A stretch of 64,000 nt of DNA from Paraflavitalea soli (lineage in GTDB: Bacteria; Bacteroidota; Bacteroidia; Chitinophagales; Chitinophagaceae), in NCBI RefSeq assembly GCF_003555545.1, contig NZ_CP032157.1, forward strand, positions 5,150,546 through 5,214,545, in the 5' to 3' direction. A program made the position numbers and the translations under genes. Position 1 is the stretch's first letter, and each line of letters starts with the position of its first letter. Shown here piece after piece: positions 1 to 64,000 of this stretch. Under the pieces are notes generated by a model. That model ran no database searches, had not been told where the DNA came from, and worked only from the letters and a program-made list of their open reading frames with translations.

Positions 1-1188
1 CTGTATGTCGGCATGGGCAGCAGCTGTGATGGATTCATATACTGCGCCCTTTTTTCCTGCATCATCCCAAATGATATTGTTATTGATGGTTACCGTGTCG
101 GGCCCCATCGTCATACCCGGTCTTTTGGAAAAGACGCCTATGCGGATGGCTGGCATATCGCAATTAACGAATACGTTATCACTGATCATGGCGCGCCTTA
201 CCTGGAAGTAACCATTGATGGGTGTATTCTCCAGCCCATTGACAAGTGTTACCGGCGCCCGAAAACTCTGCCGGGGCGCCCCTTGCAGGTTATAAAAATA
301 ATTGTTGATAGCAGCATGCCCCTCTCCTATGAACCGGATGCCATAGGACAGTTTCTTATTGGTTCCGTCGAAAAAATTGCCATCACATAAGCAATCATTG
401 CCGTGGCGCAGGGTCAATCCACCATCACTCTCTACAAACGTATTGTGCAGGTAGGAGTTATGGCATGATTTATTGGAGATGATCTCGATCTCTCCATCAC
501 AGGCCTCAAAACGATTGAATGCTACTATACAGTGGGCTTCGGTAAAGGAGGTTTTGCTGTCGCCGATGCGGATGCTCTCGAGACCATTATCGGCATCAGG
601 GCCATTGAACCGGTTGAGGAAGTAATTGTAACTGATGAGGTGCCTGGCGGGTACGCCGGGCTGCAGCCACACAGTGACTGTAGCACCCAGGTTGCGTTTA
701 CTTTTCAGCAGGCACCTCGTCAATACATTGTGTTGTCCAAAGAGTGACACCCATTTGTTGTCAGTATTGAGGCTGTCATTGTTGTAGTCATCAATCACAC
801 AATCCTGCACGGTACTATACATGGCATCCTGCTTACCGGCACGGAAGCTGATCACGGAGCGTTCTTTTAATCCTTTCCCGCCATTCTTCCAGGTGAAGCC
901 TGCTATTATGAGGTAGTTGCCTGCGAAAGCCAATGTTGAATTGCCTTCAAAACTTACCTTGCCGGGCGTTTGCGCCATGAACCAGACGGGCTTTTCTTTG
1001 GTACCGCGGGTATTAGCGAATTGAATAATAGCATTGTTGTATACTCCGTCTTTCAAAAGTATTCTATCGCCGGCATCGGCTTTGTTTAATAAGGTCACTG
1101 CTTCTTCGGGCGAGGAAGTAAGAAAGTCTGTAGCAAATGTTGCTATTGAAAGGATAAGTACAGCAAGTGTGAGTGTTATGTGTTTCAT
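1..1188 (-). CDS. PL6-family polysaccharide (alginate) lyase, C-terminus cut by window edge
   Basis: Secreted parallel beta-helix lyase that would cleave alginate by beta-elimination. The frame is open from the ATG at 1188 (MKHITLTLAVLILSIATFA signal peptide, cleavage near residue 19) to base 1, giving 396 residues without a stop; the end lies outside the window. The catalytic set of PL6 is visible: E233 and E235 (calcium ligands), K240 and R261 (SNK and LTLRHGN motifs). The Lys-Arg spacing of 21 is that of chondroitinase B (K250/R271) and AlyGC (K220/R241). It is the second PL6 of the locus and is shorter in its N-terminal part than the one at 6971-9265, so the two may differ in M/G block preference. 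It is the last visible gene of the alginate operon, about 100 bp after the SDR stop, with a strong hairpin in that gap. Family is clear; exact substrate is inferred from neighbours. Confidence 0.85.
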   Translation of the reverse strand, partial: MKHITLTLAVLILSIATFATDFLTSSPEEAVTLLNKADAGDRILLKDGVYNNAIIQFANTRGTKEKPVWFMAQTPGKVSFEGNSTLAFAGNYLIIAGFTWKNGGKGLKERSVISFRAGKQDAMYSTVQDCVIDDYNNDSLNTDNKWVSLFGQHNVLTRCLLKSKRNLGATVTVWLQPGVPARHLISYNYFLNRFNGPDADNGLESIRIGDSKTSFTEAHCIVAFNRFEACDGEIEIISNKSCHNSYLHNTFVESDGGLTLRHGNDCLCDGNFFDGTNKKLSYGIRFIGEGHAAINNYFYNLQGAPRQSFRAPVTLVNGLENTPINGYFQVRRAMISDNVFVNCDMPAIRIGVFSKRPGMTMGPDTVTINNNIIWDDAGKKGAVYESITAAAHADIQ

Positions 1189-1215
1189 AATAGTCATCGG
1201 GAAGAGGTAAATAGC

Positions 1216-1279
1216 GAGTGGCTAGTGGTGAATGGTGAGTGGTCAGAGGCCGTTTACTGCTAGCCTCTAGCCACTCACC
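1216..1279. repeat. Operon-internal hairpin between SDR and PL6 genes
   Basis: GGTGAGTGG plus AGAGGC (1234-1250) pairs with GCCTCT plus CCACTCACC (1263-1279), leaving a 12-base loop and one mismatch with one wobble. A further copy of GAGTGGCTAG at 1216-1225 can pair with CTAGCCACTC at 1267-1276, so two alternative stems are possible. No T-run follows on the minus transcript, so it is not a normal terminator. It may slow polymerase, protect the upstream message or mark a processing site. Confidence 0.6.
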
Positions 1280-1288
1280 CCTAGCCTC

Positions 1289-2041
1289 TTAAGAGAAATA
1301 GGTTCCGCCGTTGATATCAATATTAGCGCCGGTAATAAAACTGCTTTCATCACTGGCCAGGTAAGCAACGAGGTCGGCTACTTCAGCAGCTTTCCCTTCC
1401 CGGCGCAGCGGCGTGCCATTGGCCACATTGGTGCGGATCTCAGGTTTGGTAAATGTATCATGGAAAGTAGTGGCAATCATACCCGGGTCTACTGCATTCA
1501 CGCGAATACCTTTGGGGCCAAGCTCTTTGGCAATGGATTTGGTAAAAGTAGCCACCGCTCCTTTGGCCGTAGCATACGCCGAAGCACCAAAACCTCCGCC
1601 ATCACGACCAGCTTGTGAAGAAAAGTTCACGATAGCGCTACCGGCAGGCATCAGGGGTGATACATGCTTGGTAAGCAGGAAAGCCGATCGCACGTTGAGG
1701 CCCATCACAAAATCCCAGAAATCAGTATCCATATCGGCCAATTGTTTACGGGCTACCATACCACCGGCTACATTCACGAGGATATGTATGTCTTTACCAA
1801 AAGCTTGTTGTGCTGCCTGAATAAGATTTACAACATCGGCATCTTTACTCACATCGCCTTTTACGGCAATGGCTTCACCACCTTTTGCTTTGATCTCCGC
1901 CACTGTATCTGCCGCCTGTTGTTCACTGCTTAAATAGTTGATCACTACTTTAGCTCCTTCCTGCGCCAGTTTGATCGAAGTGGCTTTACCAATGTCTCTT
2001 GCACCACCTGTAACGATGGCTACTTTGCCTGCTAATTTCAT
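1289..2041 (-). CDS. SDR-family oxidoreductase, probable DEH (unsaturated uronate) reductase
   Basis: Classical short-chain dehydrogenase of 250 residues. The cofactor motif TGGARDIG is at 11-18, NVAGG at 90-94 in place of the usual NNAG, the catalytic Ser near 141-142 and YATAK (Y156, K160). No signal peptide, so cytoplasmic. By sequence alone it resembles FabG-like reductases. Its place in an alginate locus between an MFS transporter and a PL6 lyase makes reduction of 4-deoxy-L-erythro-5-hexoseulose uronate (DEH) to 2-keto-3-deoxygluconate the likely role, as for known alginate-locus SDRs. It starts 7 bp after the transporter stop, so the two are surely co-transcribed. No kinase or aldolase for KDG is present in the window. 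Confidence 0.8.
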   Translation of the reverse strand: MKLAGKVAIVTGGARDIGKATSIKLAQEGAKVVINYLSSEQQAADTVAEIKAKGGEAIAVKGDVSKDADVVNLIQAAQQAFGKDIHILVNVAGGMVARKQLADMDTDFWDFVMGLNVRSAFLLTKHVSPLMPAGSAIVNFSSQAGRDGGGFGASAYATAKGAVATFTKSIAKELGPKGIRVNAVDPGMIATTFHDTFTKPEIRTNVANGTPLRREGKAAEVADLVAYLASDESSFITGANIDINGGTYFS

Positions 2042-2048
2042 ATTGCTG

Positions 2049-3437
2049 TTATTTGTTTGTAAATGATTGGTTGGGTTTTGCTGTAATGAAGGTGATGCAT
2101 ATCCATGCCAGCGGCACCATCAGCGCGCCCAGTATAAAAAAGGACGTATAACTTGTTTGCGTGATCACGGGTACGATCCAGGTGGTGATCAGGGTTCCCA
2201 GTACGGCCGATGTACCACCCATACCTGCCACGGTGCCTACATTCTTTCCATGGAAATAATCGCCGGGCAGGGTTTGTATATTATTGATCAGGAATTGAAA
2301 GCCAAATAAGGTAGCGCTGATCAGGGCAATGGCCACATTCACCTGTTCTTTCAAATGATCGAGGTAAAAGGCGATCAGGGTTAAGGATACCAGCATAATG
2401 ATGCTGCCGATGGTAATGGCCTGCTTTCGCGCTTTGGGTGCCGCTATACCCTTCTTAATTTTAGAAGAGGAAAAGAAACCGCCCATCAATCCACCGATCG
2501 CGGCAAACAAATAGGGCACCCAGGCGAAAGCCCCGATCTGCTTCATGTCAAACTGGTACTGCTCCTTGAGAAAGGTAGGCAACCAGGTCACGAACAGCCA
2601 CCATACGGGATCAATAAAGAACCGGGAACTAATGATGCCCCAGGTGTTTTTGAACTGCAACAGTTGGCGCCAGGTATACACAGTAGTAGCCGTGGTTCTT
2701 GCTGCCTCCGCTGCTGCGTTACCCTGTTGAATGTAATCTTGTTCTTCCCTGGTGATCCAGGGGTGTTTATCCGGTGTATTCTTATTGATCAGTAGCCAGG
2801 GAATGATCCACAGGAAACCCAGCACAGCGATCACCACAAAGGTGGTCTTCCAGCCAAAGGCCAGGAACAGACCAGCGATCACGGGCGCTGCTACTACGGA
2901 ACCCAGGGAAGCGCCTGCACCAAAAATGCCCTGTGCGATGGCCCTTTCTTTAGGCGGAAACCACTCGGCATTGCTCTTGGTAGCACCCGGCCAGTTGCCC
3001 GCTTCACTGATGCCCAGTAAAAAACGAAAGATATTAAAGGACAAGATAGATCTAGCCAGGGCATGCAAAGCAATGGATATGCTCCAGCCAATGATCGATA
3101 CGGCCATACCCAGGCGGGTACCAATAGCATCCATCATTTTGCCTGTCACGGTTTGTCCAATGGCATAGGCCACCATAAAGAAAGTAGTGATGAGGGCCAG
3201 GGCATTTTTGCTATCGCCATCAGCAATACCAAAGTCCTTATAGATATAGGGCCACATGAAATTGATAGCGCCTCTATCAATATAATTAATAATGGTAGCC
3301 AGGCCGATCAGGGAAATGATATACCACCGCAATCCCTTCAGCTTGAATGCTCCCTTTCCTGTGCCCGCTGCCTTGCCGGCAAGGCCGCCGTTGCGGGTTC
3401 CCGTTTTCGTTGTTTGTATATCTGTACTTGCTTTCAA
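2049..3437 (-). CDS. MFS transporter, hexuronate/ACS family
   Basis: Inner-membrane major facilitator of 462 residues with about twelve hydrophobic segments. The first segment ends in NYIDRGAINFMWPYI, like ExuT-type anion:cation symporters, which carry N-Y-x-D-R at this place. In this locus it would import unsaturated uronate monomers or DEH released in the periplasm by the PL17 enzyme. The only in-frame start before the first membrane segment is TTG at 3437: a stop lies two codons upstream and no ATG occurs before the helix. The glycine- and threonine-rich N-terminal tail (residues 9-30) is unusual and may be poorly conserved. The start is 21 bp after the esterase stop. Confidence 0.85.
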   Translation of the reverse strand: MKASTDIQTTKTGTRNGGLAGKAAGTGKGAFKLKGLRWYIISLIGLATIINYIDRGAINFMWPYIYKDFGIADGDSKNALALITTFFMVAYAIGQTVTGKMMDAIGTRLGMAVSIIGWSISIALHALARSILSFNIFRFLLGISEAGNWPGATKSNAEWFPPKERAIAQGIFGAGASLGSVVAAPVIAGLFLAFGWKTTFVVIAVLGFLWIIPWLLINKNTPDKHPWITREEQDYIQQGNAAAEAARTTATTVYTWRQLLQFKNTWGIISSRFFIDPVWWLFVTWLPTFLKEQYQFDMKQIGAFAWVPYLFAAIGGLMGGFFSSSKIKKGIAAPKARKQAITIGSIIMLVSLTLIAFYLDHLKEQVNVAIALISATLFGFQFLINNIQTLPGDYFHGKNVGTVAGMGGTSAVLGTLITTWIVPVITQTSYTSFFILGALMVPLAWICITFITAKPNQSFTNK

Positions 3438-3458
3438 TACTTACTGTTTTGAGACAAC

Positions 3459-4352
3459 TTATTGATTGGGGATCTTCAGCTTTTGCAGAAATGCCGCAAT
3501 GGCTTTATTCAATTCAGTGTTCTTATCCCTGGGAAATCCGCCATGCTTGCCACCTTCCACGGTCATGAATTCGGTGATCACTCCCGCTTCCTTTAGCTTT
3601 TTGTGCAACTCTACTGATTGTTCATAAGGTACTGTGGGATCTGCATCACCATGGGCAATGAAGACCGGGGGATTGTCCTTGTTTACATAATTAACAGGAG
3701 ATACCGACCGGGCAAAAGCCGCATCAGTGGCCTTATCTCCCAACCAGCGGGTAGCCGATTTACTCGTAATGTTTTTGCCATAACCCCAGTCCCATACATC
3801 GGTGATGCCATATTTGTCGATGATGGCAGCCACCTTAATATTTTCTACACCGGGACAGTTGCCATCAAAGCGGTGATCATTGGCGAGCAGACCAGCCATA
3901 AGGGCCAGGTGCCCACCCGCACTGCCGCCCATTATCACGATCTTGTTGACATCTATGTTCAGTGCTTTGGCATTTTTGATCAGGTAGATCAGGGCGCAAC
4001 GTGCATCTTCCACCGCAGCAGGGGCTGTAGCCTGGCCTGTGAGGCGGTATTCGATATTGGCTACCGCAAAACCCATTTTAAAGAAGGTATTAAATCCCGA
4101 CTGCGATTCTTTGGTGCCGTGGTTCCAGCCACCACCATGAATATTGATCACCACCGGTGTGGGCTTACCATTGTTGGGCGGCAGGTAGAGATCCAGCTTT
4201 TGTTCCCAGTTCTTGCCGCTGGTATATACCACATCTATTTGACGGGTGAAACCTGCCGGTGTTTCTACAGGTTTGGGAGCAGTAGAATCTGCTTGTTGGG
4301 CAGTAGCTGTCATAGCGAAGGTGATACCCACCGCTAAAAGGATATATTTCAT
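3459..4352 (-). CDS. Secreted alpha/beta hydrolase, BD-FAE-like esterase
   Basis: 297-residue exported esterase. I chose the ATG at 4352 (signal MKYILLAVGITFAMTATAQ); the open frame extends to 4634, but that part would overlap the cupin gene and reads as non-coding. The oxyanion-hole motif HGGGW, nucleophile elbow GGSAGGH, acid D in AHGDADPTVP and catalytic H in GGKHGGF are all present, as in the BD-FAE / Abhydrolase_3 carboxylesterases. Such enzymes remove acetyl or feruloyl esters. Inside an alginate operon the simplest role is deacetylation of O-acetylated (bacterial) alginate before or during lyase action; this is inference. It lies between the cupin gene (148 bp gap with purine-rich and AATTCTA-type repeats) and the MFS gene. 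Confidence 0.75.
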   Translation of the reverse strand: MKYILLAVGITFAMTATAQQADSTAPKPVETPAGFTRQIDVVYTSGKNWEQKLDLYLPPNNGKPTPVVINIHGGGWNHGTKESQSGFNTFFKMGFAVANIEYRLTGQATAPAAVEDARCALIYLIKNAKALNIDVNKIVIMGGSAGGHLALMAGLLANDHRFDGNCPGVENIKVAAIIDKYGITDVWDWGYGKNITSKSATRWLGDKATDAAFARSVSPVNYVNKDNPPVFIAHGDADPTVPYEQSVELHKKLKEAGVITEFMTVEGGKHGGFPRDKNTELNKAIAAFLQKLKIPNQ

Positions 4353-4359
4353 ACGAAGA

Positions 4360-4393
4360 GATTTCGGATTTAGAATATAGAATTTAGAATTGC
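4360..4393. repeat. Short AT-rich intergenic repeat
   Basis: The stretch reads as near copies of ATTTAGAAT (gatttagaatatagaatttagaatt), just upstream of the esterase start on the minus strand. It belongs to the simple sentence-like repeats seen at several gene borders in the first 30 kb. Confidence 0.4.
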
Positions 4394-4500
4394 TACCGCG
4401 ACTTGAAGGTACTGATCGAACACAGCTTCCTACAAAAAGCGGACGACTAAGGAAATTACAGAACACTTCGCCCCTATTTCCTCTTTCTCCCCTTCCCCTC

Positions 4501-4839
4501 CTAGCCCAGAAAGTCTTCGCGCAATGGGCTGAAGGCGTCGATAAGCATGCCAGGCTCCAGGCATACACAGCCATGCAGCACATGCGGCGGCACATAATAA
4601 CCATCGCCCTTGCGAATGATCTTCTTCTCTGCACCGATGGTCATTTCAAAGGCACCACTGTCTACATAGGTCACCTGTGAATGGTGGTGCTCATGGAGGG
4701 TGCCAATGGCGCCCTTCTCAAACTTCGCCTTTACCAGCATGATCTTGTCATCATAACCAAATACCTGCCGTTGGATACCATTGCCCAGGTCTTCCCAATG
4801 TACTTCCTGCTCAAACTGAAACTCGCTGCTTTGTGCCAT
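4501..4839 (-). CDS. kdgF: KdgF-like cupin, unsaturated uronate linearisation
   Basis: Single-domain cupin of 112 residues, cytoplasmic (no signal). The metal site H49, H51, Q55 and H89 lies in GTLHEHHHSQ and PPHVLHG. The C-terminal DAFSPLRED gives D101, F103 and R107, which correspond to the catalytic-pocket residues Asp102, Phe104 and Arg108 described for KdgF. KdgF speeds ring opening of 4,5-unsaturated monouronates made by pectin or alginate lyases. That fits exactly between the PL17 lyase upstream and the SDR downstream. It starts 6 bp after the PL17 stop. The assignment rests on motif match and context. Confidence 0.85.
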   Translation of the reverse strand: MAQSSEFQFEQEVHWEDLGNGIQRQVFGYDDKIMLVKAKFEKGAIGTLHEHHHSQVTYVDSGAFEMTIGAEKKIIRKGDGYYVPPHVLHGCVCLEPGMLIDAFSPLREDFLG

Positions 4840-4845
4840 AGTCTG

Positions 4846-6969
4846 TTAATTAATAGTGATAAAGGATGCTTTATCGTTATACTGTAAGGTGATTGTATAC
4901 ATTTTCTTTTTGTACGTTATTTCCAACTGAGTGGCGCCGGCTTCATCTTTCAGCAGCTTCACGGCTTTTACCTGTGGTGTAGCTCCTGTGGTTACTTCCG
5001 CTATCGGATTGTTTTTCCCATGGGGTTCGGTAACACTGATAAAGGTCTGGTTGGCCGCTGCAGGCTGTGAAAGCACAAAGGCTTTCTCGTTCCTCAAATT
5101 AAACTCCGGGTCACCTGCACCACTGGTAATGAACTGCACCCGCAGGGCGGTGTCGGCTATAAAAGTAGTGGTATAAAACTTTTTGTTATTCAACAGGGTG
5201 ATCACACCATTGCCTTCTTTTACCCTACCGGTGGCATTGAGCCAGACATGCTGGTAGCCTTGCTTATCACCCATTGCCTGTATAGTTTGGGTATTGGCGG
5301 CTATCTCGAAGGGCGCGTTGGTAATATGGCCCTGGTACCAGAAGGGCAGATCATACTGGTGCTTTTGAGCACTCTGCACATTGAATACATCGATCAACAG
5401 GGAGGCGGGTGCACCATCCGGCTTAAAGAGGATCACGGTACGCCGTAGCTGCACGCCCGGATAAGCATTATTGTCCTGTGCGCTTACTACCTGGTAATTG
5501 CTGCCTGTACTGAAGTGAACGAGTTCTGGTGCATGTTCTTCTCCTTTCTTTTCATTGGCCTGGTATTGGCTTTGCCTGTCTACGACCAGGGTATTGTGGG
5601 CCAGGGTTTGCTTGCCCCAGGTATCATTTTCTTTGGTATAATTACCGCCATTCTTGGTCTCTACATTCAGGAAACGTACAGCGCCATAATCGGGGAACAC
5701 TTCTGTATTGTTGTCGTAGAACAACACATTCAACCGGTCGAAATGTCCATGGCCCATACCCTGGGAAGCAGCTTTGAATACCACACAGGACTGTTCCTCA
5801 TTATCGCCACTGCGCAGGATGCCAATACCGCCCTGTTTTCCATCGGCCCCATCGCGTATCCACATGGGTTTGTATTGAAAGGAAGCTGCATCGCCTGCCG
5901 CTATTGCTTTGGCCACTTTTAATCCGGCATCACCCACGATCACTTTCTGTTGCTGCTGTGCAATATCCAGCAGGTCATTGCCTGCCTGCATATCACTGTA
6001 GGCGATGTCTACCGCATATACGATCTCCTCCGACTCATAGGTCTTGTCCTTCATTGCGTCATTCAGCGGGAAAAACACTTTATTGGTATAGGTGCATTGC
6101 AAAGCTGTATTAACAGCCTTCTTCAGCAAAGCATTCCTGTATTCATAGATCTTCTGTGCCGGCTGGTATTGCTGAATGGTGCGCGCAAAAAGCAGAAAGG
6201 GCAAAATAGCGTACCGCTGGTAATAAGGACCTTCGGTATAATACCCATCCGGTGAAAAGAGTTGATCCAGTTGTGCCAGAAAACCTGCTTTCCCATCAAG
6301 GGCAGTACCCTTCAGTGCTTTTTCCACCCAATCTTTCCGGCCACATACATAACCCGTCATACCTACCGCGGCTACTGACCAGGTACCATGATTGTGTATC
6401 TTATTGAATATTTCTCCATTTACTTCGCTCAGTTCCTTTACGATCGGCTCAAAGAGATCGGTTTCAATTGTTTTCCTGCTGGCGGCGCCCAGGTAATCAT
6501 ATACACAGTCATAGGCCTGGATGGTGTACACCTGCCACACACAATCATTGAGGTTTTGCCAAAACATTTTACCTCCCGGGATTTGTTTCTTCTTCGGGTG
6601 CCGGGGCCAGGTATTGTATACTGCTGCATATTGCAGCAGCATATCCTTCACAAATTTGGCATACCGCTCTTCTTTGGTAAGCTGGTACAACATACCACAG
6701 GCCACCATATCCTGGTAATTGCGCTTGTGCCGTTCATGGGTAGCGCCGCCGCCGGCATCTTTGGGCAGGGGCACTTCTATGGGCGTAGCGATGGCCTTAT
6801 CTGCATCTTTCTTTAAGGACTTAAAGGATTGTTGCAACAAGGGATAGGCCGTTGCACCCTGGCGTACCACTTCCACATTGGCTTTGGTAAGCATGATGGA
6901 AGGATGTTGCTGTGCTGTTCCCGCCATGCCCATCATTACACCTGCACATAAAAAAACAATGGTCTTCAT
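4846..6969 (-). CDS. PL17 oligoalginate lyase (heparinase II/III-like)
   Basis: Exported lyase of 707 residues with an N-terminal alpha/alpha toroid and a C-terminal beta-sheet heparinase II/III domain. The signal peptide is MKTIVFLCAGVMMGMAGTAQ. Residues matching Alg17c are visible: N193-H194 in IHNHGTW, Y250 in EGPYYQRY (same 56-residue spacing as H202 to Y258), H407 in GMGHGHFD. PL17 enzymes act exolytically on alginate oligomers and release unsaturated monouronate. It therefore takes the products of the two PL6 enzymes and feeds KdgF. Its start lies 1 bp from the stop of the PL6 gene at 6971, so the genes are translationally close. Confidence 0.92.
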   Translation of the reverse strand: MKTIVFLCAGVMMGMAGTAQQHPSIMLTKANVEVVRQGATAYPLLQQSFKSLKKDADKAIATPIEVPLPKDAGGGATHERHKRNYQDMVACGMLYQLTKEERYAKFVKDMLLQYAAVYNTWPRHPKKKQIPGGKMFWQNLNDCVWQVYTIQAYDCVYDYLGAASRKTIETDLFEPIVKELSEVNGEIFNKIHNHGTWSVAAVGMTGYVCGRKDWVEKALKGTALDGKAGFLAQLDQLFSPDGYYTEGPYYQRYAILPFLLFARTIQQYQPAQKIYEYRNALLKKAVNTALQCTYTNKVFFPLNDAMKDKTYESEEIVYAVDIAYSDMQAGNDLLDIAQQQQKVIVGDAGLKVAKAIAAGDAASFQYKPMWIRDGADGKQGGIGILRSGDNEEQSCVVFKAASQGMGHGHFDRLNVLFYDNNTEVFPDYGAVRFLNVETKNGGNYTKENDTWGKQTLAHNTLVVDRQSQYQANEKKGEEHAPELVHFSTGSNYQVVSAQDNNAYPGVQLRRTVILFKPDGAPASLLIDVFNVQSAQKHQYDLPFWYQGHITNAPFEIAANTQTIQAMGDKQGYQHVWLNATGRVKEGNGVITLLNNKKFYTTTFIADTALRVQFITSGAGDPEFNLRNEKAFVLSQPAAANQTFISVTEPHGKNNPIAEVTTGATPQVKAVKLLKDEAGATQLEITYKKKMYTITLQYNDKASFITIN

Positions 6970-6970
6970 A

Positions 6971-9265
6971 CTAATTCACTCCCAAAGGTTTTCCCTTGGC
7001 CGAAAGGAGACTGGTACCCTTTACCAGTCTGAAATCGAACCGGGACGGATTATTAAATAGGGGGTTGCTATTAAAAATATGTTTCCCTGTAACGTTGTTG
7101 TAAAATGAACTCACCCGGCCACTCCGGTAAAAATTACAATAGTCTACCAGCAGTTTATCCCAACTCATTTCTTCAAACCAGATCACCCGGCCGCCGGCGC
7201 CACTATTATTGAATACCGAATTGGTAATGGCGGCTCTTTGCACACCCCATAGTTTTAGCACACAGCCCTGGGCACGGTTTTCCACCCCACTAAAAGTGCA
7301 ATGATCGATGATCACTTCGGGTCCGGTAGTGCTTTCATCATTACCACCTCGGTATACATTTACAGCGCCACCCAGGGTATTGGCAAATGCGGAATTACGG
7401 ATAACCAGGCGCTCCACATTGTAGATGCCTTTGTCTTCTTTCTCGGCACTATAATCAATGGCGCTGCCGGCATTGTTCCTGAATACACAATCTTCGATAG
7501 TCACGGAATCGGCATAAGTGCTTTTGGCTCCTTTGATGCAACTGTAACTACTTTCATTGAAGTTGTAAAATGTACAACCTTTCACCTTGAGAGCGTACGA
7601 ACCGTTCATGGGGCCGGTAGTAGTGCTGATGGCAGCTTGTACATCGCCATAGCTTTTGTAAGCACTGTTGAACTGAATATTTTCGATCTTCAGACTACCG
7701 CCCTTCTCAATGATGATAAAGGAAGGAAGACTTTTGCCGGAGACATTTACCAGTTCTGGTTTACCGGCCAGGCCGGCTTTAGCACGTATAGTAATATGTT
7801 TATTAATAATGAGGGACTTGTCTATTTCATACAGGCCGGCTTCCGTCAATTCAATTTCACTACCAGTGGACAAACCGGCAATTAAAGAAGGTAGTCGTTT
7901 TGCATCTGCGATAGAAACGGGGATCACCTCACTATCAAGTATTTTTCTTGTATCGAGGTTATACCAGGAGGGAGCAGTAGTAACGGCATCCATCCAGCTC
8001 AGCAAGGAGCGATCGATGCCACTTTTATGGTCGGGAATAAAGTAAATGCTATCACCATATTTCATATCCACACCCTTCCATCCTATATCTTCTCTAAACC
8101 CAGCAGATGGTTTTCCTGGCATGGCGCCCCTATAAAAGTTATCGGCAAACCGGATACCACCATCTTTATTGGCGTCCTCATACAAGGATCTGCCATAAGG
8201 AATTATATAGTTATCGGTAAAGCGCACGTTTTGTGGAGTTGCTGTTCGTTCCGCATCCTTGCCCGCTCCAAATATGATGCTCCTGCAATTGATAAAAGTA
8301 TTGTGCCCGATGGTGGCATCTTTTACCTGGTGGTAACGGCTGATGGATGAGTTGGGCACGCCATTCAATACACTGAAACCTGAATGGAATCTTTCGCCCG
8401 CCAGGTCCATAAACAGGTTATTGGAAACGGTGTGACCGGGATTGATGACGCGTACCCCGCCTGTAAATGGCTTGTTGTTACCAATGAAAATATTGTTGGT
8501 AATCTTGTTCTGTGAACCATGCCTCAATACCAGGCCACCCTGGCATTCATAAAACAGGTTGTTATTGATCTCGTTGTTGCCGCTCTTAATGGATACGATC
8601 TCTACTTCGCCGCTGCACCTTTCGAAATAGTTGTGGTGGATCATGGTGCGGGAGGCAGTGAGTGAATACCTCGACACTCCTACTCTTATGGTCTCGCCGC
8701 CATTGGAACCTAATGGAGAATGGCCCTTAAAATAATTACTATCGATGCTATGGTAGTTGTTCTGGCTTCTTTCGTCATTCAGTTCTACAATGAGGGTCGT
8801 ACCACTATTCAGTTTATCGCCGATCACACAATGGTCAATACGGTTGTGTTGTCCCCACAGGATCAGCCAATGGTCTGTATTAAAACGGTCGGGCCGGCTG
8901 TAGTTCTCGATCACGCATTGGGTGAGGCGGCAGTTATTGGCCAACTGCTGTTCCTTGTTCCTGAATTCCACCACGGCCCGGTCAGTCGTATAGCCATCGG
9001 TGAAATGGATGCCGCTCACGGTCACATAGTCGCTGCCAAAACGGATAAAGGAGTTGCCGGTAAATTGCACCTTACCCGGTTCCTGTGCTGCAATGACCAG
9101 GGGTTTTTCTTTGGTACCGCTGGTTTCAATGATGAGAGGGACATCTTTCCAGGTACCTCCTTTTAATAAAATGCTGTCGCCCGGTTGTGCTTTGGACAGG
9201 GCAGCGTTCAACTCCTGTGGATTGCTCACCAGGATGGTGGTGGCGTTCACTGTTGGAATGAGCAA
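6971..9265 (-). CDS. PL6-family alginate lyase, long two-helix form
   Basis: Long PL6 enzyme of about 764 residues with two parallel beta-helix halves, like AlyGC. Counting from the TTG at 9265, calcium ligands E220 and E222, and catalytic K227 (VSIKSGN) and R248 (LVLRHGS), keep the PL6 spacing. The second half (residues 460-760) is another repeat-rich helix. The start is a problem: the frame is open further to 9310 and encodes KQNYFISTIFLLLLIPTVNA, a textbook signal peptide, but no ATG, GTG or TTG precedes it; the codon in the expected place is ATC at 9302-9304. TTG 9265 or CTG 9268 would leave a signal peptide without its charged end. Probably initiates non-canonically or has lost its ATG by one base. 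Confidence 0.88.
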   Translation of the reverse strand: MLIPTVNATTILVSNPQELNAALSKAQPGDSILLKGGTWKDVPLIIETSGTKEKPLVIAAQEPGKVQFTGNSFIRFGSDYVTVSGIHFTDGYTTDRAVVEFRNKEQQLANNCRLTQCVIENYSRPDRFNTDHWLILWGQHNRIDHCVIGDKLNSGTTLIVELNDERSQNNYHSIDSNYFKGHSPLGSNGGETIRVGVSRYSLTASRTMIHHNYFERCSGEVEIVSIKSGNNEINNNLFYECQGGLVLRHGSQNKITNNIFIGNNKPFTGGVRVINPGHTVSNNLFMDLAGERFHSGFSVLNGVPNSSISRYHQVKDATIGHNTFINCRSIIFGAGKDAERTATPQNVRFTDNYIIPYGRSLYEDANKDGGIRFADNFYRGAMPGKPSAGFREDIGWKGVDMKYGDSIYFIPDHKSGIDRSLLSWMDAVTTAPSWYNLDTRKILDSEVIPVSIADAKRLPSLIAGLSTGSEIELTEAGLYEIDKSLIINKHITIRAKAGLAGKPELVNVSGKSLPSFIIIEKGGSLKIENIQFNSAYKSYGDVQAAISTTTGPMNGSYALKVKGCTFYNFNESSYSCIKGAKSTYADSVTIEDCVFRNNAGSAIDYSAEKEDKGIYNVERLVIRNSAFANTLGGAVNVYRGGNDESTTGPEVIIDHCTFSGVENRAQGCVLKLWGVQRAAITNSVFNNSGAGGRVIWFEEMSWDKLLVDYCNFYRSGRVSSFYNNVTGKHIFNSNPLFNNPSRFDFRLVKGTSLLSAKGKPLGVN

Positions 9266-9300
9266 CAGGAGGAAGATAGTTGATATGAAGTAGTTCTGTT

Positions 9301-9330
9301 TGATTATTGATTATTTTATTATTGATTATT
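9301..9330. repeat. Direct repeat of TTATTGATTATT at the PL6 start
   Basis: Two copies of the 12-mer ATTATTGATTATT-type sequence follow each other, separated by TT. The repeat reaches into the region where the PL6 start codon should be, so slippage or recombination here may have altered the start. Confidence 0.5.
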
Positions 9331-9400
9331 GGGTTGTCGCCAACTGGTAGCTGGTTGTAGTTTTCGCCAACCGGTAAGCACCTACAATTTTTTGCATCCC

Positions 9401-9436
9401 ATTGCCGATTCACGATTGCCGACTCACGGTTGCCGT
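9401..9436. repeat. 14-bp tandem repeat after the GntR gene
   Basis: ATTGCCGATTCACG (9401-9414) is followed directly by ATTGCCGACTCACG (9415-9428) and a partial third copy, GTTGCCG. It abuts the GntR stop codon. A looser pair, CGCCAACTGGTA and CGCCAACCGGTA, lies just before it (9338-9377). It is non-coding and of the same simple style as the other intergenic repeats here. Confidence 0.6.
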
Positions 9437-9438
9437 CC

Positions 9439-10164
9439 CTACATTTCAATCTTCCGTTCCCGGCTGATCTGCAGGATATCGTTGAGGTGCGCTGCCATGG
9501 CAATGCCGGCAGCGTCGGGATCTTTATCGGCAATGGCGGTGAGTATCTCATGGTGTTCTGCCATGGCCTGTACGCCCCGGTTATCGCCACAGATCTTTTT
9601 CTCGATGATGTTGCGGATGATATCGGGCAGCAGCATCAACAGCATGGATTCGAATACGGAGTTCTTGGCGGCATTGGCGATCTTCAGGTGTAGGAACATG
9701 TCTTCCTGAACGGCATTCTCTTTGTGTTTTGTTCTAAGGTCGTAATCTGCTACGGCGGCTTGCAGGATGGCCAGGTCTTCCTCCGTTCTGCGTTGGGCTG
9801 CCAGCCTGGCGGCATTGATCTCGAGGTAATAGCGGGCTTCGATCAGTGCCGCAAAATCATCTTTATTGAAAGTGATAATGTCATTCAGTACGCCTTCGAT
9901 CATTTTGATATTGTACCCGGAGACATAGGTACCGCTTTGGGGGGAGGTCTTGAGCATGCCATAAAACTCCAGTTTGCGGATGGCATCGCGTACGTAGGTA
10001 CGGCCTACACCGAATTTTTCGGCCAGGACCCTTTCTGCCGGCAGGCGGTCGCCCGGCTTCAGGTGTCCCTCACTAATCAAATGTTTCAACTGGCGGATGA
10101 TCTTATCCACCGGACTGTCTACCTCAATAGCCTTAATCGTTTCAATAATGGTTGTCTTTTCCAT
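9439..10164 (-). CDS. GntR-family regulator, FadR subfamily (FCD domain)
   Basis: DNA-binding regulator of 241 residues. The winged helix-turn-helix spans about residues 15-82, with the GntR signature L-K-P-G-D-R-L-P-A-E-R and RTYVRDAIRKLE. The C-terminal FCD ligand domain (about 90-235) has the usual helices, with D/H residues in FLHLKIANAAKN and AEHHEIL that could hold a metal ion and an organic acid. FadR-type regulators such as UxuR/ExuR bind sites of the ATTGGTnnACCAAT form. Two such sites lie upstream of the first gene of this same operon (16789-16815). The likely signal is an alginate-derived uronate or KDG, relieving repression. It is encoded 11 bp after the surface lipoprotein, so it is made with the locus it probably controls. 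Confidence 0.9.
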   Translation of the reverse strand: MEKTTIIETIKAIEVDSPVDKIIRQLKHLISEGHLKPGDRLPAERVLAEKFGVGRTYVRDAIRKLEFYGMLKTSPQSGTYVSGYNIKMIEGVLNDIITFNKDDFAALIEARYYLEINAARLAAQRRTEEDLAILQAAVADYDLRTKHKENAVQEDMFLHLKIANAAKNSVFESMLLMLLPDIIRNIIEKKICGDNRGVQAMAEHHEILTAIADKDPDAAGIAMAAHLNDILQISRERKIEM

Positions 10165-10175
10165 AACGCTTTATT

Positions 10176-11756
10176 TTATTTCTCCTTCATCACATCTACC
10201 GTGATCGTGGAAGTACCCTGGTTGGGCGACGCCACGATGTTGAGGCTTTGTACTTTTATCAAAATGTTTTTGGTGGTGCCGCCGCCTGCCGGTGTCATCT
10301 TAGCCCAGATCAGCGAAGCCGTCGTATAGGTTGTTTGATTGGGAGCATTGGCATTGGGTGCGGATATGCCTGTGAAAAAGGCGTCACCAAGTTCGGTAAT
10401 TGTATTGTTATTATACTTATTATATATGCTTGTTTCTGCTACTCCTGTTCCCAATACCCGGAAAACAGTTTTTTTCAGGGTATTGGCGGTAGGGGTTGCC
10501 GGCGTCCAGGCAGCACCACTGCACTTAAAAGTGGTAAGGGTAGCGGCTGAAATATTAGCCGGGTTGTTGAAAGCCAGGTTGCCCGAGCTATTGGTAAAGA
10601 TGGCAAAGTCTACTTTGGCATGATTGGAAGGATCGTTCACCACCTCGCAGGCACTCAAAAAAGGCGTGGCCGGTTCGCCCAGGAAGAAACAGCTGGGTGA
10701 GTTGACGGTGGCAGTTCCCTGCGACATGAGGGTGATATTGTTCCAGCGATAATAAGGCAATATTTTTACCGGTACGGATCCGGCATTGCTGCTATTGGTA
10801 CCGTCTTTCGCCACCAGCTTGCATTCTTTTACATTATCAGCAAAAGGAAAACCAGTGAGGCTGAAGGTATAATTGTATTCGTTGGCGGTGTTGCTCACCA
10901 GTACGGGTATCACCGGACCTTGAAGAGTTTCCCCACCCGCTGTAACGACCCAGGCCTCCACGGTCGACAAGGCAGTATAGGATTTAAGGGTACCGTTGAT
11001 AGCAGGCGTTCCATCCGGCAGGGCTGCACGCAGGGTATCTGCCTCAAAACTGATGACGGGCTTGAAAGGAATATTTACAAACTGAATGACCTTCTCTGCT
11101 TTTAACCCGTAAATATCTACCGCTGTTACTTTCAATTGTCCTGCCCCCGGGGTATAGGTATAATTGTAATTAATGGTCACATCCTTGCTGCCACTGGGAC
11201 TGATACTGTCTACTGTTGCAAAATTACCGGTGCTGTTGTCATAAAAATAGATCTTGCTGATACCGGTTGGGGAGCTTGCCTTACCGGTAATAGCTGTAGT
11301 ACCGGTTAAAGAGGGTGTTACGGTTTCCGGTAGATCCTTCAGTACGGGCGCCGCCGGGTTGAAATAGGTGATCTTCACCAGTTTTTCCAGGGAGGTATTG
11401 TTGTCCTGTACGGCCAGCAGCTTGAGCCCTTTCACGCCCACCAGGTCAATATTGGGCCATACATCGGCTTTAATGGAAAAAGCATATTCTTTCTCACCAG
11501 CGGGAAAATCCAGCTGAATAAGGGAGTCGGCTTTACCCGTACGTTGTATGTAATAATAGAGTGTCTTCACGTTAATGTTGGTCGTTAATTTACCACCCAC
11601 CGTTTTCTCCGGCTGAAAACCTTTGAGCGCCACATTCCAGGTGTAGTCTATCGCTTCCAGGTTGCCGGTAGGCTCGATGAACTTATCTTTCTTACAAGAG
11701 GCCATGACCAGTAACAGCGCCGCCAGAAAAATAAATGACTTGATCTGTATTTTCAT
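10176..11756 (-). CDS. Surface glycan-binding lipoprotein of alginate locus (SusE/F position)
   Basis: Lipoprotein of 526 residues. The lipobox VMASC places the lipidated Cys at 21, followed by KKDK, in line with surface export of Bacteroidota lipoproteins. The body reads as several Ig-like or PKD-like beta domains (strand-rich segments near 150-230, 230-330) and a C-terminal beta domain of Ser/Thr/Asn-rich strands (340-526). No catalytic motif is seen. It follows SusD, the place where SusE/SusF-type surface glycan-binding proteins are found. The likely role is holding alginate at the cell surface next to the SusCD transporter. Sequence family not recognised beyond this. Confidence 0.7.
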   Translation of the reverse strand: MKIQIKSFIFLAALLLVMASCKKDKFIEPTGNLEAIDYTWNVALKGFQPEKTVGGKLTTNINVKTLYYYIQRTGKADSLIQLDFPAGEKEYAFSIKADVWPNIDLVGVKGLKLLAVQDNNTSLEKLVKITYFNPAAPVLKDLPETVTPSLTGTTAITGKASSPTGISKIYFYDNSTGNFATVDSISPSGSKDVTINYNYTYTPGAGQLKVTAVDIYGLKAEKVIQFVNIPFKPVISFEADTLRAALPDGTPAINGTLKSYTALSTVEAWVVTAGGETLQGPVIPVLVSNTANEYNYTFSLTGFPFADNVKECKLVAKDGTNSSNAGSVPVKILPYYRWNNITLMSQGTATVNSPSCFFLGEPATPFLSACEVVNDPSNHAKVDFAIFTNSSGNLAFNNPANISAATLTTFKCSGAAWTPATPTANTLKKTVFRVLGTGVAETSIYNKYNNNTITELGDAFFTGISAPNANAPNQTTYTTASLIWAKMTPAGGGTTKNILIKVQSLNIVASPNQGTSTITVDVMKEK

Positions 11757-11800
11757 ATCGCAAACATTCAGTCGTTAATGGTTCTTGTTTTGTTGTCGCC

Positions 11801-11942
11801 CCGAGCTTGTCAAAGGGCCTTTTAAAACGGCTTCGACAAGCTCAGCCTGACACTAGCCTTCGACAGGCTCCTTTAGATCAGGGTTAGCCGCCCTTAGAGG
11901 GCGACCCACCCTTCAAGAGCCTTCGACAGGCTCAGGCTGACA
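11801..11942. repeat. Cluster of TTCGACAGGCTCAGGCTGA intergenic repeats
   Basis: Three same-direction copies: CTTCGACAAGCTCAGCCTGA at 11831-11850, CTTCGACAGGCTC at 11858-11870 and CTTCGACAGGCTCAGGCTGA at 11921-11940. An inverted partial copy, GAGCTTGTCAAAG, is at 11803-11815. A small stem, CGCCCT tag AGGGCG, is at 11889-11903. The motif is a familiar intergenic element in many Bacteroidota genomes; its role is not established. Here it separates susD-like from the lipoprotein gene and may form a mid-operon RNA structure. Confidence 0.8.
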
Positions 11943-11946
11943 TCTC

Positions 11947-13518
11947 CTAATAACCCTGGTTTTGTGTGATCACAATCTGGTTATTGCTATCCATTTCCCG
12001 TTGGGGAATGGGCAATAGGGTACGGATCCTGATATTGTTCTTCAGTTCGTCCAGTGGTATGGCTGGTTTGAATTTCTTATAGTGTGTGTCGTATTCATAG
12101 GTGTAATAAGTGTTCATCACGTTCTCAAACTGACCGGTGCGGTAGAGATCAAACAAACGGTGGTTCTCAAAAGCCAGTTCAATCCTTCTTTCATCCAGCA
12201 GGCGGCCCAGGAAGTTGGCATCGGTAGTAGCTTCAGCTCCGGCATCGGGATAGAGGTAAAAAGCTGCGGTGAAATTGCCGGTGCCGGGATACACTATAGC
12301 CCCTGCCCTACTGCGGATACGATTGATGATATCAACAGCAGCCTGGCTAAAGCCCAGGGCTTCTGCCTTCAGCAGCAGCACATCGGCAAAACGGATCACC
12401 GGGAAATCATTTTCCGCATCATTCTTGATCATGACAGGTGAGGTAAATTTCTTCATATAAGGGTTGCCATTGTATTTGCCAATGGTTACATCCCTGCGTT
12501 TGTCGGCGCCACCGGTAGCAGGTACAATGTATTTAGACTCCATCTGGGCAGTGGGATAATTAAGGCCCGATCCGTTGCCGTTTACAATGGCGCTGCCGCT
12601 GTTGAGGGCTGCAAAACTATTGGCCATATAATTGCCCAGCCCCAATCCTCCGGCCTTGTAACGCACAGCGAAGACGATCTCTTTATTCATTTCGTTGTTG
12701 ATGGAAAATACATCGGCATAGGAAGTCAGCAGATCGTGCCCGCTGGCCGTAATCACATCTTCCAGCAATGTCAGTGCATCTGTTTTGCGATTGGTGGACA
12801 GGTACACTTTGGCGAGGAGTGATTCTGCAGCCCATACGGTAGCGCGGCCAAGGTCTTCCTGCGCCTGTGCACTGAAGCTCTTACGGGGCAGGTAGTTCTT
12901 AGCTGCTTCCAGGTCGGCTACGATCAGTTTGTAACAATCATCCACAGATGACCGGTTGACCTGTTTCAGCTCGGCCGGTGTTTTGGGATCGGTGAGCAAG
13001 AACACGCCTCCAAACAGGCGCACCAGGTTGAAATAATGATAAGCGCGGATGAACAAGGCTTCCCCGGCCAGTTGCTTGCGGCGGTCTTCTTCCATTTGTG
13101 CGGTACCTTCTCCCAGGAAGATCTGGCCATTGCTATAAGACACACCCAGGCTTCTCAGTACATAATTGGCACTGCGGATATTTTTATAGGTATAGAACCA
13201 GTAATTGTACACCTGGCTATGACCAGAGTTTTGCAAGTAAGTATTCAGGTCGTTCAACTCTATATTGGCAACCGCTGTACTACCGGTAGCGCCCTGCTTG
13301 GTAACATCGGAGCGGAGTTCGGTCATCATCCATTCTGTTTCCAGTGGTTTTTGCAGACCATTATAACAACCCGTTAAAGCCACTTTCACCTCATCATAGT
13401 TCTTATAATAATTTTCAACATCTACATTCGACTCCGGCTTGAGGTCGATGATCTTGTTGCAGGAAGCCATCAGGCCTGCCAGCAACAAGGTGCATATGAT
13501 ATATGAGCAAGTTTTCAT
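11947..13518 (-). CDS. SusD/RagB-family outer-membrane glycan-binding lipoprotein (alginate locus)
   Basis: 523-residue SusD homologue. The lipobox GLMASC gives lipidated Cys 20. It has the typical N-terminal segment (KPESNVDVENYYKNYDEV), TPR-like helices (AEALFIRAYHYFNLVRLFGG near 150-172, VWAAESLLAKVYL near 228-240) and the C-terminal RagB/SusD domain ending in LLPIPQREMDSNNQIVITQNQGY. SusD proteins form the lid over a SusC barrel and bind the incoming oligosaccharide. It lies 23 bp after the SusC stop, the standard pair order. Substrate is inferred to be alginate oligomers from the lyases downstream. Confidence 0.95.
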   Translation of the reverse strand: MKTCSYIICTLLLAGLMASCNKIIDLKPESNVDVENYYKNYDEVKVALTGCYNGLQKPLETEWMMTELRSDVTKQGATGSTAVANIELNDLNTYLQNSGHSQVYNYWFYTYKNIRSANYVLRSLGVSYSNGQIFLGEGTAQMEEDRRKQLAGEALFIRAYHYFNLVRLFGGVFLLTDPKTPAELKQVNRSSVDDCYKLIVADLEAAKNYLPRKSFSAQAQEDLGRATVWAAESLLAKVYLSTNRKTDALTLLEDVITASGHDLLTSYADVFSINNEMNKEIVFAVRYKAGGLGLGNYMANSFAALNSGSAIVNGNGSGLNYPTAQMESKYIVPATGGADKRRDVTIGKYNGNPYMKKFTSPVMIKNDAENDFPVIRFADVLLLKAEALGFSQAAVDIINRIRSRAGAIVYPGTGNFTAAFYLYPDAGAEATTDANFLGRLLDERRIELAFENHRLFDLYRTGQFENVMNTYYTYEYDTHYKKFKPAIPLDELKNNIRIRTLLPIPQREMDSNNQIVITQNQGY

Positions 13519-13541
13519 TGTATGCAGTTTATGGCAATTCG

Positions 13542-16500
13542 TTAGAAATTAATGTCAATACCCACTGTCACTGTTCTTCCAATGGGGAAGGCACCCCGCT
13601 GGTAACCGTCGATCAAGGGTGATGCATATTGATTGGAAGTCGTGCGCGCTTCGGGGTTGATACCGCGATAAGAAGATGACATGATATACAGCAGGTTTTC
13701 GCCGGAAGCATATACGCGCAGGCCATTCAGCTTCATGCGTTTTGAAACAGCAGTGGGCAATGAATAGCCCACTATCACACTGCGCAGCGCCACGTATGAA
13801 CCATCTTCTATCACATAATCTGTCAGCATCCAGTCTGAGCCATTGGTACCGTACGGGGTTTTACCATCACCGGGATTGGCTGCACTCACCCACCTGGCTG
13901 CGGTATTGTAATTCTCATTGTACCACCTTGATTCGTTGTAGTTGGCATCGCCATTAATAAGGTCCAGTCCCTGCACGCCCTGAATGGTAATACTCACGTC
14001 GAAGTTCCTGTACTTAATATTGTTGGTCATACCCCAGGTAAAATCAGGGAAGGGGCGGCCCAGTACGGTACGGTCTTTTTCATCAATGCGTTTATTGCCA
14101 TCCACGTCTACAAACTTCAATCCACCCGCCACAAAGTATTTGGAGAGGGAGCTGCTATAGCCTGCTGCCTGCGCATCGGCTATTTCCTGGTCAGACTTCC
14201 ACACACCGTCGGTTTTGTAACCGAAGAACTGTACGGAAGGAGCGCCTACAATGGCTGCATAGATCTCATTGCGCTCCCCGTAATTGTATTGGAAAGGTTC
14301 GCCGCCCATGTCCAACAATTTATTTTTGTTGGTAGCAAAGTTGAACATGGTTACCCATTCCAGGTTCTTCCTGCGCAGGTTGTTGGAAGTAAGTTCCAGT
14401 TCAAAGCCCTGGTTGCGTACTTTGCCGATATTGTTCCAAAACTGGTTGGAACCGGAGAAAGACATGGTATTCTGTTTGAACAGCAACCTGTCGGTAGTAC
14501 CATTGTAATATTCCAGGCTCATGGTAAGGCGGTCTTTGAAGAAACCGAGGTCGATGCCTGCATTGTACTGGAAGGTGCGTTCCCAGGTGAGCACATTGGG
14601 CAATACATCATTGTTGGCTGCGAGGCCATTGTTGAGTGTGCCGGTGCCGCCGCCCAGGGGATAATTGGCCATGTTCAACAATTCCAGGTAAGAGAAGGGT
14701 TCAATTTTGTTATTGCCCGTAGCGCCATAACTGGTACGCAGTTTCAGGTTGCTCAGCCAGTTGATGTCCTCCATAAATGGTTCGCTGCTGATGCGCCAGC
14801 CGGCAGATACGGCAGGAAACCAGCCATATTTTTGTCCCGGAGGGAAATAACCGCTACCATCTGTACGAAGGCTGGCAGACAACAGGTACTTACCCTGGTA
14901 ATCATAATTCACACGGCCCAGGTAAGAGAGCAGGCCAATGGGTGTTTTAGTAGTATAAGTGCCTGCCAGTTCAATGGAAGAAGCCTGGTTCAATGTTTGG
15001 ATATTATCGCTGGGCAGGTTCACGCCTGTGATCTGGCTTTCATTGATGGTTGTTTTCTGTGCAGTATATCCCAATACACCTGATAGTGTATGATCGCCAA
15101 AGGACGTATTGTAGTTCAGTGTATTTTCCCAAAGCAGGTCAATGAACTTGCGGGAATAGTTGACGCCCCTGTTCACATCGCCATCGGCTTTGGCATTGCG
15201 TTTGGAAAACGTATTGGTCTCAGTATAATTGAAATAAGCGCTGGCGGATGATTTCAGGATGAGCCCTTTCATGAGTTCAATGCTCAGGTCAAAACCACCC
15301 AGCACGCGGTAGTTATCACTAAAGCGGCTTTGCCTGTCGGCAATGGATTTGGGAGTATTGTTGCTGGAAGAGAAAGGAATTAGTTTGCCACCTGTAGCGG
15401 TAGGATCGGTAGCACTGTTGTAATAGCTGCCATCGGGCATATAACCCTGGTATACCAGGTTGGAGAAATGACCTGCCTGTGCCCAATCACCCGGCCTTAT
15501 GCTGGCCCATTGGGGATTCTGGTTTACAAAAGCCGCTGTGGCTGTAGTATGATAGACGGGCAAGCCGGAATAGAAACGGTAATAATCGGTATAGTTTACC
15601 GCAGGCAATTCACTGCGGGTATAGGAAGGATTTAAGTTGAGGCTGAACTTCACTTTTGAACCGAGGTTACCATCCAGTTTGGTTTTAAAGTTCATGCGGT
15701 TATATTCATTGTGGGTCATGATCCCTTTGTCGGACTGGTAATTGCCGGAAATATAATAGCGCACATCTTTTCCGCCGGATACGCCCAGCTGCATATTGTA
15801 AATAGCGGCATCCTGCAATCCTTCATCCTGCCAGTCGGTGCCATCGCCATTACGCAATACGCTTTCTACCAGGTAGCGGGCTTTTTCCTGCGGGGTAATG
15901 AGGTTTTGTTTGTCGGCAGTCACGGTAGGATCTTTTGCCCGCATGGCAGCTTCGTCGTACATTTTTTGCGTGTACGCGGTTGTGCTCATGATGGGGTGCA
16001 GTTTGTAGGGGCTCTTTACGCCGTAATAAGACTTCACGGTATACTTTGGCTTATTAGTCTTGCCGCTTTTGGTGGTGATGATGATGACGCCGTTGGCGCC
16101 GCGGGAACCATAGATGGCTGCGGAAGCGGCATCTTTCAATACTTCCACGGATTCCACATCATATGGATTCACCATCGCCAGGCCATCGGGCACGGGGTGG
16201 CCATCTACTACTACCAGGGGATCGGCATTGGCGCTGATGGAGCTAAGACCCCGTACGCGTACCCGGGGAGTGGTACCCACTTCGGAGCTGAGGTTTTGAA
16301 CGGTAACGCCGGCCATCTTACCGATAAGTGCTTTGTCGAGGCTGGAGGTAGGGATTTCATCCAGGTTATCGTTTTTCAGTTTGGCAATGGAACCGGTAAG
16401 GTGTGATTTCTTTTGCGCGCCATAACCGATCACCACCACATCATCGAGGGTGGCGGCGAGGGTACTGAGTTGGACCGTCAGGAAATCCTTGCCATCCAAT

Positions 16501-16757
16501 TCTACGAGGTGGTTTTTGTAGCCAATAGCGGTGATCATGAGTTTGCCGGAACTACGGCTGCTGAGTTTGAGGGAAAAGTTACCGGCACTGTCGGTAGTAA
16601 CACCCGAACCGGTTTTACCGCCTACCGCGCTAACGGAAACATTTGCGAGTGGCAGGCCGGTTTTGGCATCGGTGACCTTTCCCTTGACGGTATTCTGGGC
16701 CCAGGCGCTGAGGTTAAAAAGGAGAAACAAGAGCAAAAGGGGTTGGAGCTTTCCCAT
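13542..16757 (-). CDS. SusC/RagA-family TonB-dependent transporter (alginate locus)
   Basis: Outer-membrane importer of 1071 residues. Signal peptide 1-21, carboxypeptidase-D-regulatory-like domain about 23-100, TonB-box-like DDVVVIGYGAQKK at 105-117, plug domain about 118-230 including VRGLSSISANADPLVVVDG and YGSRGANGVIIITTK (216-230), then a 22-strand-type barrel ending in GRTVTVGIDINF with terminal Phe. It would move alginate oligomers across the outer membrane, powered by the TonB-ExbBD genes found near 60 kb. It is the first gene of the alginate operon, with promoter and operator directly upstream. ATG at 16757 gives a sound signal peptide. Confidence 0.95.
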   Translation of the reverse strand: MGKLQPLLLLFLLFNLSAWAQNTVKGKVTDAKTGLPLANVSVSAVGGKTGSGVTTDSAGNFSLKLSSRSSGKLMITAIGYKNHLVELDGKDFLTVQLSTLAATLDDVVVIGYGAQKKSHLTGSIAKLKNDNLDEIPTSSLDKALIGKMAGVTVQNLSSEVGTTPRVRVRGLSSISANADPLVVVDGHPVPDGLAMVNPYDVESVEVLKDAASAAIYGSRGANGVIIITTKSGKTNKPKYTVKSYYGVKSPYKLHPIMSTTAYTQKMYDEAAMRAKDPTVTADKQNLITPQEKARYLVESVLRNGDGTDWQDEGLQDAAIYNMQLGVSGGKDVRYYISGNYQSDKGIMTHNEYNRMNFKTKLDGNLGSKVKFSLNLNPSYTRSELPAVNYTDYYRFYSGLPVYHTTATAAFVNQNPQWASIRPGDWAQAGHFSNLVYQGYMPDGSYYNSATDPTATGGKLIPFSSSNNTPKSIADRQSRFSDNYRVLGGFDLSIELMKGLILKSSASAYFNYTETNTFSKRNAKADGDVNRGVNYSRKFIDLLWENTLNYNTSFGDHTLSGVLGYTAQKTTINESQITGVNLPSDNIQTLNQASSIELAGTYTTKTPIGLLSYLGRVNYDYQGKYLLSASLRTDGSGYFPPGQKYGWFPAVSAGWRISSEPFMEDINWLSNLKLRTSYGATGNNKIEPFSYLELLNMANYPLGGGTGTLNNGLAANNDVLPNVLTWERTFQYNAGIDLGFFKDRLTMSLEYYNGTTDRLLFKQNTMSFSGSNQFWNNIGKVRNQGFELELTSNNLRRKNLEWVTMFNFATNKNKLLDMGGEPFQYNYGERNEIYAAIVGAPSVQFFGYKTDGVWKSDQEIADAQAAGYSSSLSKYFVAGGLKFVDVDGNKRIDEKDRTVLGRPFPDFTWGMTNNIKYRNFDVSITIQGVQGLDLINGDANYNESRWYNENYNTAARWVSAANPGDGKTPYGTNGSDWMLTDYVIEDGSYVALRSVIVGYSLPTAVSKRMKLNGLRVYASGENLLYIMSSSYRGINPEARTTSNQYASPLIDGYQRGAFPIGRTVTVGIDINF

Positions 16758-16788
16758 ATAGCAAGCGATTTATCGTTATTAAACCAAA

Positions 16789-16815
16789 TTGGTCAACCAA
16801 TTATTGGTTGACCAA
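16789..16815 (-). promoter_or_regulatory. Double FadR/UxuR-type operator upstream of SusC
   Basis: TTGGTCAACCAA (16789-16800) and TTGGTTGACCAA (16804-16815) form a perfect 27-bp palindrome around one central base. Each half is itself a near-palindrome of the TTGGT-nn-ACCAA type bound by FadR-subfamily GntR proteins such as UxuR/ExuR. The site covers the predicted -7 element and transcription start of the alginate operon, so bound regulator would block transcription. The regulator is most likely the GntR protein at 9439-10164. Confidence 0.75.
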
Positions 16816-16844
16816 ATATTGGATTAATCTGCTGCACTTCCAAA
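16813..16844 (-). promoter_or_regulatory. Probable Bacteroidota promoter of the alginate operon
   Basis: On the minus strand, TTTG (plus 16841-16844) is followed after 20 bp by AATATTTG (plus 16813-16820), one mismatch from TAnnTTTG. Transcription would start near 16807, about 50 bases before the SusC ATG and inside the operator. The overlap of promoter and operator supports both calls. Confidence 0.5.
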
Positions 16845-17118
16845 TTAAATTTGGTAAAGAGGTGGAGTATGGTATTAGGCAGGTACCCCCGAAATGGTAT
16901 TGAAGGCCGGTTAAGATTCACTTAAGACAGGAGGTTAAAGCGCACTTACTAAGGGTTTGGAGATTTGCTTAATCCACAGCCGCCCTTCACCCGGCAGACA
17001 GCCATTAAGTAACTGGCAGATCGCTGCGAGTACACTTCGTATGGAGGCATGACCCTCGGGCCAGCGGGCAGAGCAGCTAAGGAAAGTTTTCCAGCCTGGG
17101 ATTTCACCAGATAGATTT
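16816..17118. other. Intergenic stretch without recognised gene
   Basis: Between the SusC control region and the decayed fragment at 17119. A 72-codon open frame on the minus strand (16935-17153, TTG start) lacks coding character, and I see no homology. Apart from the promoter end at 16844, nothing recognisable. Confidence 0.4.
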
Positions 17119-17326
17119 ATGACGTATATTGTTGACAGACAACCCTTAAACAATTTTTGAATCTGCTGAAACTCTCTACAACCTACATCCCTTAACCCCC
17201 AACTATGAGCTTATACACGACGATGTAAAGAAATACAAGACCTTATTTTTTCAAGTCCTGCTCAGTAACATCGTTGCGACCACGGGTACTTATGTCTTAC
17301 TTAAGAATAATTCCTGCTGGCTGTGA
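17119..17326 (+). pseudogene. Possible decayed coding fragment with frameshift
   Basis: ATG at 17119 opens MTYIVDRQPLNNF, then a run of five T (17154-17158) ends the frame with TGA. In the next frame the reading continues as ESAETLYNLHPLTPNYELIH and on through KYKTLFFQVLLSNIVATTG to a stop at 17324-17326, about 70 residues in all. The second part reads like real protein with a hydrophobic segment. Family not recognised. It may be a gene remnant with an indel in the T run, or chance. Confidence 0.3.
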
Positions 17327-17386
17327 TCAAGAAAAGTTGTGAGGAATGATCTTAATTGACAATGATAAATTTATATCTTAAATATT

Positions 17387-18142
17387 ATGAACACCGACCA
17401 CAGCCATCACGACAAAGAAGCTAAACAGGCCATACTTGATAACATTGAAAAATATGGTTGCCATTTAGCATTGCTTGAACCCGATAATTATTTACCGGGA
17501 TTTGCTTATACTATTGGTCTCTTCAAAAGATTTGGTCACCCTGAGATCATATGTTTTGGCTTAAAAACAGAAATATTGGGTTCTTTATTGAATGAGGCCT
17601 GTAACCGTATCATGAATGGCGAAACGCTTACCACCAATAAGCTTTATTCCGGATTCCTGGGAGGGCACCAAATTCAGTTCCTGCAAGTTGACAAAGAACA
17701 TTACCAAAACTACGTAGGTTATGCTGGTTGGTTTTATGATCAGACCTTTGACTTTCCGTTGCTGCAACTTGTATGGCCCGACAAACAGGGCCATTTCCCA
17801 TGGGATAAAGACTTTAATGCCGACTGGAAATTCAAACAGCCACTCCTTGACCGAAATACGGACTTTAAATTCTATGAGGAGAGGAACTTAGGAGTTTATA
17901 CAACAAAGCAGGCATTTGAAGGAGATCCGATATTATACATTTACCACAATGATGATGGCGATTGGCAGTTTCATACCAGTTTAGACCCTGCTTTGGACGA
18001 TGCACAGTTGGTTTGTCTCGAGGAAATCACTAAACTCGATCCCTCCATCAATGAAATTTATCATTTACAATACGGCTGGTGGGCATGGCGGGATAGTAAA
18101 GATGATGAGTGGCAATATGAAGAGCGGGCTACAGAAGAATAG
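17387..18142 (+). CDS. DUF4262 domain-containing protein
   Basis: Cytoplasmic protein of 251 residues. The N-terminal DUF4262 domain covers about residues 10-150: it starts with an Asp/His-rich tail (MNTDHSHHDKEAKQAILDNI) and carries GFAYTIGLFKRFGHPEIICFG and LQLVWPDKQGHFPWD, both typical of the family. The C-terminal part (about 180-245) contains LYIYHNDDGDWQFHTSL and YGWWAWRDSKDDEWQ, an acidic tryptophan-rich tail similar to those of small immunity-like proteins. The function of the family is not known; some members lie near toxin-immunity genes, but no toxin is seen here. It is the first gene of a short plus-strand patch, with its own upstream region and no operon partner before it. Confidence 0.8.
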   Translation: MNTDHSHHDKEAKQAILDNIEKYGCHLALLEPDNYLPGFAYTIGLFKRFGHPEIICFGLKTEILGSLLNEACNRIMNGETLTTNKLYSGFLGGHQIQFLQVDKEHYQNYVGYAGWFYDQTFDFPLLQLVWPDKQGHFPWDKDFNADWKFKQPLLDRNTDFKFYEERNLGVYTTKQAFEGDPILYIYHNDDGDWQFHTSLDPALDDAQLVCLEEITKLDPSINEIYHLQYGWWAWRDSKDDEWQYEERATEE

Positions 18143-18184
18143 AAAAGATGTAAAAATAACCCTTTAAAAAAACAACACCCTAAA

Positions 18185-18403
18185 ATGGAACCAGTAGAGA
18201 TCAGACTAAACCCAAAACGGTTTATCTTCTTAACACTTATGTTATTAATCCCTTTAGGGGTAGGAATCTACTACATTTATTTTTCCGGTAAGTTCCACAA
18301 AACCACTGAACTATTTGATATCATGTCCTTGTTAATACTGGCCTTCGTGGTTATTTCCTTTATTACCCTGTCAGAATGCTTATTAAAAAAGAACCTATTC
18401 TAA
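18185..18403 (+). CDS. Small membrane protein, N-terminal part (frameshifted gene)
   Basis: 72 residues with a short polar start (MEPVEIRLNPKR), a membrane segment at about 13-33 and a second at about 45-63, then a sudden stop after LLKKNLF. The frame continues in the -1 frame as the ORF at 18376-18615. Joined at the A-run 18385-18390, the product would be 143 residues: two membrane helices and a C-terminal domain with TFLWQQITKWEI, an architecture like STM3941-type proteins. The junction is the heptamer A-AAA-AAG (18385-18391) in the correct phase for -1 slippage. So it is either a programmed frameshift, a homopolymer mutation or a sequencing error. It follows the DUF4262 gene by 42 bp. Confidence 0.6.
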   Translation: MEPVEIRLNPKRFIFLTLMLLIPLGVGIYYIYFSGKFHKTTELFDIMSLLILAFVVISFITLSECLLKKNLF

Positions 18404-18615
18404 CACTTACCAGATCCGATATTACGATCAACCTTCGCAGAAATCCTATTACCTTTCTTTGGCAACAAATTACCAAATGGGAAATCATAAATGAAGAAGG
18501 CCACAAAATTCTAATTCTACATACCGCAGAAACCGAAAAGAAGATTAACCTTTCATCACTTGATATGAAACCTGACGAGATTGAGGAGCTGTTGATGAAA
18601 TATAAGAAAATATGA
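18376..18615 (+). CDS. Small membrane protein, C-terminal part (frameshifted gene)
   Basis: 79 codons from ATG 18376, overlapping the end of the previous ORF. The content is a soluble beta-rich domain (LTLTRSDITINL, ITFLWQQITKWEII, EKKINLSSLDMKPDEIEEL) that ends with a lysine-rich tail. Alone it lacks membrane segments; joined to the upstream ORF it completes a plausible two-helix membrane protein. The ATG at 18376 is probably only an internal Met codon rather than a true start. See the upstream half for the slippery site. Confidence 0.55.
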   Translation: MLIKKEPILTLTRSDITINLRRNPITFLWQQITKWEIINEEGHKILILHTAETEKKINLSSLDMKPDEIEELLMKYKKI

Positions 18616-18680
18616 GCCGGCGTCGACAAAAGAAATAAAACGAAGCAGAAGCTTAGCCACTAACTCAGCTCCGAATGATA

Positions 18681-18777
18681 ACCGCGGAGACGTAGAAGGC
18701 GCCCATTAGCGGCGAAAGCGTCCGGGCGGAAATAAGCTTACACGTTGTTGCTCCTAATAGTTCTACGTCTCCGCGGT
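18681..18777. repeat. 97-bp inverted-repeat element between convergent genes
   Basis: ACCGCGGAGACGTAGAA (18681-18697) and its exact complement TTCTACGTCTCCGCGGT (18761-18777) flank 63 bp. The middle contains GCGCCC and GGGCGG arms that can pair in a second stem. It lies between the plus-strand membrane protein and the minus-strand GH97 gene, so it could act as a two-way terminator, encode a structured RNA, or be a small non-autonomous repeat. Confidence 0.6.
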
Positions 18778-18784
18778 CAGCTAA

Positions 18785-20944
18785 TTATTTTGAGGTGTAC
18801 TTTTTAAATTGTTTCAGGTCTGTTGGGCTGGCTGGCTTCACCTGTACGGCAGCGCCGCCACCGGCAGCCAACTTCAACCTCAATGTATTGTTACTGTCGA
18901 CCAGGAAGGTCTCAATCCTGTAGGCTTCGGGATTCGACTTCCAGTCTGCCCCGGGCGCATCACCATAGATCACGGCTACGTATTGCTGTCCTTTATCTAG
19001 AAAAGAGAGGGGTAGCACGGCCGTGCGGTTATTCTCATCAGTAATAGTGCCAATAAACCAATTTGGCTTACCTTTTTCCTTACGTGCTATACTTATATAA
19101 TCGCCCGGCTCGGCTTCAATGATCTTTGTATCGTCCCAGTCTACCGGTACATCCCTGATAAACTGAAATGCATCGGGCTTAGCGGCATAATTCTCCGGCA
19201 GATCGGCCGCCATTTGCAGGGGACTGTACATAGTCACGTACAAGGCCAGTTGTTTTGCCAGGGTAGTATGCATTTGCCTTTCAGGAGCGTAGCCAGTATA
19301 CCCTTTCATTTTAAAGATACCAGGTGTATAGTCCATCGGGCCTCCCATCAGCCTGGTAAAGGGCAGGATGGTCTCATGTTCGGGTGGACTGCCAATGCTG
19401 AAAGCATTGTATTCATTGCCCCTACCCGCTTCGCTGGCCATCCAATTGGGCCAGGTGCGGTGCTGGCCGGTGGGCCGCATGGGTTCATGCACATCGATGG
19501 CGACCTGGTGCTCTGCGGCCTTCCGCGCCACACGGTCATAATGGTTCACCATCCACTGACCATCGTGGTGCTCGCCCCGGGGAATGATCTTTCCAACATA
19601 ACCTGTTTTCACAGACGTATAGCCCATCAGGCTCATAAACCGGTAGGCGGTGTCCAGCTGGCGTTCATAATCGGTAGCTGAGCCGGAGGTCTCATTGTGC
19701 ATGATCATGGTCACGCCTTTGGAAGCAGCATACCGGGTGATCTCGCGCACATCAAAATCGGGATAAGGAGTGGTGAAGGAAAATACATTTTCTTTCCAGT
19801 TGCCAAACCAGTCTTCCCAGCCTGTGTTCCAACCTTCTACCAACACACCTCCAATTCCATTGGCAGCTGCAAAGTCGATATACTTCTTTACGTTGGCGGT
19901 ATTGGCGCCATGGGTACCATTGGGGATCAGCTTTCCATTGGCATCTGTACTGTCCGGAAAATTGGAATAGTTCCAGGTAGCTTTAGCGGTTTGCATTTCC
20001 CACCATACGCCTACAAACTTCATGGGCTTAATCCAGGAGGTATTGGTAAGGGTGGTAGGCTCATTGAGGTTTAATATCATTTTGGAAGCCAGCACATCGG
20101 CTGCTTTATCAGATACGATAATGGTGCGCCAGGGCGTATTACCCGGTGCGTGCAGGTAGGCTTTATTTCCCGTTGCATCGGGCACCAGGCTGGATGATAG
20201 GGAAAAACGTGCCCTGTCTACATGTAATTGCATGGCTGGATAGTTGATCAGCGCAGCCTCATGAATATTAATGTACAACCCTTCCTTGCTCTTCATCATC
20301 AATGGGGTTTGCACGGCATAGCGATCAGGTGCTGTACGAACGGCAATATCCGTAGAGCTTTTCACAATGCTGGTATTGTCTATCGTGCTCAGTGGCGAAG
20401 TAGTGTAGAGATACTCATTGGTATCGTAGTCGCCCGGTATCCAGAATGTTTTGTGATCACCTGTTAAATTGAACTGTGTCAATTCATCGGCTACGATGAA
20501 ATATTTCAGGTTGGGCTGCAGGGGAAATTCATACCGGAAGCCCACGCCCTCCTCAAATACACGAAACACTATATTGAGCAGGCGGTTGGGCGCTTTGCGC
20601 TGCCGCAGGACCACGGTGAGCTCTTCATACTGGTTGCGAATGGTATTCACTTCTCCCCATACGGGCTGCCAGGACTCATTGACTGCACGGCGGCTGGTAT
20701 GCAACAGTTCAAATCCTTTATAAAAAGTACTGTCATCTGTTAAGGAGAAACCCAACCTGGAAGGGGTAATTACCTGTTGCTGGTTATATTGTACTGCATA
20801 GGCAGGTGTGCCATTTGCATCGAGTACAAAGTCCAGCTTCACCTTGCCTATGCTAACCTGAACAGGGTTGACGGATTGGGCAGACACCCGGGATACCAGA
20901 ATCACCAAAAGTATATAACAACTAATTTTTTTCAATATCATCAT
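18785..20944 (-). CDS. GH97 glycoside hydrolase, inverting alpha-glucosidase type
   Basis: Secreted enzyme of 719 residues (signal ends near SRVSAQ, 23) with the N-terminal beta-supersandwich, central (beta/alpha)8 barrel and C-terminal beta domain of GH97. Against SusB numbering the offset is a constant 21: E370 (SusB E391), E418 (E439) in HNETS, E487 (E508) in VHEPM, E505 (E526) and E511 (E532) in NEYNAF. The two catalytic bases and the acid of inverting alpha-glucosidases are thus present; the Asp nucleophile of retaining GH97 alpha-galactosidases is absent (SVKTGYV). It would trim alpha-glucan oligosaccharides to glucose in the periplasm. Last gene of the alpha-glucan operon. ATG 20944 is followed directly by a second ATG. 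Confidence 0.93.
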   Translation of the reverse strand: MMILKKISCYILLVILVSRVSAQSVNPVQVSIGKVKLDFVLDANGTPAYAVQYNQQQVITPSRLGFSLTDDSTFYKGFELLHTSRRAVNESWQPVWGEVNTIRNQYEELTVVLRQRKAPNRLLNIVFRVFEEGVGFRYEFPLQPNLKYFIVADELTQFNLTGDHKTFWIPGDYDTNEYLYTTSPLSTIDNTSIVKSSTDIAVRTAPDRYAVQTPLMMKSKEGLYINIHEAALINYPAMQLHVDRARFSLSSSLVPDATGNKAYLHAPGNTPWRTIIVSDKAADVLASKMILNLNEPTTLTNTSWIKPMKFVGVWWEMQTAKATWNYSNFPDSTDANGKLIPNGTHGANTANVKKYIDFAAANGIGGVLVEGWNTGWEDWFGNWKENVFSFTTPYPDFDVREITRYAASKGVTMIMHNETSGSATDYERQLDTAYRFMSLMGYTSVKTGYVGKIIPRGEHHDGQWMVNHYDRVARKAAEHQVAIDVHEPMRPTGQHRTWPNWMASEAGRGNEYNAFSIGSPPEHETILPFTRLMGGPMDYTPGIFKMKGYTGYAPERQMHTTLAKQLALYVTMYSPLQMAADLPENYAAKPDAFQFIRDVPVDWDDTKIIEAEPGDYISIARKEKGKPNWFIGTITDENNRTAVLPLSFLDKGQQYVAVIYGDAPGADWKSNPEAYRIETFLVDSNNTLRLKLAAGGGAAVQVKPASPTDLKQFKKYTSK

Positions 20945-20968
20945 ACTGCTGTGTTTTTACGTTGTATC

Positions 20969-22552
20969 TTATTCTACTGCCGCTGCTGTTGTGGACAATG
21001 CGCCCAGGATCGATCTCCGGTAGTGATCTGTTTCTGTACTCCAGGAATAAGTAAGGCGATCGGCCCTGATGGGCTTATTGGTGATCTGCCCGGGTGTAAC
21101 AAACTTTTTAAGGGTAATACCATTGCGGATAATGGCTACCCGTACGGCGCCTTTTTGTTGCACAATCCTGGATACGGTAAAACCAGCGGGCACCTGTACC
21201 ATCTTATCATTGATCATCAATTGGGCCTTATCCTGTAAGATGGTTACCACTTCTATGGAGTCTTCCTCTTTGCGTTGTACCGCATCCTGCTGAAAGCTTT
21301 CTACGGGTATATTGTAAGGCGCCGGATCAATATCATGCCGGTACTTCTTAAAGAAGGCAATGGCAATATCATTGTCCTGGTAAGGAGAAGATTCTTTTTT
21401 CCATATACTCTTATAATATTTCAATAAGAGGGAGAAGCCATCATTGTGGTTGATCTCGGGCGCCAGGTGGTGTCCTTCGGGGTAATCATTCCAGGTAATG
21501 ATATTCATAATGGATACATCCTCTGCTATCCCAAACTCCAGCATTTTCCGGAAGTTCCACGATAAGCCGGTGGCAATGTATTTACGTTCTACTTTATTGA
21601 TCCCTGCGCTGACGGCTTCGCTGGCATAATGGAACATATCCCAGGTGCCACGCTTCAACAGTTTGGAAGTATAAAAGTCATTGAAGGCGGAGCCCATAAA
21701 GGACCTGTTGCGTTTGCGGCAGGCATCTGCCACGACCTTGCCGGCGTAATCGTTGGTGAATGATACTGTCCACATCCATACAGCCGGAAAATAATCCAGG
21801 TATTCATTAGCTTTCTGTTCGTCGATCCGTTCATTGATGGTACGGGCCAGTGCAAACTTTTCGTTTACGGCATCCCCCAATCGCTTATAAGCGCGGGCTA
21901 CATAATAGCTCTCCGGCAGGCCCTGCCTGTCGGCCGGAATATCGGCCAGGCTTTCTCCATACCATAGATACAGGAGTAACCGGCCATCGGGTGTACGCAG
22001 CCAGTGGGGATTGTTTCTGCCTACCTCGTTGAAAATACCATTCATACGCCTGGCCAGCTCGGCAATCTTGGCTTCTTCGGTAGAGCCGCCGGGATGTGAG
22101 ACACAGAGGGTGAGCTTAAAATCTAATTGTTGTTTATCTGCTACCCTGAAATAAGCTTTGATGATCTCATCCCAGTCAGGCGCGCCCAGCACATAATAGA
22201 ACTGGAAACCGTCGATGCCACTTTGCATCGCAGTACGCATTTCAAACTCTACGGTCTCCTCCAGGGTTTTGTCTTTCAGCAATGAATCGGTCATCACTTT
22301 CACCTGGGTAAGGCCACCCAGGGATGCCGTGCTATTGCCTTTGGTGGCATAGTATTCGGGATCACAGCTATCTTCGAGTTTATGACCTTTGTAGCGAATG
22401 ATATTCGTCATGCAATGCGCGATCACCAGTTTTTTATTGCTGATGGGCATACTGAGTTCGGGCAGGTTTTTCAGATTGTCCTGCGCAACAAGATGGATGG
22501 ATGTTATCAACAACATCCATCCTATTAACGATCCCCGGAAAAATTGTTTCAT
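20969..22552 (-). CDS. GH71-family alpha-1,3-glucanase
   Basis: Exported hydrolase of 527 residues. The frame extends to 22672, but that would overlap SusD; the ATG at 22552 gives the signal MKQFFRGSLIGWMLLITSIHLVAQ. The body matches GH71 mutanases: KLVIAHCMTNII near the start, a Gly-rich GIDGFQFYYV barrel strand, WLRTPDGRLLLYLWYG, and ITWNDYPEGHHLAPE near 370. A small C-terminal beta domain follows from about 440. GH71 enzymes cut alpha-1,3-glucan, known best from fungi. It sits 13 bp after SusD, so it is a main depolymerase of this locus. Whether it is surface or periplasmic is unclear; it has no lipobox. Confidence 0.85.
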   Translation of the reverse strand: MKQFFRGSLIGWMLLITSIHLVAQDNLKNLPELSMPISNKKLVIAHCMTNIIRYKGHKLEDSCDPEYYATKGNSTASLGGLTQVKVMTDSLLKDKTLEETVEFEMRTAMQSGIDGFQFYYVLGAPDWDEIIKAYFRVADKQQLDFKLTLCVSHPGGSTEEAKIAELARRMNGIFNEVGRNNPHWLRTPDGRLLLYLWYGESLADIPADRQGLPESYYVARAYKRLGDAVNEKFALARTINERIDEQKANEYLDYFPAVWMWTVSFTNDYAGKVVADACRKRNRSFMGSAFNDFYTSKLLKRGTWDMFHYASEAVSAGINKVERKYIATGLSWNFRKMLEFGIAEDVSIMNIITWNDYPEGHHLAPEINHNDGFSLLLKYYKSIWKKESSPYQDNDIAIAFFKKYRHDIDPAPYNIPVESFQQDAVQRKEEDSIEVVTILQDKAQLMINDKMVQVPAGFTVSRIVQQKGAVRVAIIRNGITLKKFVTPGQITNKPIRADRLTYSWSTETDHYRRSILGALSTTAAAVE

Positions 22553-22565
22553 ATGCTGCCTTTGC

Positions 22566-24392
22566 TTAGTAGCCGGGGTTCTGTTGGCCGGCCATTTTGG
22601 GATTAGAATTGAGCTCTGTAATGGGGATTGGCCAGGAGTAGGCTTTATCAGCCCATTTGAACGGCGTTCCATTCAGGGCCCTGGCGGTTACATAATACGC
22701 AGCTTCTGAAGCGCCCAGGTGCCAGCGGCAAATATCAAACCACCACTGTGCTTCATTAAACAACTCGGCCCAGCGCTCATAATACAGCGGATTATTGCCC
22801 AATACCGGATCGCTTGCTTTTTTGGCCATGGTCTCGGCGGTCAGGCTGGCGTAATCCACGCCGGATGCAGTATTGACAGGAAGACCATAAGCGCGTCTTT
22901 TTACTTTATTGATATATTCCAATGCAGTAGTAGCTTCTGCAGAATTAGCACAGGCTTCGGCATACAGGAGGTACACATCGGCCATCCGCAGGATGTAAAT
23001 ATTGGCAGCATCAGCTGGTCCTACGTTGTTGATGTCATTAAAGATGGGAGCGTATTTGCGGAAGCTCCAACCAAGTTGTTGATTGAGGTTGGCATCGCCC
23101 ATGATGTAAGAGGGCCTGGCTACTGGATACCAGTTGGTACCATCACGTTTTACAGAATCGAGCCAGGGTTGCAGGGTGTTTACATACAAACGTGGATCGG
23201 CTGTTTTATTGGTCCGTACTGCCAGGGCCTTTGCTTTGTATACAGGGTCCATCACCTTCTCTGGATTGGAATAACTGGGATCTTTACTGCTGTTGAAATT
23301 GGGGTTGGTCACCAGGGTATAGGTTCCTTCTGTATAGCCATAACGCAGGATATTCTTATCATGCATACCTATGTTGCCACCATAACCCAAGGGCAGGGAA
23401 GATTCTTCCTTACCATTGAGACCCAGGGCATAGGGAGGAAATATAAGTCCATTGATAGAAGTGGCATTGGCCGCACCGCTATACACACCATAACCGCCTT
23501 TGGAATCCTGGTCGATATTCAGTTCAAACAATGATTCTTCGTTGAATTCATTGGCACTGATACCAATAAAAGCGTCCCTGTATTTGGCATAGGGCATGAG
23601 CGTCTTGCCACTGTTGTCAATCACATCTTTGAGTACGGGTTTTGCTTTGGCCCAGTCTTTCCGGAATACATAAGCTTTACCCAACAGGCCTTTGGCTGCC
23701 CATTCTGTTACCCTCCCCACATCGTTGCCGGTCCACACTTTACCTTTCAGCAGTTTGGCAGCTTCCAGCAGGTCGCTTTCAATGAGCGCCCACACGGCAT
23801 TAATATGTGCGCGTGGCTGCTGGGTAGATTCGAAGCCGGCAGGCAAGCCTTTAAATAATGGCACACCCAGGGTATCTGTGGCAGATGGCCCAACTTTGTA
23901 ATCTTCTCCATACAGGTTTTCCAACTGGAAATAATAATAAGCACGCATGAAATAAGCCTGGCCACGGATAAAATTAATCTTTGGCTTATCGGCTTCTTTG
24001 GCGCCATTCTTCTCAAAGAAGTCGGCTCCTGCCAATGCTACGTTGCAATTCTTTACACCGGCATAGAGGGCCTGCCATACACCTGCCACAAATCCATTGG
24101 CCGGCTGCATATTGCTTACATCAATAAAGCCCAGCCAGTCGGGATCAGAATAGGCAGCGCTACCAGCATGGGTAGCATTGGCCATCATCTTGGTGAGGTA
24201 GTTGAAACCAAACAGGTGCTGGTCGCGCAAGTTGGAATAACAAGGCGCTAATACGCTTTCGAGATCAGCTATGCTGGCCGGATAGTTACCGGTGGAATAC
24301 TGGTCTTTGGGGCCTACCAGATCGGGGTCTTTCTTACAAGCCGCTACAGTTACCGCGGTCACAATGAGTATGGTGAATATTTTCTTGTACAT
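22566..24392 (-). CDS. SusD/RagB-family lipoprotein (alpha-glucan locus)
   Basis: 608-residue SusD homologue with lipobox VTVAAC (lipidated Cys 19) followed by KKDPD. The N-terminal part has the usual YPASIADLESVLAPCYSNLR; helices with GQAYFMRAYYYFQLENLYG (about 147-166) and WAAKGLLGKAYVF form the TPR core. The C-terminal domain ends WPIPITELNSNPKMAGQQNPGY, close to the family consensus. It is larger than the SusD of the alginate locus. It would bind alpha-glucan at the surface and close the SusC barrel encoded 21 bp upstream. Confidence 0.95.
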   Translation of the reverse strand: MYKKIFTILIVTAVTVAACKKDPDLVGPKDQYSTGNYPASIADLESVLAPCYSNLRDQHLFGFNYLTKMMANATHAGSAAYSDPDWLGFIDVSNMQPANGFVAGVWQALYAGVKNCNVALAGADFFEKNGAKEADKPKINFIRGQAYFMRAYYYFQLENLYGEDYKVGPSATDTLGVPLFKGLPAGFESTQQPRAHINAVWALIESDLLEAAKLLKGKVWTGNDVGRVTEWAAKGLLGKAYVFRKDWAKAKPVLKDVIDNSGKTLMPYAKYRDAFIGISANEFNEESLFELNIDQDSKGGYGVYSGAANATSINGLIFPPYALGLNGKEESSLPLGYGGNIGMHDKNILRYGYTEGTYTLVTNPNFNSSKDPSYSNPEKVMDPVYKAKALAVRTNKTADPRLYVNTLQPWLDSVKRDGTNWYPVARPSYIMGDANLNQQLGWSFRKYAPIFNDINNVGPADAANIYILRMADVYLLYAEACANSAEATTALEYINKVKRRAYGLPVNTASGVDYASLTAETMAKKASDPVLGNNPLYYERWAELFNEAQWWFDICRWHLGASEAAYYVTARALNGTPFKWADKAYSWPIPITELNSNPKMAGQQNPGY

Positions 24393-24413
24393 GAGTGCTA
24401 AGTTTTGGAAGCA

Positions 24414-27400
24414 TTAAAAAGTAATGTCAAAGCCTACAGAGAAGATCCTGTTTTGTGGATATTGTGGTACAGCATCTACACCCCTGGTGGTGACACCTAC
24501 GGTAGTACCTACAAATCCTGCCTGGGACTGGATGGAGAAGCTGCTGGCTATCTCAGGATCAACACCGGAATACTTAGTGATCACAAAGAGGTTATTGGCC
24601 ATGCCAAATACCCTGGCGCTTTGAATGCCTACCTTCCGCAGGATATCGTTGGTGAAGGTGTAACCTATCTGCAGGTTCTTCAACTTAAGGTAACTGCCAT
24701 TTTCTACGAAGTAGCTGTTTACCGAAGTATAGTTGCCATTGGGATCAAGGGAACCATCGGGCGCTGTAACGCGCGGCTGACCGGTAAGACCATTCGAACC
24801 AAAGAAAGAAGCATTGAATATCTGGGTGGTGGTATTACCATCAGAGAAGCGGTACTGTTGGTAAGCTTTTACACCATTGAATAGGTCTACACCAGCTACA
24901 CCATTAAACAGCATGGCCACATCAATCCCTTTCCAGGCAAGGCGGATGCTGGCGCCATATACGAGTTTGGGGTTGGGATTGCCCAATACCTGGCGATCGG
25001 CCGAAGTGATCTTTCCGTCTTTGTCGATATCGTCGAAAATTAGATCACCGGCATGAGCAGCATTGCCATTTACTTTTTGAGAGGCAGCCGCTGCATCAGT
25101 TTGGAAAATGCCCAATACCTTATAACCATAGAAAGAGCCAAAGGGCAGGTTGGCTTTGGTAATGGTGAGGGGAGCAGTACCCATGAGGTTGTAACCGCTC
25201 TGATCGGAATTATTGAAATAGTTACGTCCATCAAACAGGGCGTCGTTGGTAATACCGTTGAGGTCAAGTACCTTATTCTTGTTGAAACCGGCGCTTACGC
25301 TCACATCATAACTAAAATCACCTTTCCTGTCTTTGTAACCCAGTAAGAGATCCACCCCTTTGCTGCTCACCTGGCCAATGTTCACAAAATAAGGAGAGAT
25401 ATAACCTGAGCTGTTGGGCAGGGGCAGGGCATACAACATGTCTTTGGTCTTCTTGTTGTACCATTCCGCTGTGAAATAGAGTTTACCATCGAGCAATTCA
25501 CCGTCGATACCTATATTGGTCTCATGCACGGTTTCCCAATGGAGGTCGGGATTGGGAATAGCGTTGATGGAATTGGCAATTACCAGGGGAGCGCCGGGAG
25601 CAAAATTCTGCGCGCCATTGGCTATGCCGCTGGTACCATTAAACTGAGCATAAGAAGCCAGGTAAGCGTAGGGAGGAATATTGCTGTTGCCCAAAGTACC
25701 ATAACTGCCACGCAGCTTGAGCACACTGATAAATGAAAGATTTTGTTTGAAGAAGTCTTCATCGCTGATGTTCCAGCCACCTGATACAGCTCCGAAAGTA
25801 CCGCGTTGCATATTGGGACCAAATACTGTAAAGTTGGCATCTTCTCTTAAAGAACCTGAGATATAGTATTTGCCATCATAATTGTAATTCAACCGTCCAA
25901 AGAATGATTTAACCAATCCGTTGGGATCGTTCTTACCGGTAGTACTGATGGCGGAGTTGGATGTTTGCACAAAAGAAAAGCCGGGCAACCCTACTGCGCT
26001 CATGGTAGTAGACTGGTTGTTCCATTTGGAAACGATCTGTTCGAAACCTGCTACGGCATTGATGTTGTGATTGCCAAAAGACTGATCATAGGTCAGGAGG
26101 TAGTTGGTCAACAACTGGCTGCTGCGAATGCTGGCTTTAGTAAGGGAGTTAGAGGTAGGGGTACCAGGACCAAAGTTGGGATTGTCCTGGAAATAGTCCT
26201 GTGATTCATCGTAATAGTTATAACCAATATTGGTGCGGAAGGTTACGTGCATAGGCAGTTTCACTTCGGCATATACATTGGCCTGTAGGTTGTTCTTGAA
26301 ATTCTGGATCTCGGCGGAGTTCACAACGCCATAAGGGTTGGGCCCACCGAAGTTGATACCATAACCCGGAGGCACGGAACCTATCCTCCCATCTTTCTCA
26401 TACAATGGAATGATGGGGAGGGAACGGAAAGGAGCGATCTTCAGTTGAGATTCTACCTGACCCAGGGGAGAAGTTTTGCGCCTGGACAAAGCCAGCTGCT
26501 CTCCTATCTTCAGGAACTTACCCAGTTTGTAATCGGTATTGATACGGGCACCTCCAATATTGGAATAGTTCTTAATGTAGATACCGTCCTGTTTGTTGTA
26601 GAAACCAGAAAAGAGGTAGTTCATGACGGGTGAAGAACCAGAAACGGAGAGGTTATAATTTTGCTCAGTTCCGTTTCTGTACAGCACGTCTGTCCAATCA
26701 ATATCAGACAGGGTATCGGTTTGTGTAGCATTGGCGAAATAGCCGGGATGGAATACATTCTCCATTTTAATATACTCTGCTTTGTTGAGCAGGGTGATCA
26801 CTTTGGGCCTGGTAGTGCCGAAACGTGCATTGAAATTGATGGTAGGTTTGGCGCCGCTGCCTTTTTTAGTGGTGATCACGATGACCCCACCGGCTGCCGC
26901 AGAACCATAGATGGCGGTAGCGCTGGCATCTTTCAGGATATCGATGGTTGCAATATCCTGCACATTGATATTGTCGGCTGGCACGCGTATACCATCCACA
27001 ATGTACAGGGGACCTGGCTGGTGCAGGGAGGATAGACCCCGGATGATAATGGTAGGCTGCGCATCGGGCTGACCGGTATTTTTAATGACCTCTACACCGG
27101 CAGCCCTGCCTTGTAAAGCTTCAGTAACGTTGGTAACGGGCAGGTTTTTGATCGTGGCACCGGAAACAGAAGAAACGGAGCCTGTCACATCCTTCCGGCG
27201 TTGGGTTCCATATCCTACCACCACTACGGCATCGATGGCCTTTACAGAAGGCTGCAGGGAAAAGTTGACTACTGCTTTGGTTCCGATAGACACTTCGGCC
27301 CGTTCATATCCTACATAAGAGATCACGAGGGTGGTAGCAGAAGTGGGAACATTAATCCGGAAATTACCGGAAGCATCGGTACTTACTCCGGTTTTAGCAC

Positions 27401-27551
27401 CTTTGACGGCCACGGAGGCGCCGGCCAGGGGAGCACTTTTTTCATCGGTAATAGTACCTGTAATAATTTTATCCTGTGCGTAGGCGACCTGGAGGGTCAA
27501 CAGGAAGACAAAACAACAAAGAAGTTGCTTCAGCAATCGTTTCGTTTGCAT
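24414..27551 (-). CDS. SusC/RagA-family TonB-dependent transporter (alpha-glucan locus)
   Basis: Outer-membrane importer of 1045 residues: signal peptide ending QVAYAQ (26), carboxypeptidase-regulatory-like domain to about 105, VVVVGYGTQRRKDVTGSV, plug with IIRGLSSLHQPGPLYIVDG and YGSAAAGGVIVITTKKG, and a long barrel ending in IFSVGFDITF. It would carry alpha-glucan oligomers made at the surface. First gene of the operon SusC-SusD-GH71-GH97. The 226-bp upstream gap holds AATTACT repeats; I found no exact TAnnTTTG promoter there. Confidence 0.95.
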   Translation of the reverse strand: MQTKRLLKQLLCCFVFLLTLQVAYAQDKIITGTITDEKSAPLAGASVAVKGAKTGVSTDASGNFRINVPTSATTLVISYVGYERAEVSIGTKAVVNFSLQPSVKAIDAVVVVGYGTQRRKDVTGSVSSVSGATIKNLPVTNVTEALQGRAAGVEVIKNTGQPDAQPTIIIRGLSSLHQPGPLYIVDGIRVPADNINVQDIATIDILKDASATAIYGSAAAGGVIVITTKKGSGAKPTINFNARFGTTRPKVITLLNKAEYIKMENVFHPGYFANATQTDTLSDIDWTDVLYRNGTEQNYNLSVSGSSPVMNYLFSGFYNKQDGIYIKNYSNIGGARINTDYKLGKFLKIGEQLALSRRKTSPLGQVESQLKIAPFRSLPIIPLYEKDGRIGSVPPGYGINFGGPNPYGVVNSAEIQNFKNNLQANVYAEVKLPMHVTFRTNIGYNYYDESQDYFQDNPNFGPGTPTSNSLTKASIRSSQLLTNYLLTYDQSFGNHNINAVAGFEQIVSKWNNQSTTMSAVGLPGFSFVQTSNSAISTTGKNDPNGLVKSFFGRLNYNYDGKYYISGSLREDANFTVFGPNMQRGTFGAVSGGWNISDEDFFKQNLSFISVLKLRGSYGTLGNSNIPPYAYLASYAQFNGTSGIANGAQNFAPGAPLVIANSINAIPNPDLHWETVHETNIGIDGELLDGKLYFTAEWYNKKTKDMLYALPLPNSSGYISPYFVNIGQVSSKGVDLLLGYKDRKGDFSYDVSVSAGFNKNKVLDLNGITNDALFDGRNYFNNSDQSGYNLMGTAPLTITKANLPFGSFYGYKVLGIFQTDAAAASQKVNGNAAHAGDLIFDDIDKDGKITSADRQVLGNPNPKLVYGASIRLAWKGIDVAMLFNGVAGVDLFNGVKAYQQYRFSDGNTTTQIFNASFFGSNGLTGQPRVTAPDGSLDPNGNYTSVNSYFVENGSYLKLKNLQIGYTFTNDILRKVGIQSARVFGMANNLFVITKYSGVDPEIASSFSIQSQAGFVGTTVGVTTRGVDAVPQYPQNRIFSVGFDITF

Positions 27552-27684
27552 GGCAGTAGTTTAAAAATTTAGTTATTAGATCGTCAGACTATGGCTTAGG
27601 ATACCAAAGAAACGGGCAGGTAAAAACGATTCCAACTTATATAGGGAAAGTATAAGAAATAAAGCCTTTAGGCGAGGAATGGTG

Positions 27685-27720
27685 AATTACTAATTACTGA
27701 TTATTAATTACTTATTATTA
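27685..27720. repeat. AATTACT simple repeat upstream of SusC
   Basis: AATTACT occurs at 27685-27691, 27692-27698 and 27706-27712, within an AT-rich stretch. It lies between the SusR-like gene and the SusC promoter region, 130 bp before the SusC start. Could be a repeat of the intergenic family or part of an activator site; no way to tell from sequence alone. Confidence 0.4.
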
Positions 27721-27777
27721 CATTATACATTTTACTATATAATTAAATATAGCCTGCTTTTAAGTCAAAGCGGGGGA

Positions 27778-29382
27778 CTAAATGCTCTTGATTCCCATGA
27801 TCCGCTGCTCAAACTCTTCGTTGGGAATGATGGACTTGTTCTTGATCTTGGTCTTGTAGGTGTTGATGGTATTGACTGAGTATTCGAGTATCCGGGCAAT
27901 ATTTTCACTGTCGTGGATACCCATGCGGATGAGGGCAAAAATGCGGAGATCGGTATTCAGTAGTTCATTTTCTTTCAATTGGATCTGGTCTTCCCGGGCA
28001 AACAAAGTATTAAATTCTTCAATAAAGTGCGGGAAGAGTTTGAGGAAGATGCGGTCAAAGTTGCCAAGGAGCTCCTCTTTTTCTTTCTTAATATTGATGG
28101 TATTGGCCAGCATGCGGATCTCTTCCAGCTTGCGGTCATTTACTTTCACCTCCAGGTTCTTCTTGAATTTCTCCATTTTGGCATAGAACTCGGAGTTGCC
28201 ATTGAAAAAATATCCTATGTATTCGTCCTTGAATTTATTGGCTTCCGACAGCTTGTTATTGATCTCCTGCTGTTTGCTATTGGCTTCGGTAATGATCTGC
28301 TGGGCGATCTTGAGTTTACGGAGTTGCCGGAATATGACAATAATCAGGGCTACCAGTGCCATCAGCAGGAGGGTAACAATGGCAGCGTAGGTGATGACGG
28401 TACGCTTTTCATTCTCCACCCGGCTTACTTTTTCGGCTTCAATTAATGGCAGGATGGCGCTTACCTGAATCTTCCGCTGCCGGGCGCCATAAGAAAAAGC
28501 ATCGTTCAGGGCTTTTTCAATGTAGGTGGAAGCGCTTTTCAGGTCGCCCTGCTTAAACAGTATGGCAGACAGGTTGAAGATAGCAGCGGTTTCCTTGGTA
28601 GAAGATTTAATATCGGCAATGGCAGCAAGTATTAACAAATGGATGGCGGTATCAATTTTACCGCTTTGAATATAATTATCGCTCAGGGTAGAGGCGGTAA
28701 GGGCCAACTCGTGGTGCGATAAGCCGGTATCGTTCATGAGGATCTGGAAATAATGGCTGGCCTCCTCTCTTTTGCCATTCCGGATATTTTTGAGGCCGTT
28801 GTAATAATTGTAGGCAAATGACTGGGGCGGAAATAACTGAAGCGCCGAATCGGTGTATTCAGTTGCCTTCCTGTTGTAACCGGGTGTATGGTACTGGTCA
28901 TTGTCATAATCGCCCAGGTCATAATAATAGCGGGCCATCAGGGAATAATAATCGGCTTTGAGGCTATCGGGAAATCCGGCCAGGCGAATGTTCTGCAAAG
29001 AGTCGTAGGCCTCTTTGAACATGCCTGAAGAAAGCAGGATAAAACTTAATTTGATACGCGCCAGGTCGCTCCGCAGGGGATCGGCCAGGTCTGTTGCCGT
29101 TTGCTGCAGTTTCCGGGCATAGTTATAGGCGGAATCATAGTTGAATATCTTGTATTCCTCATACAACTGCTGGTATACAGTAAACCTGGCGGAAAGGTCA
29201 GCAGCAGGTATTCTGCCGGCCAACTGCTTTAATTGTTGAATGGCCTGCACCTTAGCCTGATCATACTCTGCAGACATTTCAATGGCACGGTTAAGCGCTG
29301 CCATCAGGCTATCAGTTTTGGATTGTCCCCAGGCAGTGCTACAAAATATCAACAGTAAAAAACAAGCGATCCGTTGCTTCAT
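27778..29382 (-). CDS. SusR-like transcriptional regulator (DUF6377)
   Basis: 534 residues from the ATG at 29382; a TTG three codons upstream also keeps the frame. Signal-like segment MKQRIACFLLLIFCSTAWGQ, a periplasmic TPR region to about 325, one membrane helix at about 331-354, a coiled-coil stretch (355-440), and a C-terminal LuxR-like helix-turn-helix (LRIFALIRMGIHDSENIARI, VNTINTYKTKIKNKS). This one-protein sensor layout is that of SusR, which senses maltose in Bacteroides and activates the starch locus. Here it is 226 bp upstream of SusC on the same strand, so it probably activates the GH71/GH97 locus in response to an alpha-glucan oligosaccharide in the periplasm. Confidence 0.85.
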   Translation of the reverse strand: MKQRIACFLLLIFCSTAWGQSKTDSLMAALNRAIEMSAEYDQAKVQAIQQLKQLAGRIPAADLSARFTVYQQLYEEYKIFNYDSAYNYARKLQQTATDLADPLRSDLARIKLSFILLSSGMFKEAYDSLQNIRLAGFPDSLKADYYSLMARYYYDLGDYDNDQYHTPGYNRKATEYTDSALQLFPPQSFAYNYYNGLKNIRNGKREEASHYFQILMNDTGLSHHELALTASTLSDNYIQSGKIDTAIHLLILAAIADIKSSTKETAAIFNLSAILFKQGDLKSASTYIEKALNDAFSYGARQRKIQVSAILPLIEAEKVSRVENEKRTVITYAAIVTLLLMALVALIIVIFRQLRKLKIAQQIITEANSKQQEINNKLSEANKFKDEYIGYFFNGNSEFYAKMEKFKKNLEVKVNDRKLEEIRMLANTINIKKEKEELLGNFDRIFLKLFPHFIEEFNTLFAREDQIQLKENELLNTDLRIFALIRMGIHDSENIARILEYSVNTINTYKTKIKNKSIIPNEEFEQRIMGIKSI

Positions 29383-29439
29383 ATGTACCAATAAGCTTAC
29401 TGGTAAACTTCGTGTATTTTTCTGAAAGAAACAGGAAAA

Positions 29440-29530
29440 ATAGTCGGGAAGTCAGGAAGTTGGAAAGTCCGGAAGAAAATACACTAAAAATGCTTTCAGA
29501 CTTCCGGTCTTACGGGCTTGCAGACTTACG
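29440..29530. repeat. AGTCnGGAAG / CTTCCGGnCT intergenic repeat with inverted arms
   Basis: Near copies of AAGTCAGGAAGT and AAAGTCCGGAAG are followed by CAGACTTCCGGTCT, GGGCTTGCAGACT and TACGGACT. CCGGAAG (29469-29475) pairs with CTTCCGG (29501-29507). The stretch lies between the PHP-like gene stop and the SusR-like start and is not coding. It looks like a composite of short self-similar words. Confidence 0.5.
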
Positions 29531-29534
29531 GACT

Positions 29535-31616
29535 CTATTGATCGAGCCAGATCATCTGTGTGAAGGCGCCATTGGCTGCGGCATCCCATACCTCTATCCG
29601 CACCCATTTACGATTGGCCAGGGGAAGTGTCCACTGGTATTTTTTATTGCCGAAGGCTTCGGTATCGTGCAAATCAATGTGCTCCCTGTATACCTGCTGC
29701 CCGTCACCGGAAACAATGTCGAGGTATTGCAAGGGGAATGTCCAGTTTATTGCTAATGCTATGGTTGCCTTCCCATTTTGGAGTTGAGCGGTTTCACCCG
29801 GGCGTTTACCATTGACAGTGAAATGGGGCAACAATATTTCGCCGGTGGATACAAAGAACTTTCCCTGCTCCATCACATCGAGTATGGGCTGCCAGCCGTT
29901 TTTCCAGGAAGGCAATGAATCGAGCTGCAGGTAATTTACATTGAGGTGGGCGTAGACTTCAAAATGTGGTTCTATTTTAAAGAGGTCGGCTTCTGCGATC
30001 ACGTGTTTTTTGTGTCCCCAATTGGCCATATCATCCATGAGGTCCAATATGCGCCGGTTGCCCAGGTAAGGCTGAGAAAGATCGGCCGGCATGGCTTTCC
30101 AGGCAGCGCCCATAAAGCGGTCGGAAGTAAAGAAAGCTTCTTTTTTATATTGATCGGGATAGCCTGTTGATCCTTTGGTACGTGCGTGGGCTGTCCAGGC
30201 CAGGCCTTTTTCTTTTTGTAATAAGTTGAGCATTTCTTCTTTATTGGCAATGCGGTATACGGTACCATATTGGGGATGCTGCTCTATAAATGGCTCCTCG
30301 GGCTTACGCTGCATGATCCAATATACTGGTCTGGGAAAGAAATTCATCCAGTGTCCGCCAAAGAAATTATTCGGTTCCTCACCCGGCAATAAGAGGAAAC
30401 GGTTATCCGACAATCGTTCGCATTCATCAAACAAGGTCTTCAACTCTAACAAGCGATCATTGGCCGGTCCTTTGGGATGGCCTGGGCCATGAAATTCGCC
30501 CAGGTGAACAATATCCACGCCGGTATTTTTGAACACCTTTACAAAATTGGGTGTTTCAGGCAGTGGCTTATTGGCCAGCACATCCTGCACATGCTCAATA
30601 TGAAAATGACTTGACATGGTCTTGTATCCGGGCAAGGCGGGATATTTATCATTGTGTGTAAAACGCTTCACTTCGCTCAAAGCTGCACCGGCTTTTTGTG
30701 TGCTGAGCAGGCAAAAGAAATTCAGCCTTTGCCTGGTACCCGGCGGGGCATTGAACCAGGGAACATAACGGCGGTCGCCAAAGATATCCTGCCGGATACC
30801 CATGCCGTAGCCCTTGACCATATCGCGGTAGTTGTTGCCATGCCAGGTAAACTTAAGATTGAAAGCCTCATCGAGGGGATAAAAATATTGGTGTGGAGCA
30901 GGAAACAGGGCAAGACTGCCGCCTTTGCTTTCACCTATGATGGTCCTGTATTTCACTTCCTGGTTTTTGGCTGGCCGCCAGGCATCGGGCACCGTGGATT
31001 GCAGGTTATTGTCTACATCGGACCAACTCACGTGGCTCCATAGCTGGTCTTTACTCACCAATCCGGCATCGTACAATAAGGCAGTAGAATCAACAGGCGT
31101 TGACATGACTGCCGCAATATTGAACAGGGGACTTCCTTTGTACAAAGTAATCTCAATAGCGCCATTAAATGAAGCAGCGGATATGGCTGAAATGATGATC
31201 TGTGTGCGTAAACCGCTGCTGGTTACCCGCAGCTGTCGTTTATCAAATTGGACAGGAAAGGACTGATATGGTTTTAAGGGCACCCGGTCGAAGAAGATAT
31301 TCCAGCCATTTTGAGAGATCAGGTCGCGTTTGCCCACTGTAATGACGAAAGCCGGATCAAGTGCGGCAGCGATCTCCTTCCACTGTCCCTGGCTGGTCAA
31401 TTGTATACTTTTGAACAGCGGTTGTTCCTGATCGAGGCTGATCAAAAATCTCGCTTTCCCATCTTTACCCGCCTGCCAGCTAATATCCAGCAGGTTGTTG
31501 CAGACAGCCGCCACGACGCCGCTGTTCTTTTGAAGGCCGGAAAGATCTACCGGCATTTGGGCCGATACAATGAAATTCACCAGGAGGACAAGGAGGAGTA
31601 AGGATGTTTTTTTCAT
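29535..31616 (-). CDS. Secreted PHP-like metallohydrolase of unknown function
   Basis: 693 residues with signal peptide MKKTSLLLLVLLVNFIVSA. The first half (to about 330) is beta-rich and has no known motif. The second half carries a pattern of PHP-type metal-dependent hydrolases: SHFHIEH, VHLGEFHGPGHP, LLPGEEPNN, GGHWMNFFP and AWTAHARTKGS, that is, spaced His, Glu and Asp residues that could bind two or three metals, as in CehA/McbA-like proteins. The C-terminal end is a small beta-sandwich. Substrate unknown. It precedes the SusR-like gene on the same strand with 150 bp of repeats between, so a tie to the glucan locus is possible but not shown. Confidence 0.6.
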   Translation of the reverse strand: MKKTSLLLLVLLVNFIVSAQMPVDLSGLQKNSGVVAAVCNNLLDISWQAGKDGKARFLISLDQEQPLFKSIQLTSQGQWKEIAAALDPAFVITVGKRDLISQNGWNIFFDRVPLKPYQSFPVQFDKRQLRVTSSGLRTQIIISAISAASFNGAIEITLYKGSPLFNIAAVMSTPVDSTALLYDAGLVSKDQLWSHVSWSDVDNNLQSTVPDAWRPAKNQEVKYRTIIGESKGGSLALFPAPHQYFYPLDEAFNLKFTWHGNNYRDMVKGYGMGIRQDIFGDRRYVPWFNAPPGTRQRLNFFCLLSTQKAGAALSEVKRFTHNDKYPALPGYKTMSSHFHIEHVQDVLANKPLPETPNFVKVFKNTGVDIVHLGEFHGPGHPKGPANDRLLELKTLFDECERLSDNRFLLLPGEEPNNFFGGHWMNFFPRPVYWIMQRKPEEPFIEQHPQYGTVYRIANKEEMLNLLQKEKGLAWTAHARTKGSTGYPDQYKKEAFFTSDRFMGAAWKAMPADLSQPYLGNRRILDLMDDMANWGHKKHVIAEADLFKIEPHFEVYAHLNVNYLQLDSLPSWKNGWQPILDVMEQGKFFVSTGEILLPHFTVNGKRPGETAQLQNGKATIALAINWTFPLQYLDIVSGDGQQVYREHIDLHDTEAFGNKKYQWTLPLANRKWVRIEVWDAAANGAFTQMIWLDQ

Positions 31617-31658
31617 ATAGCTGCATTAGGTAACAGCCATGAAGATAACTCTTAGAAC

Positions 31659-32705
31659 CTATGTTTCTTCATCGTAATAGATCTTATAATATTTCTTTCC
31701 CGACATTTCATCGATACCCCTTTCTATCAGGTCACGACGGCCATGGATATAGATGTGGAAGTTCTTGTCCAGTTTGAGTACTGTTTTAAATACCTTTTGC
31801 TGCTTCTTGACGGCGGAAAGGTGGATATCAAATTCATCGCCTATTTCGAAGTTGCGGGCGGACTCAAAGTTCTTTTTGTATTCCATAAAGGTATCCACTA
31901 CTTCGGGGTGGTGGATCACTTCTTCGGCAAATTCCTGGAGATTGAACTGCTCTTTGGTCTTAAAATAATCCATGGAGCGGTTCAACATATCTATCTGATC
32001 GCTCTTGCTCACATCAAACTTCTCCGCATACTCGTTGGTAACAAAGTTTTTACAGAGGCTTAAATACTTATCGGTGTTGTGATAGCTATCGGAATAGGGT
32101 TGAACCTGTAAAAAATCACTGACCCAGTACTGGGTATCATTCTGCTTATTGGTGCTGTCTACCACACATACTTTATAACCCTCTACGGTGTTGGTGTTGA
32201 AGATCAGACAGCCTTTATCCAGCTTATTGATGTTGATCCCTTCTTCCTGTATCACTTCCCAGCTTTTGCCATGCGGGAATACTTTGAGGAAGGTTTCCTT
32301 GGTTTCTGATTTAAAGAGACCAATGGCCCGTGTATATTCGTTTTCAAACATGACGCGATCAAACAACACCACATAGAGTTCGCCCTCCTTTACCTTGGTA
32401 TGGGTGGATTTACTGTATAGGAATTGGGCCAGCAGGGCGGCCTGTGGTATGAAAGTGTCTATATCATCAAAAATAGTGCGTACATAATTGTATACTTCAT
32501 TCAGCGCCACATCACTAAGGTGGGTAAACCGGTACAGCTCGTTCTCATTAAAAGCGCCCAGGAAGTATTTGGTGAGGAGGCCCTGTACGATCTCATCATT
32601 GAGTGTAAGGGGATTTTCCGAAAGCTTTAATTCCTCGCCCCGGGAGGGGTTACCCACTCTATGCACCATCACTTTCTGCAGTAATACTCCGTCAAGTCCT
32701 GTCAT
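31659..32705 (-). CDS. Nucleoid-associated protein (NdpA/YejK, PF04245 type)
   Basis: 348-residue soluble protein. It matches the 37-kDa nucleoid-associated family: near-N-terminal MVHRVGNPSRGEELKLSENP, the conserved LTKYFLGAFNENELYRFTH, YVVLFD, and a C-terminal domain with IGDEFDIHLSAVKKQQKVFKTVLKLD. The family binds nucleic acid and is spread among bacteria; its exact function is unclear. No signal or membrane segment. It stands alone: the PHP-like gene begins 42 bp after its stop and the DinB-like gene ends about 66 bp before its start, all on the minus strand. Confidence 0.85.
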   Translation of the reverse strand: MTGLDGVLLQKVMVHRVGNPSRGEELKLSENPLTLNDEIVQGLLTKYFLGAFNENELYRFTHLSDVALNEVYNYVRTIFDDIDTFIPQAALLAQFLYSKSTHTKVKEGELYVVLFDRVMFENEYTRAIGLFKSETKETFLKVFPHGKSWEVIQEEGININKLDKGCLIFNTNTVEGYKVCVVDSTNKQNDTQYWVSDFLQVQPYSDSYHNTDKYLSLCKNFVTNEYAEKFDVSKSDQIDMLNRSMDYFKTKEQFNLQEFAEEVIHHPEVVDTFMEYKKNFESARNFEIGDEFDIHLSAVKKQQKVFKTVLKLDKNFHIYIHGRRDLIERGIDEMSGKKYYKIYYDEET

Positions 32706-32771
32706 TGTCCGTTTTTTTCAGGCGGCGAAGATAAGGGGAAGGAATATTTTATCAGGCCCTAGTTATGCACC

Positions 32772-33287
32772 TTATTTTGCCTTTACCACCTGCACGGTCA
32801 CCAACAACTGGCCGGTATGGCGCATGGTGTGCTCGGCAGCATGGAACAATAGGCCCAACACGGTAGAAGGCGTCTGCTTGCGGCCCACTCCTCTTACAGC
32901 GGTTAAGGTATCGGGATTGGTTTCTTTTAACCGGGTGATGGAGAGCGCCAGCTGGTCATCAAGGGCAGCTAATAGCCGGGACAGGGAAGTACGGGCAGCA
33001 GGTTGCCCTTCCTGTGCAAGATATTCCAACTGTTGGGGAGAAAGCATTTGTCCCGCAGCGTAAGTAAACAGTCTGTCCAGCACACCTGTCATATGCTGCA
33101 GGTGGAAACCAGGTGAAGCTACTCCGGCTGGTTGTTCCCACAACAGGGTTTCGGGAAAATCGTGAAGCAAAACATGTAATTCTTCCTGTGCCTGTAATAA
33201 TGCGTGTGCTACCGGCTGCAACAAAGCAGGTATCCCTTCCAGGGGGCCACGTAGCCATACTTCAGGTAATTTATTGGAACTCATCAT
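32772..33287 (-). CDS. DinB-family (YfiT-like) metal-binding protein
   Basis: Four-helix-bundle protein of 171 residues, starting at the ATG 33287 (a second ATG follows; a GTG at 33296 is also in frame). DinB-like histidines are seen: H in GFHLQHMTG and the pair in HAAEHTMRHTGQLLV, which likely hold a divalent metal. Many members are thiol-dependent transferases (for example bacillithiol S-transferases), but the substrate cannot be read from sequence. Minus strand, 66 bp upstream of the nucleoid protein start, possibly co-transcribed with it. Confidence 0.75.
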   Translation of the reverse strand: MMSSNKLPEVWLRGPLEGIPALLQPVAHALLQAQEELHVLLHDFPETLLWEQPAGVASPGFHLQHMTGVLDRLFTYAAGQMLSPQQLEYLAQEGQPAARTSLSRLLAALDDQLALSITRLKETNPDTLTAVRGVGRKQTPSTVLGLLFHAAEHTMRHTGQLLVTVQVVKAK

Positions 33288-33464
33288 AATGAGCACAAGT
33301 TACCAAATAACTATTGGTTTGCAGGGCTGGCAGCAGGCGGTGTAAAAAGCGTACAACTACGTTTATTGCTCCTACCGTTTGTAAAAAAACCAGTATCCAT
33401 AACTTTTTTCCGGACAAAAGGCCCGACATTTAGGGACAACCAACAACTAAAAACCGACCGATCA

Positions 33465-35906
33465 GTGAAGTGGACTAACTGTTTAATTATCTTTTTATCC
33501 TTTGCCTTCTGTAATACCGTTTATGCCCAGGCATCCCAACCAGGCGGCGTTAAAATTTCCGGGTCTGTAACAGACAGTACGGGGCAATTATTACCCTCGG
33601 TAACTGTGATGCTGTTAAAGTCTGCGGATTCAGCCACCGTAAAGATCACCAGCACGGATCAGGGCGGCACTTATATTTTTGAAGACATTTTGCCCGGGCA
33701 ATACTTTTTATCTTTTACTACTAGCGGCCATGTACCTCACCGCATTCAACTGCCCTTGATTAACGCGCCCTTTACGGCCGATCCTGTACGCCTGCAAAAG
33801 GCTGTGGCTCTGCTGGAAGGTGTAACGGTGGTAGCCCGTAAACCCCTGATCGAGTTGAAGCCCGACCGGACGATCGTTAATGTAGATGCAGCGGTGACCA
33901 ATGTAGGAGCTACAGCGCTGGAAGTACTGGAAAAATCGCCCGGGGTATCGGTTGACCGGAATGGGACCATCAGCCTGAAGGGCAAGCAGAATGTACTCAT
34001 CCTTATGGATGGAAAACCCAGCTACCTGCCCGCTGCGGACCTGGCCAATTATCTATCCGGACTTAGCGCTTCACAAATTGAGCTCATTGAGATCATGACG
34101 AATCCTTCGTCTAAATACGATGCAGCAGGTAATGCGGGCATCATCAACATCAAAACCAAAAAGAATAAGGTAAAAGGTTTTAATGGCAACGTTAACCTGG
34201 CTTATGGTCAGGGGCGTTATTATAAGAACAACAATAGCCTGCTGTTGAATTACCGCAACGGGAATTATAATCTATATCTCACGTATAGTACTAATATTTC
34301 GAAATCGTTTACAGACATCTACGCCTATCGCTGGTATTATAAAGAAGACAATAAAACGGTGACGAATCGTTTTGAGCAACCTTCTTATTTAGCCAGTCCG
34401 TTTACAGGACATAATCTCAAAGCAGGGGTGGATTATTTCCTGGGCAAGAAAACCACGCTTGGTGCATCGGTAACGGGTGTACATTCGATCCGCAAAACAG
34501 TCGGCAGCAATTCTGGTGAGTGGATCAATCAAAACAACCAGGTAGATTCTGTGATCCATACCAACAGTGATAATAAAAACACCTGGAAAAACCTGGGCCT
34601 GAACCTAAGCGCCAGGCATGCATTTACCGACAGCAAGGAGTTGTCTGTTGACTTAGATTATCTCACTTACGACCTTGATAACCGCCAATTTTATCAGAAC
34701 ACGCTTACGGGCAACAACTCTTATACGGATGGATTGAGGGGCGACCTCCCCTCTACCCTACGGATATTTTCAGGCAAGGCAGATTACAGGCAAACGATTG
34801 GCAAAGACCTGAAAATGGAAACGGGCTGGAAAACATCGCATGTAAAAACAGATAACCAGGCCGTGTATGAGTCCCTGCTGAACAATGACTGGAAACCAGA
34901 CTATGACAAAACGAACCATTTCTTATATTCAGAAACGATCCATGCGCTGTATGTCAATGCACAACAACAGGTATCGAAGTGGTCATTGCAGGGAGGGCTT
35001 CGCTTTGAACATACAGGGTACAATGCGGATCAACTGGGTAATATTGTCCGAAAGGATTCATCTTTTTCCAGGCAATACAACAGCTTATTCCCCACAGCAT
35101 TTGCCAGCTACCAGGCGGACAGCGCTCATACCTTCAGCTTTAGTGCAGGCAGACGTATTGACCGGCCTGCTTTCCAAAAACTAAATCCCTTCGTATTTCT
35201 GATCAATAAGTATACCTATCAAACGGGCAATCCTTTTTACCGGCCCCAGTTTACCTGGAACTTTGAATTCAGTCATCTGTATAAACAAACCTTGATCACC
35301 ACACTTACTTACAGTGTTACCAATGATTATTTCTCGCAGATATTCTTTTCGGATACTAATGGGCTTATTACTTATACAGAAGGCAACCTGGGCCGGATGG
35401 TCAATATTGGATTGTCGCTGAGCTCCCAACTGGCGCCTGCCCCCTGGTGGTCAGTGACACTGCAAGCCAACCTGAACAGAAAGCGGATAGAAGGGGTAGT
35501 CGTCAACTCGATTGCGGCTTCAGTAACGCAGCTGTATATGAATGTCAGTAACCAGTTTCGCTTCAAGGGCGGATGGTTGGCGGAACTGTCGGGGTTTTAT
35601 ATCACGCGTGCACAAAACGACCTGCAGGAAGTGCTGGATCCTACGGGCCAGCTGTCAGTGGGCCTGGCCAAACAAATATGGAAAAACAAAGCAACGCTTA
35701 AACTCAGTATCCGTGATATATTCTATACACAGGCCATGGCAGGATGGACGGATTTCCAACAGGCCCGGGAATATTTCAAACTCACGCGGGATAGCCGGGT
35801 AGCAACGCTGGCCTTTACCTGGCGCTTTGGCAAACCACTGAAAGGAGCCACCCGCAAATCGGGCAGCGCCTCGGATGAGATCAAAGAAAGGGTTGGGCAA
35901 AATTAA
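33465..35906 (+). CDS. Outer-membrane beta-barrel / TonB-receptor-like protein
   Basis: 813 residues. I chose GTG at 33465, which gives the clean signal KWTNCLIIFLSFAFCNTVYAQ; the open frame begins at TTG 33366, but the extra 33 residues look like untranslated leader. Order: carboxypeptidase-regulatory-like domain (about 24-110), plug-like domain with DGKPSYLPAADLANYLSGL and YDAAGNAGIINIKTKKN, then a barrel to the C-terminus (outer membrane protein beta-barrel family). It lacks the SusC signature and has no SusD partner, so its cargo is unknown; some relatives are not TonB-dependent importers. The gene ends in a shared TTAA with the App1-like gene on the other strand. Confidence 0.85.
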   Translation: MKWTNCLIIFLSFAFCNTVYAQASQPGGVKISGSVTDSTGQLLPSVTVMLLKSADSATVKITSTDQGGTYIFEDILPGQYFLSFTTSGHVPHRIQLPLINAPFTADPVRLQKAVALLEGVTVVARKPLIELKPDRTIVNVDAAVTNVGATALEVLEKSPGVSVDRNGTISLKGKQNVLILMDGKPSYLPAADLANYLSGLSASQIELIEIMTNPSSKYDAAGNAGIINIKTKKNKVKGFNGNVNLAYGQGRYYKNNNSLLLNYRNGNYNLYLTYSTNISKSFTDIYAYRWYYKEDNKTVTNRFEQPSYLASPFTGHNLKAGVDYFLGKKTTLGASVTGVHSIRKTVGSNSGEWINQNNQVDSVIHTNSDNKNTWKNLGLNLSARHAFTDSKELSVDLDYLTYDLDNRQFYQNTLTGNNSYTDGLRGDLPSTLRIFSGKADYRQTIGKDLKMETGWKTSHVKTDNQAVYESLLNNDWKPDYDKTNHFLYSETIHALYVNAQQQVSKWSLQGGLRFEHTGYNADQLGNIVRKDSSFSRQYNSLFPTAFASYQADSAHTFSFSAGRRIDRPAFQKLNPFVFLINKYTYQTGNPFYRPQFTWNFEFSHLYKQTLITTLTYSVTNDYFSQIFFSDTNGLITYTEGNLGRMVNIGLSLSSQLAPAPWWSVTLQANLNRKRIEGVVVNSIAASVTQLYMNVSNQFRFKGGWLAELSGFYITRAQNDLQEVLDPTGQLSVGLAKQIWKNKATLKLSIRDIFYTQAMAGWTDFQQAREYFKLTRDSRVATLAFTWRFGKPLKGATRKSGSASDEIKERVGQN

Positions 35907-36919
35907 ATGCCGATAAGGCCAATAGTCTGTCCGTGTGCAGTGGCTTCCTCACTACCTGTAAACAAGAAGGTGTGAACACCAGCTTCTTCTGCTGCCAAGA
36001 GTGTTTTGCTGGTAAGTGCTTCCTTGGGAGGACGCACATTGCGGATATAGATAGCGAAGATCTTCTGTGGGTATTTGGCAGCGATGCTGGTATAAATATC
36101 CGGATCATGTTGGGAATTATCACCGATCAATACAAACTGCTGTTTGGGAAAGACGTCCAGTATACGGGCTATCCGCAGCAATTTGCCGGCATGTTTTGTT
36201 TTACCGGTGCTGAATAACTGGTACCATCTTTTTATCTGGTTCAATAAAAAAATGCCTTCGGGTAATTTATTAAAACGAAAGAACTCCAGGAGGTAATCAT
36301 ATAAATTCCATTCACTGCTGGAAACATAGAAAAAGGGATTGGGTGTAGCGGCATGAGTATGGGCGTTCGCTAACCGGCCATACCAATCAGACACTTTTGC
36401 AAACTGCTGTCTGGTACGTGGATTCCTGATCAGCAATTCCCGCAACCTCCTGAACCGGGTAGCAGAGTAAGACACCATCACGGTGTCATCAATATCGGAA
36501 ATGAATATGTACTGGGTGGAATGCGGTACGTATACCTTACCCTCACCGGTAGCAACCACCTCCTCTTCTTTACCAATACAAGCCACCTTCACCGGGTGCC
36601 AGCCAGCGGTTATTTCCTGCCCGGACTGCCATTCAAATTTAAAAAAACCGTCATCTTCAGTTAAGGTTTCAAAGGATTCATCCTGCCAATAGAGACGAAC
36701 CTTCACACGGAGCAATGGTTTTACAAAAAAAAGCCGCAACAGGTGTATGATATTAGTAAAAACACGGGTGGTATATTGTTTTTGCACTACAGCTTTATTC
36801 TTAAACACATGCCCATACAACACCAAATTGTGGGTATGCCCGTATCCATGATATACTTTAACATTTATATCGCCCATTGCCTGGAAATTAGCTGTAATTC
36901 CATATTTCTGTGGTAGCAT
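35903..36919 (-). CDS. App1-like phosphatidate phosphatase (DUF2183)
   Basis: 338 residues, soluble. The HAD-like active-site motif SDIDDTVM (D-x-D-x-T) is at about 145-152, followed by PFFYVSSSEWNLYD and LIGDNSQHDPDIY, all typical of the App1 catalytic domain; an N-terminal beta domain of about 140 residues precedes it. In yeast App1 converts phosphatidate to diacylglycerol. The gene is divergent from a diacylglycerol-kinase-type gene (36938) with only 18 bp between them, so the two opposite reactions share one control region. Its stop overlaps the stop of the barrel gene. Confidence 0.85.
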   Translation of the reverse strand: MLPQKYGITANFQAMGDINVKVYHGYGHTHNLVLYGHVFKNKAVVQKQYTTRVFTNIIHLLRLFFVKPLLRVKVRLYWQDESFETLTEDDGFFKFEWQSGQEITAGWHPVKVACIGKEEEVVATGEGKVYVPHSTQYIFISDIDDTVMVSYSATRFRRLRELLIRNPRTRQQFAKVSDWYGRLANAHTHAATPNPFFYVSSSEWNLYDYLLEFFRFNKLPEGIFLLNQIKRWYQLFSTGKTKHAGKLLRIARILDVFPKQQFVLIGDNSQHDPDIYTSIAAKYPQKIFAIYIRNVRPPKEALTSKTLLAAEEAGVHTFLFTGSEEATAHGQTIGLIGI

Positions 36920-36937
36920 TTTTGCATATTACAAGGT

Positions 36938-37825
36938 ATGACTACACCCGGTATCATAAAATTACTGTTTATCGTTAACAACCGGTCGGGCAACAACAAT
37001 ACCAACTGGCGTAATGCTATATTGCAATATTTCAACAATTCACTTCACACGGCAGAGGTATATGAATTACCGGAAGATTGCACCAAAGAAGCTATCCAAC
37101 AAAAAATCCATGCCAGTGGGGCACAACGGATCATTGCTGTGGGAGGTGATGGTACTGTAAAGCTGGTGGCGGAAATAGTGGCAGGCACCAACCTGCCCAT
37201 GGGTATTTTGCCAGCGGGCTCTGCCAACGGCATGGCAAAAGAGCTGGGCATTCCTGTTGATCTTCAGGCAGCGCTTGAAGTAGCCACAGAAGGGATTGTC
37301 ACTAAGATCGATGCTATTCGTGTCAATGGGGAGCTTTGTATTCACCTATCGGATATCGGCTTCAATGCCTTCGTGATCAAAACATTTGAATCTATGAACC
37401 GCAGAGGCATGTGGAGTTATATAAAAGCAGCCTGGCGGGTATTGTGGCGCAACCGCAAGATGCAGGTAAAGATCGAAACAGATAACCATTATGTAAACCG
37501 GGAAGCACAAATGATCGTGCTGGCCAATGCCAGCAGGTACGGAACGGGTGCAGTGATCAACCCGGAGGGTAAACTGAATGATGGGCGTTTCGAGATCATT
37601 GTTATCCGTAAGATCTCTCCTGGTGAGTTATTTAAAATGATGGTATCGCATAAGCCTTACGATCCTGCCAAAACGGAATTATTTACAACGCGCTCGGTAA
37701 CGGTGCAGTCACGTCATAAAACGCATTTCCAGGTAGATGGTGAATACCTGGGCAAGATCAATTCGCTGGAGGCTGCTATTGAGCCTCATGCCCTGTCTAT
37801 TGTTGTACCGGTAGAAAACAATTAA
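36938..37825 (+). CDS. Diacylglycerol/lipid kinase (YegS family)
   Basis: 295-residue lipid kinase. The nucleotide-binding GGDGT is at about 68-72, followed by LPAGSANGMA and DIGFNAFV; the C-terminal beta domain ends with HFQVDGEYLG. These are the motifs of the DAGK catalytic domain shared by DgkB, YegS and sphingosine kinases. It would phosphorylate diacylglycerol or a sphingoid base at the inner membrane. Sphingolipids are common in Bacteroidota, so the second substrate is open. Divergently paired with the App1-like phosphatase, which catalyses the reverse type of reaction. Confidence 0.85.
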   Translation: MTTPGIIKLLFIVNNRSGNNNTNWRNAILQYFNNSLHTAEVYELPEDCTKEAIQQKIHASGAQRIIAVGGDGTVKLVAEIVAGTNLPMGILPAGSANGMAKELGIPVDLQAALEVATEGIVTKIDAIRVNGELCIHLSDIGFNAFVIKTFESMNRRGMWSYIKAAWRVLWRNRKMQVKIETDNHYVNREAQMIVLANASRYGTGAVINPEGKLNDGRFEIIVIRKISPGELFKMMVSHKPYDPAKTELFTTRSVTVQSRHKTHFQVDGEYLGKINSLEAAIEPHALSIVVPVENN

Positions 37826-37834
37826 TCAGGCTAT

Positions 37835-38389
37835 TTAGTCTGTCTGCAAACAGCTATCCCGTAACATCTTCATATAGATATATCCTTTATTACGGGCAAA
37901 ATCAATATTGCCGGCAGGTATACTATCGGGATCGGGATAACGCCTGAGCGCGGCTTCAATACTTTCTTCCCGCAACAGGTGCAGCATGGGATAAACAGAG
38001 CGGTTGGTAAAATTGGCAGCATCATCGGCCGGGGCGCCGGCAAAGCGATAGTCGGGGTGAAAACTGGCTACCTGGTAAATGCCTTCATACCCTTTTTTCT
38101 TCAGGAGCTTTTCAGCAAGTCCCACCAGGTCGAGGTATTGATCAAATGCCTGAAATGATTGAGGTAATATGATCAGTACGGTTTCTACGTCGGGCTGTTC
38201 ATCCAGCCGTTTGCATTCCTGTAGGAAGGTTGATAAGCATTGTTCTATACTGCTGCCTGTTTCCACCTGGTAGTGAATACTGCTGCGTTTTATTTCTCTT
38301 GCAGCAAAGGGACAAAAGTTGCAGGCGATCACTACATCGGTGATCCATTTCCTGGTTTGCGCTATGACCTGTTCTGTTGTAGCATCCAT
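37835..38389 (-). CDS. DUF1415 family protein
   Basis: 184 residues from ATG 38389 (the open frame runs to 38425, but MDATTEQVIAQTRKW is the family start). The N-terminal CNFCPFA motif has two cysteines in C-x-x-C spacing; VASFHPDYRFAG and NRSVYPMLHLLREESIE follow, and the end has an arginine-rich YPDPDSIP. DUF1415 proteins occur widely in Proteobacteria and Bacteroidota; their role is unknown. It ends 9 bp after the lipid kinase stop, in convergent layout. No signal peptide. Confidence 0.85.
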   Translation of the reverse strand: MDATTEQVIAQTRKWITDVVIACNFCPFAAREIKRSSIHYQVETGSSIEQCLSTFLQECKRLDEQPDVETVLIILPQSFQAFDQYLDLVGLAEKLLKKKGYEGIYQVASFHPDYRFAGAPADDAANFTNRSVYPMLHLLREESIEAALRRYPDPDSIPAGNIDFARNKGYIYMKMLRDSCLQTD

Positions 38390-38453
38390 CGGCGCGAAGT
38401 TACCTGAATAAAGAGAAGGCAACAAGGCAGAAAGGCATCGAGGGACAGGTACA

Positions 38454-38576
38454 TCAACAATGGACCCAACCCAGGAGCCAGTAAATAAGCACGAATACGA
38501 TAATGGTGCCGAGGCAGCCGCCTCCCCATTTGTAGGCGCCGTAACCGGCGAGTAGCGCGCGAAGCCAGTCTTTCAT
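38454..38576 (-). CDS. Small conserved membrane protein, 40 residues
   Basis: Short ORF of 40 codons: MKDWLRALLAGYGAYKWGGG followed by CLGTIIVFVLIYWLLGWVHC. A charged, amphipathic start leads into a glycine patch and one membrane helix (about 22-37). The pattern W-L-R-x-L-x-A-G-x-G-A-x-K-x-G-G-G-C-x-x-T-I is one I recognise from small hypothetical proteins in Bacteroidota. Function unknown. It lies between the DUF1415 gene and the DUF1349-like gene, same strand, and would be missed by length cut-offs. Confidence 0.65.
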   Translation of the reverse strand: MKDWLRALLAGYGAYKWGGGCLGTIIVFVLIYWLLGWVHC

Positions 38577-38629
38577 GTTGTGGTGGTTTATACGGTCTGA
38601 TTAAAAAACCGTGCCACCTCAACAGGTTG

Positions 38630-39523
38630 TTAATCACCAATTATGCGAAGCACTTCTTCATTGGAAACAGTGTAGTCGGTGAGCAGGTTGGCTGGCGTGT
38701 AAAATAAGACGCCGGCATATTGGGCATTGTATCCACGAGGCAGGTGGGCCTCATTGACCACAGGCCTTTTGAACCGGATATAATCCACCTGCAACAAGAG
38801 ATCGGAAGGTATATCCAATACTGTTTCATTAAATACTTTGGGATCGGACTTTACTTCCTGCGGCACGGCATTCCAGGAGCTATACGCATTAACACCTACC
38901 TGTAAGGGGCCTATCATTACCGGCCGGTAAAAGCGTTCCAGTATTTGCCAGGCCTCTCCCTCCTGCCTCGCCAGGAGGATAAAAGCTGCTTCAATCCGTA
39001 CGATGCGCAGCTCGACCCATCCCGTTTTACCCGGTCTGAGTTTAAGGTTGGAAAGGCTGTTGTTGGTAGACTTCACTTCAAATACGGGCAGGTCGGTTTG
39101 TTCTGCTACGCCTGTTGTGATGAATAACCAATTTTCCTGGCGGGGCCGCCAGGTATCTTTATTGGTGTTTTTGGGCTGCCGCACCATCAAGCCTGCCAAC
39201 GACCAATCGACGGTGGGCAATATGCTATTGAACCCACTGACCTTTACCTTAGCCCTTACATCAAAATTGCCGGTGACGGTTTTAAAGAGGAAAGGCGCCT
39301 GGTAATCGGCATACCATCCAGAGGCTTTGGGCTGCAGTTCCAGCTTTCCCTGGTTTATCCCAACACTCTTTATTTTATTTGGATATCCTTCTGAGGCATG
39401 AAAAAAAGACCATTGTTGTAAAGAGGCGGTATCGTTGAAGTCATCTGACAAGCGCTCTATTCCCGATTGCGCCGTAGCGGTGATTGTTGAAAGGCTCAGT
39501 AAGAGGCTCCATCTATTTTTCAT
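38630..39523 (-). CDS. Secreted concanavalin-like (DUF1349-type) protein
   Basis: 297 residues with a short signal peptide (MKNRWSLLLSLSTITATAQ). A lectin/glucanase-like beta-sandwich fold is suggested by alternating strands: LSDDFNDTASLQQWSFFHA, GNFDVRAKVKV, DWSLAGLMVRQP, WVELRIVRIEAAFILLAR. DUF1349 proteins share this opening and the L-x-V-R-x-P strand. No catalytic residue can be named. It may bind a glycan. The C-terminus (ANLLTDYTVSNEEVLRIIGD) is unusual for the family. About 50 bp upstream of the small membrane protein on the same strand. Confidence 0.6.
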   Translation of the reverse strand: MKNRWSLLLSLSTITATAQSGIERLSDDFNDTASLQQWSFFHASEGYPNKIKSVGINQGKLELQPKASGWYADYQAPFLFKTVTGNFDVRAKVKVSGFNSILPTVDWSLAGLMVRQPKNTNKDTWRPRQENWLFITTGVAEQTDLPVFEVKSTNNSLSNLKLRPGKTGWVELRIVRIEAAFILLARQEGEAWQILERFYRPVMIGPLQVGVNAYSSWNAVPQEVKSDPKVFNETVLDIPSDLLLQVDYIRFKRPVVNEAHLPRGYNAQYAGVLFYTPANLLTDYTVSNEEVLRIIGD

Positions 39524-39752
39524 AAACCATTACATTAGAGTGAATGGTTAACAAGTTAAGCGCCTTATTGCAAGGCTGTATCCCTGCTGCTTTGAACTGT
39601 TGGATATTCCAGCTGAAATGATGATTTCATATGGTTGAAGCTATGGCGACTGACAGGAATCAGCTCCGGAATTAGCATTAAGGAAATGCAAAAATGATCC
39701 ATTTAACGCTTTGCTAAGATGGCTCCGTTTACTTTTAAGGTAAAATTGGTGT

Positions 39753-40049
39753 ATGCTAAAACTGTTACTATTCATAGCCATCCTGGCTTTTGCATCCTGC
39801 AGCATCAGCCGGCCCCTGCGTTCGGAACCTTCGCAAAACAATGACACTTATACGGTGCAATACCTTTTTGAACATGACGGTTGTAAAGTGTATCGCTTCT
39901 ACGACCGGGGCAACTATGTATACTTCACCAATTGCCGGGGCGAAAGCATGACGGTAACAGATAGCAGCATTATAAAAACCAGCACCAACCTTGCAGCTAG
40001 CCATCCACAGTCGGGCATTCAGCCGAAAAGTGCCCCCAGGAAGCCGTAG
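39753..40049 (+). CDS. Small lipoprotein (DUF4884-like)
   Basis: 98 residues. The lipobox FASC gives lipidated Cys 16. The middle contains QYLFEHDGCKVYRFYDRG and YVYFTNCRG, two Cys in the same spacing as DUF4884 small lipoproteins. The tail is Pro/Lys/Ser-rich. Function unknown. It is a single gene between two non-coding gaps; no partner in operon distance. TACTTTTA at 39730-39737, just before the start, resembles a -7 element. Confidence 0.7.
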   Translation: MLKLLLFIAILAFASCSISRPLRSEPSQNNDTYTVQYLFEHDGCKVYRFYDRGNYVYFTNCRGESMTVTDSSIIKTSTNLAASHPQSGIQPKSAPRKP

Positions 40050-40236
40050 CAGAAGAGTAGGCTTACCCGGCGGCTGTTGCTACTGATATAAGATACAGCA
40101 ACTCTATACATAATCAACGATATACAATAATGTAGGATTAAATATATATCCGGGTACAGGGTATCGGGGCGATCTGTCGTCAAATATAGCTTCAATGGTC
40201 AACTTGTTAATTGCTTTTCAACCAAAATTCACATTA

Positions 40237-43140
40237 ATGAAACAAACACCCTGGCTCCTGGCAGCTTTTCTCTTTTGTGCACACACTGAACTCCGTGCAC
40301 AGGCAAAGCTGGTAGAGAAAATAACCAAAACGGGCGATGAACTGGTCATCCCGTATGAGAAATATGTACTGCCCAATGGCCTCACGGTGGTGGTGCATGA
40401 AGACCACAGTGATCCTGTTATACACGTTGATATCACGTACCACGTAGGATCTGCCCGTGAAGAGATCGGCAAATCGGGCTTTGCCCACTTTTTTGAACAC
40501 ATGATGTTCCAGGGCAGTGACCATGTAGGAGATGAACAACATTTTAAAATAGTGACGGAAGCCGGGGGCACCCTCAATGGGTCTACCAACCGCGACAGGA
40601 CGAACTATTATGAAACTGTTCCTTCCAATCAACTGGAGAAAATGCTGTGGCTGGAAGCTGACCGTATGGGTTTCCTGCTCGATGCTGTGACGCAACAAAA
40701 ATTTGAGGTACAGCGTGCCACGGTTAAAAACGAAAGGGGGCAGAACTATGATAACCAGCCCTACGGTTTAACGGGAGAGGTGACCGCTAAAAACCTGTAT
40801 CCTTATGGGCACCCCTATTCCTGGCTGACCATCGGGTATGTGGAAGAATTGAACAGTGTAAGTCTGCCGGACCTCAAGAACTTTTTCCTGCGCTGGTATG
40901 GTCCTAATAATGCCACGCTTACGGTAGGTGGAGATGTAAGTGCAGCAGAAGTAGTAAAACTGGCCGATAAGTATTTTGGCAGCATACCGCGCGGACCTGA
41001 AGTAACGCCTGTAAAATTAGAACCGGTGGTACTGGACAAGGACCGCTATGTAAGTTATACGGATAATTATGCGCGTGCTCCCCAATTGCGTATTGTGTAT
41101 CCCACGGTGCCCGACTATCATGCTGATGTAGCAGCGCTCTCCTGCCTGGCCCAGGTATTAGGTGGCAGCGGAGGTGGTGGTGGCGGAAGAGGCGGCCGCG
41201 GTGGTGGAGGCGGGGGCAACCGCAACTCTGTATTGTACCAAAAACTCATTAAAGATCAGAAGGCGCTGCAAGCGAGTGCCAACAGTAGCTTTAGTGAGCT
41301 GGCCGGAGAATTCTCCCTGTCGGTAACGCCTTACCCGGGCAAATCGCTGGCAGAAATGGAAACATTGGTAAAAGAAGCGCTGGCAGAATTTGAGAAAAGA
41401 GGGGTGACTGATGACGATATTCAGAAGTTCAAAACGGGTTATGAAAGCCGCATTATCAATGGCCTTGCCAGTGTATCGGGTAAAGTAAGTCAACTGGCCG
41501 CGTACCAAACATTTACGGGCAATCCCAATATGACCGCTACTTTGCAAAAGATGTACAGCAATCTCACCAAAGAAGACGTGATGAAGGCTTATGAGAAATA
41601 CATCAAAGGCAAGAGCAGGGTAATCGTGAGTGTAGTGACCAAAGGGCAGGAAAATGTGAAAGCGGCTGACGACAATTACACGATCGACAAATCGCATTAC
41701 AAAGCGCCAGATTATGGATATGCCGGTTTAAAATATACCAAAGCAAAAGATAATTTCGACCGGAACAAATTGCCTGCATCAGGCCCCAATCCTGTAGTGA
41801 AAGTTCCTTCATTCTGGAAAGCCGCTTTACCCAATAAAATGAAAGTGATCGGCACAGAAAATACAGAAGTACCGGTAGTCACTGTCAGCATTTCGCTCAA
41901 AGGAGGCCGGCTGCTGGAATCCAGCGATCTATCCAAGGCCGGCTGGGTAAACCTCTTCGCTTCGATGATGAATGAGGATACCAAAAATTACAGCAGTGAA
42001 CAAATATCCCAGGAACTGCAAATGCTGGGCAGTTCTATCGGCATCAGCAGTACAGATGATGCGATCGTATTCACGGTACAATCGCTGAAAGGTAACCTTG
42101 ATAAAACCATGCAATTGCTGGAAGAAAGGATGCTCAATCCAAAATTCAGTGAAGATGCATTCAACAGGACGAAACGGCAACTGGAACAGCGCCTGAAAAA
42201 CGCGAAGACACAGCCCGCCGGAGTAGCCACGAACCTGTATGCCAAACTGAATTACGGCAGCAACAATATATTCGGTATACCGGATGATGGTACTACTGAG
42301 ACGATCAACAATATTAAATTTGAAGATATTCAGCGTTATTACGATAACTATATCACGTCAGAAGATGGAAAAGTAGTGATCGTGGGTGATATCAAAGAAG
42401 CTACTATTCTGCCCAAGCTGGCTTTCCTGGCCAAACTGCCGGAGAAATCTTTCACTCTACCCACTCCACCAGCACCATTACCGGTGACAAAAACAAAGAT
42501 CTACCTGGTCAACGTTCCCAAGGCGGCACAGACAGAATTCCGTGTAGGCTATGTTACAGGATTAAAATATGATGCTACAGGCGAATATTACCGCGCTACT
42601 TTGGCCAATTATATATTGGGTGGCGCTTTCAACAGCCGGGTAAACCTCAACCTGCGTGAAGACAAAGGATGGACGTATGGAGCAAGGAGCAGTTTCTCAG
42701 GCAATAAATACTCCGGCCTGTTCACCTTCAGCAGTGGCATTAAAGCCGGAGCTACAGACAGCGCCCTGTATGAGGTAATGAAAGAAATAAAAGGTTATGC
42801 AGCGGAGGGCCCTACTGCAGCGGAACTGGCTTTCATGAAAAAATCCATTGGGCAAAGTGATGCCAGGAATTATGAAACGGGTATCCAGAAAGCTGCTTTC
42901 ATCGGCCGCCTGCAACAATACAACCTTTCTGCAGACTATGTGAGTCAGCAAAGTAAGATCCAACAAACGATCACCACCAAAGACGTTGGCGCTATTGCCA
43001 AAAAGTACCTGGATGTCAATAAAATGAATATTGTGCTGGTAGGGGATAAAGACCTCATATTGCCCGGTCTTAAGCGCCTGGGCTATGAGATCGTGGAAGT
43101 GGATGCTGATGGCAATTCTACTGAAAAGAGAGGATTCTAA
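40237..43140 (+). CDS. M16 zinc peptidase, two-domain insulinase family
   Basis: 967-residue exported peptidase; the start is ATG 40237 with signal MKQTPWLLAAFLFCAHTELRAQ (the frame opens 14 codons earlier, without a signal). The inverted zinc motif H84-x-x-E87-H88 is in HFFEHMMF and the third ligand E166 in VKNERGQ. Four M16 sub-domains follow; the second half (about 530-960) lacks the zinc site, as is usual. The conserved L-G-G-G-x-S-S-R-L-Y loop is expanded into a glycine/arginine-rich stretch at 309-330 (GGGGGGRGGRGGGGGG). It would degrade peptides in the periplasm. A terminator follows at 43166. Confidence 0.9.
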   Translation: MKQTPWLLAAFLFCAHTELRAQAKLVEKITKTGDELVIPYEKYVLPNGLTVVVHEDHSDPVIHVDITYHVGSAREEIGKSGFAHFFEHMMFQGSDHVGDEQHFKIVTEAGGTLNGSTNRDRTNYYETVPSNQLEKMLWLEADRMGFLLDAVTQQKFEVQRATVKNERGQNYDNQPYGLTGEVTAKNLYPYGHPYSWLTIGYVEELNSVSLPDLKNFFLRWYGPNNATLTVGGDVSAAEVVKLADKYFGSIPRGPEVTPVKLEPVVLDKDRYVSYTDNYARAPQLRIVYPTVPDYHADVAALSCLAQVLGGSGGGGGGRGGRGGGGGGNRNSVLYQKLIKDQKALQASANSSFSELAGEFSLSVTPYPGKSLAEMETLVKEALAEFEKRGVTDDDIQKFKTGYESRIINGLASVSGKVSQLAAYQTFTGNPNMTATLQKMYSNLTKEDVMKAYEKYIKGKSRVIVSVVTKGQENVKAADDNYTIDKSHYKAPDYGYAGLKYTKAKDNFDRNKLPASGPNPVVKVPSFWKAALPNKMKVIGTENTEVPVVTVSISLKGGRLLESSDLSKAGWVNLFASMMNEDTKNYSSEQISQELQMLGSSIGISSTDDAIVFTVQSLKGNLDKTMQLLEERMLNPKFSEDAFNRTKRQLEQRLKNAKTQPAGVATNLYAKLNYGSNNIFGIPDDGTTETINNIKFEDIQRYYDNYITSEDGKVVIVGDIKEATILPKLAFLAKLPEKSFTLPTPPAPLPVTKTKIYLVNVPKAAQTEFRVGYVTGLKYDATGEYYRATLANYILGGAFNSRVNLNLREDKGWTYGARSSFSGNKYSGLFTFSSGIKAGATDSALYEVMKEIKGYAAEGPTAAELAFMKKSIGQSDARNYETGIQKAAFIGRLQQYNLSADYVSQQSKIQQTITTKDVGAIAKKYLDVNKMNIVLVGDKDLILPGLKRLGYEIVEVDADGNSTEKRGF

Positions 43141-43165
43141 GTAATATTTCACCTTACTAATAAAG

Positions 43166-43189
43166 GCTGTCTCCTAGGAGGCAGCTTTT
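43166..43189 (+). terminator. Terminator after M16 peptidase
   Basis: GCTGTCTCC / GGAGGCAGC stem (one G-T pair) with a two-base loop, followed by TTTT, 26 bp after the M16 stop. Confidence 0.75.
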
Positions 43190-43204
43190 GTGTTTACAAG
43201 CCGC

Positions 43205-43236
43205 TTTGCCTTCCTGACTTTTCTTACTTAATTTTA
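43205..43236 (+). promoter_or_regulatory. Candidate promoter for P1 peptidase operon
   Basis: TTTG (43205-43208), 20 bp, TAATTTTA (43229-43236): one mismatch from TTTG-N19-21-TAnnTTTG. About 18 bp before the ATG, downstream of the M16 terminator. Confidence 0.4.
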
Positions 43237-43254
43237 TCGATCTCAAACCTTACT

Positions 43255-44388
43255 ATGCTTAAGAAACTGCTACCAGTTATTGTTTTTATTGTTTGTGCGC
43301 AGGCCAGCCGGGCGCAACAACGGGCCCGTGATTACGGTATCCGCATAGGCGTGATGGCGCCTGGCAAATGGAATGCCATTACGGATGTACCGGGCGTAAA
43401 AGTGGGACATACAACGATCGTGAGGGGTGATTCGATCAGGACGGGGGTTACCGCTGTGCTACCTTACGATGGCAATATCTTTCAACAGAAAGTACCAGCG
43501 GCAGTGTTTACGGGCAATGGATTTGGCAAGCTGGCGGGCACTACACAGGTGCAGGAACTGGGCAACCTGGAAACGCCCATCGTATTGACCAATACGCTGG
43601 GGGTGGCAACGGCCATGAATGCGGTGATAGAATATACGCTGAAGCAACCGGGCAATGAGAACGTACAATCGGTCAATGCCGTGGTGGGTGAAACGAATGA
43701 TGGATATCTCAATGATATACGGGGGCAGCATGTAACCAAAAATGATGTGCTTGCTGCTATACAACAAGCCAATTCGGGTGCGGTGAAAGAAGGCTGTGTT
43801 GGAGCAGGAACAGGCACTGTGTGCTTTGGGTTCAAAGGTGGTATTGGAACAGCCTCACGTGCCCTGCCAGTCAATTTAGGAGGTTATACGGTGGGTGTGC
43901 TGGTGCAAAGCAATTTTGGCGGGGTACTGCAAATAGATGGTGTACCAGTAGGAGAAGAGTGGGGTAAGTTTGCTTTCAGCAATCAATTGCTGAATAATGT
44001 GGACGGTTCCTGCATGATCGTGGTGGCAACGAATGCGCCGCTGGATGCACGCAACCTGCAAAGACTGGCCAAACGGGCATTTATGGGACTGGCCAAAACG
44101 GGCGGCATTGCCTCCAATGGCAGTGGTGATTATGTGATTGCCTTCTCTACCGCTGACTCTCTGCGCATTCCCCACAATTATAAACAACCTTTGCAACAGG
44201 TTAGTTTGTTGCAGAATGAGGAAACCTCACCGCTATTCATGGCAGCGATCGAAGCTACAGAAGAAGCCATCATCAATTCTCTGTTTACCGCCACCAATAC
44301 CACGGGCCACAAAGGGCATACGGTGGAAGCATTGCCAATAGATAAAGTGATCGCCCTGTTTAAAAAATATAACCGCCTTCAAAAGTAA
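43255..44388 (+). CDS. P1-family (DmpA-like) aminopeptidase
   Basis: 377 residues with signal MLKKLLPVIVFIVCAQASRA. Matches the DmpA/BapA family of N-terminal-nucleophile peptidases: GVKVGHTTIVRG at the start, the Asn-rich LTNTLGVATAMNAV, VVGETNDGYLND, and the segment GFKGGIGTASR close to the expected autoprocessing and nucleophile site. These enzymes release D- or L-amino acids, or beta-amino acids, from peptide N-termini. The class IV aminotransferase gene starts 2 bp after its stop, so the two are one operon and may act on the same amino acid. Confidence 0.85.
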   Translation: MLKKLLPVIVFIVCAQASRAQQRARDYGIRIGVMAPGKWNAITDVPGVKVGHTTIVRGDSIRTGVTAVLPYDGNIFQQKVPAAVFTGNGFGKLAGTTQVQELGNLETPIVLTNTLGVATAMNAVIEYTLKQPGNENVQSVNAVVGETNDGYLNDIRGQHVTKNDVLAAIQQANSGAVKEGCVGAGTGTVCFGFKGGIGTASRALPVNLGGYTVGVLVQSNFGGVLQIDGVPVGEEWGKFAFSNQLLNNVDGSCMIVVATNAPLDARNLQRLAKRAFMGLAKTGGIASNGSGDYVIAFSTADSLRIPHNYKQPLQQVSLLQNEETSPLFMAAIEATEEAIINSLFTATNTTGHKGHTVEALPIDKVIALFKKYNRLQK

Positions 44389-44390
44389 TT

Positions 44391-45224
44391 ATGCTTTACG
44401 CCATTGTTAATAATGAACTGCTTCCCGCCAATCAGGCCACGCTGGCTGTGAATGACCTGGCCATACAAAGAGGCTATGGCATTTTTGATTTCTTTAAGAC
44501 CATTAATCATACACCGGCTTTTCTGGAAGACCACCTGGATAGGTTTTACCAGTCAGCTTCGATCCTTCAATTGCCCGTGGCCTATACCCGGGAAGACCTG
44601 AAAGCGCTTTTCCGCAGGCTGATGGAGCAAAACCAGTTGCCTGATTCAGGGATCCGCATCACGCTTACGGGCGGTTATGCTGCTGACGGTTATACCATCA
44701 CAACACCCAACCTTATTATTACCCAACAGGCACTGCCAGACAATAAGGGGCTACACACAACAGGCATTCACCTGGTGACCTATCCTCACCAGCGGCAATT
44801 GCCTGCAGCTAAAAGCATTGACTACCTGATGGCAGTATGGCTGCAATCGTTTGTAAAGCAACAGGCAGCCCAAGATGTATTGTATCACCAGAATAATACT
44901 GTTTCAGAATGCCCCCGCTCGAACTTCTTCATAGTGACAACTGATGGAGTCATCAAAACACCAGCCCATGGTATACTCCAGGGAGTGATCCGCAAACAGG
45001 TATTGCAATTAGCTGCCGGGCAATACGCTATTCAAGAAAAGTCCATTACGCTGGAAGATATCTACCGGGCCAAAGAAGCCTTCATTACGAGCACCACCAA
45101 AAACATCCTGCCCGTGGTAAAAGTGGATGGGCAGATAATAGGTGATGGCCTGCCTGGCAAAACAACTACGGCACTGGCAGCTGATCTACAGAAGGTTATA
45201 GATGAAATAGCGAAAACACGTTAA
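44391..45224 (+). CDS. Aminotransferase class IV (PLP fold IV)
   Basis: 277 residues, cytoplasmic. Fold type IV PLP enzyme: LAVNDLAIQRGYGIFDFFKT at the start, PLP lysine K141 (PAAKSIDYL), E173 in SECPRSNFF, then GILQGVIRKQVLQLA and ITSTTKNILPVVKVDG. The family includes branched-chain and D-amino-acid aminotransferases and aminodeoxychorismate lyase; the motifs do not decide between them. Translationally coupled (2 bp) to the P1 peptidase, which suggests use of the amino acids it releases, perhaps D-amino acids. Confidence 0.8.
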   Translation: MLYAIVNNELLPANQATLAVNDLAIQRGYGIFDFFKTINHTPAFLEDHLDRFYQSASILQLPVAYTREDLKALFRRLMEQNQLPDSGIRITLTGGYAADGYTITTPNLIITQQALPDNKGLHTTGIHLVTYPHQRQLPAAKSIDYLMAVWLQSFVKQQAAQDVLYHQNNTVSECPRSNFFIVTTDGVIKTPAHGILQGVIRKQVLQLAAGQYAIQEKSITLEDIYRAKEAFITSTTKNILPVVKVDGQIIGDGLPGKTTTALAADLQKVIDEIAKTR

Positions 45225-45273
45225 TCTCAGTTATCTATCTTAACAAATCCTTTTAAAAATAGGTCACCGAATA

Positions 45274-45306
45274 TTTGGCCAAGTCATATACCGATCGGTA
45301 TATTTG
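45274..45306 (+). promoter_or_regulatory. Promoter of tetR-like gene
   Basis: TTTG (45274-45277), 21 bp, TATATTTG (45299-45306) fully match the Bacteroidota consensus. The -7 element ends only 4 bp before the ATG at 45311, so the transcript would be leaderless or nearly so. The operator palindrome overlaps the -7 box. Confidence 0.75.
45286..45303. promoter_or_regulatory. TetR operator, copy 1
   Basis: Perfect 18-bp palindrome ATATACCGATCGGTATAT between the -33 and -7 elements of the tetR-like gene, so the regulator would repress itself. An identical copy lies at 45935-45952. Confidence 0.8.
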
Positions 45307-45310
45307 CATC

Positions 45311-45913
45311 ATGAAGTTCACGCCACGATCAGAAGAGACCCGCCGGTTCATTATAGAGACCACTGCCGGCATCTTTAATACCAAGGGGTATGCGGGCACT
45401 TCTATGTCGGACCTTACGGAGGCAACCAAGCTTACCAAGGGGAGTATTTATGGCAATTTTGAAAATAAAGAGGAAGTAGCACTGGCGGTGTTTGATCACA
45501 ATATAGCCTGCAGGGACAAGATAATAGCAGAACAACTGAGCAAGGCTACGACCAATAAAGAAAAGCTGCTATTACAGGCCACCATCTTTGGCAGTGCGCA
45601 AAACCATAAGTTCCCGAAAGGAGGATGTCCCATTCTGAATGCAGGGACAGAGGCGGATGATACGTTTGAACCATTGAGAAAGAAAGTAAACAAAGCGATC
45701 ATAGATTGGAAAAAGGACCTGGAGGCCATCATTAACCAGGGCATTGCAGCCAGGGAATTCAGGAAGGATACGCAGGCGGAAAAAACAGCGCTGGCTATCA
45801 TGGCCCTGATCGAAGGAGGCATATTGCTGGGCAAATCGACCCAAAAAGCCAATTACCTGGATACGGTACTGGAATCAGTAAAAGACCTGATCAATAATAT
45901 AAGCACTGCCTAA
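45311..45913 (+). CDS. TetR-family repressor
   Basis: 200 residues from ATG 45311 (the frame opens at 45275, inside the promoter). N-terminal helix-turn-helix about 10-56 (TAGIFNTKGYAGTSMSDLTE, LTKGSIYGNFENKEEVALAV), all-helical ligand domain after. GGCPILNAGTEADDTFEPL is typical of the TetR members with a C-terminal LmrA/YxaF-like domain. It has two identical 18-bp operators, at its own promoter and before the next gene, so it very likely represses itself and the SDR at 45985. The ligand is unknown; by analogy an electrophile or aromatic compound. Confidence 0.9.
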   Translation: MKFTPRSEETRRFIIETTAGIFNTKGYAGTSMSDLTEATKLTKGSIYGNFENKEEVALAVFDHNIACRDKIIAEQLSKATTNKEKLLLQATIFGSAQNHKFPKGGCPILNAGTEADDTFEPLRKKVNKAIIDWKKDLEAIINQGIAAREFRKDTQAEKTALAIMALIEGGILLGKSTQKANYLDTVLESVKDLINNISTA

Positions 45914-45923
45914 TACCCTTTTT

Positions 45924-45955
45924 TTTGCACCATCATATACCGATCGGTATATAAA
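45924..45955 (+). promoter_or_regulatory. Candidate promoter of SDR gene
   Basis: TTTG (45924-45927), 20 bp, TATATAAA (45948-45955). The -7 box matches only in TAnn, but spacing and the position of the operator copy the tetR promoter layout. Confidence 0.45.
45935..45952. promoter_or_regulatory. TetR operator, copy 2
   Basis: ATATACCGATCGGTATAT, identical base for base to the copy at 45286-45303. It lies 22 bp after the tetR stop and 32 bp before the SDR start. Confidence 0.8.
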
Positions 45956-45984
45956 CAATATAAACACTATAAAAAAATTAAACA

Positions 45985-46725
45985 ATGAAACTCATCAACA
46001 ACACAGTATTGATCACGGGCGGAACTGCCGGTATCGGGTTGGCAATAGCCAAACAACTTACAGCAAGCGGCAATCATGTTATCATTACCGGCCGGAATAA
46101 AGAGCGCCTGCAAAAGGCGGTGGCCCAATTGAAAAATGTAACGGGCATCGTATCGGATGTAGCCAGTGAACAGGATGTAAACGACCTGGTAACCAGGCTG
46201 CAGAAAGATTTTCCCCAACTCAACATCGTGATCAATAATGCGGGCCGTGCCCATCTTTACTCATTGTCTGAAAATGGTGTGGGTGCTTATGATAAAGCAG
46301 CCGACGAGTTACACACCAATTACCTTTCAGTGATCAGGCTTAACGAGAAGTTACTGTCGCTGCTGCAAAAGCAACCCGAAGCGGCCATCGTCAATGTATC
46401 TTCTATCGTGACCTTTGCCCCCAATCACGTGATCTCTTCTTATAGCGCCAGCAAGGCAGCGCTGCACTCTTATTCCCAGTCATTGCGAATTGCCCTGGCA
46501 AAGACATCGAAAGTAAAAGTATTTGAACTGATGCCTCCACTGGTGGATACTGAATTTTCAGAAGGCATTGGCGGCAGCAAGGGAATACCTCCTTCAGCCG
46601 TGGCGGATGCGCTGGTAAGTGCACTTCAAAAAGATGAATATGAAATTCATGTAGGCGGTACTGCCGATCTCTATAAACTCTTCCTGTCATCCCCTGCCGA
46701 GGCTCTGCAGGTTATGAATGCATAG
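45985..46725 (+). CDS. SDR-family oxidoreductase (DltE-like)
   Basis: 246 residues. Cofactor motif TGGTAGIG at 11-18, NNAGRA near 84-89, catalytic SSYSASKAA (Tyr and Lys in Y-x-x-x-K). The middle PPLVDTEFS is typical of the DltE-like uncharacterised oxidoreductases. Cytoplasmic. It is the target of the upstream TetR repressor: the same operator stands before both genes. TetR-SDR pairs often handle reactive carbonyl or quinone compounds; the substrate here is unknown. A terminator follows. Confidence 0.85.
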   Translation: MKLINNTVLITGGTAGIGLAIAKQLTASGNHVIITGRNKERLQKAVAQLKNVTGIVSDVASEQDVNDLVTRLQKDFPQLNIVINNAGRAHLYSLSENGVGAYDKAADELHTNYLSVIRLNEKLLSLLQKQPEAAIVNVSSIVTFAPNHVISSYSASKAALHSYSQSLRIALAKTSKVKVFELMPPLVDTEFSEGIGGSKGIPPSAVADALVSALQKDEYEIHVGGTADLYKLFLSSPAEALQVMNA

Positions 46726-46751
46726 GAAAAAGAAGCTGACGAAAACGAAGG

Positions 46752-46787
46752 AAGCCGTCTGTTATCAAATCTAACAGGCGGCTTTGT
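46752..46787 (+). terminator. Terminator after SDR gene
   Basis: AAGCCGTCTGTTA (46752-46764) pairs with TAACAGGCGGCTT (46772-46784), 13 bp with one G-T pair and a seven-base loop, followed by TT. Confidence 0.7.
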
Positions 46788-46802
46788 GCTGCAAAAAACG
46801 CC

Positions 46803-46810
46803 TATATTTA
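46803..46810 (+). promoter_or_regulatory. Candidate -7 element before Gfo/Idh/MocA gene
   Basis: TATATTTA, one base from TAnnTTTG, ends 3 bp before the chosen ATG at 46814. A TTTG at 46783 is 16 bp away, shorter than the consensus spacing. Confidence 0.3.
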
Positions 46811-46813
46811 GGT

Positions 46814-47893
46814 ATGCGAACACTCATCCTTTTACTGTTCATAAGCTGCAGTCTTTCCACCTTTGCACAAACATTAAGAGTAGCTGTAGCCGGTATAGCC
46901 CACGGGCATTCTACCTGGATACTTAACTATAAAGACAAAGAGAGCATACAACTGGCAGGCGTGTATGATAAAGATACTGCGCTGGCCAACCGCTATGCCA
47001 AAAAGTATGGTTTCTCGCCTTCCATCATCTATCCGGACCTTGGTAAGATGCTGGATGCCGTAAAGCCGCAGGCAGTACTGGCATTTGGTTCTATCTATAG
47101 TCACCTGGAAGTAGTAGAGGCCTGTGCACCCCGGGGCATACATGTGATGGTAGAGAAACCCCTGGCAGTAAGTGTGGCACATGCCCGCAAGATGGATTCC
47201 CTGGCACGGAAATACCATATCTACCTGCTCACCAATTATGAAACGAGCTGGTATCCTTCGGTAGCGAAAACCTTTCAACTGGCATTGGACAGCAATTATA
47301 CGGGGCAGATCCGCAAGGCAGTTATCCATGACGGACATCAGGGGCCCAAAGAAATAGGCTGCAGTCCGGAGTTCCTGGCCTGGCTTACAGACCCTGTATT
47401 GAATGGCGGTGGCGCGCTGGTTGACTTTGGCTGCTATGGCGCCAACCTGATGACCCACCTTATGAAGGGGCAGCAACCCATAGCAGTAACGGCTGTTACG
47501 CGTCAATACAAACCACTGATCTATCCCAAAGTAGATGATGACGCTACGATCATTGTAGATTATCCGGATGCACAATGCATTATCCAGGCTTCCTGGAACT
47601 GGCCTTATAACCGTAAAGACATGGAAGTATATGGCGAGAGGGGATACATTTTTGCACCCGACAGCAAAACGCTGGTGCTAAGGCAAGGCAATACGGTAAC
47701 CAATCGACGGGTGACTGCAGATGACATTGCGGTATATGAAGACCCTTTTAAATACCTGGCAGCTGTGGTACAGGGAAAAATACAGGTAACACCGGATGGG
47801 CTTTATGCATTGCCCAATAATCTTATAGTGGTAAAAATCCTGGAAGCCGCAAAAGAATCGGCCCGGACAGGAAAGAAAGTTATACTACGGTAA
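46814..47893 (+). CDS. Exported Gfo/Idh/MocA-family oxidoreductase
   Basis: 359 residues. ATG 46814 gives a plain Sec signal (MRTLILLLFISCSLSTFAQ); no twin arginine. The Rossmann domain opens with LRVAVAGIAHGHSTWIL and has VMVEKPLAVS, the family's E-K-P motif; the C-terminal domain carries FGCYGANLMTHLM and GERGYIFAP. The nucleotide-binding start (G-x-A-H-G-H) departs from the usual G-x-G-x-x-G. Members use NAD(P) to oxidise sugars or, tightly bound, to hydrolyse glycosides (GH109 type). A secreted form most likely keeps its cofactor bound. No glycan genes adjoin. Confidence 0.8.
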   Translation: MRTLILLLFISCSLSTFAQTLRVAVAGIAHGHSTWILNYKDKESIQLAGVYDKDTALANRYAKKYGFSPSIIYPDLGKMLDAVKPQAVLAFGSIYSHLEVVEACAPRGIHVMVEKPLAVSVAHARKMDSLARKYHIYLLTNYETSWYPSVAKTFQLALDSNYTGQIRKAVIHDGHQGPKEIGCSPEFLAWLTDPVLNGGGALVDFGCYGANLMTHLMKGQQPIAVTAVTRQYKPLIYPKVDDDATIIVDYPDAQCIIQASWNWPYNRKDMEVYGERGYIFAPDSKTLVLRQGNTVTNRRVTADDIAVYEDPFKYLAAVVQGKIQVTPDGLYALPNNLIVVKILEAAKESARTGKKVILR

Positions 47894-47907
47894 AACGCTC
47901 TGCTTAA

Positions 47908-48912
47908 TCAGATCTTACCGAAGAAGCCCAACATTTCACCATTTGTAAGGGTAACAGTTTCAGTACCACCTACTTTATAGAGGGTGCAATTGAACTGCAT
48001 TTTTACTTTTACGTAATAAGTGCCGGCGAGATCGGTTCCATCATCCACGCTCACTACTTTAAAACTGCTGCCAGCCGGCTGGCCCAAGGTAGGATGGGAT
48101 GAGCTCCAGTTATTCCCTTGCTTGTCGGTCCAGTAAATGACGAAACCATCCCCGTTATCAAAGGGCCTGTCTATAGGAGCAGGAGCCGCAAAAGGCTGTG
48201 TGCCTACTGTGAAAAAAGCTTTGAACTGCGCATCGGTAGCGTTATAATAGCCATGCTTTATTCCTGTTTCAACGCCAAACGTAGTATACCCGGCAGGAAG
48301 GGTAGTTCCTGAATAGTTAATGCCAGCGCCAATAATGACATCATCTACTCCAGCGAGGCTAAAACCAGCTTCATAATCATTGGTAGCGGTTACTGTCTCC
48401 ATATAATTGACACCAGCAATAGTCGCCTTATAATAAGGATCGCCCGGGGCCGGATTACCGCCAACAGGATTTACAACAATTACGAAGTTGCAGGTAACAC
48501 CGCCAATATTCAAGGGGAAAGTTGTATTTTCTGCTGTGGTTGGTGTACCAGTGGCCTGCAAGGTAATGACCTGATTGCCGGTGGCAGCAAAAGTGCCCGA
48601 TCCGCTAAATGACAGGCCATTCACTGTCCCTGTATTGTAACTCCAGGTTCCGGCCTTACTTACATCCACGGTTACTATTACAAAATCAGTGGCCGCTACG
48701 GCGGTACCGACTACAAACGTGCCTGTTGTCATGGCATCAGAACAATTACCCCCGGTAGGCACCAGGGTAAAAACGGAAGTACCGCCAGATCCTGCTCCGC
48801 CACCGTTGCCAGACTCAAATGATTTATCTTTTTGACAACTGATCAGTACAAGCAGGGAAAATAGGGTAACATTAAGCACGAAGAACCTAGGGAAAATGGA
48901 TTTTACTGACAT
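47908..48912 (-). CDS. Surface lipoprotein with Ig-like repeats, unknown function
   Basis: 334 residues with lipobox VLISC (Cys 26), then QKDK and a Gly/Ser linker (30-45). The middle (about 50-150) reads as an Ig-like domain with GTFVVGTAVAATDFVIVTVDV; the rest is a second beta domain with YYKATIAGVNYMETVTATND. No catalytic motif. Convergent with the preceding gene (14 bp gap) and divergent from the ABC ATPase. Family not recognised; probably a surface adhesin or binding protein. Confidence 0.6.
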   Translation of the reverse strand: MSVKSIFPRFFVLNVTLFSLLVLISCQKDKSFESGNGGGAGSGGTSVFTLVPTGGNCSDAMTTGTFVVGTAVAATDFVIVTVDVSKAGTWSYNTGTVNGLSFSGSGTFAATGNQVITLQATGTPTTAENTTFPLNIGGVTCNFVIVVNPVGGNPAPGDPYYKATIAGVNYMETVTATNDYEAGFSLAGVDDVIIGAGINYSGTTLPAGYTTFGVETGIKHGYYNATDAQFKAFFTVGTQPFAAPAPIDRPFDNGDGFVIYWTDKQGNNWSSSHPTLGQPAGSSFKVVSVDDGTDLAGTYYVKVKMQFNCTLYKVGGTETVTLTNGEMLGFFGKI

Positions 48913-48968
48913 ACCTGGGTGGTTTATTAGATAAAAATAGGGATAAAATCGAATTGTTGTCTAATGCT

Positions 48969-48976
48969 TACTTTTG
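48969..48976 (+). promoter_or_regulatory. -7 element upstream of ABC ATPase
   Basis: TACTTTTG is an exact TAnnTTTG match, 30 bp before the ATG at 49007. No TTTG stands at the right -33 distance. Confidence 0.4.
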
Positions 48977-49006
48977 ACGTCCCGGGGTAAATGCCCCTTT
49001 CCCGAC

Positions 49007-49990
49007 ATGCACCTATTAACAGTATCCGGCATTGCTAAAAAAGACGAAAGAGGCTTTGAGCTTAAAAATATCCATTTCAACCAGGAGAAATTGCAAAAGA
49101 TAGCCATTGCCGGAGAAACAGGCTCAGGCAAAAGCACTTTATTGAAGATCATCGCCGGCCTGGTAGAATCGGATGCAGGCGAGGTATTGTTTGAGGGGAA
49201 AAAGATACTAGGCCCTGCTGATAAGCTGATACCCGGGCAACCTGGCATTGTTTATCTGTCGCAGCATTTTGAATTGCCAAATAACTTGCGGGTGGAGCAG
49301 GTACTGGAATATGCCAATCTCTTATCGGATGAAGCAGCTGCCCATTTGTATGAAGTATGCCAGATCAACCACCTGCTTAAAAGAAGGACAAACCAGTTAT
49401 CCGGTGGAGAAAAGCAACGGATTGCCCTGGCCAAATTACTCATCACCTCACCCAGGCTCTTGTTGCTCGATGAGCCTTTTTCCAATACGGATATGGTGCA
49501 TAAGAAGCTGCTCAAATCCATTATCCGGGATATAGGCGCCAGACTAAAGATCACCTGCATCATGATTTCCCATGATCCTCTGGATATACTCTCCTGGGCC
49601 GATCAAATTCTGGTCATGAAAGATGGGCAGGTTATTCAACAGGGGTCGCCCCAACAAATATACCAGCAACCCATCAATGAATACGTTGCCGGCCTTTTTG
49701 GGACGTACAACCTATTGAGCCAATCAGTAACCAAATTATCGGCTGGCACAACTACATCTGTCAAGCATAATAAGAAAGTTTTCCTTCGTCCGGAAGATAT
49801 ATCGCTTTCAACGAAAGCAGGAGAAGGCCTGGAAACTACCGTAAAAGAGATACTTTTCTACGGCAGTTATTATGAGGCTGTTGTACAAGCAGGAAAAAAT
49901 AAAATAACGGTGAGAATACCAAGCCCAACGCTTAGCAAAGGGGATACGGTATATCTCCATTTCCCCGGTGACATTAGCTGGTCTATCTAA
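49007..49990 (+). CDS. ABC transporter ATP-binding protein, no permease nearby
   Basis: 327 residues from ATG 49007 (an earlier TTG at 48974 would sit on the -7 element). Walker A GETGSGKST, Q-loop VYLSQHF, signature LSGGEKQRIALAKLL, Walker B LLLLDEPFS, switch ISHDP. After the ATPase domain (about 1-225) a TOBE-like C-terminal domain (VFLRPEDISLS, VRIPSPTLSKGDTVYLHF) is found, as in importers of the polyamine, iron, sulphate or molybdate type. No permease or binding protein is near, so the partner is encoded elsewhere. Confidence 0.85.
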   Translation: MHLLTVSGIAKKDERGFELKNIHFNQEKLQKIAIAGETGSGKSTLLKIIAGLVESDAGEVLFEGKKILGPADKLIPGQPGIVYLSQHFELPNNLRVEQVLEYANLLSDEAAAHLYEVCQINHLLKRRTNQLSGGEKQRIALAKLLITSPRLLLLDEPFSNTDMVHKKLLKSIIRDIGARLKITCIMISHDPLDILSWADQILVMKDGQVIQQGSPQQIYQQPINEYVAGLFGTYNLLSQSVTKLSAGTTTSVKHNKKVFLRPEDISLSTKAGEGLETTVKEILFYGSYYEAVVQAGKNKITVRIPSPTLSKGDTVYLHFPGDISWSI

Positions 49991-50009
49991 GCAGGTCAGT
50001 TAACTACAG

Positions 50010-50837
50010 CTATTTCTTCCCGTCCTTTTTCTTTATGAGGGCTGCTACTTCATTCAACAGCAAGGGGAATGCACCTTCAGGCATATTGCCATGGCCAAAA
50101 CCATCCAATTCATAGAGCCTGGTATCTTTATTCCCGGCCAACTTCATCATGCGGTTTAAGTAAGCATTTTCTTCATACCTGCCTAACAACTCCATTTCTC
50201 GGTCGCCGGTGATCAGTAACATGGGTGGCGCATCGGCCCTTACATGGTAAAGTGGTGCATATTGATCAATAGTTGGCTGGGTATCTTTAATACCTTGTTC
50301 TTTACGGACTGTGAAGTGGGTGATCGCCTGCCCGCTAAAAGGAATGATGCCCGCAATGCTGTTCGCATCAATATTGTATTTCTTTAAATACTTCTTATCC
50401 AGTGTGATCATCATGTCGAGGTAGCCTCCGGCAGAATGGCCGGATAAAAAGATCAGACCCGTGCTGCCACCATAATGACCAATGTGCTGAAACACCCAGG
50501 CTACGGCTGCCGCTGCATCTTCTATATAAGCAGGCGCCGGGGCTTTCGGCGAGAAGCGGTACTCTACGGATACAATGGCATACCCTTTATCCATTAATGC
50601 TTTGGGTATCGACTTATTGCCACCGGTAAAGCCACCTCCATGAAACCAAACAATGGTAGCATAGTTAGTGGCGCCTTTGGGGTAGTAGATATCCAATGTG
50701 CATTGTGAACCTATATAGGTATCTCTTTTATTGACGGAATCGGCATAGTAACGAATATCCTTTTCTGTAACATAAGCTTGCTGGGCCTGCGCATAGAGGA
50801 TGCCTGTCATCAAAAGGAGGAGGATCAACTTTTTCAT
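50010..50837 (-). CDS. Secreted alpha/beta hydrolase (esterase)
   Basis: 275 residues with signal MKKLILLLLMTGILYAQAQ. Oxyanion motif HGGGF, nucleophile elbow GHSAGG, acid in LITGDREME and catalytic His in GFGHGNM. Resembles the BD-FAE/Abhydrolase_3 esterases, like the enzyme at 3459 but not its close copy. The substrate is unknown. Minus strand, convergent with the ABC ATPase (19 bp gap) and downstream of a cysteine-synthase-like gene. Confidence 0.8.
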   Translation of the reverse strand: MKKLILLLLMTGILYAQAQQAYVTEKDIRYYADSVNKRDTYIGSQCTLDIYYPKGATNYATIVWFHGGGFTGGNKSIPKALMDKGYAIVSVEYRFSPKAPAPAYIEDAAAAVAWVFQHIGHYGGSTGLIFLSGHSAGGYLDMMITLDKKYLKKYNIDANSIAGIIPFSGQAITHFTVRKEQGIKDTQPTIDQYAPLYHVRADAPPMLLITGDREMELLGRYEENAYLNRMMKLAGNKDTRLYELDGFGHGNMPEGAFPLLLNEVAALIKKKDGKK

Positions 50838-50876
50838 AGCCGGAAAGGTAGGAAATACCCATCATTACAACTGTCT

Positions 50877-51788
50877 TTATCGATACAAATTACCATTGAG
50901 GTATTTTAATCCTGAATCAACAATCAGGGTAACGATCTTTTTTCCAGGCCCGATGATCCGGGCCCTTTGGATGGCTGCCCATACATTGGCTCCTGAAGTG
51001 GTGCCGCCGAATATACCTTCCTGTCTGGCCAGTTTCCTGGCAGTATCAATTGCATCCTCGTCTGTTACCTGCATTATTTCATCAGCCAGGTCCAGCCGGC
51101 AGATGGCGGGCACAAACCCGCTTCCGATGCCTTCCAGCCTATGCGATCCTGATATACTGCCACCGGAAAGTGCCCGGACATTGAATGGCTCAATAGCAAT
51201 ACACCGGCAATGAGGTAGGGCTGTTTTGAATACTTCTGCATTACCGGAAAAACTTCCCCCGGTACCCACACCTGTTATAAATTCATCAATCTGATTATCA
51301 AGAGTAGCCATGATCTCTTTCGCCATAGCATGGTAGGCGTTCCTGTTGTCCACGTTATTAAACTGGTTGCACCAGAAGGTGTTGGGTGCCTTGCTTAATT
51401 CCCGGGCCCTTGCGACCATCATATCGATAAGTTTGGCAGTTATTTTACCATCTTCACTGGTAATCAGTTCCAGGTGGGCCCCAAATGCCCGCATGGTCTG
51501 CAGCTTTTCTTCAGAAAAAGCGTTGGACGATACAAAGTGGGCCTGGTATCCTTTGCTGGCACATACCATGGCCAAAGAACCGCCCGTGCTTCCTCCTGTA
51601 TATTCCACCACCCTTCCGCCGGGTTTGAGCTCGCCTCTTTGTTCAGCGCCTTCAATCATTGAAAGGGCCATACGATCTTTCATGCTGCCGGTGGGGTTGG
51701 CACCTTCATATTTAACGTAGATGTCGGCACAGCCTGGTTCAGACAGCCGTTCTAATTTGATCAGGGGCGTATTTCCTATTGCTTTCAT
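50877..51788 (-). CDS. PLP-dependent cysteine synthase family protein
   Basis: 303 residues, fold type II PLP enzyme. GNTPLIKLERL at the start, PLP lysine K37 in NPTGSMKDRM, glycine-rich EYTGGSTGGSLA in place of the TSGNTG loop of CysK, GVGTGGSFSGN, and GIFGGTTSGANVWAA for the phosphate pocket. The changed substrate loop is shared by a subfamily of CBS/cysteine-synthase-like proteins, so O-acetylserine sulfhydrylase activity is not certain. No signal. About 40 bp upstream of the esterase start; a terminator precedes it. Confidence 0.8.
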   Translation of the reverse strand: MKAIGNTPLIKLERLSEPGCADIYVKYEGANPTGSMKDRMALSMIEGAEQRGELKPGGRVVEYTGGSTGGSLAMVCASKGYQAHFVSSNAFSEEKLQTMRAFGAHLELITSEDGKITAKLIDMMVARARELSKAPNTFWCNQFNNVDNRNAYHAMAKEIMATLDNQIDEFITGVGTGGSFSGNAEVFKTALPHCRCIAIEPFNVRALSGGSISGSHRLEGIGSGFVPAICRLDLADEIMQVTDEDAIDTARKLARQEGIFGGTTSGANVWAAIQRARIIGPGKKIVTLIVDSGLKYLNGNLYR

Positions 51789-51817
51789 GGTTAATCTGGT
51801 TTAGCAGTCAATAAAAA

Positions 51818-51844
51818 AGGGTGTATCATATTTTGATACACCCT
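51818..51844 (-). terminator. Terminator after Oar-like receptor
   Basis: AGGGTGTATCA (51818-51828) pairs with TGATACACCCT (51834-51844); on the minus strand a T-run follows. It ends transcription from the receptor at 51865, before the cysteine-synthase-like gene. Confidence 0.8.
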
Positions 51845-51864
51845 ATACTAAAAATACGTATTCT

Positions 51865-54800
51865 TTAGAAACTATATCGGAATCCTATCTGGATCTGGTA
51901 GGGATCGCCGGAAGGCGTTACAACACCTGCGGTGTTTACACCGTAATTAAAGCGCTGATTGGCTTTGTCAAATCCTTTGCTGTTGAACAATGCCTGTGTG
52001 CCGAGTGTCTTGTAAGCTCCTTCCCCTTTTTTGAGGAGGTTGGCCACGTTGAAGATATCGGCAGAAATTTCAATACCATGTTGCTTGTTCTTTGTCAAGG
52101 CTATTTTCTTGCTTACACGAAGATCGAAGATGCCATAGAAACCATTGACACCACCATTCCTTTCAGCGATCTTACCGGAATATTTGGTGATATAATCTTT
52201 AATGCTTTGGCTGGCAGCCGGATTATCCAAAATGGCCTGTAATCCTTTGGCCACATCAGCTGAGGTCCCAGCTCCTTTAATATCAAAAATATAGGCCAGG
52301 TCATTTTGTCCTGCTACGAAATCGGCGTTGCTGTTCACACCAGAAAGCAGGCTGTACCGGGTGCCACCAATTCCTGAATAACGAATGCCTGCACTGATGC
52401 CCCAGAAGGTGGGAGAAGTAGCATAGAATACTATCTTATGACGGAATTGGTTATCAGAATAAGTCATCTTGCTTACACCTCTCGGGTCATCTTTCACCGG
52501 CAGGGATAAAGTAGAGGAGTTGGCCACGTTACCGTTGAAGGAGATATTGTCTTTCGCATCATTCCAGGTATAACTTAAAGAGACTTCACCATCCCTAAAG
52601 TACTGCCAGGATACATCTGCTACTACCGCAAACTGGTTTACCTTTCCATCACTGTTCAGTTCCAATGCCCTTCCCAATTTATTACTGATACGACCCTGCT
52701 GCCAATCACCTGCACCACTGGCGGGCATCGATTCCAATGGAACAAATACACCCCGGTTGTCTTCGGCGGTCAATTTGAAATAAGGTGTTTTAGACATGTT
52801 CCGGTCAACATACAGGTAGTTATTCCTGCCTAGTGTCATGTAACCTGTTACGCCCACTTTCAACTTCTCGGTAATGAAGCGGGTGTAAGAGATATTTGCC
52901 TTGTATACAACAGGAACCTTAACATCCGGTCCATTGGTATTGATGGTAGGTACCTGAAAAGCCGCCAATGTAGGTGTTGAGGCTGGATTATTGCGATAGC
53001 CGATAAAATCGGGCACAGGTATATTCGGGCTTCTCACATCAACCGTACCCAGGTGCTTACCATCGAAGGTGAGGTTGTTGATGACCATATAGTTATTGAG
53101 GTCAGACGCAAATACTCCACCACCTATCCGGACATAATCGGTATGTTTTTCCTCTACATCCCAGGTCAACTGAAAGCGGGGCTGCACAATAAAGGATTGC
53201 AGTTTGTTGTCAGTATGAAGTCCCAGTTCGTCATAGACCAGTTGATTGAAAGGAGAAGTAGGATAATGGGCATAATCCATACGGAGTCCGAGTGTTACCT
53301 CTACACCTTTGGCCAGTTTGGTTTGCAATTGACCGTATAAGCCGATGTTGAAAATATTTGAGGTCACACTTGGATCTTCCATTAAGGGCACTTCCCTGAA
53401 ATAACGGTAGGGCTTATTGGCAAGGAAGTTCTGGATACTGTCGTAATGGAAACGACCATTTACTTCACTACCGTATTTAGAACGGGAATGTGTGTACATG
53501 AAGTCTGCCCCAAAAGTATACCTGATCGCATCGGTATTATAATACAGGTTATTGACCAGTTGGAATACATTGTTCTTAAACCATTCCTGCGCAAAACGGT
53601 GACCGCCTATTTGCACATTGGTAGTACGATTGGCGCCTCCAATATTAGATAACACCCGCTCAACAATAGCTCTTGGAATATTGGCGCCTGGCAAGGCGTC
53701 GCCTGGTTCACTCCTTTGGGAAGTGTACAGATGCTGCACCTTCAGTTCGTTGGTCAATTTTGAATTGATCGATGAACGGAGGGTAGCCAGGAAGCTATTA
53801 TCGAAGTTGAAATCATTACCGGTAGATTCGTATAAATTGATGGCGGTATTATCTACCAGACCCAACTTGTTGACATCGTTGGTAAGGTTGTTACGGATGG
53901 TCAATAAATTCTTCCTGTTGATCTGCCAGTCCAGACGCATGAAGGCGGCATCTGAATTACGCTTTTTATCGAATGATCCATACTGGGGCTGGGTTTTGGA
54001 AACACCATATTTGTCTCTTGCTATTTTCACCACAGAATCAAGCATTACCTTGGTTATATTGAACCTGTTCTCATCCACAGGAGTTTGGATATCGGCGATC
54101 ACCAGGGAGCGCAAATCCTGTTGGTGATCCCAGGCTAAAAAGAAATGCAGCTTGTCTTTAATGATCGGTCCACCCAGTGAAAAACCGTATTGATAGGTAG
54201 AATAGTCGTTGCTTCTTTTGTTGCCCCGGATATCGTATGGGCTGGCGAGCCAATCGGCCCGGCCATAACCAAATACGGAACCAGTGAGGGTATTAGTACC
54301 TGATTTGGTAACTGCACTCACGGTACCACCGCCACTGCGGCCATAGGTTACATCGTATTGATTGGTCACCACTTTAAATTCCCGCACTGCCTCAATGGAT
54401 ATGCTATAGGGAGCGCCGCTCCGGCTGGTAGTGGCTCCTGCTGAAGTGGGGTTCTTGGCATTCATACCATCAATGGTAAAGTTGGTGGAAGAGCCTAGCT
54501 GACCAGAGATATTGCTACCCCTGCTCAAGGGAGAAAGATCCATCAGGCTGGAAAAGTTTCTTCCGTTGATGGGCATCCGGGTCATTAATCTGGAAGAAAC
54601 GGCGGTAGCGGCGCCCAGGTTTTCGATCTTTCCTTTTGTGCGATTGTTGGTAGCAGTAACAGTCACAGCTGTGATTTCTTTGGCGGTATTCTGCAGTGCA
54701 AAATTCACGGTGACCACGTCACCCTGGCTAAGGTTGAATCCCGGCCTTTTTTGCTCTGCAAAGCCTACAAAGGTGACCTGTACATAATAAGGACCTCCTA

Positions 54801-55026
54801 AAGGAAGCTCTTTGAATACATAATCTCCTTTGGCATTGGTAGCTGTGGTAGCTGTAAAACCTGTGGATTCATTTTTCACGATAACACTGGCTTTGGCCAG
54901 TGGATTATTCTCGGTATCGGTAATCTTACCGATGAAAGAGGCTTGGGTAGTTTGAGCGTGGACAGTCCCAGTACCTACAATGAAGCATAGCACTAATGTA
55001 CATACAAATAGTAGTTGTTTTGGCAT
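51865..55026 (-). CDS. Oar-like TonB-dependent receptor
   Basis: 1053 residues. Signal ends near VHAQ (25), carboxypeptidase-regulatory-like domain 30-115, plug with MPINGRNFSSLMDLSPLSRG and TNFTIDGMNAKNP, then a large barrel ending in YQIQIGFRYSF. The N-x-R-N-F motif and the plug sequence are those of the Oar / CarbopepD-TonB group rather than SusC. No SusD partner. In Myxococcus Oar takes part in a contact or secretion system; elsewhere such receptors carry proteins or peptides. The cargo here is unknown. A candidate -7 element and a 51-codon ORF stand upstream. Confidence 0.9.
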   Translation of the reverse strand: MPKQLLFVCTLVLCFIVGTGTVHAQTTQASFIGKITDTENNPLAKASVIVKNESTGFTATTATNAKGDYVFKELPLGGPYYVQVTFVGFAEQKRPGFNLSQGDVVTVNFALQNTAKEITAVTVTATNNRTKGKIENLGAATAVSSRLMTRMPINGRNFSSLMDLSPLSRGSNISGQLGSSTNFTIDGMNAKNPTSAGATTSRSGAPYSISIEAVREFKVVTNQYDVTYGRSGGGTVSAVTKSGTNTLTGSVFGYGRADWLASPYDIRGNKRSNDYSTYQYGFSLGGPIIKDKLHFFLAWDHQQDLRSLVIADIQTPVDENRFNITKVMLDSVVKIARDKYGVSKTQPQYGSFDKKRNSDAAFMRLDWQINRKNLLTIRNNLTNDVNKLGLVDNTAINLYESTGNDFNFDNSFLATLRSSINSKLTNELKVQHLYTSQRSEPGDALPGANIPRAIVERVLSNIGGANRTTNVQIGGHRFAQEWFKNNVFQLVNNLYYNTDAIRYTFGADFMYTHSRSKYGSEVNGRFHYDSIQNFLANKPYRYFREVPLMEDPSVTSNIFNIGLYGQLQTKLAKGVEVTLGLRMDYAHYPTSPFNQLVYDELGLHTDNKLQSFIVQPRFQLTWDVEEKHTDYVRIGGGVFASDLNNYMVINNLTFDGKHLGTVDVRSPNIPVPDFIGYRNNPASTPTLAAFQVPTINTNGPDVKVPVVYKANISYTRFITEKLKVGVTGYMTLGRNNYLYVDRNMSKTPYFKLTAEDNRGVFVPLESMPASGAGDWQQGRISNKLGRALELNSDGKVNQFAVVADVSWQYFRDGEVSLSYTWNDAKDNISFNGNVANSSTLSLPVKDDPRGVSKMTYSDNQFRHKIVFYATSPTFWGISAGIRYSGIGGTRYSLLSGVNSNADFVAGQNDLAYIFDIKGAGTSADVAKGLQAILDNPAASQSIKDYITKYSGKIAERNGGVNGFYGIFDLRVSKKIALTKNKQHGIEISADIFNVANLLKKGEGAYKTLGTQALFNSKGFDKANQRFNYGVNTAGVVTPSGDPYQIQIGFRYSF

Positions 55027-55042
55027 TTTCCCGTATTTGTGA

Positions 55043-55050
55043 CAAAACTA
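55043..55050 (-). promoter_or_regulatory. Candidate -7 element of Oar-like receptor
   Basis: On the minus strand TAGTTTTG, an exact TAnnTTTG, 16 bp before the ATG. No clear TTTG at -33. Confidence 0.4.
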
Positions 55051-55077
55051 CCAGTGAAGTATTTCCTTAATATTAAA

Positions 55078-55233
55078 TTAGGAGCAGTGGATATGAAGAA
55101 ATTGTGAAGCGGGACTGCCTTCTTTTCTGACATATTTCAACCCGGCATACAACGCCTGCCGAAAAAATTCTGTCTTAGGAACTGGATCAAATAATTCGTT
55201 GATACTTACCTCGTAATTAACATTTTGTTGCAT
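55078..55233 (-). CDS. Small ORF, 51 residues, upstream of Oar-like receptor
   Basis: ATG at 55233 to TAA at 55078-55080. The product starts MQQNVNYEVSINELFDPVPK and contains FFRQALYAGLKYVRKEGSPA; composition looks coding rather than random and has no signal or membrane helix. It ends 51 bp before the receptor gene. It may be a small regulator or leader protein, or the leftover of a larger gene. Family not recognised. Confidence 0.4.
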   Translation of the reverse strand: MQQNVNYEVSINELFDPVPKTEFFRQALYAGLKYVRKEGSPASQFLHIHCS

Positions 55234-55337
55234 AATAGGGACGTGCCGGATTGGTGGGAATATTACGAAAAAACAGTATCTTCAAAATGTACGGCCCTTG
55301 TCTGAACAAAAAGCGGGGGAATCAGTTATTCTGGACA
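55234..55337. other. Short gap before PpiC-like gene
   Basis: The start region of the PpiC-like gene and the small ORF. The frame at 55251 reads into the PpiC-like gene without a signal peptide, so it is unlikely to be translated from there. No promoter consensus is seen. Confidence 0.3.
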
Positions 55338-55970
55338 ATGGAAAAAAAACTATTAATCATGAAAAATGGCCTTTGGGTTTTATTAATGCTCTTTGCTGTG
55401 CCGGTGTTTGCCCAAAAAACGGTGTACGAGGATTTTCAGAAGATCACAACGCTTGATCAGGCGCAAAAATACATCGATGCGCATCCTGAGTTGAAGCCTA
55501 CCATCCTTAAGTTATCAGCTGGTAGAGATTCTTCCCTGATTGAAAAGCGTTTATTGCGTCAAAAGAAAGGGGATGTATTTTCTGTGGGATATGTTACTTA
55601 TAAAGTGGTTGAAGCAACCGAATCGGTACAATACCGGGCGCAGTATATTTTCCTGGATGGAGGATCCTTAACCCCTTCACAGGTAGATAGCCTGAAAAAG
55701 GTAATTGTTCAAAAGGCTAATTCCGGCGTTTCATTTGATAAGTTGTCTGATGAATATACGATGGATGGTAATACTACCAAAGGTGATACAGATTGGTTTT
55801 TTGGTGAGCTGATGTTCCCCAAAGAACTTCAGGATGCAGTGGCCAAGAATGCTAAAGGAGCGATCTTCTTTGTGGATGTATCGGAGAAAGGCTGGCACTA
55901 CATCGTTAAGAAGACTTATGATGACGCGGTGAAGAAAGATATTGTGGTGTTGCGGGCCAATGGAAGATAA
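55338..55970 (+). CDS. Secreted PpiC-like (parvulin) peptidyl-prolyl isomerase
   Basis: 210 residues from ATG 55338; a second ATG at 55359 gives the neat signal MKNGLWVLLMLFAVPVFAQ and is the better start on signal-peptide grounds. The C-terminal parvulin-type domain (about 90-205) has ARDYIFLDGGSLT-like strand QYRAQYIFLDGGS, SFDKLSDEYTMDGNTTKGDTDWFF and a final hydrophobic strand WHYIVKKT. The family works as a periplasmic folding helper. No TPR or SurA-N domain is visible. Followed by a terminator. Confidence 0.7.
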   Translation: MEKKLLIMKNGLWVLLMLFAVPVFAQKTVYEDFQKITTLDQAQKYIDAHPELKPTILKLSAGRDSSLIEKRLLRQKKGDVFSVGYVTYKVVEATESVQYRAQYIFLDGGSLTPSQVDSLKKVIVQKANSGVSFDKLSDEYTMDGNTTKGDTDWFFGELMFPKELQDAVAKNAKGAIFFVDVSEKGWHYIVKKTYDDAVKKDIVVLRANGR

Positions 55971-55992
55971 GTGTTGCCAGTTATAAATTATC

Positions 55993-56024
55993 AGGCATCT
56001 TCTGAACGGGAGATGCCTTTTTCT
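55993..56024 (+). terminator. Terminator after PpiC-like gene
   Basis: AGGCATCT (55993-56000) and AGATGCCT (56011-56018) form a stem with a ten-base loop, followed by TTTTTCTT. Confidence 0.75.
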
Positions 56025-56064
56025 TAAGCAGTAGTCTATCCATCTATTTGTACAGGCTCCGTTT

Positions 56065-57447
56065 TTACTTTCCGATACAGAACTTACTAAAGATATAATC
56101 CAACTGATCTTCGGTAGTGATCTCACCAGTGATCTCGCCCAGGTAATGCAGGCACCTACGTATGTCCAGCGCCAGCAGATCACCGGGAATATTGTTATCA
56201 AGACCTGCATGAATATCCTGTAGTGATTTTAGAACTTCCTGCAGCGCATGGTAATGACGGGCATTGGTGACAACGGTATCCTCGGTTTGGAACTTACCCT
56301 GCAGCACCATATCTACCAGGCGCTCTTTGAGTACTTCCACATGCTCATTTTCTTTGGCAGCAATAAACAAGATAGTAGCCCGGGCATCGAAGGAATTCCG
56401 GATAAGGTCATTGGCCAGGTCGCTTTTATTGCCTACCAACAGGTATTTGATCTGCTGACGGTCAAGGTCATGTTTTACGGCTTCCAGTTCGGGTATAGTG
56501 GTGCTGTTCACATCAAACAAATAGATCACTACATCGGCCTGCTTCATTTTGGCCAGGCTTCTTTCCACACCAATACTCTCTATGATATCACTGGTGTGTT
56601 CGCGTATACCAGCAGTATCTACCAGCCTGAACAGGATGCCATCTATGTTTAATATCTCTTCAATGGTATCGCGGGTGGTGCCGGCAATATCGCTTACAAT
56701 GGCGCGGTTCTCATTGAGGAGGGCGTTTAGCAAAGTGGACTTCCCTGCATTGGGTTTTCCTACAATGGCTACCTGCACCCCATTTTTGATCACATTGCCC
56801 AGCTTAAAGGAATGCAGCAGGCGTTCTACAGCCTCCCGGGCTTCCCGGATGAGGGCATAAAACCTGGTACGGTCGGCAAACTCTACATCCTCTTGGGAAA
56901 AGTCCAGTTCCAGCTCTATCAGGGCTGAGAATGACAATAGCTGATCTCGCAATTGCTTTAGTACTTCCGAAAACCCACCCCGAATATTGTGCAGGGCGGC
57001 TTTGCGCGATGCTTCGGTATTACTGGCAATCAGGTCGGCCACGGCTTCTGCCTGGGTAAGGTCCAGCTTGCCCTGCAAAAAAGCACGCTGGGTAAATTCC
57101 CCTGGTTTGGCCAGCCGGGCGCCCAGGTGCACGCAGGCTTGGATCACCTGTTGCTGGACATAGGGAGAGCCATGACAGGATATTTCAATCACATCCTCCC
57201 CGGTATAGGAACGTGGACCTTTGAACAGGGACACAACCACCTCATCCAACACTTTTGGCCCTTCTTTCAGGTAACCTACATGCAGGGTATGGGAAGCTTG
57301 CTGCAGCAGGTCTTTGGAAGGGAATAGCTGGTTGATGATCTCAAACGACCGGCTTCCGCTGATCCTGATCACCCCAATAGCGCCAATACCCGGCGGTGTG
57401 GCCAGGGCCACAATCGTATCGTCCCATCCCAAAAGCTTTGCTGCCAT
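56065..57447 (-). CDS. mnmE: tRNA modification GTPase MnmE
   Basis: 460 residues from ATG 57447 (MAAKLLGWDDTIVALATPPG is the family start; the longer frame to 57597 is not). N-terminal folate-binding domain to about 120, helical domain with the inserted G domain: G1 GKPNAGKST, G3 DTAGIRE, G4 NKSD; the C-terminal end is FCIGK, holding the family's Cys. With MnmG it forms the 5-carboxymethylaminomethyl group on the wobble uridine of tRNA. Complete and without anomaly. Minus strand, convergent with the PpiC-like gene. Confidence 0.97.
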   Translation of the reverse strand: MAAKLLGWDDTIVALATPPGIGAIGVIRISGSRSFEIINQLFPSKDLLQQASHTLHVGYLKEGPKVLDEVVVSLFKGPRSYTGEDVIEISCHGSPYVQQQVIQACVHLGARLAKPGEFTQRAFLQGKLDLTQAEAVADLIASNTEASRKAALHNIRGGFSEVLKQLRDQLLSFSALIELELDFSQEDVEFADRTRFYALIREAREAVERLLHSFKLGNVIKNGVQVAIVGKPNAGKSTLLNALLNENRAIVSDIAGTTRDTIEEILNIDGILFRLVDTAGIREHTSDIIESIGVERSLAKMKQADVVIYLFDVNSTTIPELEAVKHDLDRQQIKYLLVGNKSDLANDLIRNSFDARATILFIAAKENEHVEVLKERLVDMVLQGKFQTEDTVVTNARHYHALQEVLKSLQDIHAGLDNNIPGDLLALDIRRCLHYLGEITGEITTEDQLDYIFSKFCIGK

Positions 57448-57521
57448 ATTGTATTCATTTAAGGAATATGTCCATCCATATCCAAAAGCAGCACAAAAGT
57501 AACATACCTTACCTGAAACAC

Positions 57522-57548
57522 AACAGCCGGTCAAATTGACCGGCTGTT
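57522..57548 (-). terminator. Terminator after tonB copy 1
   Basis: AACAGCCGGTCAA (57522-57534) pairs fully with TTGACCGGCTGTT (57536-57548), a 13-bp stem around one base. It lies 24 bp beyond the tonB stop on the minus strand. Only a weak T-run follows. Confidence 0.65.
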
Positions 57549-57571
57549 TATATAACGACTGTCCAAAACTA

Positions 57572-58405
57572 CTAATCGTCACCCAGTTTGAAGACAATTG
57601 GCTGGCGCTTGTATGATTTCACACGGCGGCCATTTTGGATGGCGGGCTCCCAGGTGCCACTCTTTTTGATCACTCTAATAGCAGCATCCCATAGCTCTTT
57701 GGGGCCGGCAACGGCTTCTACGTTACTTACATTGCCCAATGTGTCTACAATGAACATGATCTCTACCTTTCCTTGTATTTCATTGTCAATGGCATCCTGA
57801 GGATAATTGTTGGCCAGGTTCTTATTGAGGAACCTTGCCCAGGCCGGTGGACCACCAGGATATTTGGATTCAATTTCCACCTTGGTAAAGAGGCCACCAT
57901 AATCAGTATCATCTTTCTTTTTAATAATCTCCGTCACTCCTTTACCGGCATCATCGTTGGGAGGCGCTGTAACACCTTCATCTTTTACACCATCTAAATT
58001 GGCTGTTCCGATCTTTACATCCTCCAGGTCAGCTACGGCAGGTGGTTTCTCCTCAGGCTTCACTTGTTCATCCGGGACAATTTTCATCTGGGTGAATTGT
58101 TTGGTTTCCACCTGTTGAGGGGGAGGTTGCTTGAGTGGTGGTGGTGGCTCCACTTTTTCTTCCTGATCTATGAGCTTTAGCTCATTGTCGGGAATGATGA
58201 TCTCTTTGGCGATTTGCTCTTTGTCATTACCATTGGCAAATAGATAGCCGCCAAGCAGTAAGAGCAGGACAGACAACATAACAGTAATGGATAGTAATAA
58301 ACGGCGTTTGTATGACTTACGTAGTTCGTAAGCGCCGTAAGATTTATTCCGCCCCTCGAAGATGATATCGAGGATGTCGGCAGATAGGATGTTTGAAATC
58401 TCCAT
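57572..58405 (-). CDS. tonB: Energy transducer TonB, copy 1
   Basis: 277 residues from ATG 58405 (MEISNILSADILDIIFEGRN matches its paralogue's start). The N-terminal cytoplasmic segment MEISNILSADILDIIFEGRN with SYGAYELRKSYKRR is typical for Bacteroidota TonB, then a membrane helix at about 40-63, a proline-rich stretch (PPPPLKQPPPQQ), and the C-terminal TonB domain (about 195-277) with GKVEIMFIVDTLGNVSNV and GRRVKSYKRQPIVF. It transmits proton-motive energy from ExbB-ExbD to outer-membrane receptors. It stands downstream of the second tonB, separated by its own upstream region and a terminator. Confidence 0.93.
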   Translation of the reverse strand: MEISNILSADILDIIFEGRNKSYGAYELRKSYKRRLLLSITVMLSVLLLLLGGYLFANGNDKEQIAKEIIIPDNELKLIDQEEKVEPPPPLKQPPPQQVETKQFTQMKIVPDEQVKPEEKPPAVADLEDVKIGTANLDGVKDEGVTAPPNDDAGKGVTEIIKKKDDTDYGGLFTKVEIESKYPGGPPAWARFLNKNLANNYPQDAIDNEIQGKVEIMFIVDTLGNVSNVEAVAGPKELWDAAIRVIKKSGTWEPAIQNGRRVKSYKRQPIVFKLGDD

Positions 58406-58610
58406 GGCAATAATTTTTAATTGAGATGCCATATAAAATGGTTTCCACAGATCTTTATTTTTTTGTGAGTCTTATGCATTATGCGATGTGATGCATCACC
58501 GTCGCCTGTGCATGACTATCGCAACAACTGTTCATATCTGTTACTATTTGTGAATTCATTTATAGGATTGAGCCGAAGGAGTATTGCCGTTCACATACAA
58601 GCATAAAAAA

Positions 58611-58634
58611 ATCCCCTCCGAAACCGGAGGGGAT
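58611..58634 (-). terminator. Terminator after tonB copy 2
   Basis: ATCCCCTCCG and CGGAGGGGAT form a 10-bp stem with a four-base loop; on the minus strand a seven-T run follows. It separates copy 2 from copy 1. Confidence 0.85.
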
Positions 58635-58657
58635 CTTGTAATTATTTGAGGACGGTA

Positions 58658-59494
58658 TTAACCTTCTGTTTCCAGACGGAATACGATGGGCTGCTTTTTG
58701 TAAGATTTCACCTGACGACCGTTTTGAACGGCGGGTGTCCATTTACCACTCTTCTTGATTACCCGTACCGCTTCGGAACGTAATTCTTCGGGACCGCTGA
58801 TCGCTTCAACATCACTCACATTACCTTCTTTGTCCACAATGAACTGGATCACTACAGTACCTTGAATTTCGTTGTCGATAGCATCCTGCGGGTAACGCAG
58901 CGTTTTGTTGAGGTAACGCTGCCAGGCCGCAGAACCGCCCGGGTATTCAGATTCGATTTCTACTTTGGTAAACGTCTTATCCCAGTCTTCTTCTACTTTC
59001 TTGGGAGCTTCTACCACACCTTTACCGGCATCTTCAACAGGAGGAGCTACGATACCTTCATCTTTCACACCTTCCTGGTTTACAGTACCGATCTTGGTTT
59101 CCTCCAGTTTTTCAACTTCTGGTGGTTTTTCTTCTTCCTTCACCTCTTCATCTTTTACGATCTTGGGAGGGGTGAATTTAGCCATTTCCACTTTAGGTGG
59201 TTCTGGTGGTTTTGGGGGAGGCGGTGGAGGGGGTTCTTCCTTCTTTTCTTCTTGTTTGATCTCCTCCAGCTGCACGTCCTGCACCACCATGTCTTTTTTC
59301 TCGCCGTCTGTGTTGAACAGGTTAGATAAAATATAACCGCCAAACGACAGCACGATGATAGCCGCTGTTACGATAAGGGCCGTCATCAGCCGCTTATTGT
59401 AAGTTTTGCGCAGTTGATAAGCACCATATTCCTTATTTCTTCCTTCGAAGATAATATCAAGGACATCAGCGCTTAATATTTTATTGATTTCCAT
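58658..59494 (-). CDS. tonB: Energy transducer TonB, copy 2
   Basis: 278 residues with the same layout as copy 1: MEINKILSADVLDIIFEGRN start, membrane helix at about 39-60, a longer proline-rich linker (PPPPPPPKPPEPPK near 98-111) with acidic and lysine-rich flanks, and a C-terminal TonB domain containing GTVVIQFIVDKEGNVSDV and KSYKKQPIVFR. The linker differs clearly from copy 1, so they may reach different receptors. It is the last gene of the exbB-exbD-exbD-tonB cluster, about 70 bp from the exbD stop. Confidence 0.93.
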   Translation of the reverse strand: MEINKILSADVLDIIFEGRNKEYGAYQLRKTYNKRLMTALIVTAAIIVLSFGGYILSNLFNTDGEKKDMVVQDVQLEEIKQEEKKEEPPPPPPPKPPEPPKVEMAKFTPPKIVKDEEVKEEEKPPEVEKLEETKIGTVNQEGVKDEGIVAPPVEDAGKGVVEAPKKVEEDWDKTFTKVEIESEYPGGSAAWQRYLNKTLRYPQDAIDNEIQGTVVIQFIVDKEGNVSDVEAISGPEELRSEAVRVIKKSGKWTPAVQNGRQVKSYKKQPIVFRLETEG

Positions 59495-59562
59495 ACATGT
59501 GCTTTGTTATAAGATGCATTGCAACTAAGATTCCATATGCCTGCCGGCAATAATTTTAACGA

Positions 59563-60090
59563 TTACTTCCCGGAAGCCTTAACTAATTGAAGTTCAACGT
59601 CAAAAATATCAACCAAGGCATAGCGTTTTACCTCATTGATGGTCATTTCATCCAAAATATCCACCGTGTTTTTGTAGGTAGCATCAGGAGTTGGCTTGAT
59701 CACCACCACGAAATCTTCCGGATTAGTGGATTTTTTCTTGTTGATGATGATATCCCTGATTTCCTTAAAACCGGTGTTTTTGAAGTTGCCGCCATCAGGA
59801 GCCAGTTCACCTTCATAATAGAAGATGGAATTGTCCTTGGCCAGAATAAGGGTCAAAGCGCCAGAGGCTTTTACCTTATTTTGATCTTCAGGTTTTTCTG
59901 TATCCTTGGGCAAAAACAGCCGCATAGCTGTTGGCTGACTCATCGTAGTGGTGAAGATAAAGAACGTGATGAGCAGGAATCCCAAATCCACCATCGGCGT
60001 TAAGTCAACGCGGGTAGAAAGCTTTTTCCCTTTCTTTACACCAGGCCCTTTTTTATGTCCCCCACCCGACGAGGTATCCATTTCTGCCAT
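59563..60090 (-). CDS. exbD: ExbD/TolR-family biopolymer transport protein, copy 2
   Basis: 175 residues. Basic Gly/Lys-rich N-terminus (GGGHKKGPGVKKGKK), then one membrane helix in DLTPMVDLGFLLITFFIF with the conserved Asp (about residue 35) that carries protons, and a periplasmic domain. Partner of ExbB in the TonB motor. It follows the other exbD by 30 bp. Two different exbD genes in one cluster are usual in Bacteroidota. Confidence 0.93.
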   Translation of the reverse strand: MAEMDTSSGGGHKKGPGVKKGKKLSTRVDLTPMVDLGFLLITFFIFTTTMSQPTAMRLFLPKDTEKPEDQNKVKASGALTLILAKDNSIFYYEGELAPDGGNFKNTGFKEIRDIIINKKKSTNPEDFVVVIKPTPDATYKNTVDILDEMTINEVKRYALVDIFDVELQLVKASGK

Positions 60091-60120
60091 ATCGCAAATT
60101 TTTAATAATTAAAACTAGGT

Positions 60121-60789
60121 TTACTCATCTGTCGCCTTACCACCGGAGGCCTGGTTCTTCTTGTACAATTCTGTACCAGGAGGAACGCCTTCGGGATCAG
60201 TGATCATGGAAAACTTAAATATCTCGTTCTTTTTCAGGGCGTCAATAACACCTTTGAAAGAAGGATATTTAGCGTCGTTATCACCCTTAACCAGCAGGGT
60301 CATTTTCTTACCCTGAAAAGCTGTAGCTGCTGCCCTTACCCATTCCACCATTTCATTGTTGGCGCTATCGACAGGGATACCTTCAGCTTTGTAGTTCTTG
60401 GCCTGGTCGGGGGTTAATCCAAGGTACGATTTTAACTTCGAAAATGGTACGCCTATAAAGGCTCCGGTGCGCCTGAAAGCTGCCTTTTCCTGGGCAGTCA
60501 GGGACAGGGCTTTTGACTGGTCAACCAGGTCAATCACTTCTGCCTTTTCATCAGGATTTTCATCCGCAACCGAAAAATATACCTTTCCTTCTTTATCCAT
60601 AGTAACCAGCACCACATTCTTAGCTTCTACAGCCTTGGTAGACACAGACTTAGGTGTAGTCACCTGCAGCTGGTCCGGGGCTTTGAACTTGGTGGTGAGG
60701 ATGAAGAACGACAGCAACAGGAAGGCCACGTCGCACATCGCCGTCATGTCTACAGAAGTACTTTTCCGCGGTACTTTAACTTTTGGCAT
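60121..60789 (-). CDS. exbD: ExbD/TolR-family biopolymer transport protein, copy 1
   Basis: 222 residues. Membrane helix with the proton-carrying Asp in VDMTAMCDVAFLLLSFFIL (about 15-33), then a larger periplasmic domain that contains an insertion of about 50 residues (near 75-130, SKALSLTAQEKAAFRRTGAF) which copy 2 lacks. Likely acts with ExbB and copy 2 as a mixed ExbD pair. A 174-bp gap separates it from exbB, with no clear terminator. Confidence 0.93.
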   Translation of the reverse strand: MPKVKVPRKSTSVDMTAMCDVAFLLLSFFILTTKFKAPDQLQVTTPKSVSTKAVEAKNVVLVTMDKEGKVYFSVADENPDEKAEVIDLVDQSKALSLTAQEKAAFRRTGAFIGVPFSKLKSYLGLTPDQAKNYKAEGIPVDSANNEMVEWVRAAATAFQGKKMTLLVKGDNDAKYPSFKGVIDALKKNEIFKFSMITDPEGVPPGTELYKKNQASGGKATDE

Positions 60790-60963
60790 GTTTTAAAATT
60801 TCAGTTTTCTAACAATGATTTGAGCGCGCATCACCACAATGAGATGCAGACCCTGCCAATTTCCATATTTACCTGTCGCAGCCTTGCCGGCTTTGCCTTT
60901 TAAACCTTAACCAGGCAATTCACCAAAACCTGGCCATGACGGATAAACTGGTCTTTTCCTTCA

Positions 60964-61824
60964 CTATTTGTACAGTGAAGCAAAGCTTTGCGTTAAAGTA
61001 AAGCCAGACTCATCAATACCGTAAGTGATACCATCGATCTTAGTGGTAAAGATGTTGTAGAAGATAATGGCAAATGCAGATGTACCGATACCCAATGCCG
61101 TGTTGTACAGGGCTTCAGAGATACCGCGGGACAGTTCTGCTGCTGCTGCACCACCACCTTCTTCACCAAGCGCAGAGAATGAAGTGATCATACCCAATAC
61201 CGTACCCAACAGACCCAACAGGGTAGCTACGGAGGCGATAGTAGACAGGAACACCAGGTTTTTTTCCAGCATAGGCAATTCCAAAGCTGTAGCTTCTTCC
61301 ACTTCTTTCTGAATAGACAGTACTTTTTGTTCTGTATCCAGTTCAGTGTTAGAGATCATTTCTTTGTACTTGCGCAGACCAGCTTTCATTACATTGCCTA
61401 CACTACCCTTTTGCTTGTCGCACTCAGAGATAGCCTGATCCACATTTTTATTAGCGAGGTGATATTGCACTTTGCGAATAAACTCAGCGATATTTCCGGT
61501 ACCGGAAGCTTTGCTGATGGTCAGTAAACGTTCGATGATGAAGGTGAAAGCCGTGAGGAATGTGGCGATCAATAAAGGTACAATGATACCTCCCTCATAC
61601 ATCTTGATCAATCCTCCTTTAGGACCCTTATGGTGTGGCCAGAAACCACCACTTGCATCGGGTTGTGTAAAATTACCTGCAGCGCCCAGACCGAACCTCC
61701 AGATCAAATAACCTGCAAGAATACATACTACTGGTGCTACCCATGAAATAGCATTGCTACTTTTTTTTGGTTGAACAGATGTACTACTCTTCGCGGCGGG
61801 CGCAGTTGGTTTTGTTTCAGCCAT
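60964..61824 (-). CDS. exbB: ExbB/TolQ-family proton channel
   Basis: 286 residues, longer than Escherichia ExbB (about 240). N-terminal low-complexity tail (MAETKPTAPAAKSSTSVQPK), a first helix at about 29-45, a second at 80-100 (IVPLLIATFLTAFTFIIERLL), and the pair of conserved channel helices near 190-260 with FLSTIASVATLLGLLGTVLGM and LYNTALGIGTSAFAII. First gene of the TonB cluster. Membrane proton channel that drives ExbD and TonB. Confidence 0.95.
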   Translation of the reverse strand: MAETKPTAPAAKSSTSVQPKKSSNAISWVAPVVCILAGYLIWRFGLGAAGNFTQPDASGGFWPHHKGPKGGLIKMYEGGIIVPLLIATFLTAFTFIIERLLTISKASGTGNIAEFIRKVQYHLANKNVDQAISECDKQKGSVGNVMKAGLRKYKEMISNTELDTEQKVLSIQKEVEEATALELPMLEKNLVFLSTIASVATLLGLLGTVLGMITSFSALGEEGGGAAAAELSRGISEALYNTALGIGTSAFAIIFYNIFTTKIDGITYGIDESGFTLTQSFASLYK

Positions 61825-62296
61825 GATTGTGTTTTTTTTAGTGTTTGAAAAAAATTAGTCTATCTGTAGTTTAAAAATTAGCTCACAATGCTAAGGAAAA
61901 ATGCTTTTCCACAGGCGATTTTGATCAATAAAAATTTTTGACAGGGTTCACAAGATAAGGAATTTCCTAAACGGGAACGCTAAAAATAGGCGTTTTGATT
62001 GAATAAAACCGTCGCGAATGTAGAATTAATTTAAAAACAAAACATTCATTCAGAGTGCTTTTTAATGCTTTGCTAATCTGCCTGCACAAACCTTTTTGCT
62101 ACCGGTTATCTTCAATACAAATCAAAAAGCCTACCCGCCCGAAGGGAGGTTTGGAACCTATCAATCAGCCTTAACTGTATACGGGTATCAGGCATCCGGA
62201 AACCTACCCAAACACCGCATATATGACCAGTGGTACTTTCCTCTCCTATCCTTTGAAACCCTTTTCCTTATCTTCATTCCATAAATAACATTTAAC
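61825..62296. other. Divergent control region of exbB and metalloprotease
   Basis: 472 bp between two divergent genes. It is AT-rich near exbB and contains a weak AACGC / GCGTT stem (61978-61996). I found no exact TAnnTTTG box in either direction. A 62-codon frame (62096-62284) looks non-coding. Confidence 0.4.
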
Positions 62297-64000
62297 ATGG
62301 AGAAAACCCCCAGTCTGAGAAGATCTATTTTTCTGATGGTGGTTGCCGGAACTTTGGTTACGTCCGTTTCTGCTCAAAACAGAAGACCGGTTACGACGCC
62401 TTCTGCGACCGACACCACTAAACCCCGTACAGCGCTTACACCCCCTGTTCCCCCCAAGCCAGGCCCTAAGCCCTACAAAGAAATCATAACCGATAAAGCC
62501 CTCAGCCGTCAAGGGCTCTTTACCGTTCATAAAGTAGAGGACAAATGGTATTTTGAAGTGGGCGACTCCCTCCTGGGCAGGGATGTACTGGTTGTAAACC
62601 GCATTTCCAAAGCACCTGCCGATACCCGTTCCGGTTTCTTCGGATATGCAGGTGATGAGATCAACGAGAACGTGATCCGCTTTGAAAAAGGCCCCAACAA
62701 CAAGATCTTCCTCCGTAATATCTCTTTCTCGGTTTATGCAAAGGATTCTACGAAACCGATGTATAAATCTGTACAGAATTCCAATATTCAGCCCATTAGT
62801 GCCGCTTTTGATGTTAAAGCTTTCTCAAAGGACAGCACCGGTTCTGTGATAGATTTTACAGATTATATCTCCGGCGATAACGATATCTTCTTTTTCGCCC
62901 CCTTCTTTAAAACCGCTCTCCGCGTAGGCGGCTTACAACCCGATAAGTCTTATATCGTTGATATAAAGTCTTATCCTATCAATACGGAGATCAAAACGGT
63001 TAAGACCTATAGCAAAATGGCCGCGCCCTCCCCTATCCCTGGCTTAATGCCATCCGGACCTACGGGAAATGCCACTTTTGAACTTAACACCTCCATCGTA
63101 CTGCTGCCCAAGGTTCCCATGCGCCCCAGATACTATGATGACAGAGTTGCTTATTTTACCACGGAATACACAGATTTTGATGCAGATCCACAGGGTGTTA
63201 AAGACATCAGCATGATCACCCGCTGGAAATTGGAGCCAAAACCGGCCGATCTGGAGAAATTCAAGCGCGGAGAACTGGTAGAGCCTCAAAAGCCTATCAT
63301 CTATTATATTGACCCCGCTACCCCGGCAAAATGGGTTCCCTACCTTATTCAGGGTGTAAATGACTGGCAGAAAGCCTTCGAAAAAGCTGGCTTTAAGAAT
63401 GCCATCATGGCTAAGGTAGCACCTACCAAAGCGGAAGACAGCACCTGGAGCCTGGAAGATGCCCGTTTCTCGGCTATGGTCTACAAACCTTCTGATATTC
63501 CCAATGCCAGCGGTCCTCACGTACATGATCCCCGCAGTGGTGAGATCCTGGAATCGCATATCAACTGGTACCACAATGTAATGCGCCTGCTGCGTGACTG
63601 GTACCTGATCCAGGCATCACCCAGCGATCCCCGTGCCCGTAAAGCTGAGTTTGACGACGAGTTAATGGGGCAACTGATCCGTTTCGTTTCTTCTCATGAA
63701 GTAGGCCATACGCTCGGATTACCGCATAATATGGGTTCATCTGCAGGTACACCTGTTGAGAAACTGCGTGACAAAGCCTGGGTGGAAGCCAATGGTCACA
63801 CAGCTTCCATTATGGACTATGCCCGTTTCAACTATGTAGCCCAACCAGAAGACAAGATCGGCCCTGCAGGTCTCTACCCCCGTATCGGAGAATATGACCT
63901 GTTTTCCATTGAATGGGGTTACAGACCCATCCTCGATAAAGATGAAGAGGGCGAAAAGGCTGTTCTTAATGAATGGGCAAAGAACAACTACAACAATCCC
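62297..64000 (+). CDS. Secreted zinc-dependent metalloprotease (DUF5117 type), C-terminus cut by window edge
   Basis: 568 residues from ATG 62297, open to the window end. Signal ends near VTSVSAQ (26), then a Pro/Thr-rich linker (27-60). The DUF5117 region follows (about 65-330: FTVHKVEDKWYFEVGDSLLG, RDVLVVNRISKA, DFTDYISGDNDIFFFAPFF). The metzincin-like zinc motif is H467-E-V-G-H471-x-L-G-L-P-H477 (SSHEVGHTLGLPHN), with IMDYARFNYV downstream in place of the Met-turn. Family members are large (about 800 residues) exported proteases of Bacteroidota. The remaining C-terminal part lies outside. Divergent from exbB, with its own leader. Confidence 0.9.
   Translation, partial: MEKTPSLRRSIFLMVVAGTLVTSVSAQNRRPVTTPSATDTTKPRTALTPPVPPKPGPKPYKEIITDKALSRQGLFTVHKVEDKWYFEVGDSLLGRDVLVVNRISKAPADTRSGFFGYAGDEINENVIRFEKGPNNKIFLRNISFSVYAKDSTKPMYKSVQNSNIQPISAAFDVKAFSKDSTGSVIDFTDYISGDNDIFFFAPFFKTALRVGGLQPDKSYIVDIKSYPINTEIKTVKTYSKMAAPSPIPGLMPSGPTGNATFELNTSIVLLPKVPMRPRYYDDRVAYFTTEYTDFDADPQGVKDISMITRWKLEPKPADLEKFKRGELVEPQKPIIYYIDPATPAKWVPYLIQGVNDWQKAFEKAGFKNAIMAKVAPTKAEDSTWSLEDARFSAMVYKPSDIPNASGPHVHDPRSGEILESHINWYHNVMRLLRDWYLIQASPSDPRARKAEFDDELMGQLIRFVSSHEVGHTLGLPHNMGSSAGTPVEKLRDKAWVEANGHTASIMDYARFNYVAQPEDKIGPAGLYPRIGEYDLFSIEWGYRPILDKDEEGEKAVLNEWAKNNYNNP

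Follow-up and report, generated by a model that had tools for sequence, protein, structure and literature searches.

UxuR control is known for hexuronate genes in Proteobacteria, and control of an alginate utilization system by a GntR-family protein has been described in the Bacteroidota. The described case is AusR of Zobellia galactanivorans (Dudek et al. 2020, NAR, doi 10.1093/nar/gkaa533). Passages in PMC7874173 and PMC8286568 state, respectively, that AusR binds its promoters via single, double or triple operators, and that it represses most alginate-utilising genes, with oligosaccharide, alginate-derived effectors preventing the binding. The alginate cluster of Flavobacterium sp. UMI-01 is also close to the locus treated here: GntR-like genes lie in operons with lyases, a sugar permease, an SDR reductase and SusC/SusD, but there are two GntR-like genes and two operons, and the passage on this cluster describes no operators (PMC4306948). 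Among the regulators of alginate clusters in polar strains, GntR accounts for 16 of 29 and LacI for 8 of 29, in the account given in PMC7874173. In a survey table of GntR-type regulators, as far as its text goes, the FadR subfamily appears without a member from Bacteroidetes (PMC4494728).

We analysed a 64-kb stretch of the Paraflavitalea soli genome (the window), in which a GntR gene sits within an alginate PUL together with SusC/SusD and lyases, and in which the sites proposed as operators are double, as against single to triple in the relatives; in both respects the locus resembles the AusR type (PMC7874173). An earlier note on this DNA set a co-encoded GntR repressor with a double operator against the SusR, hybrid two-component or ECF sigma control of many Bacteroidota polysaccharide loci. 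A GntR repressor with multiple operators on an alginate locus is not new in this phylum, AusR being a precedent (PMC7874173, PMC8286568); the kind of circuit is already published, and the window would add another case in another family. There are also differences. The flavobacterial loci, the likely kin of AusR (itself known here by description), carry the same site at 13/26-bp spacing as against 15 bp in the window; their GntR proteins are 39-44% identical to that of the window; and the flavobacterial GntR gene stands just before MFS and SDR genes, whereas that of the window lies downstream of SusC/SusD.

Our reading, grounded on what can be read from the sequence (the sites, a promoter-like box, the gene order, the GntR/FCD domains, and the co-occurrence and co-movement of gene and site), is that two copies of the site TTGGTnnACCAA very probably form a tandem operator to which the operon's own FCD-type GntR protein would bind, repressing the operon until an alginate breakdown product releases it. 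In the circuit as we infer it, from co-transcription and binding to repression and inducer, two GntR dimers would, when no alginate is present, sit side by side on the DNA at a centre-to-centre distance of 15 bp, roughly 1.4 turns of the helix, and would mask both the -7 box of the SusC promoter and its start site, blocking polymerase. The whole operon would be held low, the GntR gene included, and because this gene lies inside the operon the negative feedback would make the loop self-limiting. The DNA would be freed, and the operon turned on, once a small acidic product of alginate degradation (DEH, KDG or a related uronate) binds to the repressor, probably in the metal-binding pocket of the FCD domain. 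The features concerned are collected in Table 1.

Table 1. Operators, predicted promoter elements and operon genes in the window
Feature	Position	Strand	Basis or remark
Predicted -33 element TTTG	16841..16844	-	promoter pattern match
Predicted -7 element AATATTTG	16813..16820	-	pattern match; consensus TAnnTTTG; 3-base overlap with operator 1
Predicted transcription start	16808	-	predicted solely by taking the G of the -7 TTTG as -5, the numbering given in PMC6847099
Operator 1, upstream copy, TTGGTCAACCAA	16804..16815	-	sequence; fused to -7 box; conserved in relatives
Operator 2, downstream copy, TTGGTTGACCAA	16789..16800	-	sequence; conserved in relatives
SusC/RagA TonB-dependent transporter, first operon gene	13542..16757	-	profile match
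SusD-like surface protein	11947..13518	-	profile match
526-aa protein	10176..11756	-	no Pfam/NCBIfam match; kept beside SusD in close relatives
GntR/FCD regulator, proposed repressor	9439..10164	-	11 bp behind previous gene
PL6-type lyase	6971..9265	-	Pfam Chondroitinas_B
PL17-type oligoalginate lyase	4846..6969	-	NCBIfam oligoalginate lyase, 721.8 bits, below cut-off 1400
BD-FAE type esterase	3459..4634	-	profile match
MFS transporter	2049..3437	-	profile match
SDR oxidoreductase	1289..2041	-	profile match

The short distance between the GntR gene and its neighbour makes their co-transcription likely. PL6 and PL17 are used here as the family names of the two lyases, and the SDR oxidoreductase is likely a DEH reductase. 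The 526-aa protein adjoins SusD in the SusC-first relatives (L031-L039) as well, with 47-74% identity.

On the minus strand, TTGGTCAACCAA-TAA-TTGGTTGACCAA, running from 16815 to 16789, is an exact 27-bp palindrome of two sites, just as the earlier note had claimed. Each half is a copy of the 12-bp palindromic site TTGGTnnACCAA, the two being set 15 bp apart from centre to centre with a 3-base gap, and the symmetry ends at 27 bp, where the adjoining base on each side is mismatched. The palindrome proper is confined to 16789-16815, while the span of 16786-16844 given earlier takes in the promoter as well. It stands 31 bp upstream of the SusC gene start, and its two halves are the only exact copies of TTGGTnnACCAA in the whole 64 kb. 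Regarding the class of the half-sites, which had been assigned to a common UxuR/ExuR/FadR group, the site shares the TKGT/ACMA boxes and the 2-nt gap between GT and AC with UxuR-class operators, as these are laid out in PMC4494728; the assignment holds for the UxuR-like class but not for ExuR and FadR, whose operators have 3 nt between GT and AC. A degenerate third copy, TTATTAAACCAA, with 2 mismatches, occurs at 16776-16787, 13 bp from operator 2, and TTGG-type half sites follow operator 2 in several relatives too.

The GntR gene product carries an N-terminal GntR wHTH (PF00392, 2.9e-19) and a C-terminal FCD domain (PF07729, 4.4e-22), the combination that defines the FadR (FCD) subfamily. Across 15 aligned GntR proteins D155, H159, H204 and H226 are invariant, which makes them candidate metal ligands; they follow the order of the zinc ligands of Atu1419, a correspondence by sequence order and not by structure, and several FadR-subfamily proteins are described as holding metal by Asp/Asn plus three His (passage in PMC7797058). 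Proteins of this subfamily bind small ligands, e.g. carboxylic acids (text of PMC4494728), and these ligands, the metal residues and the function of the operon together make DEH, KDG or a related acid the likely inducer. Pfam scans of 40 reading frames, which covered small frames in part, found no second GntR protein in the window, in line with the original statement that it is the only regulator of its group there. The genome encodes three FCD proteins in all, the other two at 229 kb and 744 kb.

In the 8.44-Mb genome, single exact copies of TTGGTnnACCAA are at chance level, with 10 places against 17 for the reversed pattern, whereas the tandem form is unique and stays at 1 place even when up to 3 mismatches are allowed at the fixed 3-base gap. 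A wider regulon built on single sites was rejected, since the total, with 8 further exact sites, falls below the reversed control; 7 of these 8 lie inside stop-to-stop frames of at least 100 codons (a loose test). The sole one outside such frames (L003 1501-1512; own genome, 1738086) is found between two divergent genes, presumably for Gfo/Idh/MocA oxidoreductases, and could be chance or a second target.

We then surveyed 394 genomes of the family with a tandem pattern that allows a gap of 2-4 bases and with a GntR threshold of E <=1e-35. The GntR protein has a match in 26 genomes, and all 12 genomes with the tandem pattern (one place each, except one genome with two) are among those 26; none of the 368 genomes that lack a GntR match at that threshold showed the pattern, and the reversed control appeared in 1 of 394. 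Such nesting of 12 within 26 has a chance probability of 3.9e-16 if the genomes are taken as independent, though they are related. PL17 matches (E <=1e-80) occur in 56 of the 394 genomes, 25 of them GntR-bearing, so that 25 of the 26 GntR-bearing genomes also have PL17, although in some of them the PL17 match lies outside the GntR locus.

The earlier note had proposed a search for the site upstream of alginate loci in related genomes that carry the GntR gene. We scanned the 25 loci around the GntR gene from the other 25 GntR-bearing family genomes and, for contrast, the PL17 loci from 20 of the 31 PL17-positive, GntR-negative family genomes, some of them shortened by contig ends. The exact site is present in 22 of the 25 GntR-bearing loci, with 41 exact sites in total, as against none of the 20 contrast loci (361,839 bases), in which no GntR match was found either. 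Two further loci (L048, L055) have one-mismatch sites only. It had also been held that absence of the palindrome where the regulator is kept would speak against the circuit. The outcome does not speak against it: a site with at most one mismatch persists in 24 of 25 loci, but the exact tandem is present in only 12 of the 26 GntR genomes; the others have a single exact site, two exact sites standing apart, or sites with one mismatch, and L040 has none. Judged by this comparison of sequences, the conserved unit is the 12-bp site and not the 27-bp palindrome.

The position of the sites changes with the gene order. They stand before SusC in the SusC-first loci (the window and L031-L039) and before GntR in the GntR-first loci (L041-L043, L045, L046), where the arrays are double or triple with steps of 14-15 bp, counting one-mismatch copies; L044 has a site pair at both promoters. 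In the divergent SusC/GntR pairs (L050-L053) two single sites lie 118-138 bp apart in the shared gap, and in L054 there is only a SusD piece on the SusC side of the gap. The comparison thus lends support to the circuit proposed for the GntR protein and its double operator, in that the site travels with the GntR gene, precedes whichever gene heads the operon, and was not found in the 20 PL17 loci without GntR. The exception, L040 (G385), has no operator site that we could find and an intact GntR gene of 237 aa. We considered a broken gene and rejected it, the TGA in the match being the ordinary end of the intact 237-aa frame. In this genome (L040 / L206) the GntR gene is an orphan, flanked by pieces of the genes for the 526-aa protein and the SDR enzyme, and the lyases and transporter are lost.

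Most of the contrast loci are not close counterparts of the window: in 18 of the 20 the PL17 protein is 40-46% identical to that of the window, and only L186 stands apart, with 80% identity in SusC, 73% in SusD and 62% in the 526-aa protein, but only 45% in PL17. L186 and L192, the two contrast loci checked for LacI, both carry a LacI gene. Like the window they are PL6/PL17 loci with SusC/SusD, these two being closely similar in L186; unlike the window they encode LacI, not GntR, and lack the TTGGTnnACCAA site, which in L186 is missing even when one mismatch is allowed. LacI would presumably control both loci, and L186 (coordinates of interest 5266-6282 and 11234-17664) is, by its sequence, a natural regulator exchange, a similar transporter locus with LacI for GntR. 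These two locus types, GntR-bearing and LacI-bearing, fit the counts quoted above for polar strains.

Beyond the family, a scan of named genomes gave 80 loci, including Chitinophagaceae, Sphingobacteriaceae, Saprospiraceae, Cytophagales-type genera, Bacteroidales and Flavobacteriaceae, of which 75 remained after L074, L075, L084, L115 and L149, taken to be duplicates of family loci, were left out of the site counts as well as of the pair, spacing and tree analyses. An exact site occurs anywhere in the locus in 60 of the 75, and a site with at most one mismatch stands within 250 bp before GntR in a different 60, against 1.2 expected from shuffles; here, as for promoter and spacing, the shuffles are first-order Markov copies. 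Of the 15 loci without such a site before GntR, 10 carry an exact site at some other place, L126, L127, L148 and L133 have only one-mismatch sites elsewhere (that of L133 inside the SusD match), and L085 has no exact or one-mismatch site in the locus.

Variants before GntR recur in the 75 loci, CTGGTnnACCAA 15 times and TTGGTnnACCAG 8 times. In L088, L093, L103, L106, L109 and L111, which belong to Cytophagales-type genera and Bacteroidales, TTGGTnnACCAG replaces the exact site just before GntR. Likewise, the one-mismatch form CTGGTTAACCAA is found about 30-90 bp before the GntR coding match, whose first residue varies, in 15 flavobacterial loci (L117, L119, L120, L122, L129, L134, L135, L138-L142, L146, L151 and L153), where, from its sequence and place, it may serve a weaker self-regulation.

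These distributions bear on the question of which protein binds. The operators could be real and have another regulator as their main binder, for instance either of the remaining FCD proteins, given that the genome encodes three and that TKGT/ACMA boxes are common to the FadR subfamily according to the text of PMC4494728. However, among the 394 family genomes tandem sites are confined to those with this GntR protein, the sites adjoin this GntR gene through the phylum, and the other two FCD genes have no exact site within 60 kb; we regard another main binder as quite unlikely.

The predicted promoter over the operators bears on what binding would do. The form claimed earlier, TTTG-N20-AATATTTG over the palindrome on the minus strand, holds, but with 9 of 10 letters of the Bacteroidota sigma-ABfr consensus (TTTG, about 19-20 bases, TAnnTTTG); the letter absent is the first T of the -7 box, one of the nearly invariant positions according to the text of PMC6847099. 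With a start near 16808 in the numbering of that source, operator 1 is predicted to span about -7 to +5 and operator 2 about +9 to +20. We searched for TTTG-N18-22-TAnnTTTG within 150 bp of the sites in the 10 SusC-first loci (the window and L031-L039): all 10 loci match in 9 or more of the 10 letters and 7 match perfectly, while shuffled segments gave 207 in 1000 and 12 in 1000, respectively. The -7 box ends, with its final G, on the third base of operator 1 in 6 of these 10 loci, among them the window. The -7 box of L039 is one base off that register and a weaker match, and in L033, L034 and L036, which have one exact site each, it lies 15 bp upstream on a two-mismatch operator copy. Combined into one composite promoter-operator pattern, the two elements gave 11 matches in the 26 GntR genomes and none for the reversed control, with 8 of the 11 at alginate loci. 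The other 3, all from genus g10, were dismissed as chance; they fall inside a reading frame, the start of which, in L204 and L205, we take to read like pyruvate kinase.

It might also be that the GntR protein binds here and activates, or merely tunes, the promoter: repression at this locus is a prediction, and some GntR-family proteins activate. A protein bound to the sites, however, would sit on the -7 box and the predicted start and should keep polymerase out, and AusR is described as a repressor (PMC8286568), so that we find activation or tuning quite unlikely.

A different function at the RNA level can be conceived, namely that the leader RNA of SusC folds at the palindrome into a hairpin that acts as an intrinsic terminator or attenuator, with a 12-bp stem, a 3-nt loop and a T-rich tail. 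A terminator scan does rank it first of 15 in the region, its stem being the longest and its tail TTTGG, and of 48 pairs of neighbouring exact sites 13 have complementary centres against 6.9 expected, a value reached in 69 of 5000 shuffles. Yet the hairpin centre is broken in 35 of the 48 pairs, which means that the stem is not kept in relatives, and many loci have a single site or three sites in 15-bp steps. Moreover, the first arm would be mostly untranscribed with operator 1 in its predicted place, the terminator-like sites of the region are no more numerous than in shuffles (15 against 17.4), and a hairpin is not expected to track the GntR gene. We consider a hairpin function very unlikely. 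That the palindrome is a mere chance feature, as the chance-level frequency of single sites could suggest, is hardly conceivable in view of the uniqueness of the tandem form and the conservation of the sites at the same promoter in relatives.

Returning to the tandem operator for the GntR protein, the distance between neighbouring copies differs between lineages. Counting pairs in which one member or both are exact and the distance is at most 60 bp, the 26 loci of the family set have spacings of 14, 15 and 16 bp (18 pairs), 30 (3), 28 (1) and 43 (1), and 41 other non-flavobacterial loci have 15 or 16 (34 pairs), 30 (2), 27 (1) and 41-58 (5). The 34 flavobacterial loci, in contrast, have solely 13 (22 pairs) and 26 (11 pairs), and shuffled sequences gave no such pairs. 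A tree of the GntR proteins (101 rows) separates the two kinds of spacing completely: the 22 loci with 13/26 bp belong to the flavobacterial clade, which has 34 rows and a support of 100/99, and the 34 loci with 14-16/30 bp lie elsewhere in the tree. The split rests on 56 rows, with 44 having no tandem pair and one a spacing of 27, and it is the only thing claimed from this tree, the deepest forks of which are weak and the long branches flagged. It may be, and we see the case as evenly balanced, that there are two phasing classes of Bacteroidota alginate GntR repressors, one of 13/26 bp in Flavobacteriaceae and one of mostly 14-16 (or 30) bp in the remaining lineages of our sample. On this account the repressor would have changed the packing of neighbouring dimers and kept its 12-bp site, and operator 1 would have merged with the -7 box in the lineage of the window. 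The split between 14-16 and 13/26 bp is possibly new: in the open-licence literature we found no description of it or of the fusion of operator and -7 box, and the AusR paper may report the Zobellia spacing.

If the circuit holds, what is known from one marine flavobacterium would extend to another family and, by the conservation of the sites, to several further families of the phylum. The site TTGGTnnACCAA, fused to the -7 box in the lineage of the window, would offer a ready operator for predicting alginate regulons, and it could be used to build uronate-controlled promoters in Bacteroidota. In addition, the 13/26 versus 14-16 bp split lends itself to testing how neighbouring FCD dimers are arranged on DNA and what determines the distance between them.

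The window also holds a second PUL (18785-29391) with GH97, a GH71-like protein, SusD and SusC, in which no TTGGTnnACCAA site was found with up to one mismatch. Just upstream of its genes lies a DUF6377/TPR protein (27778-29391), which may be a PUL regulator.
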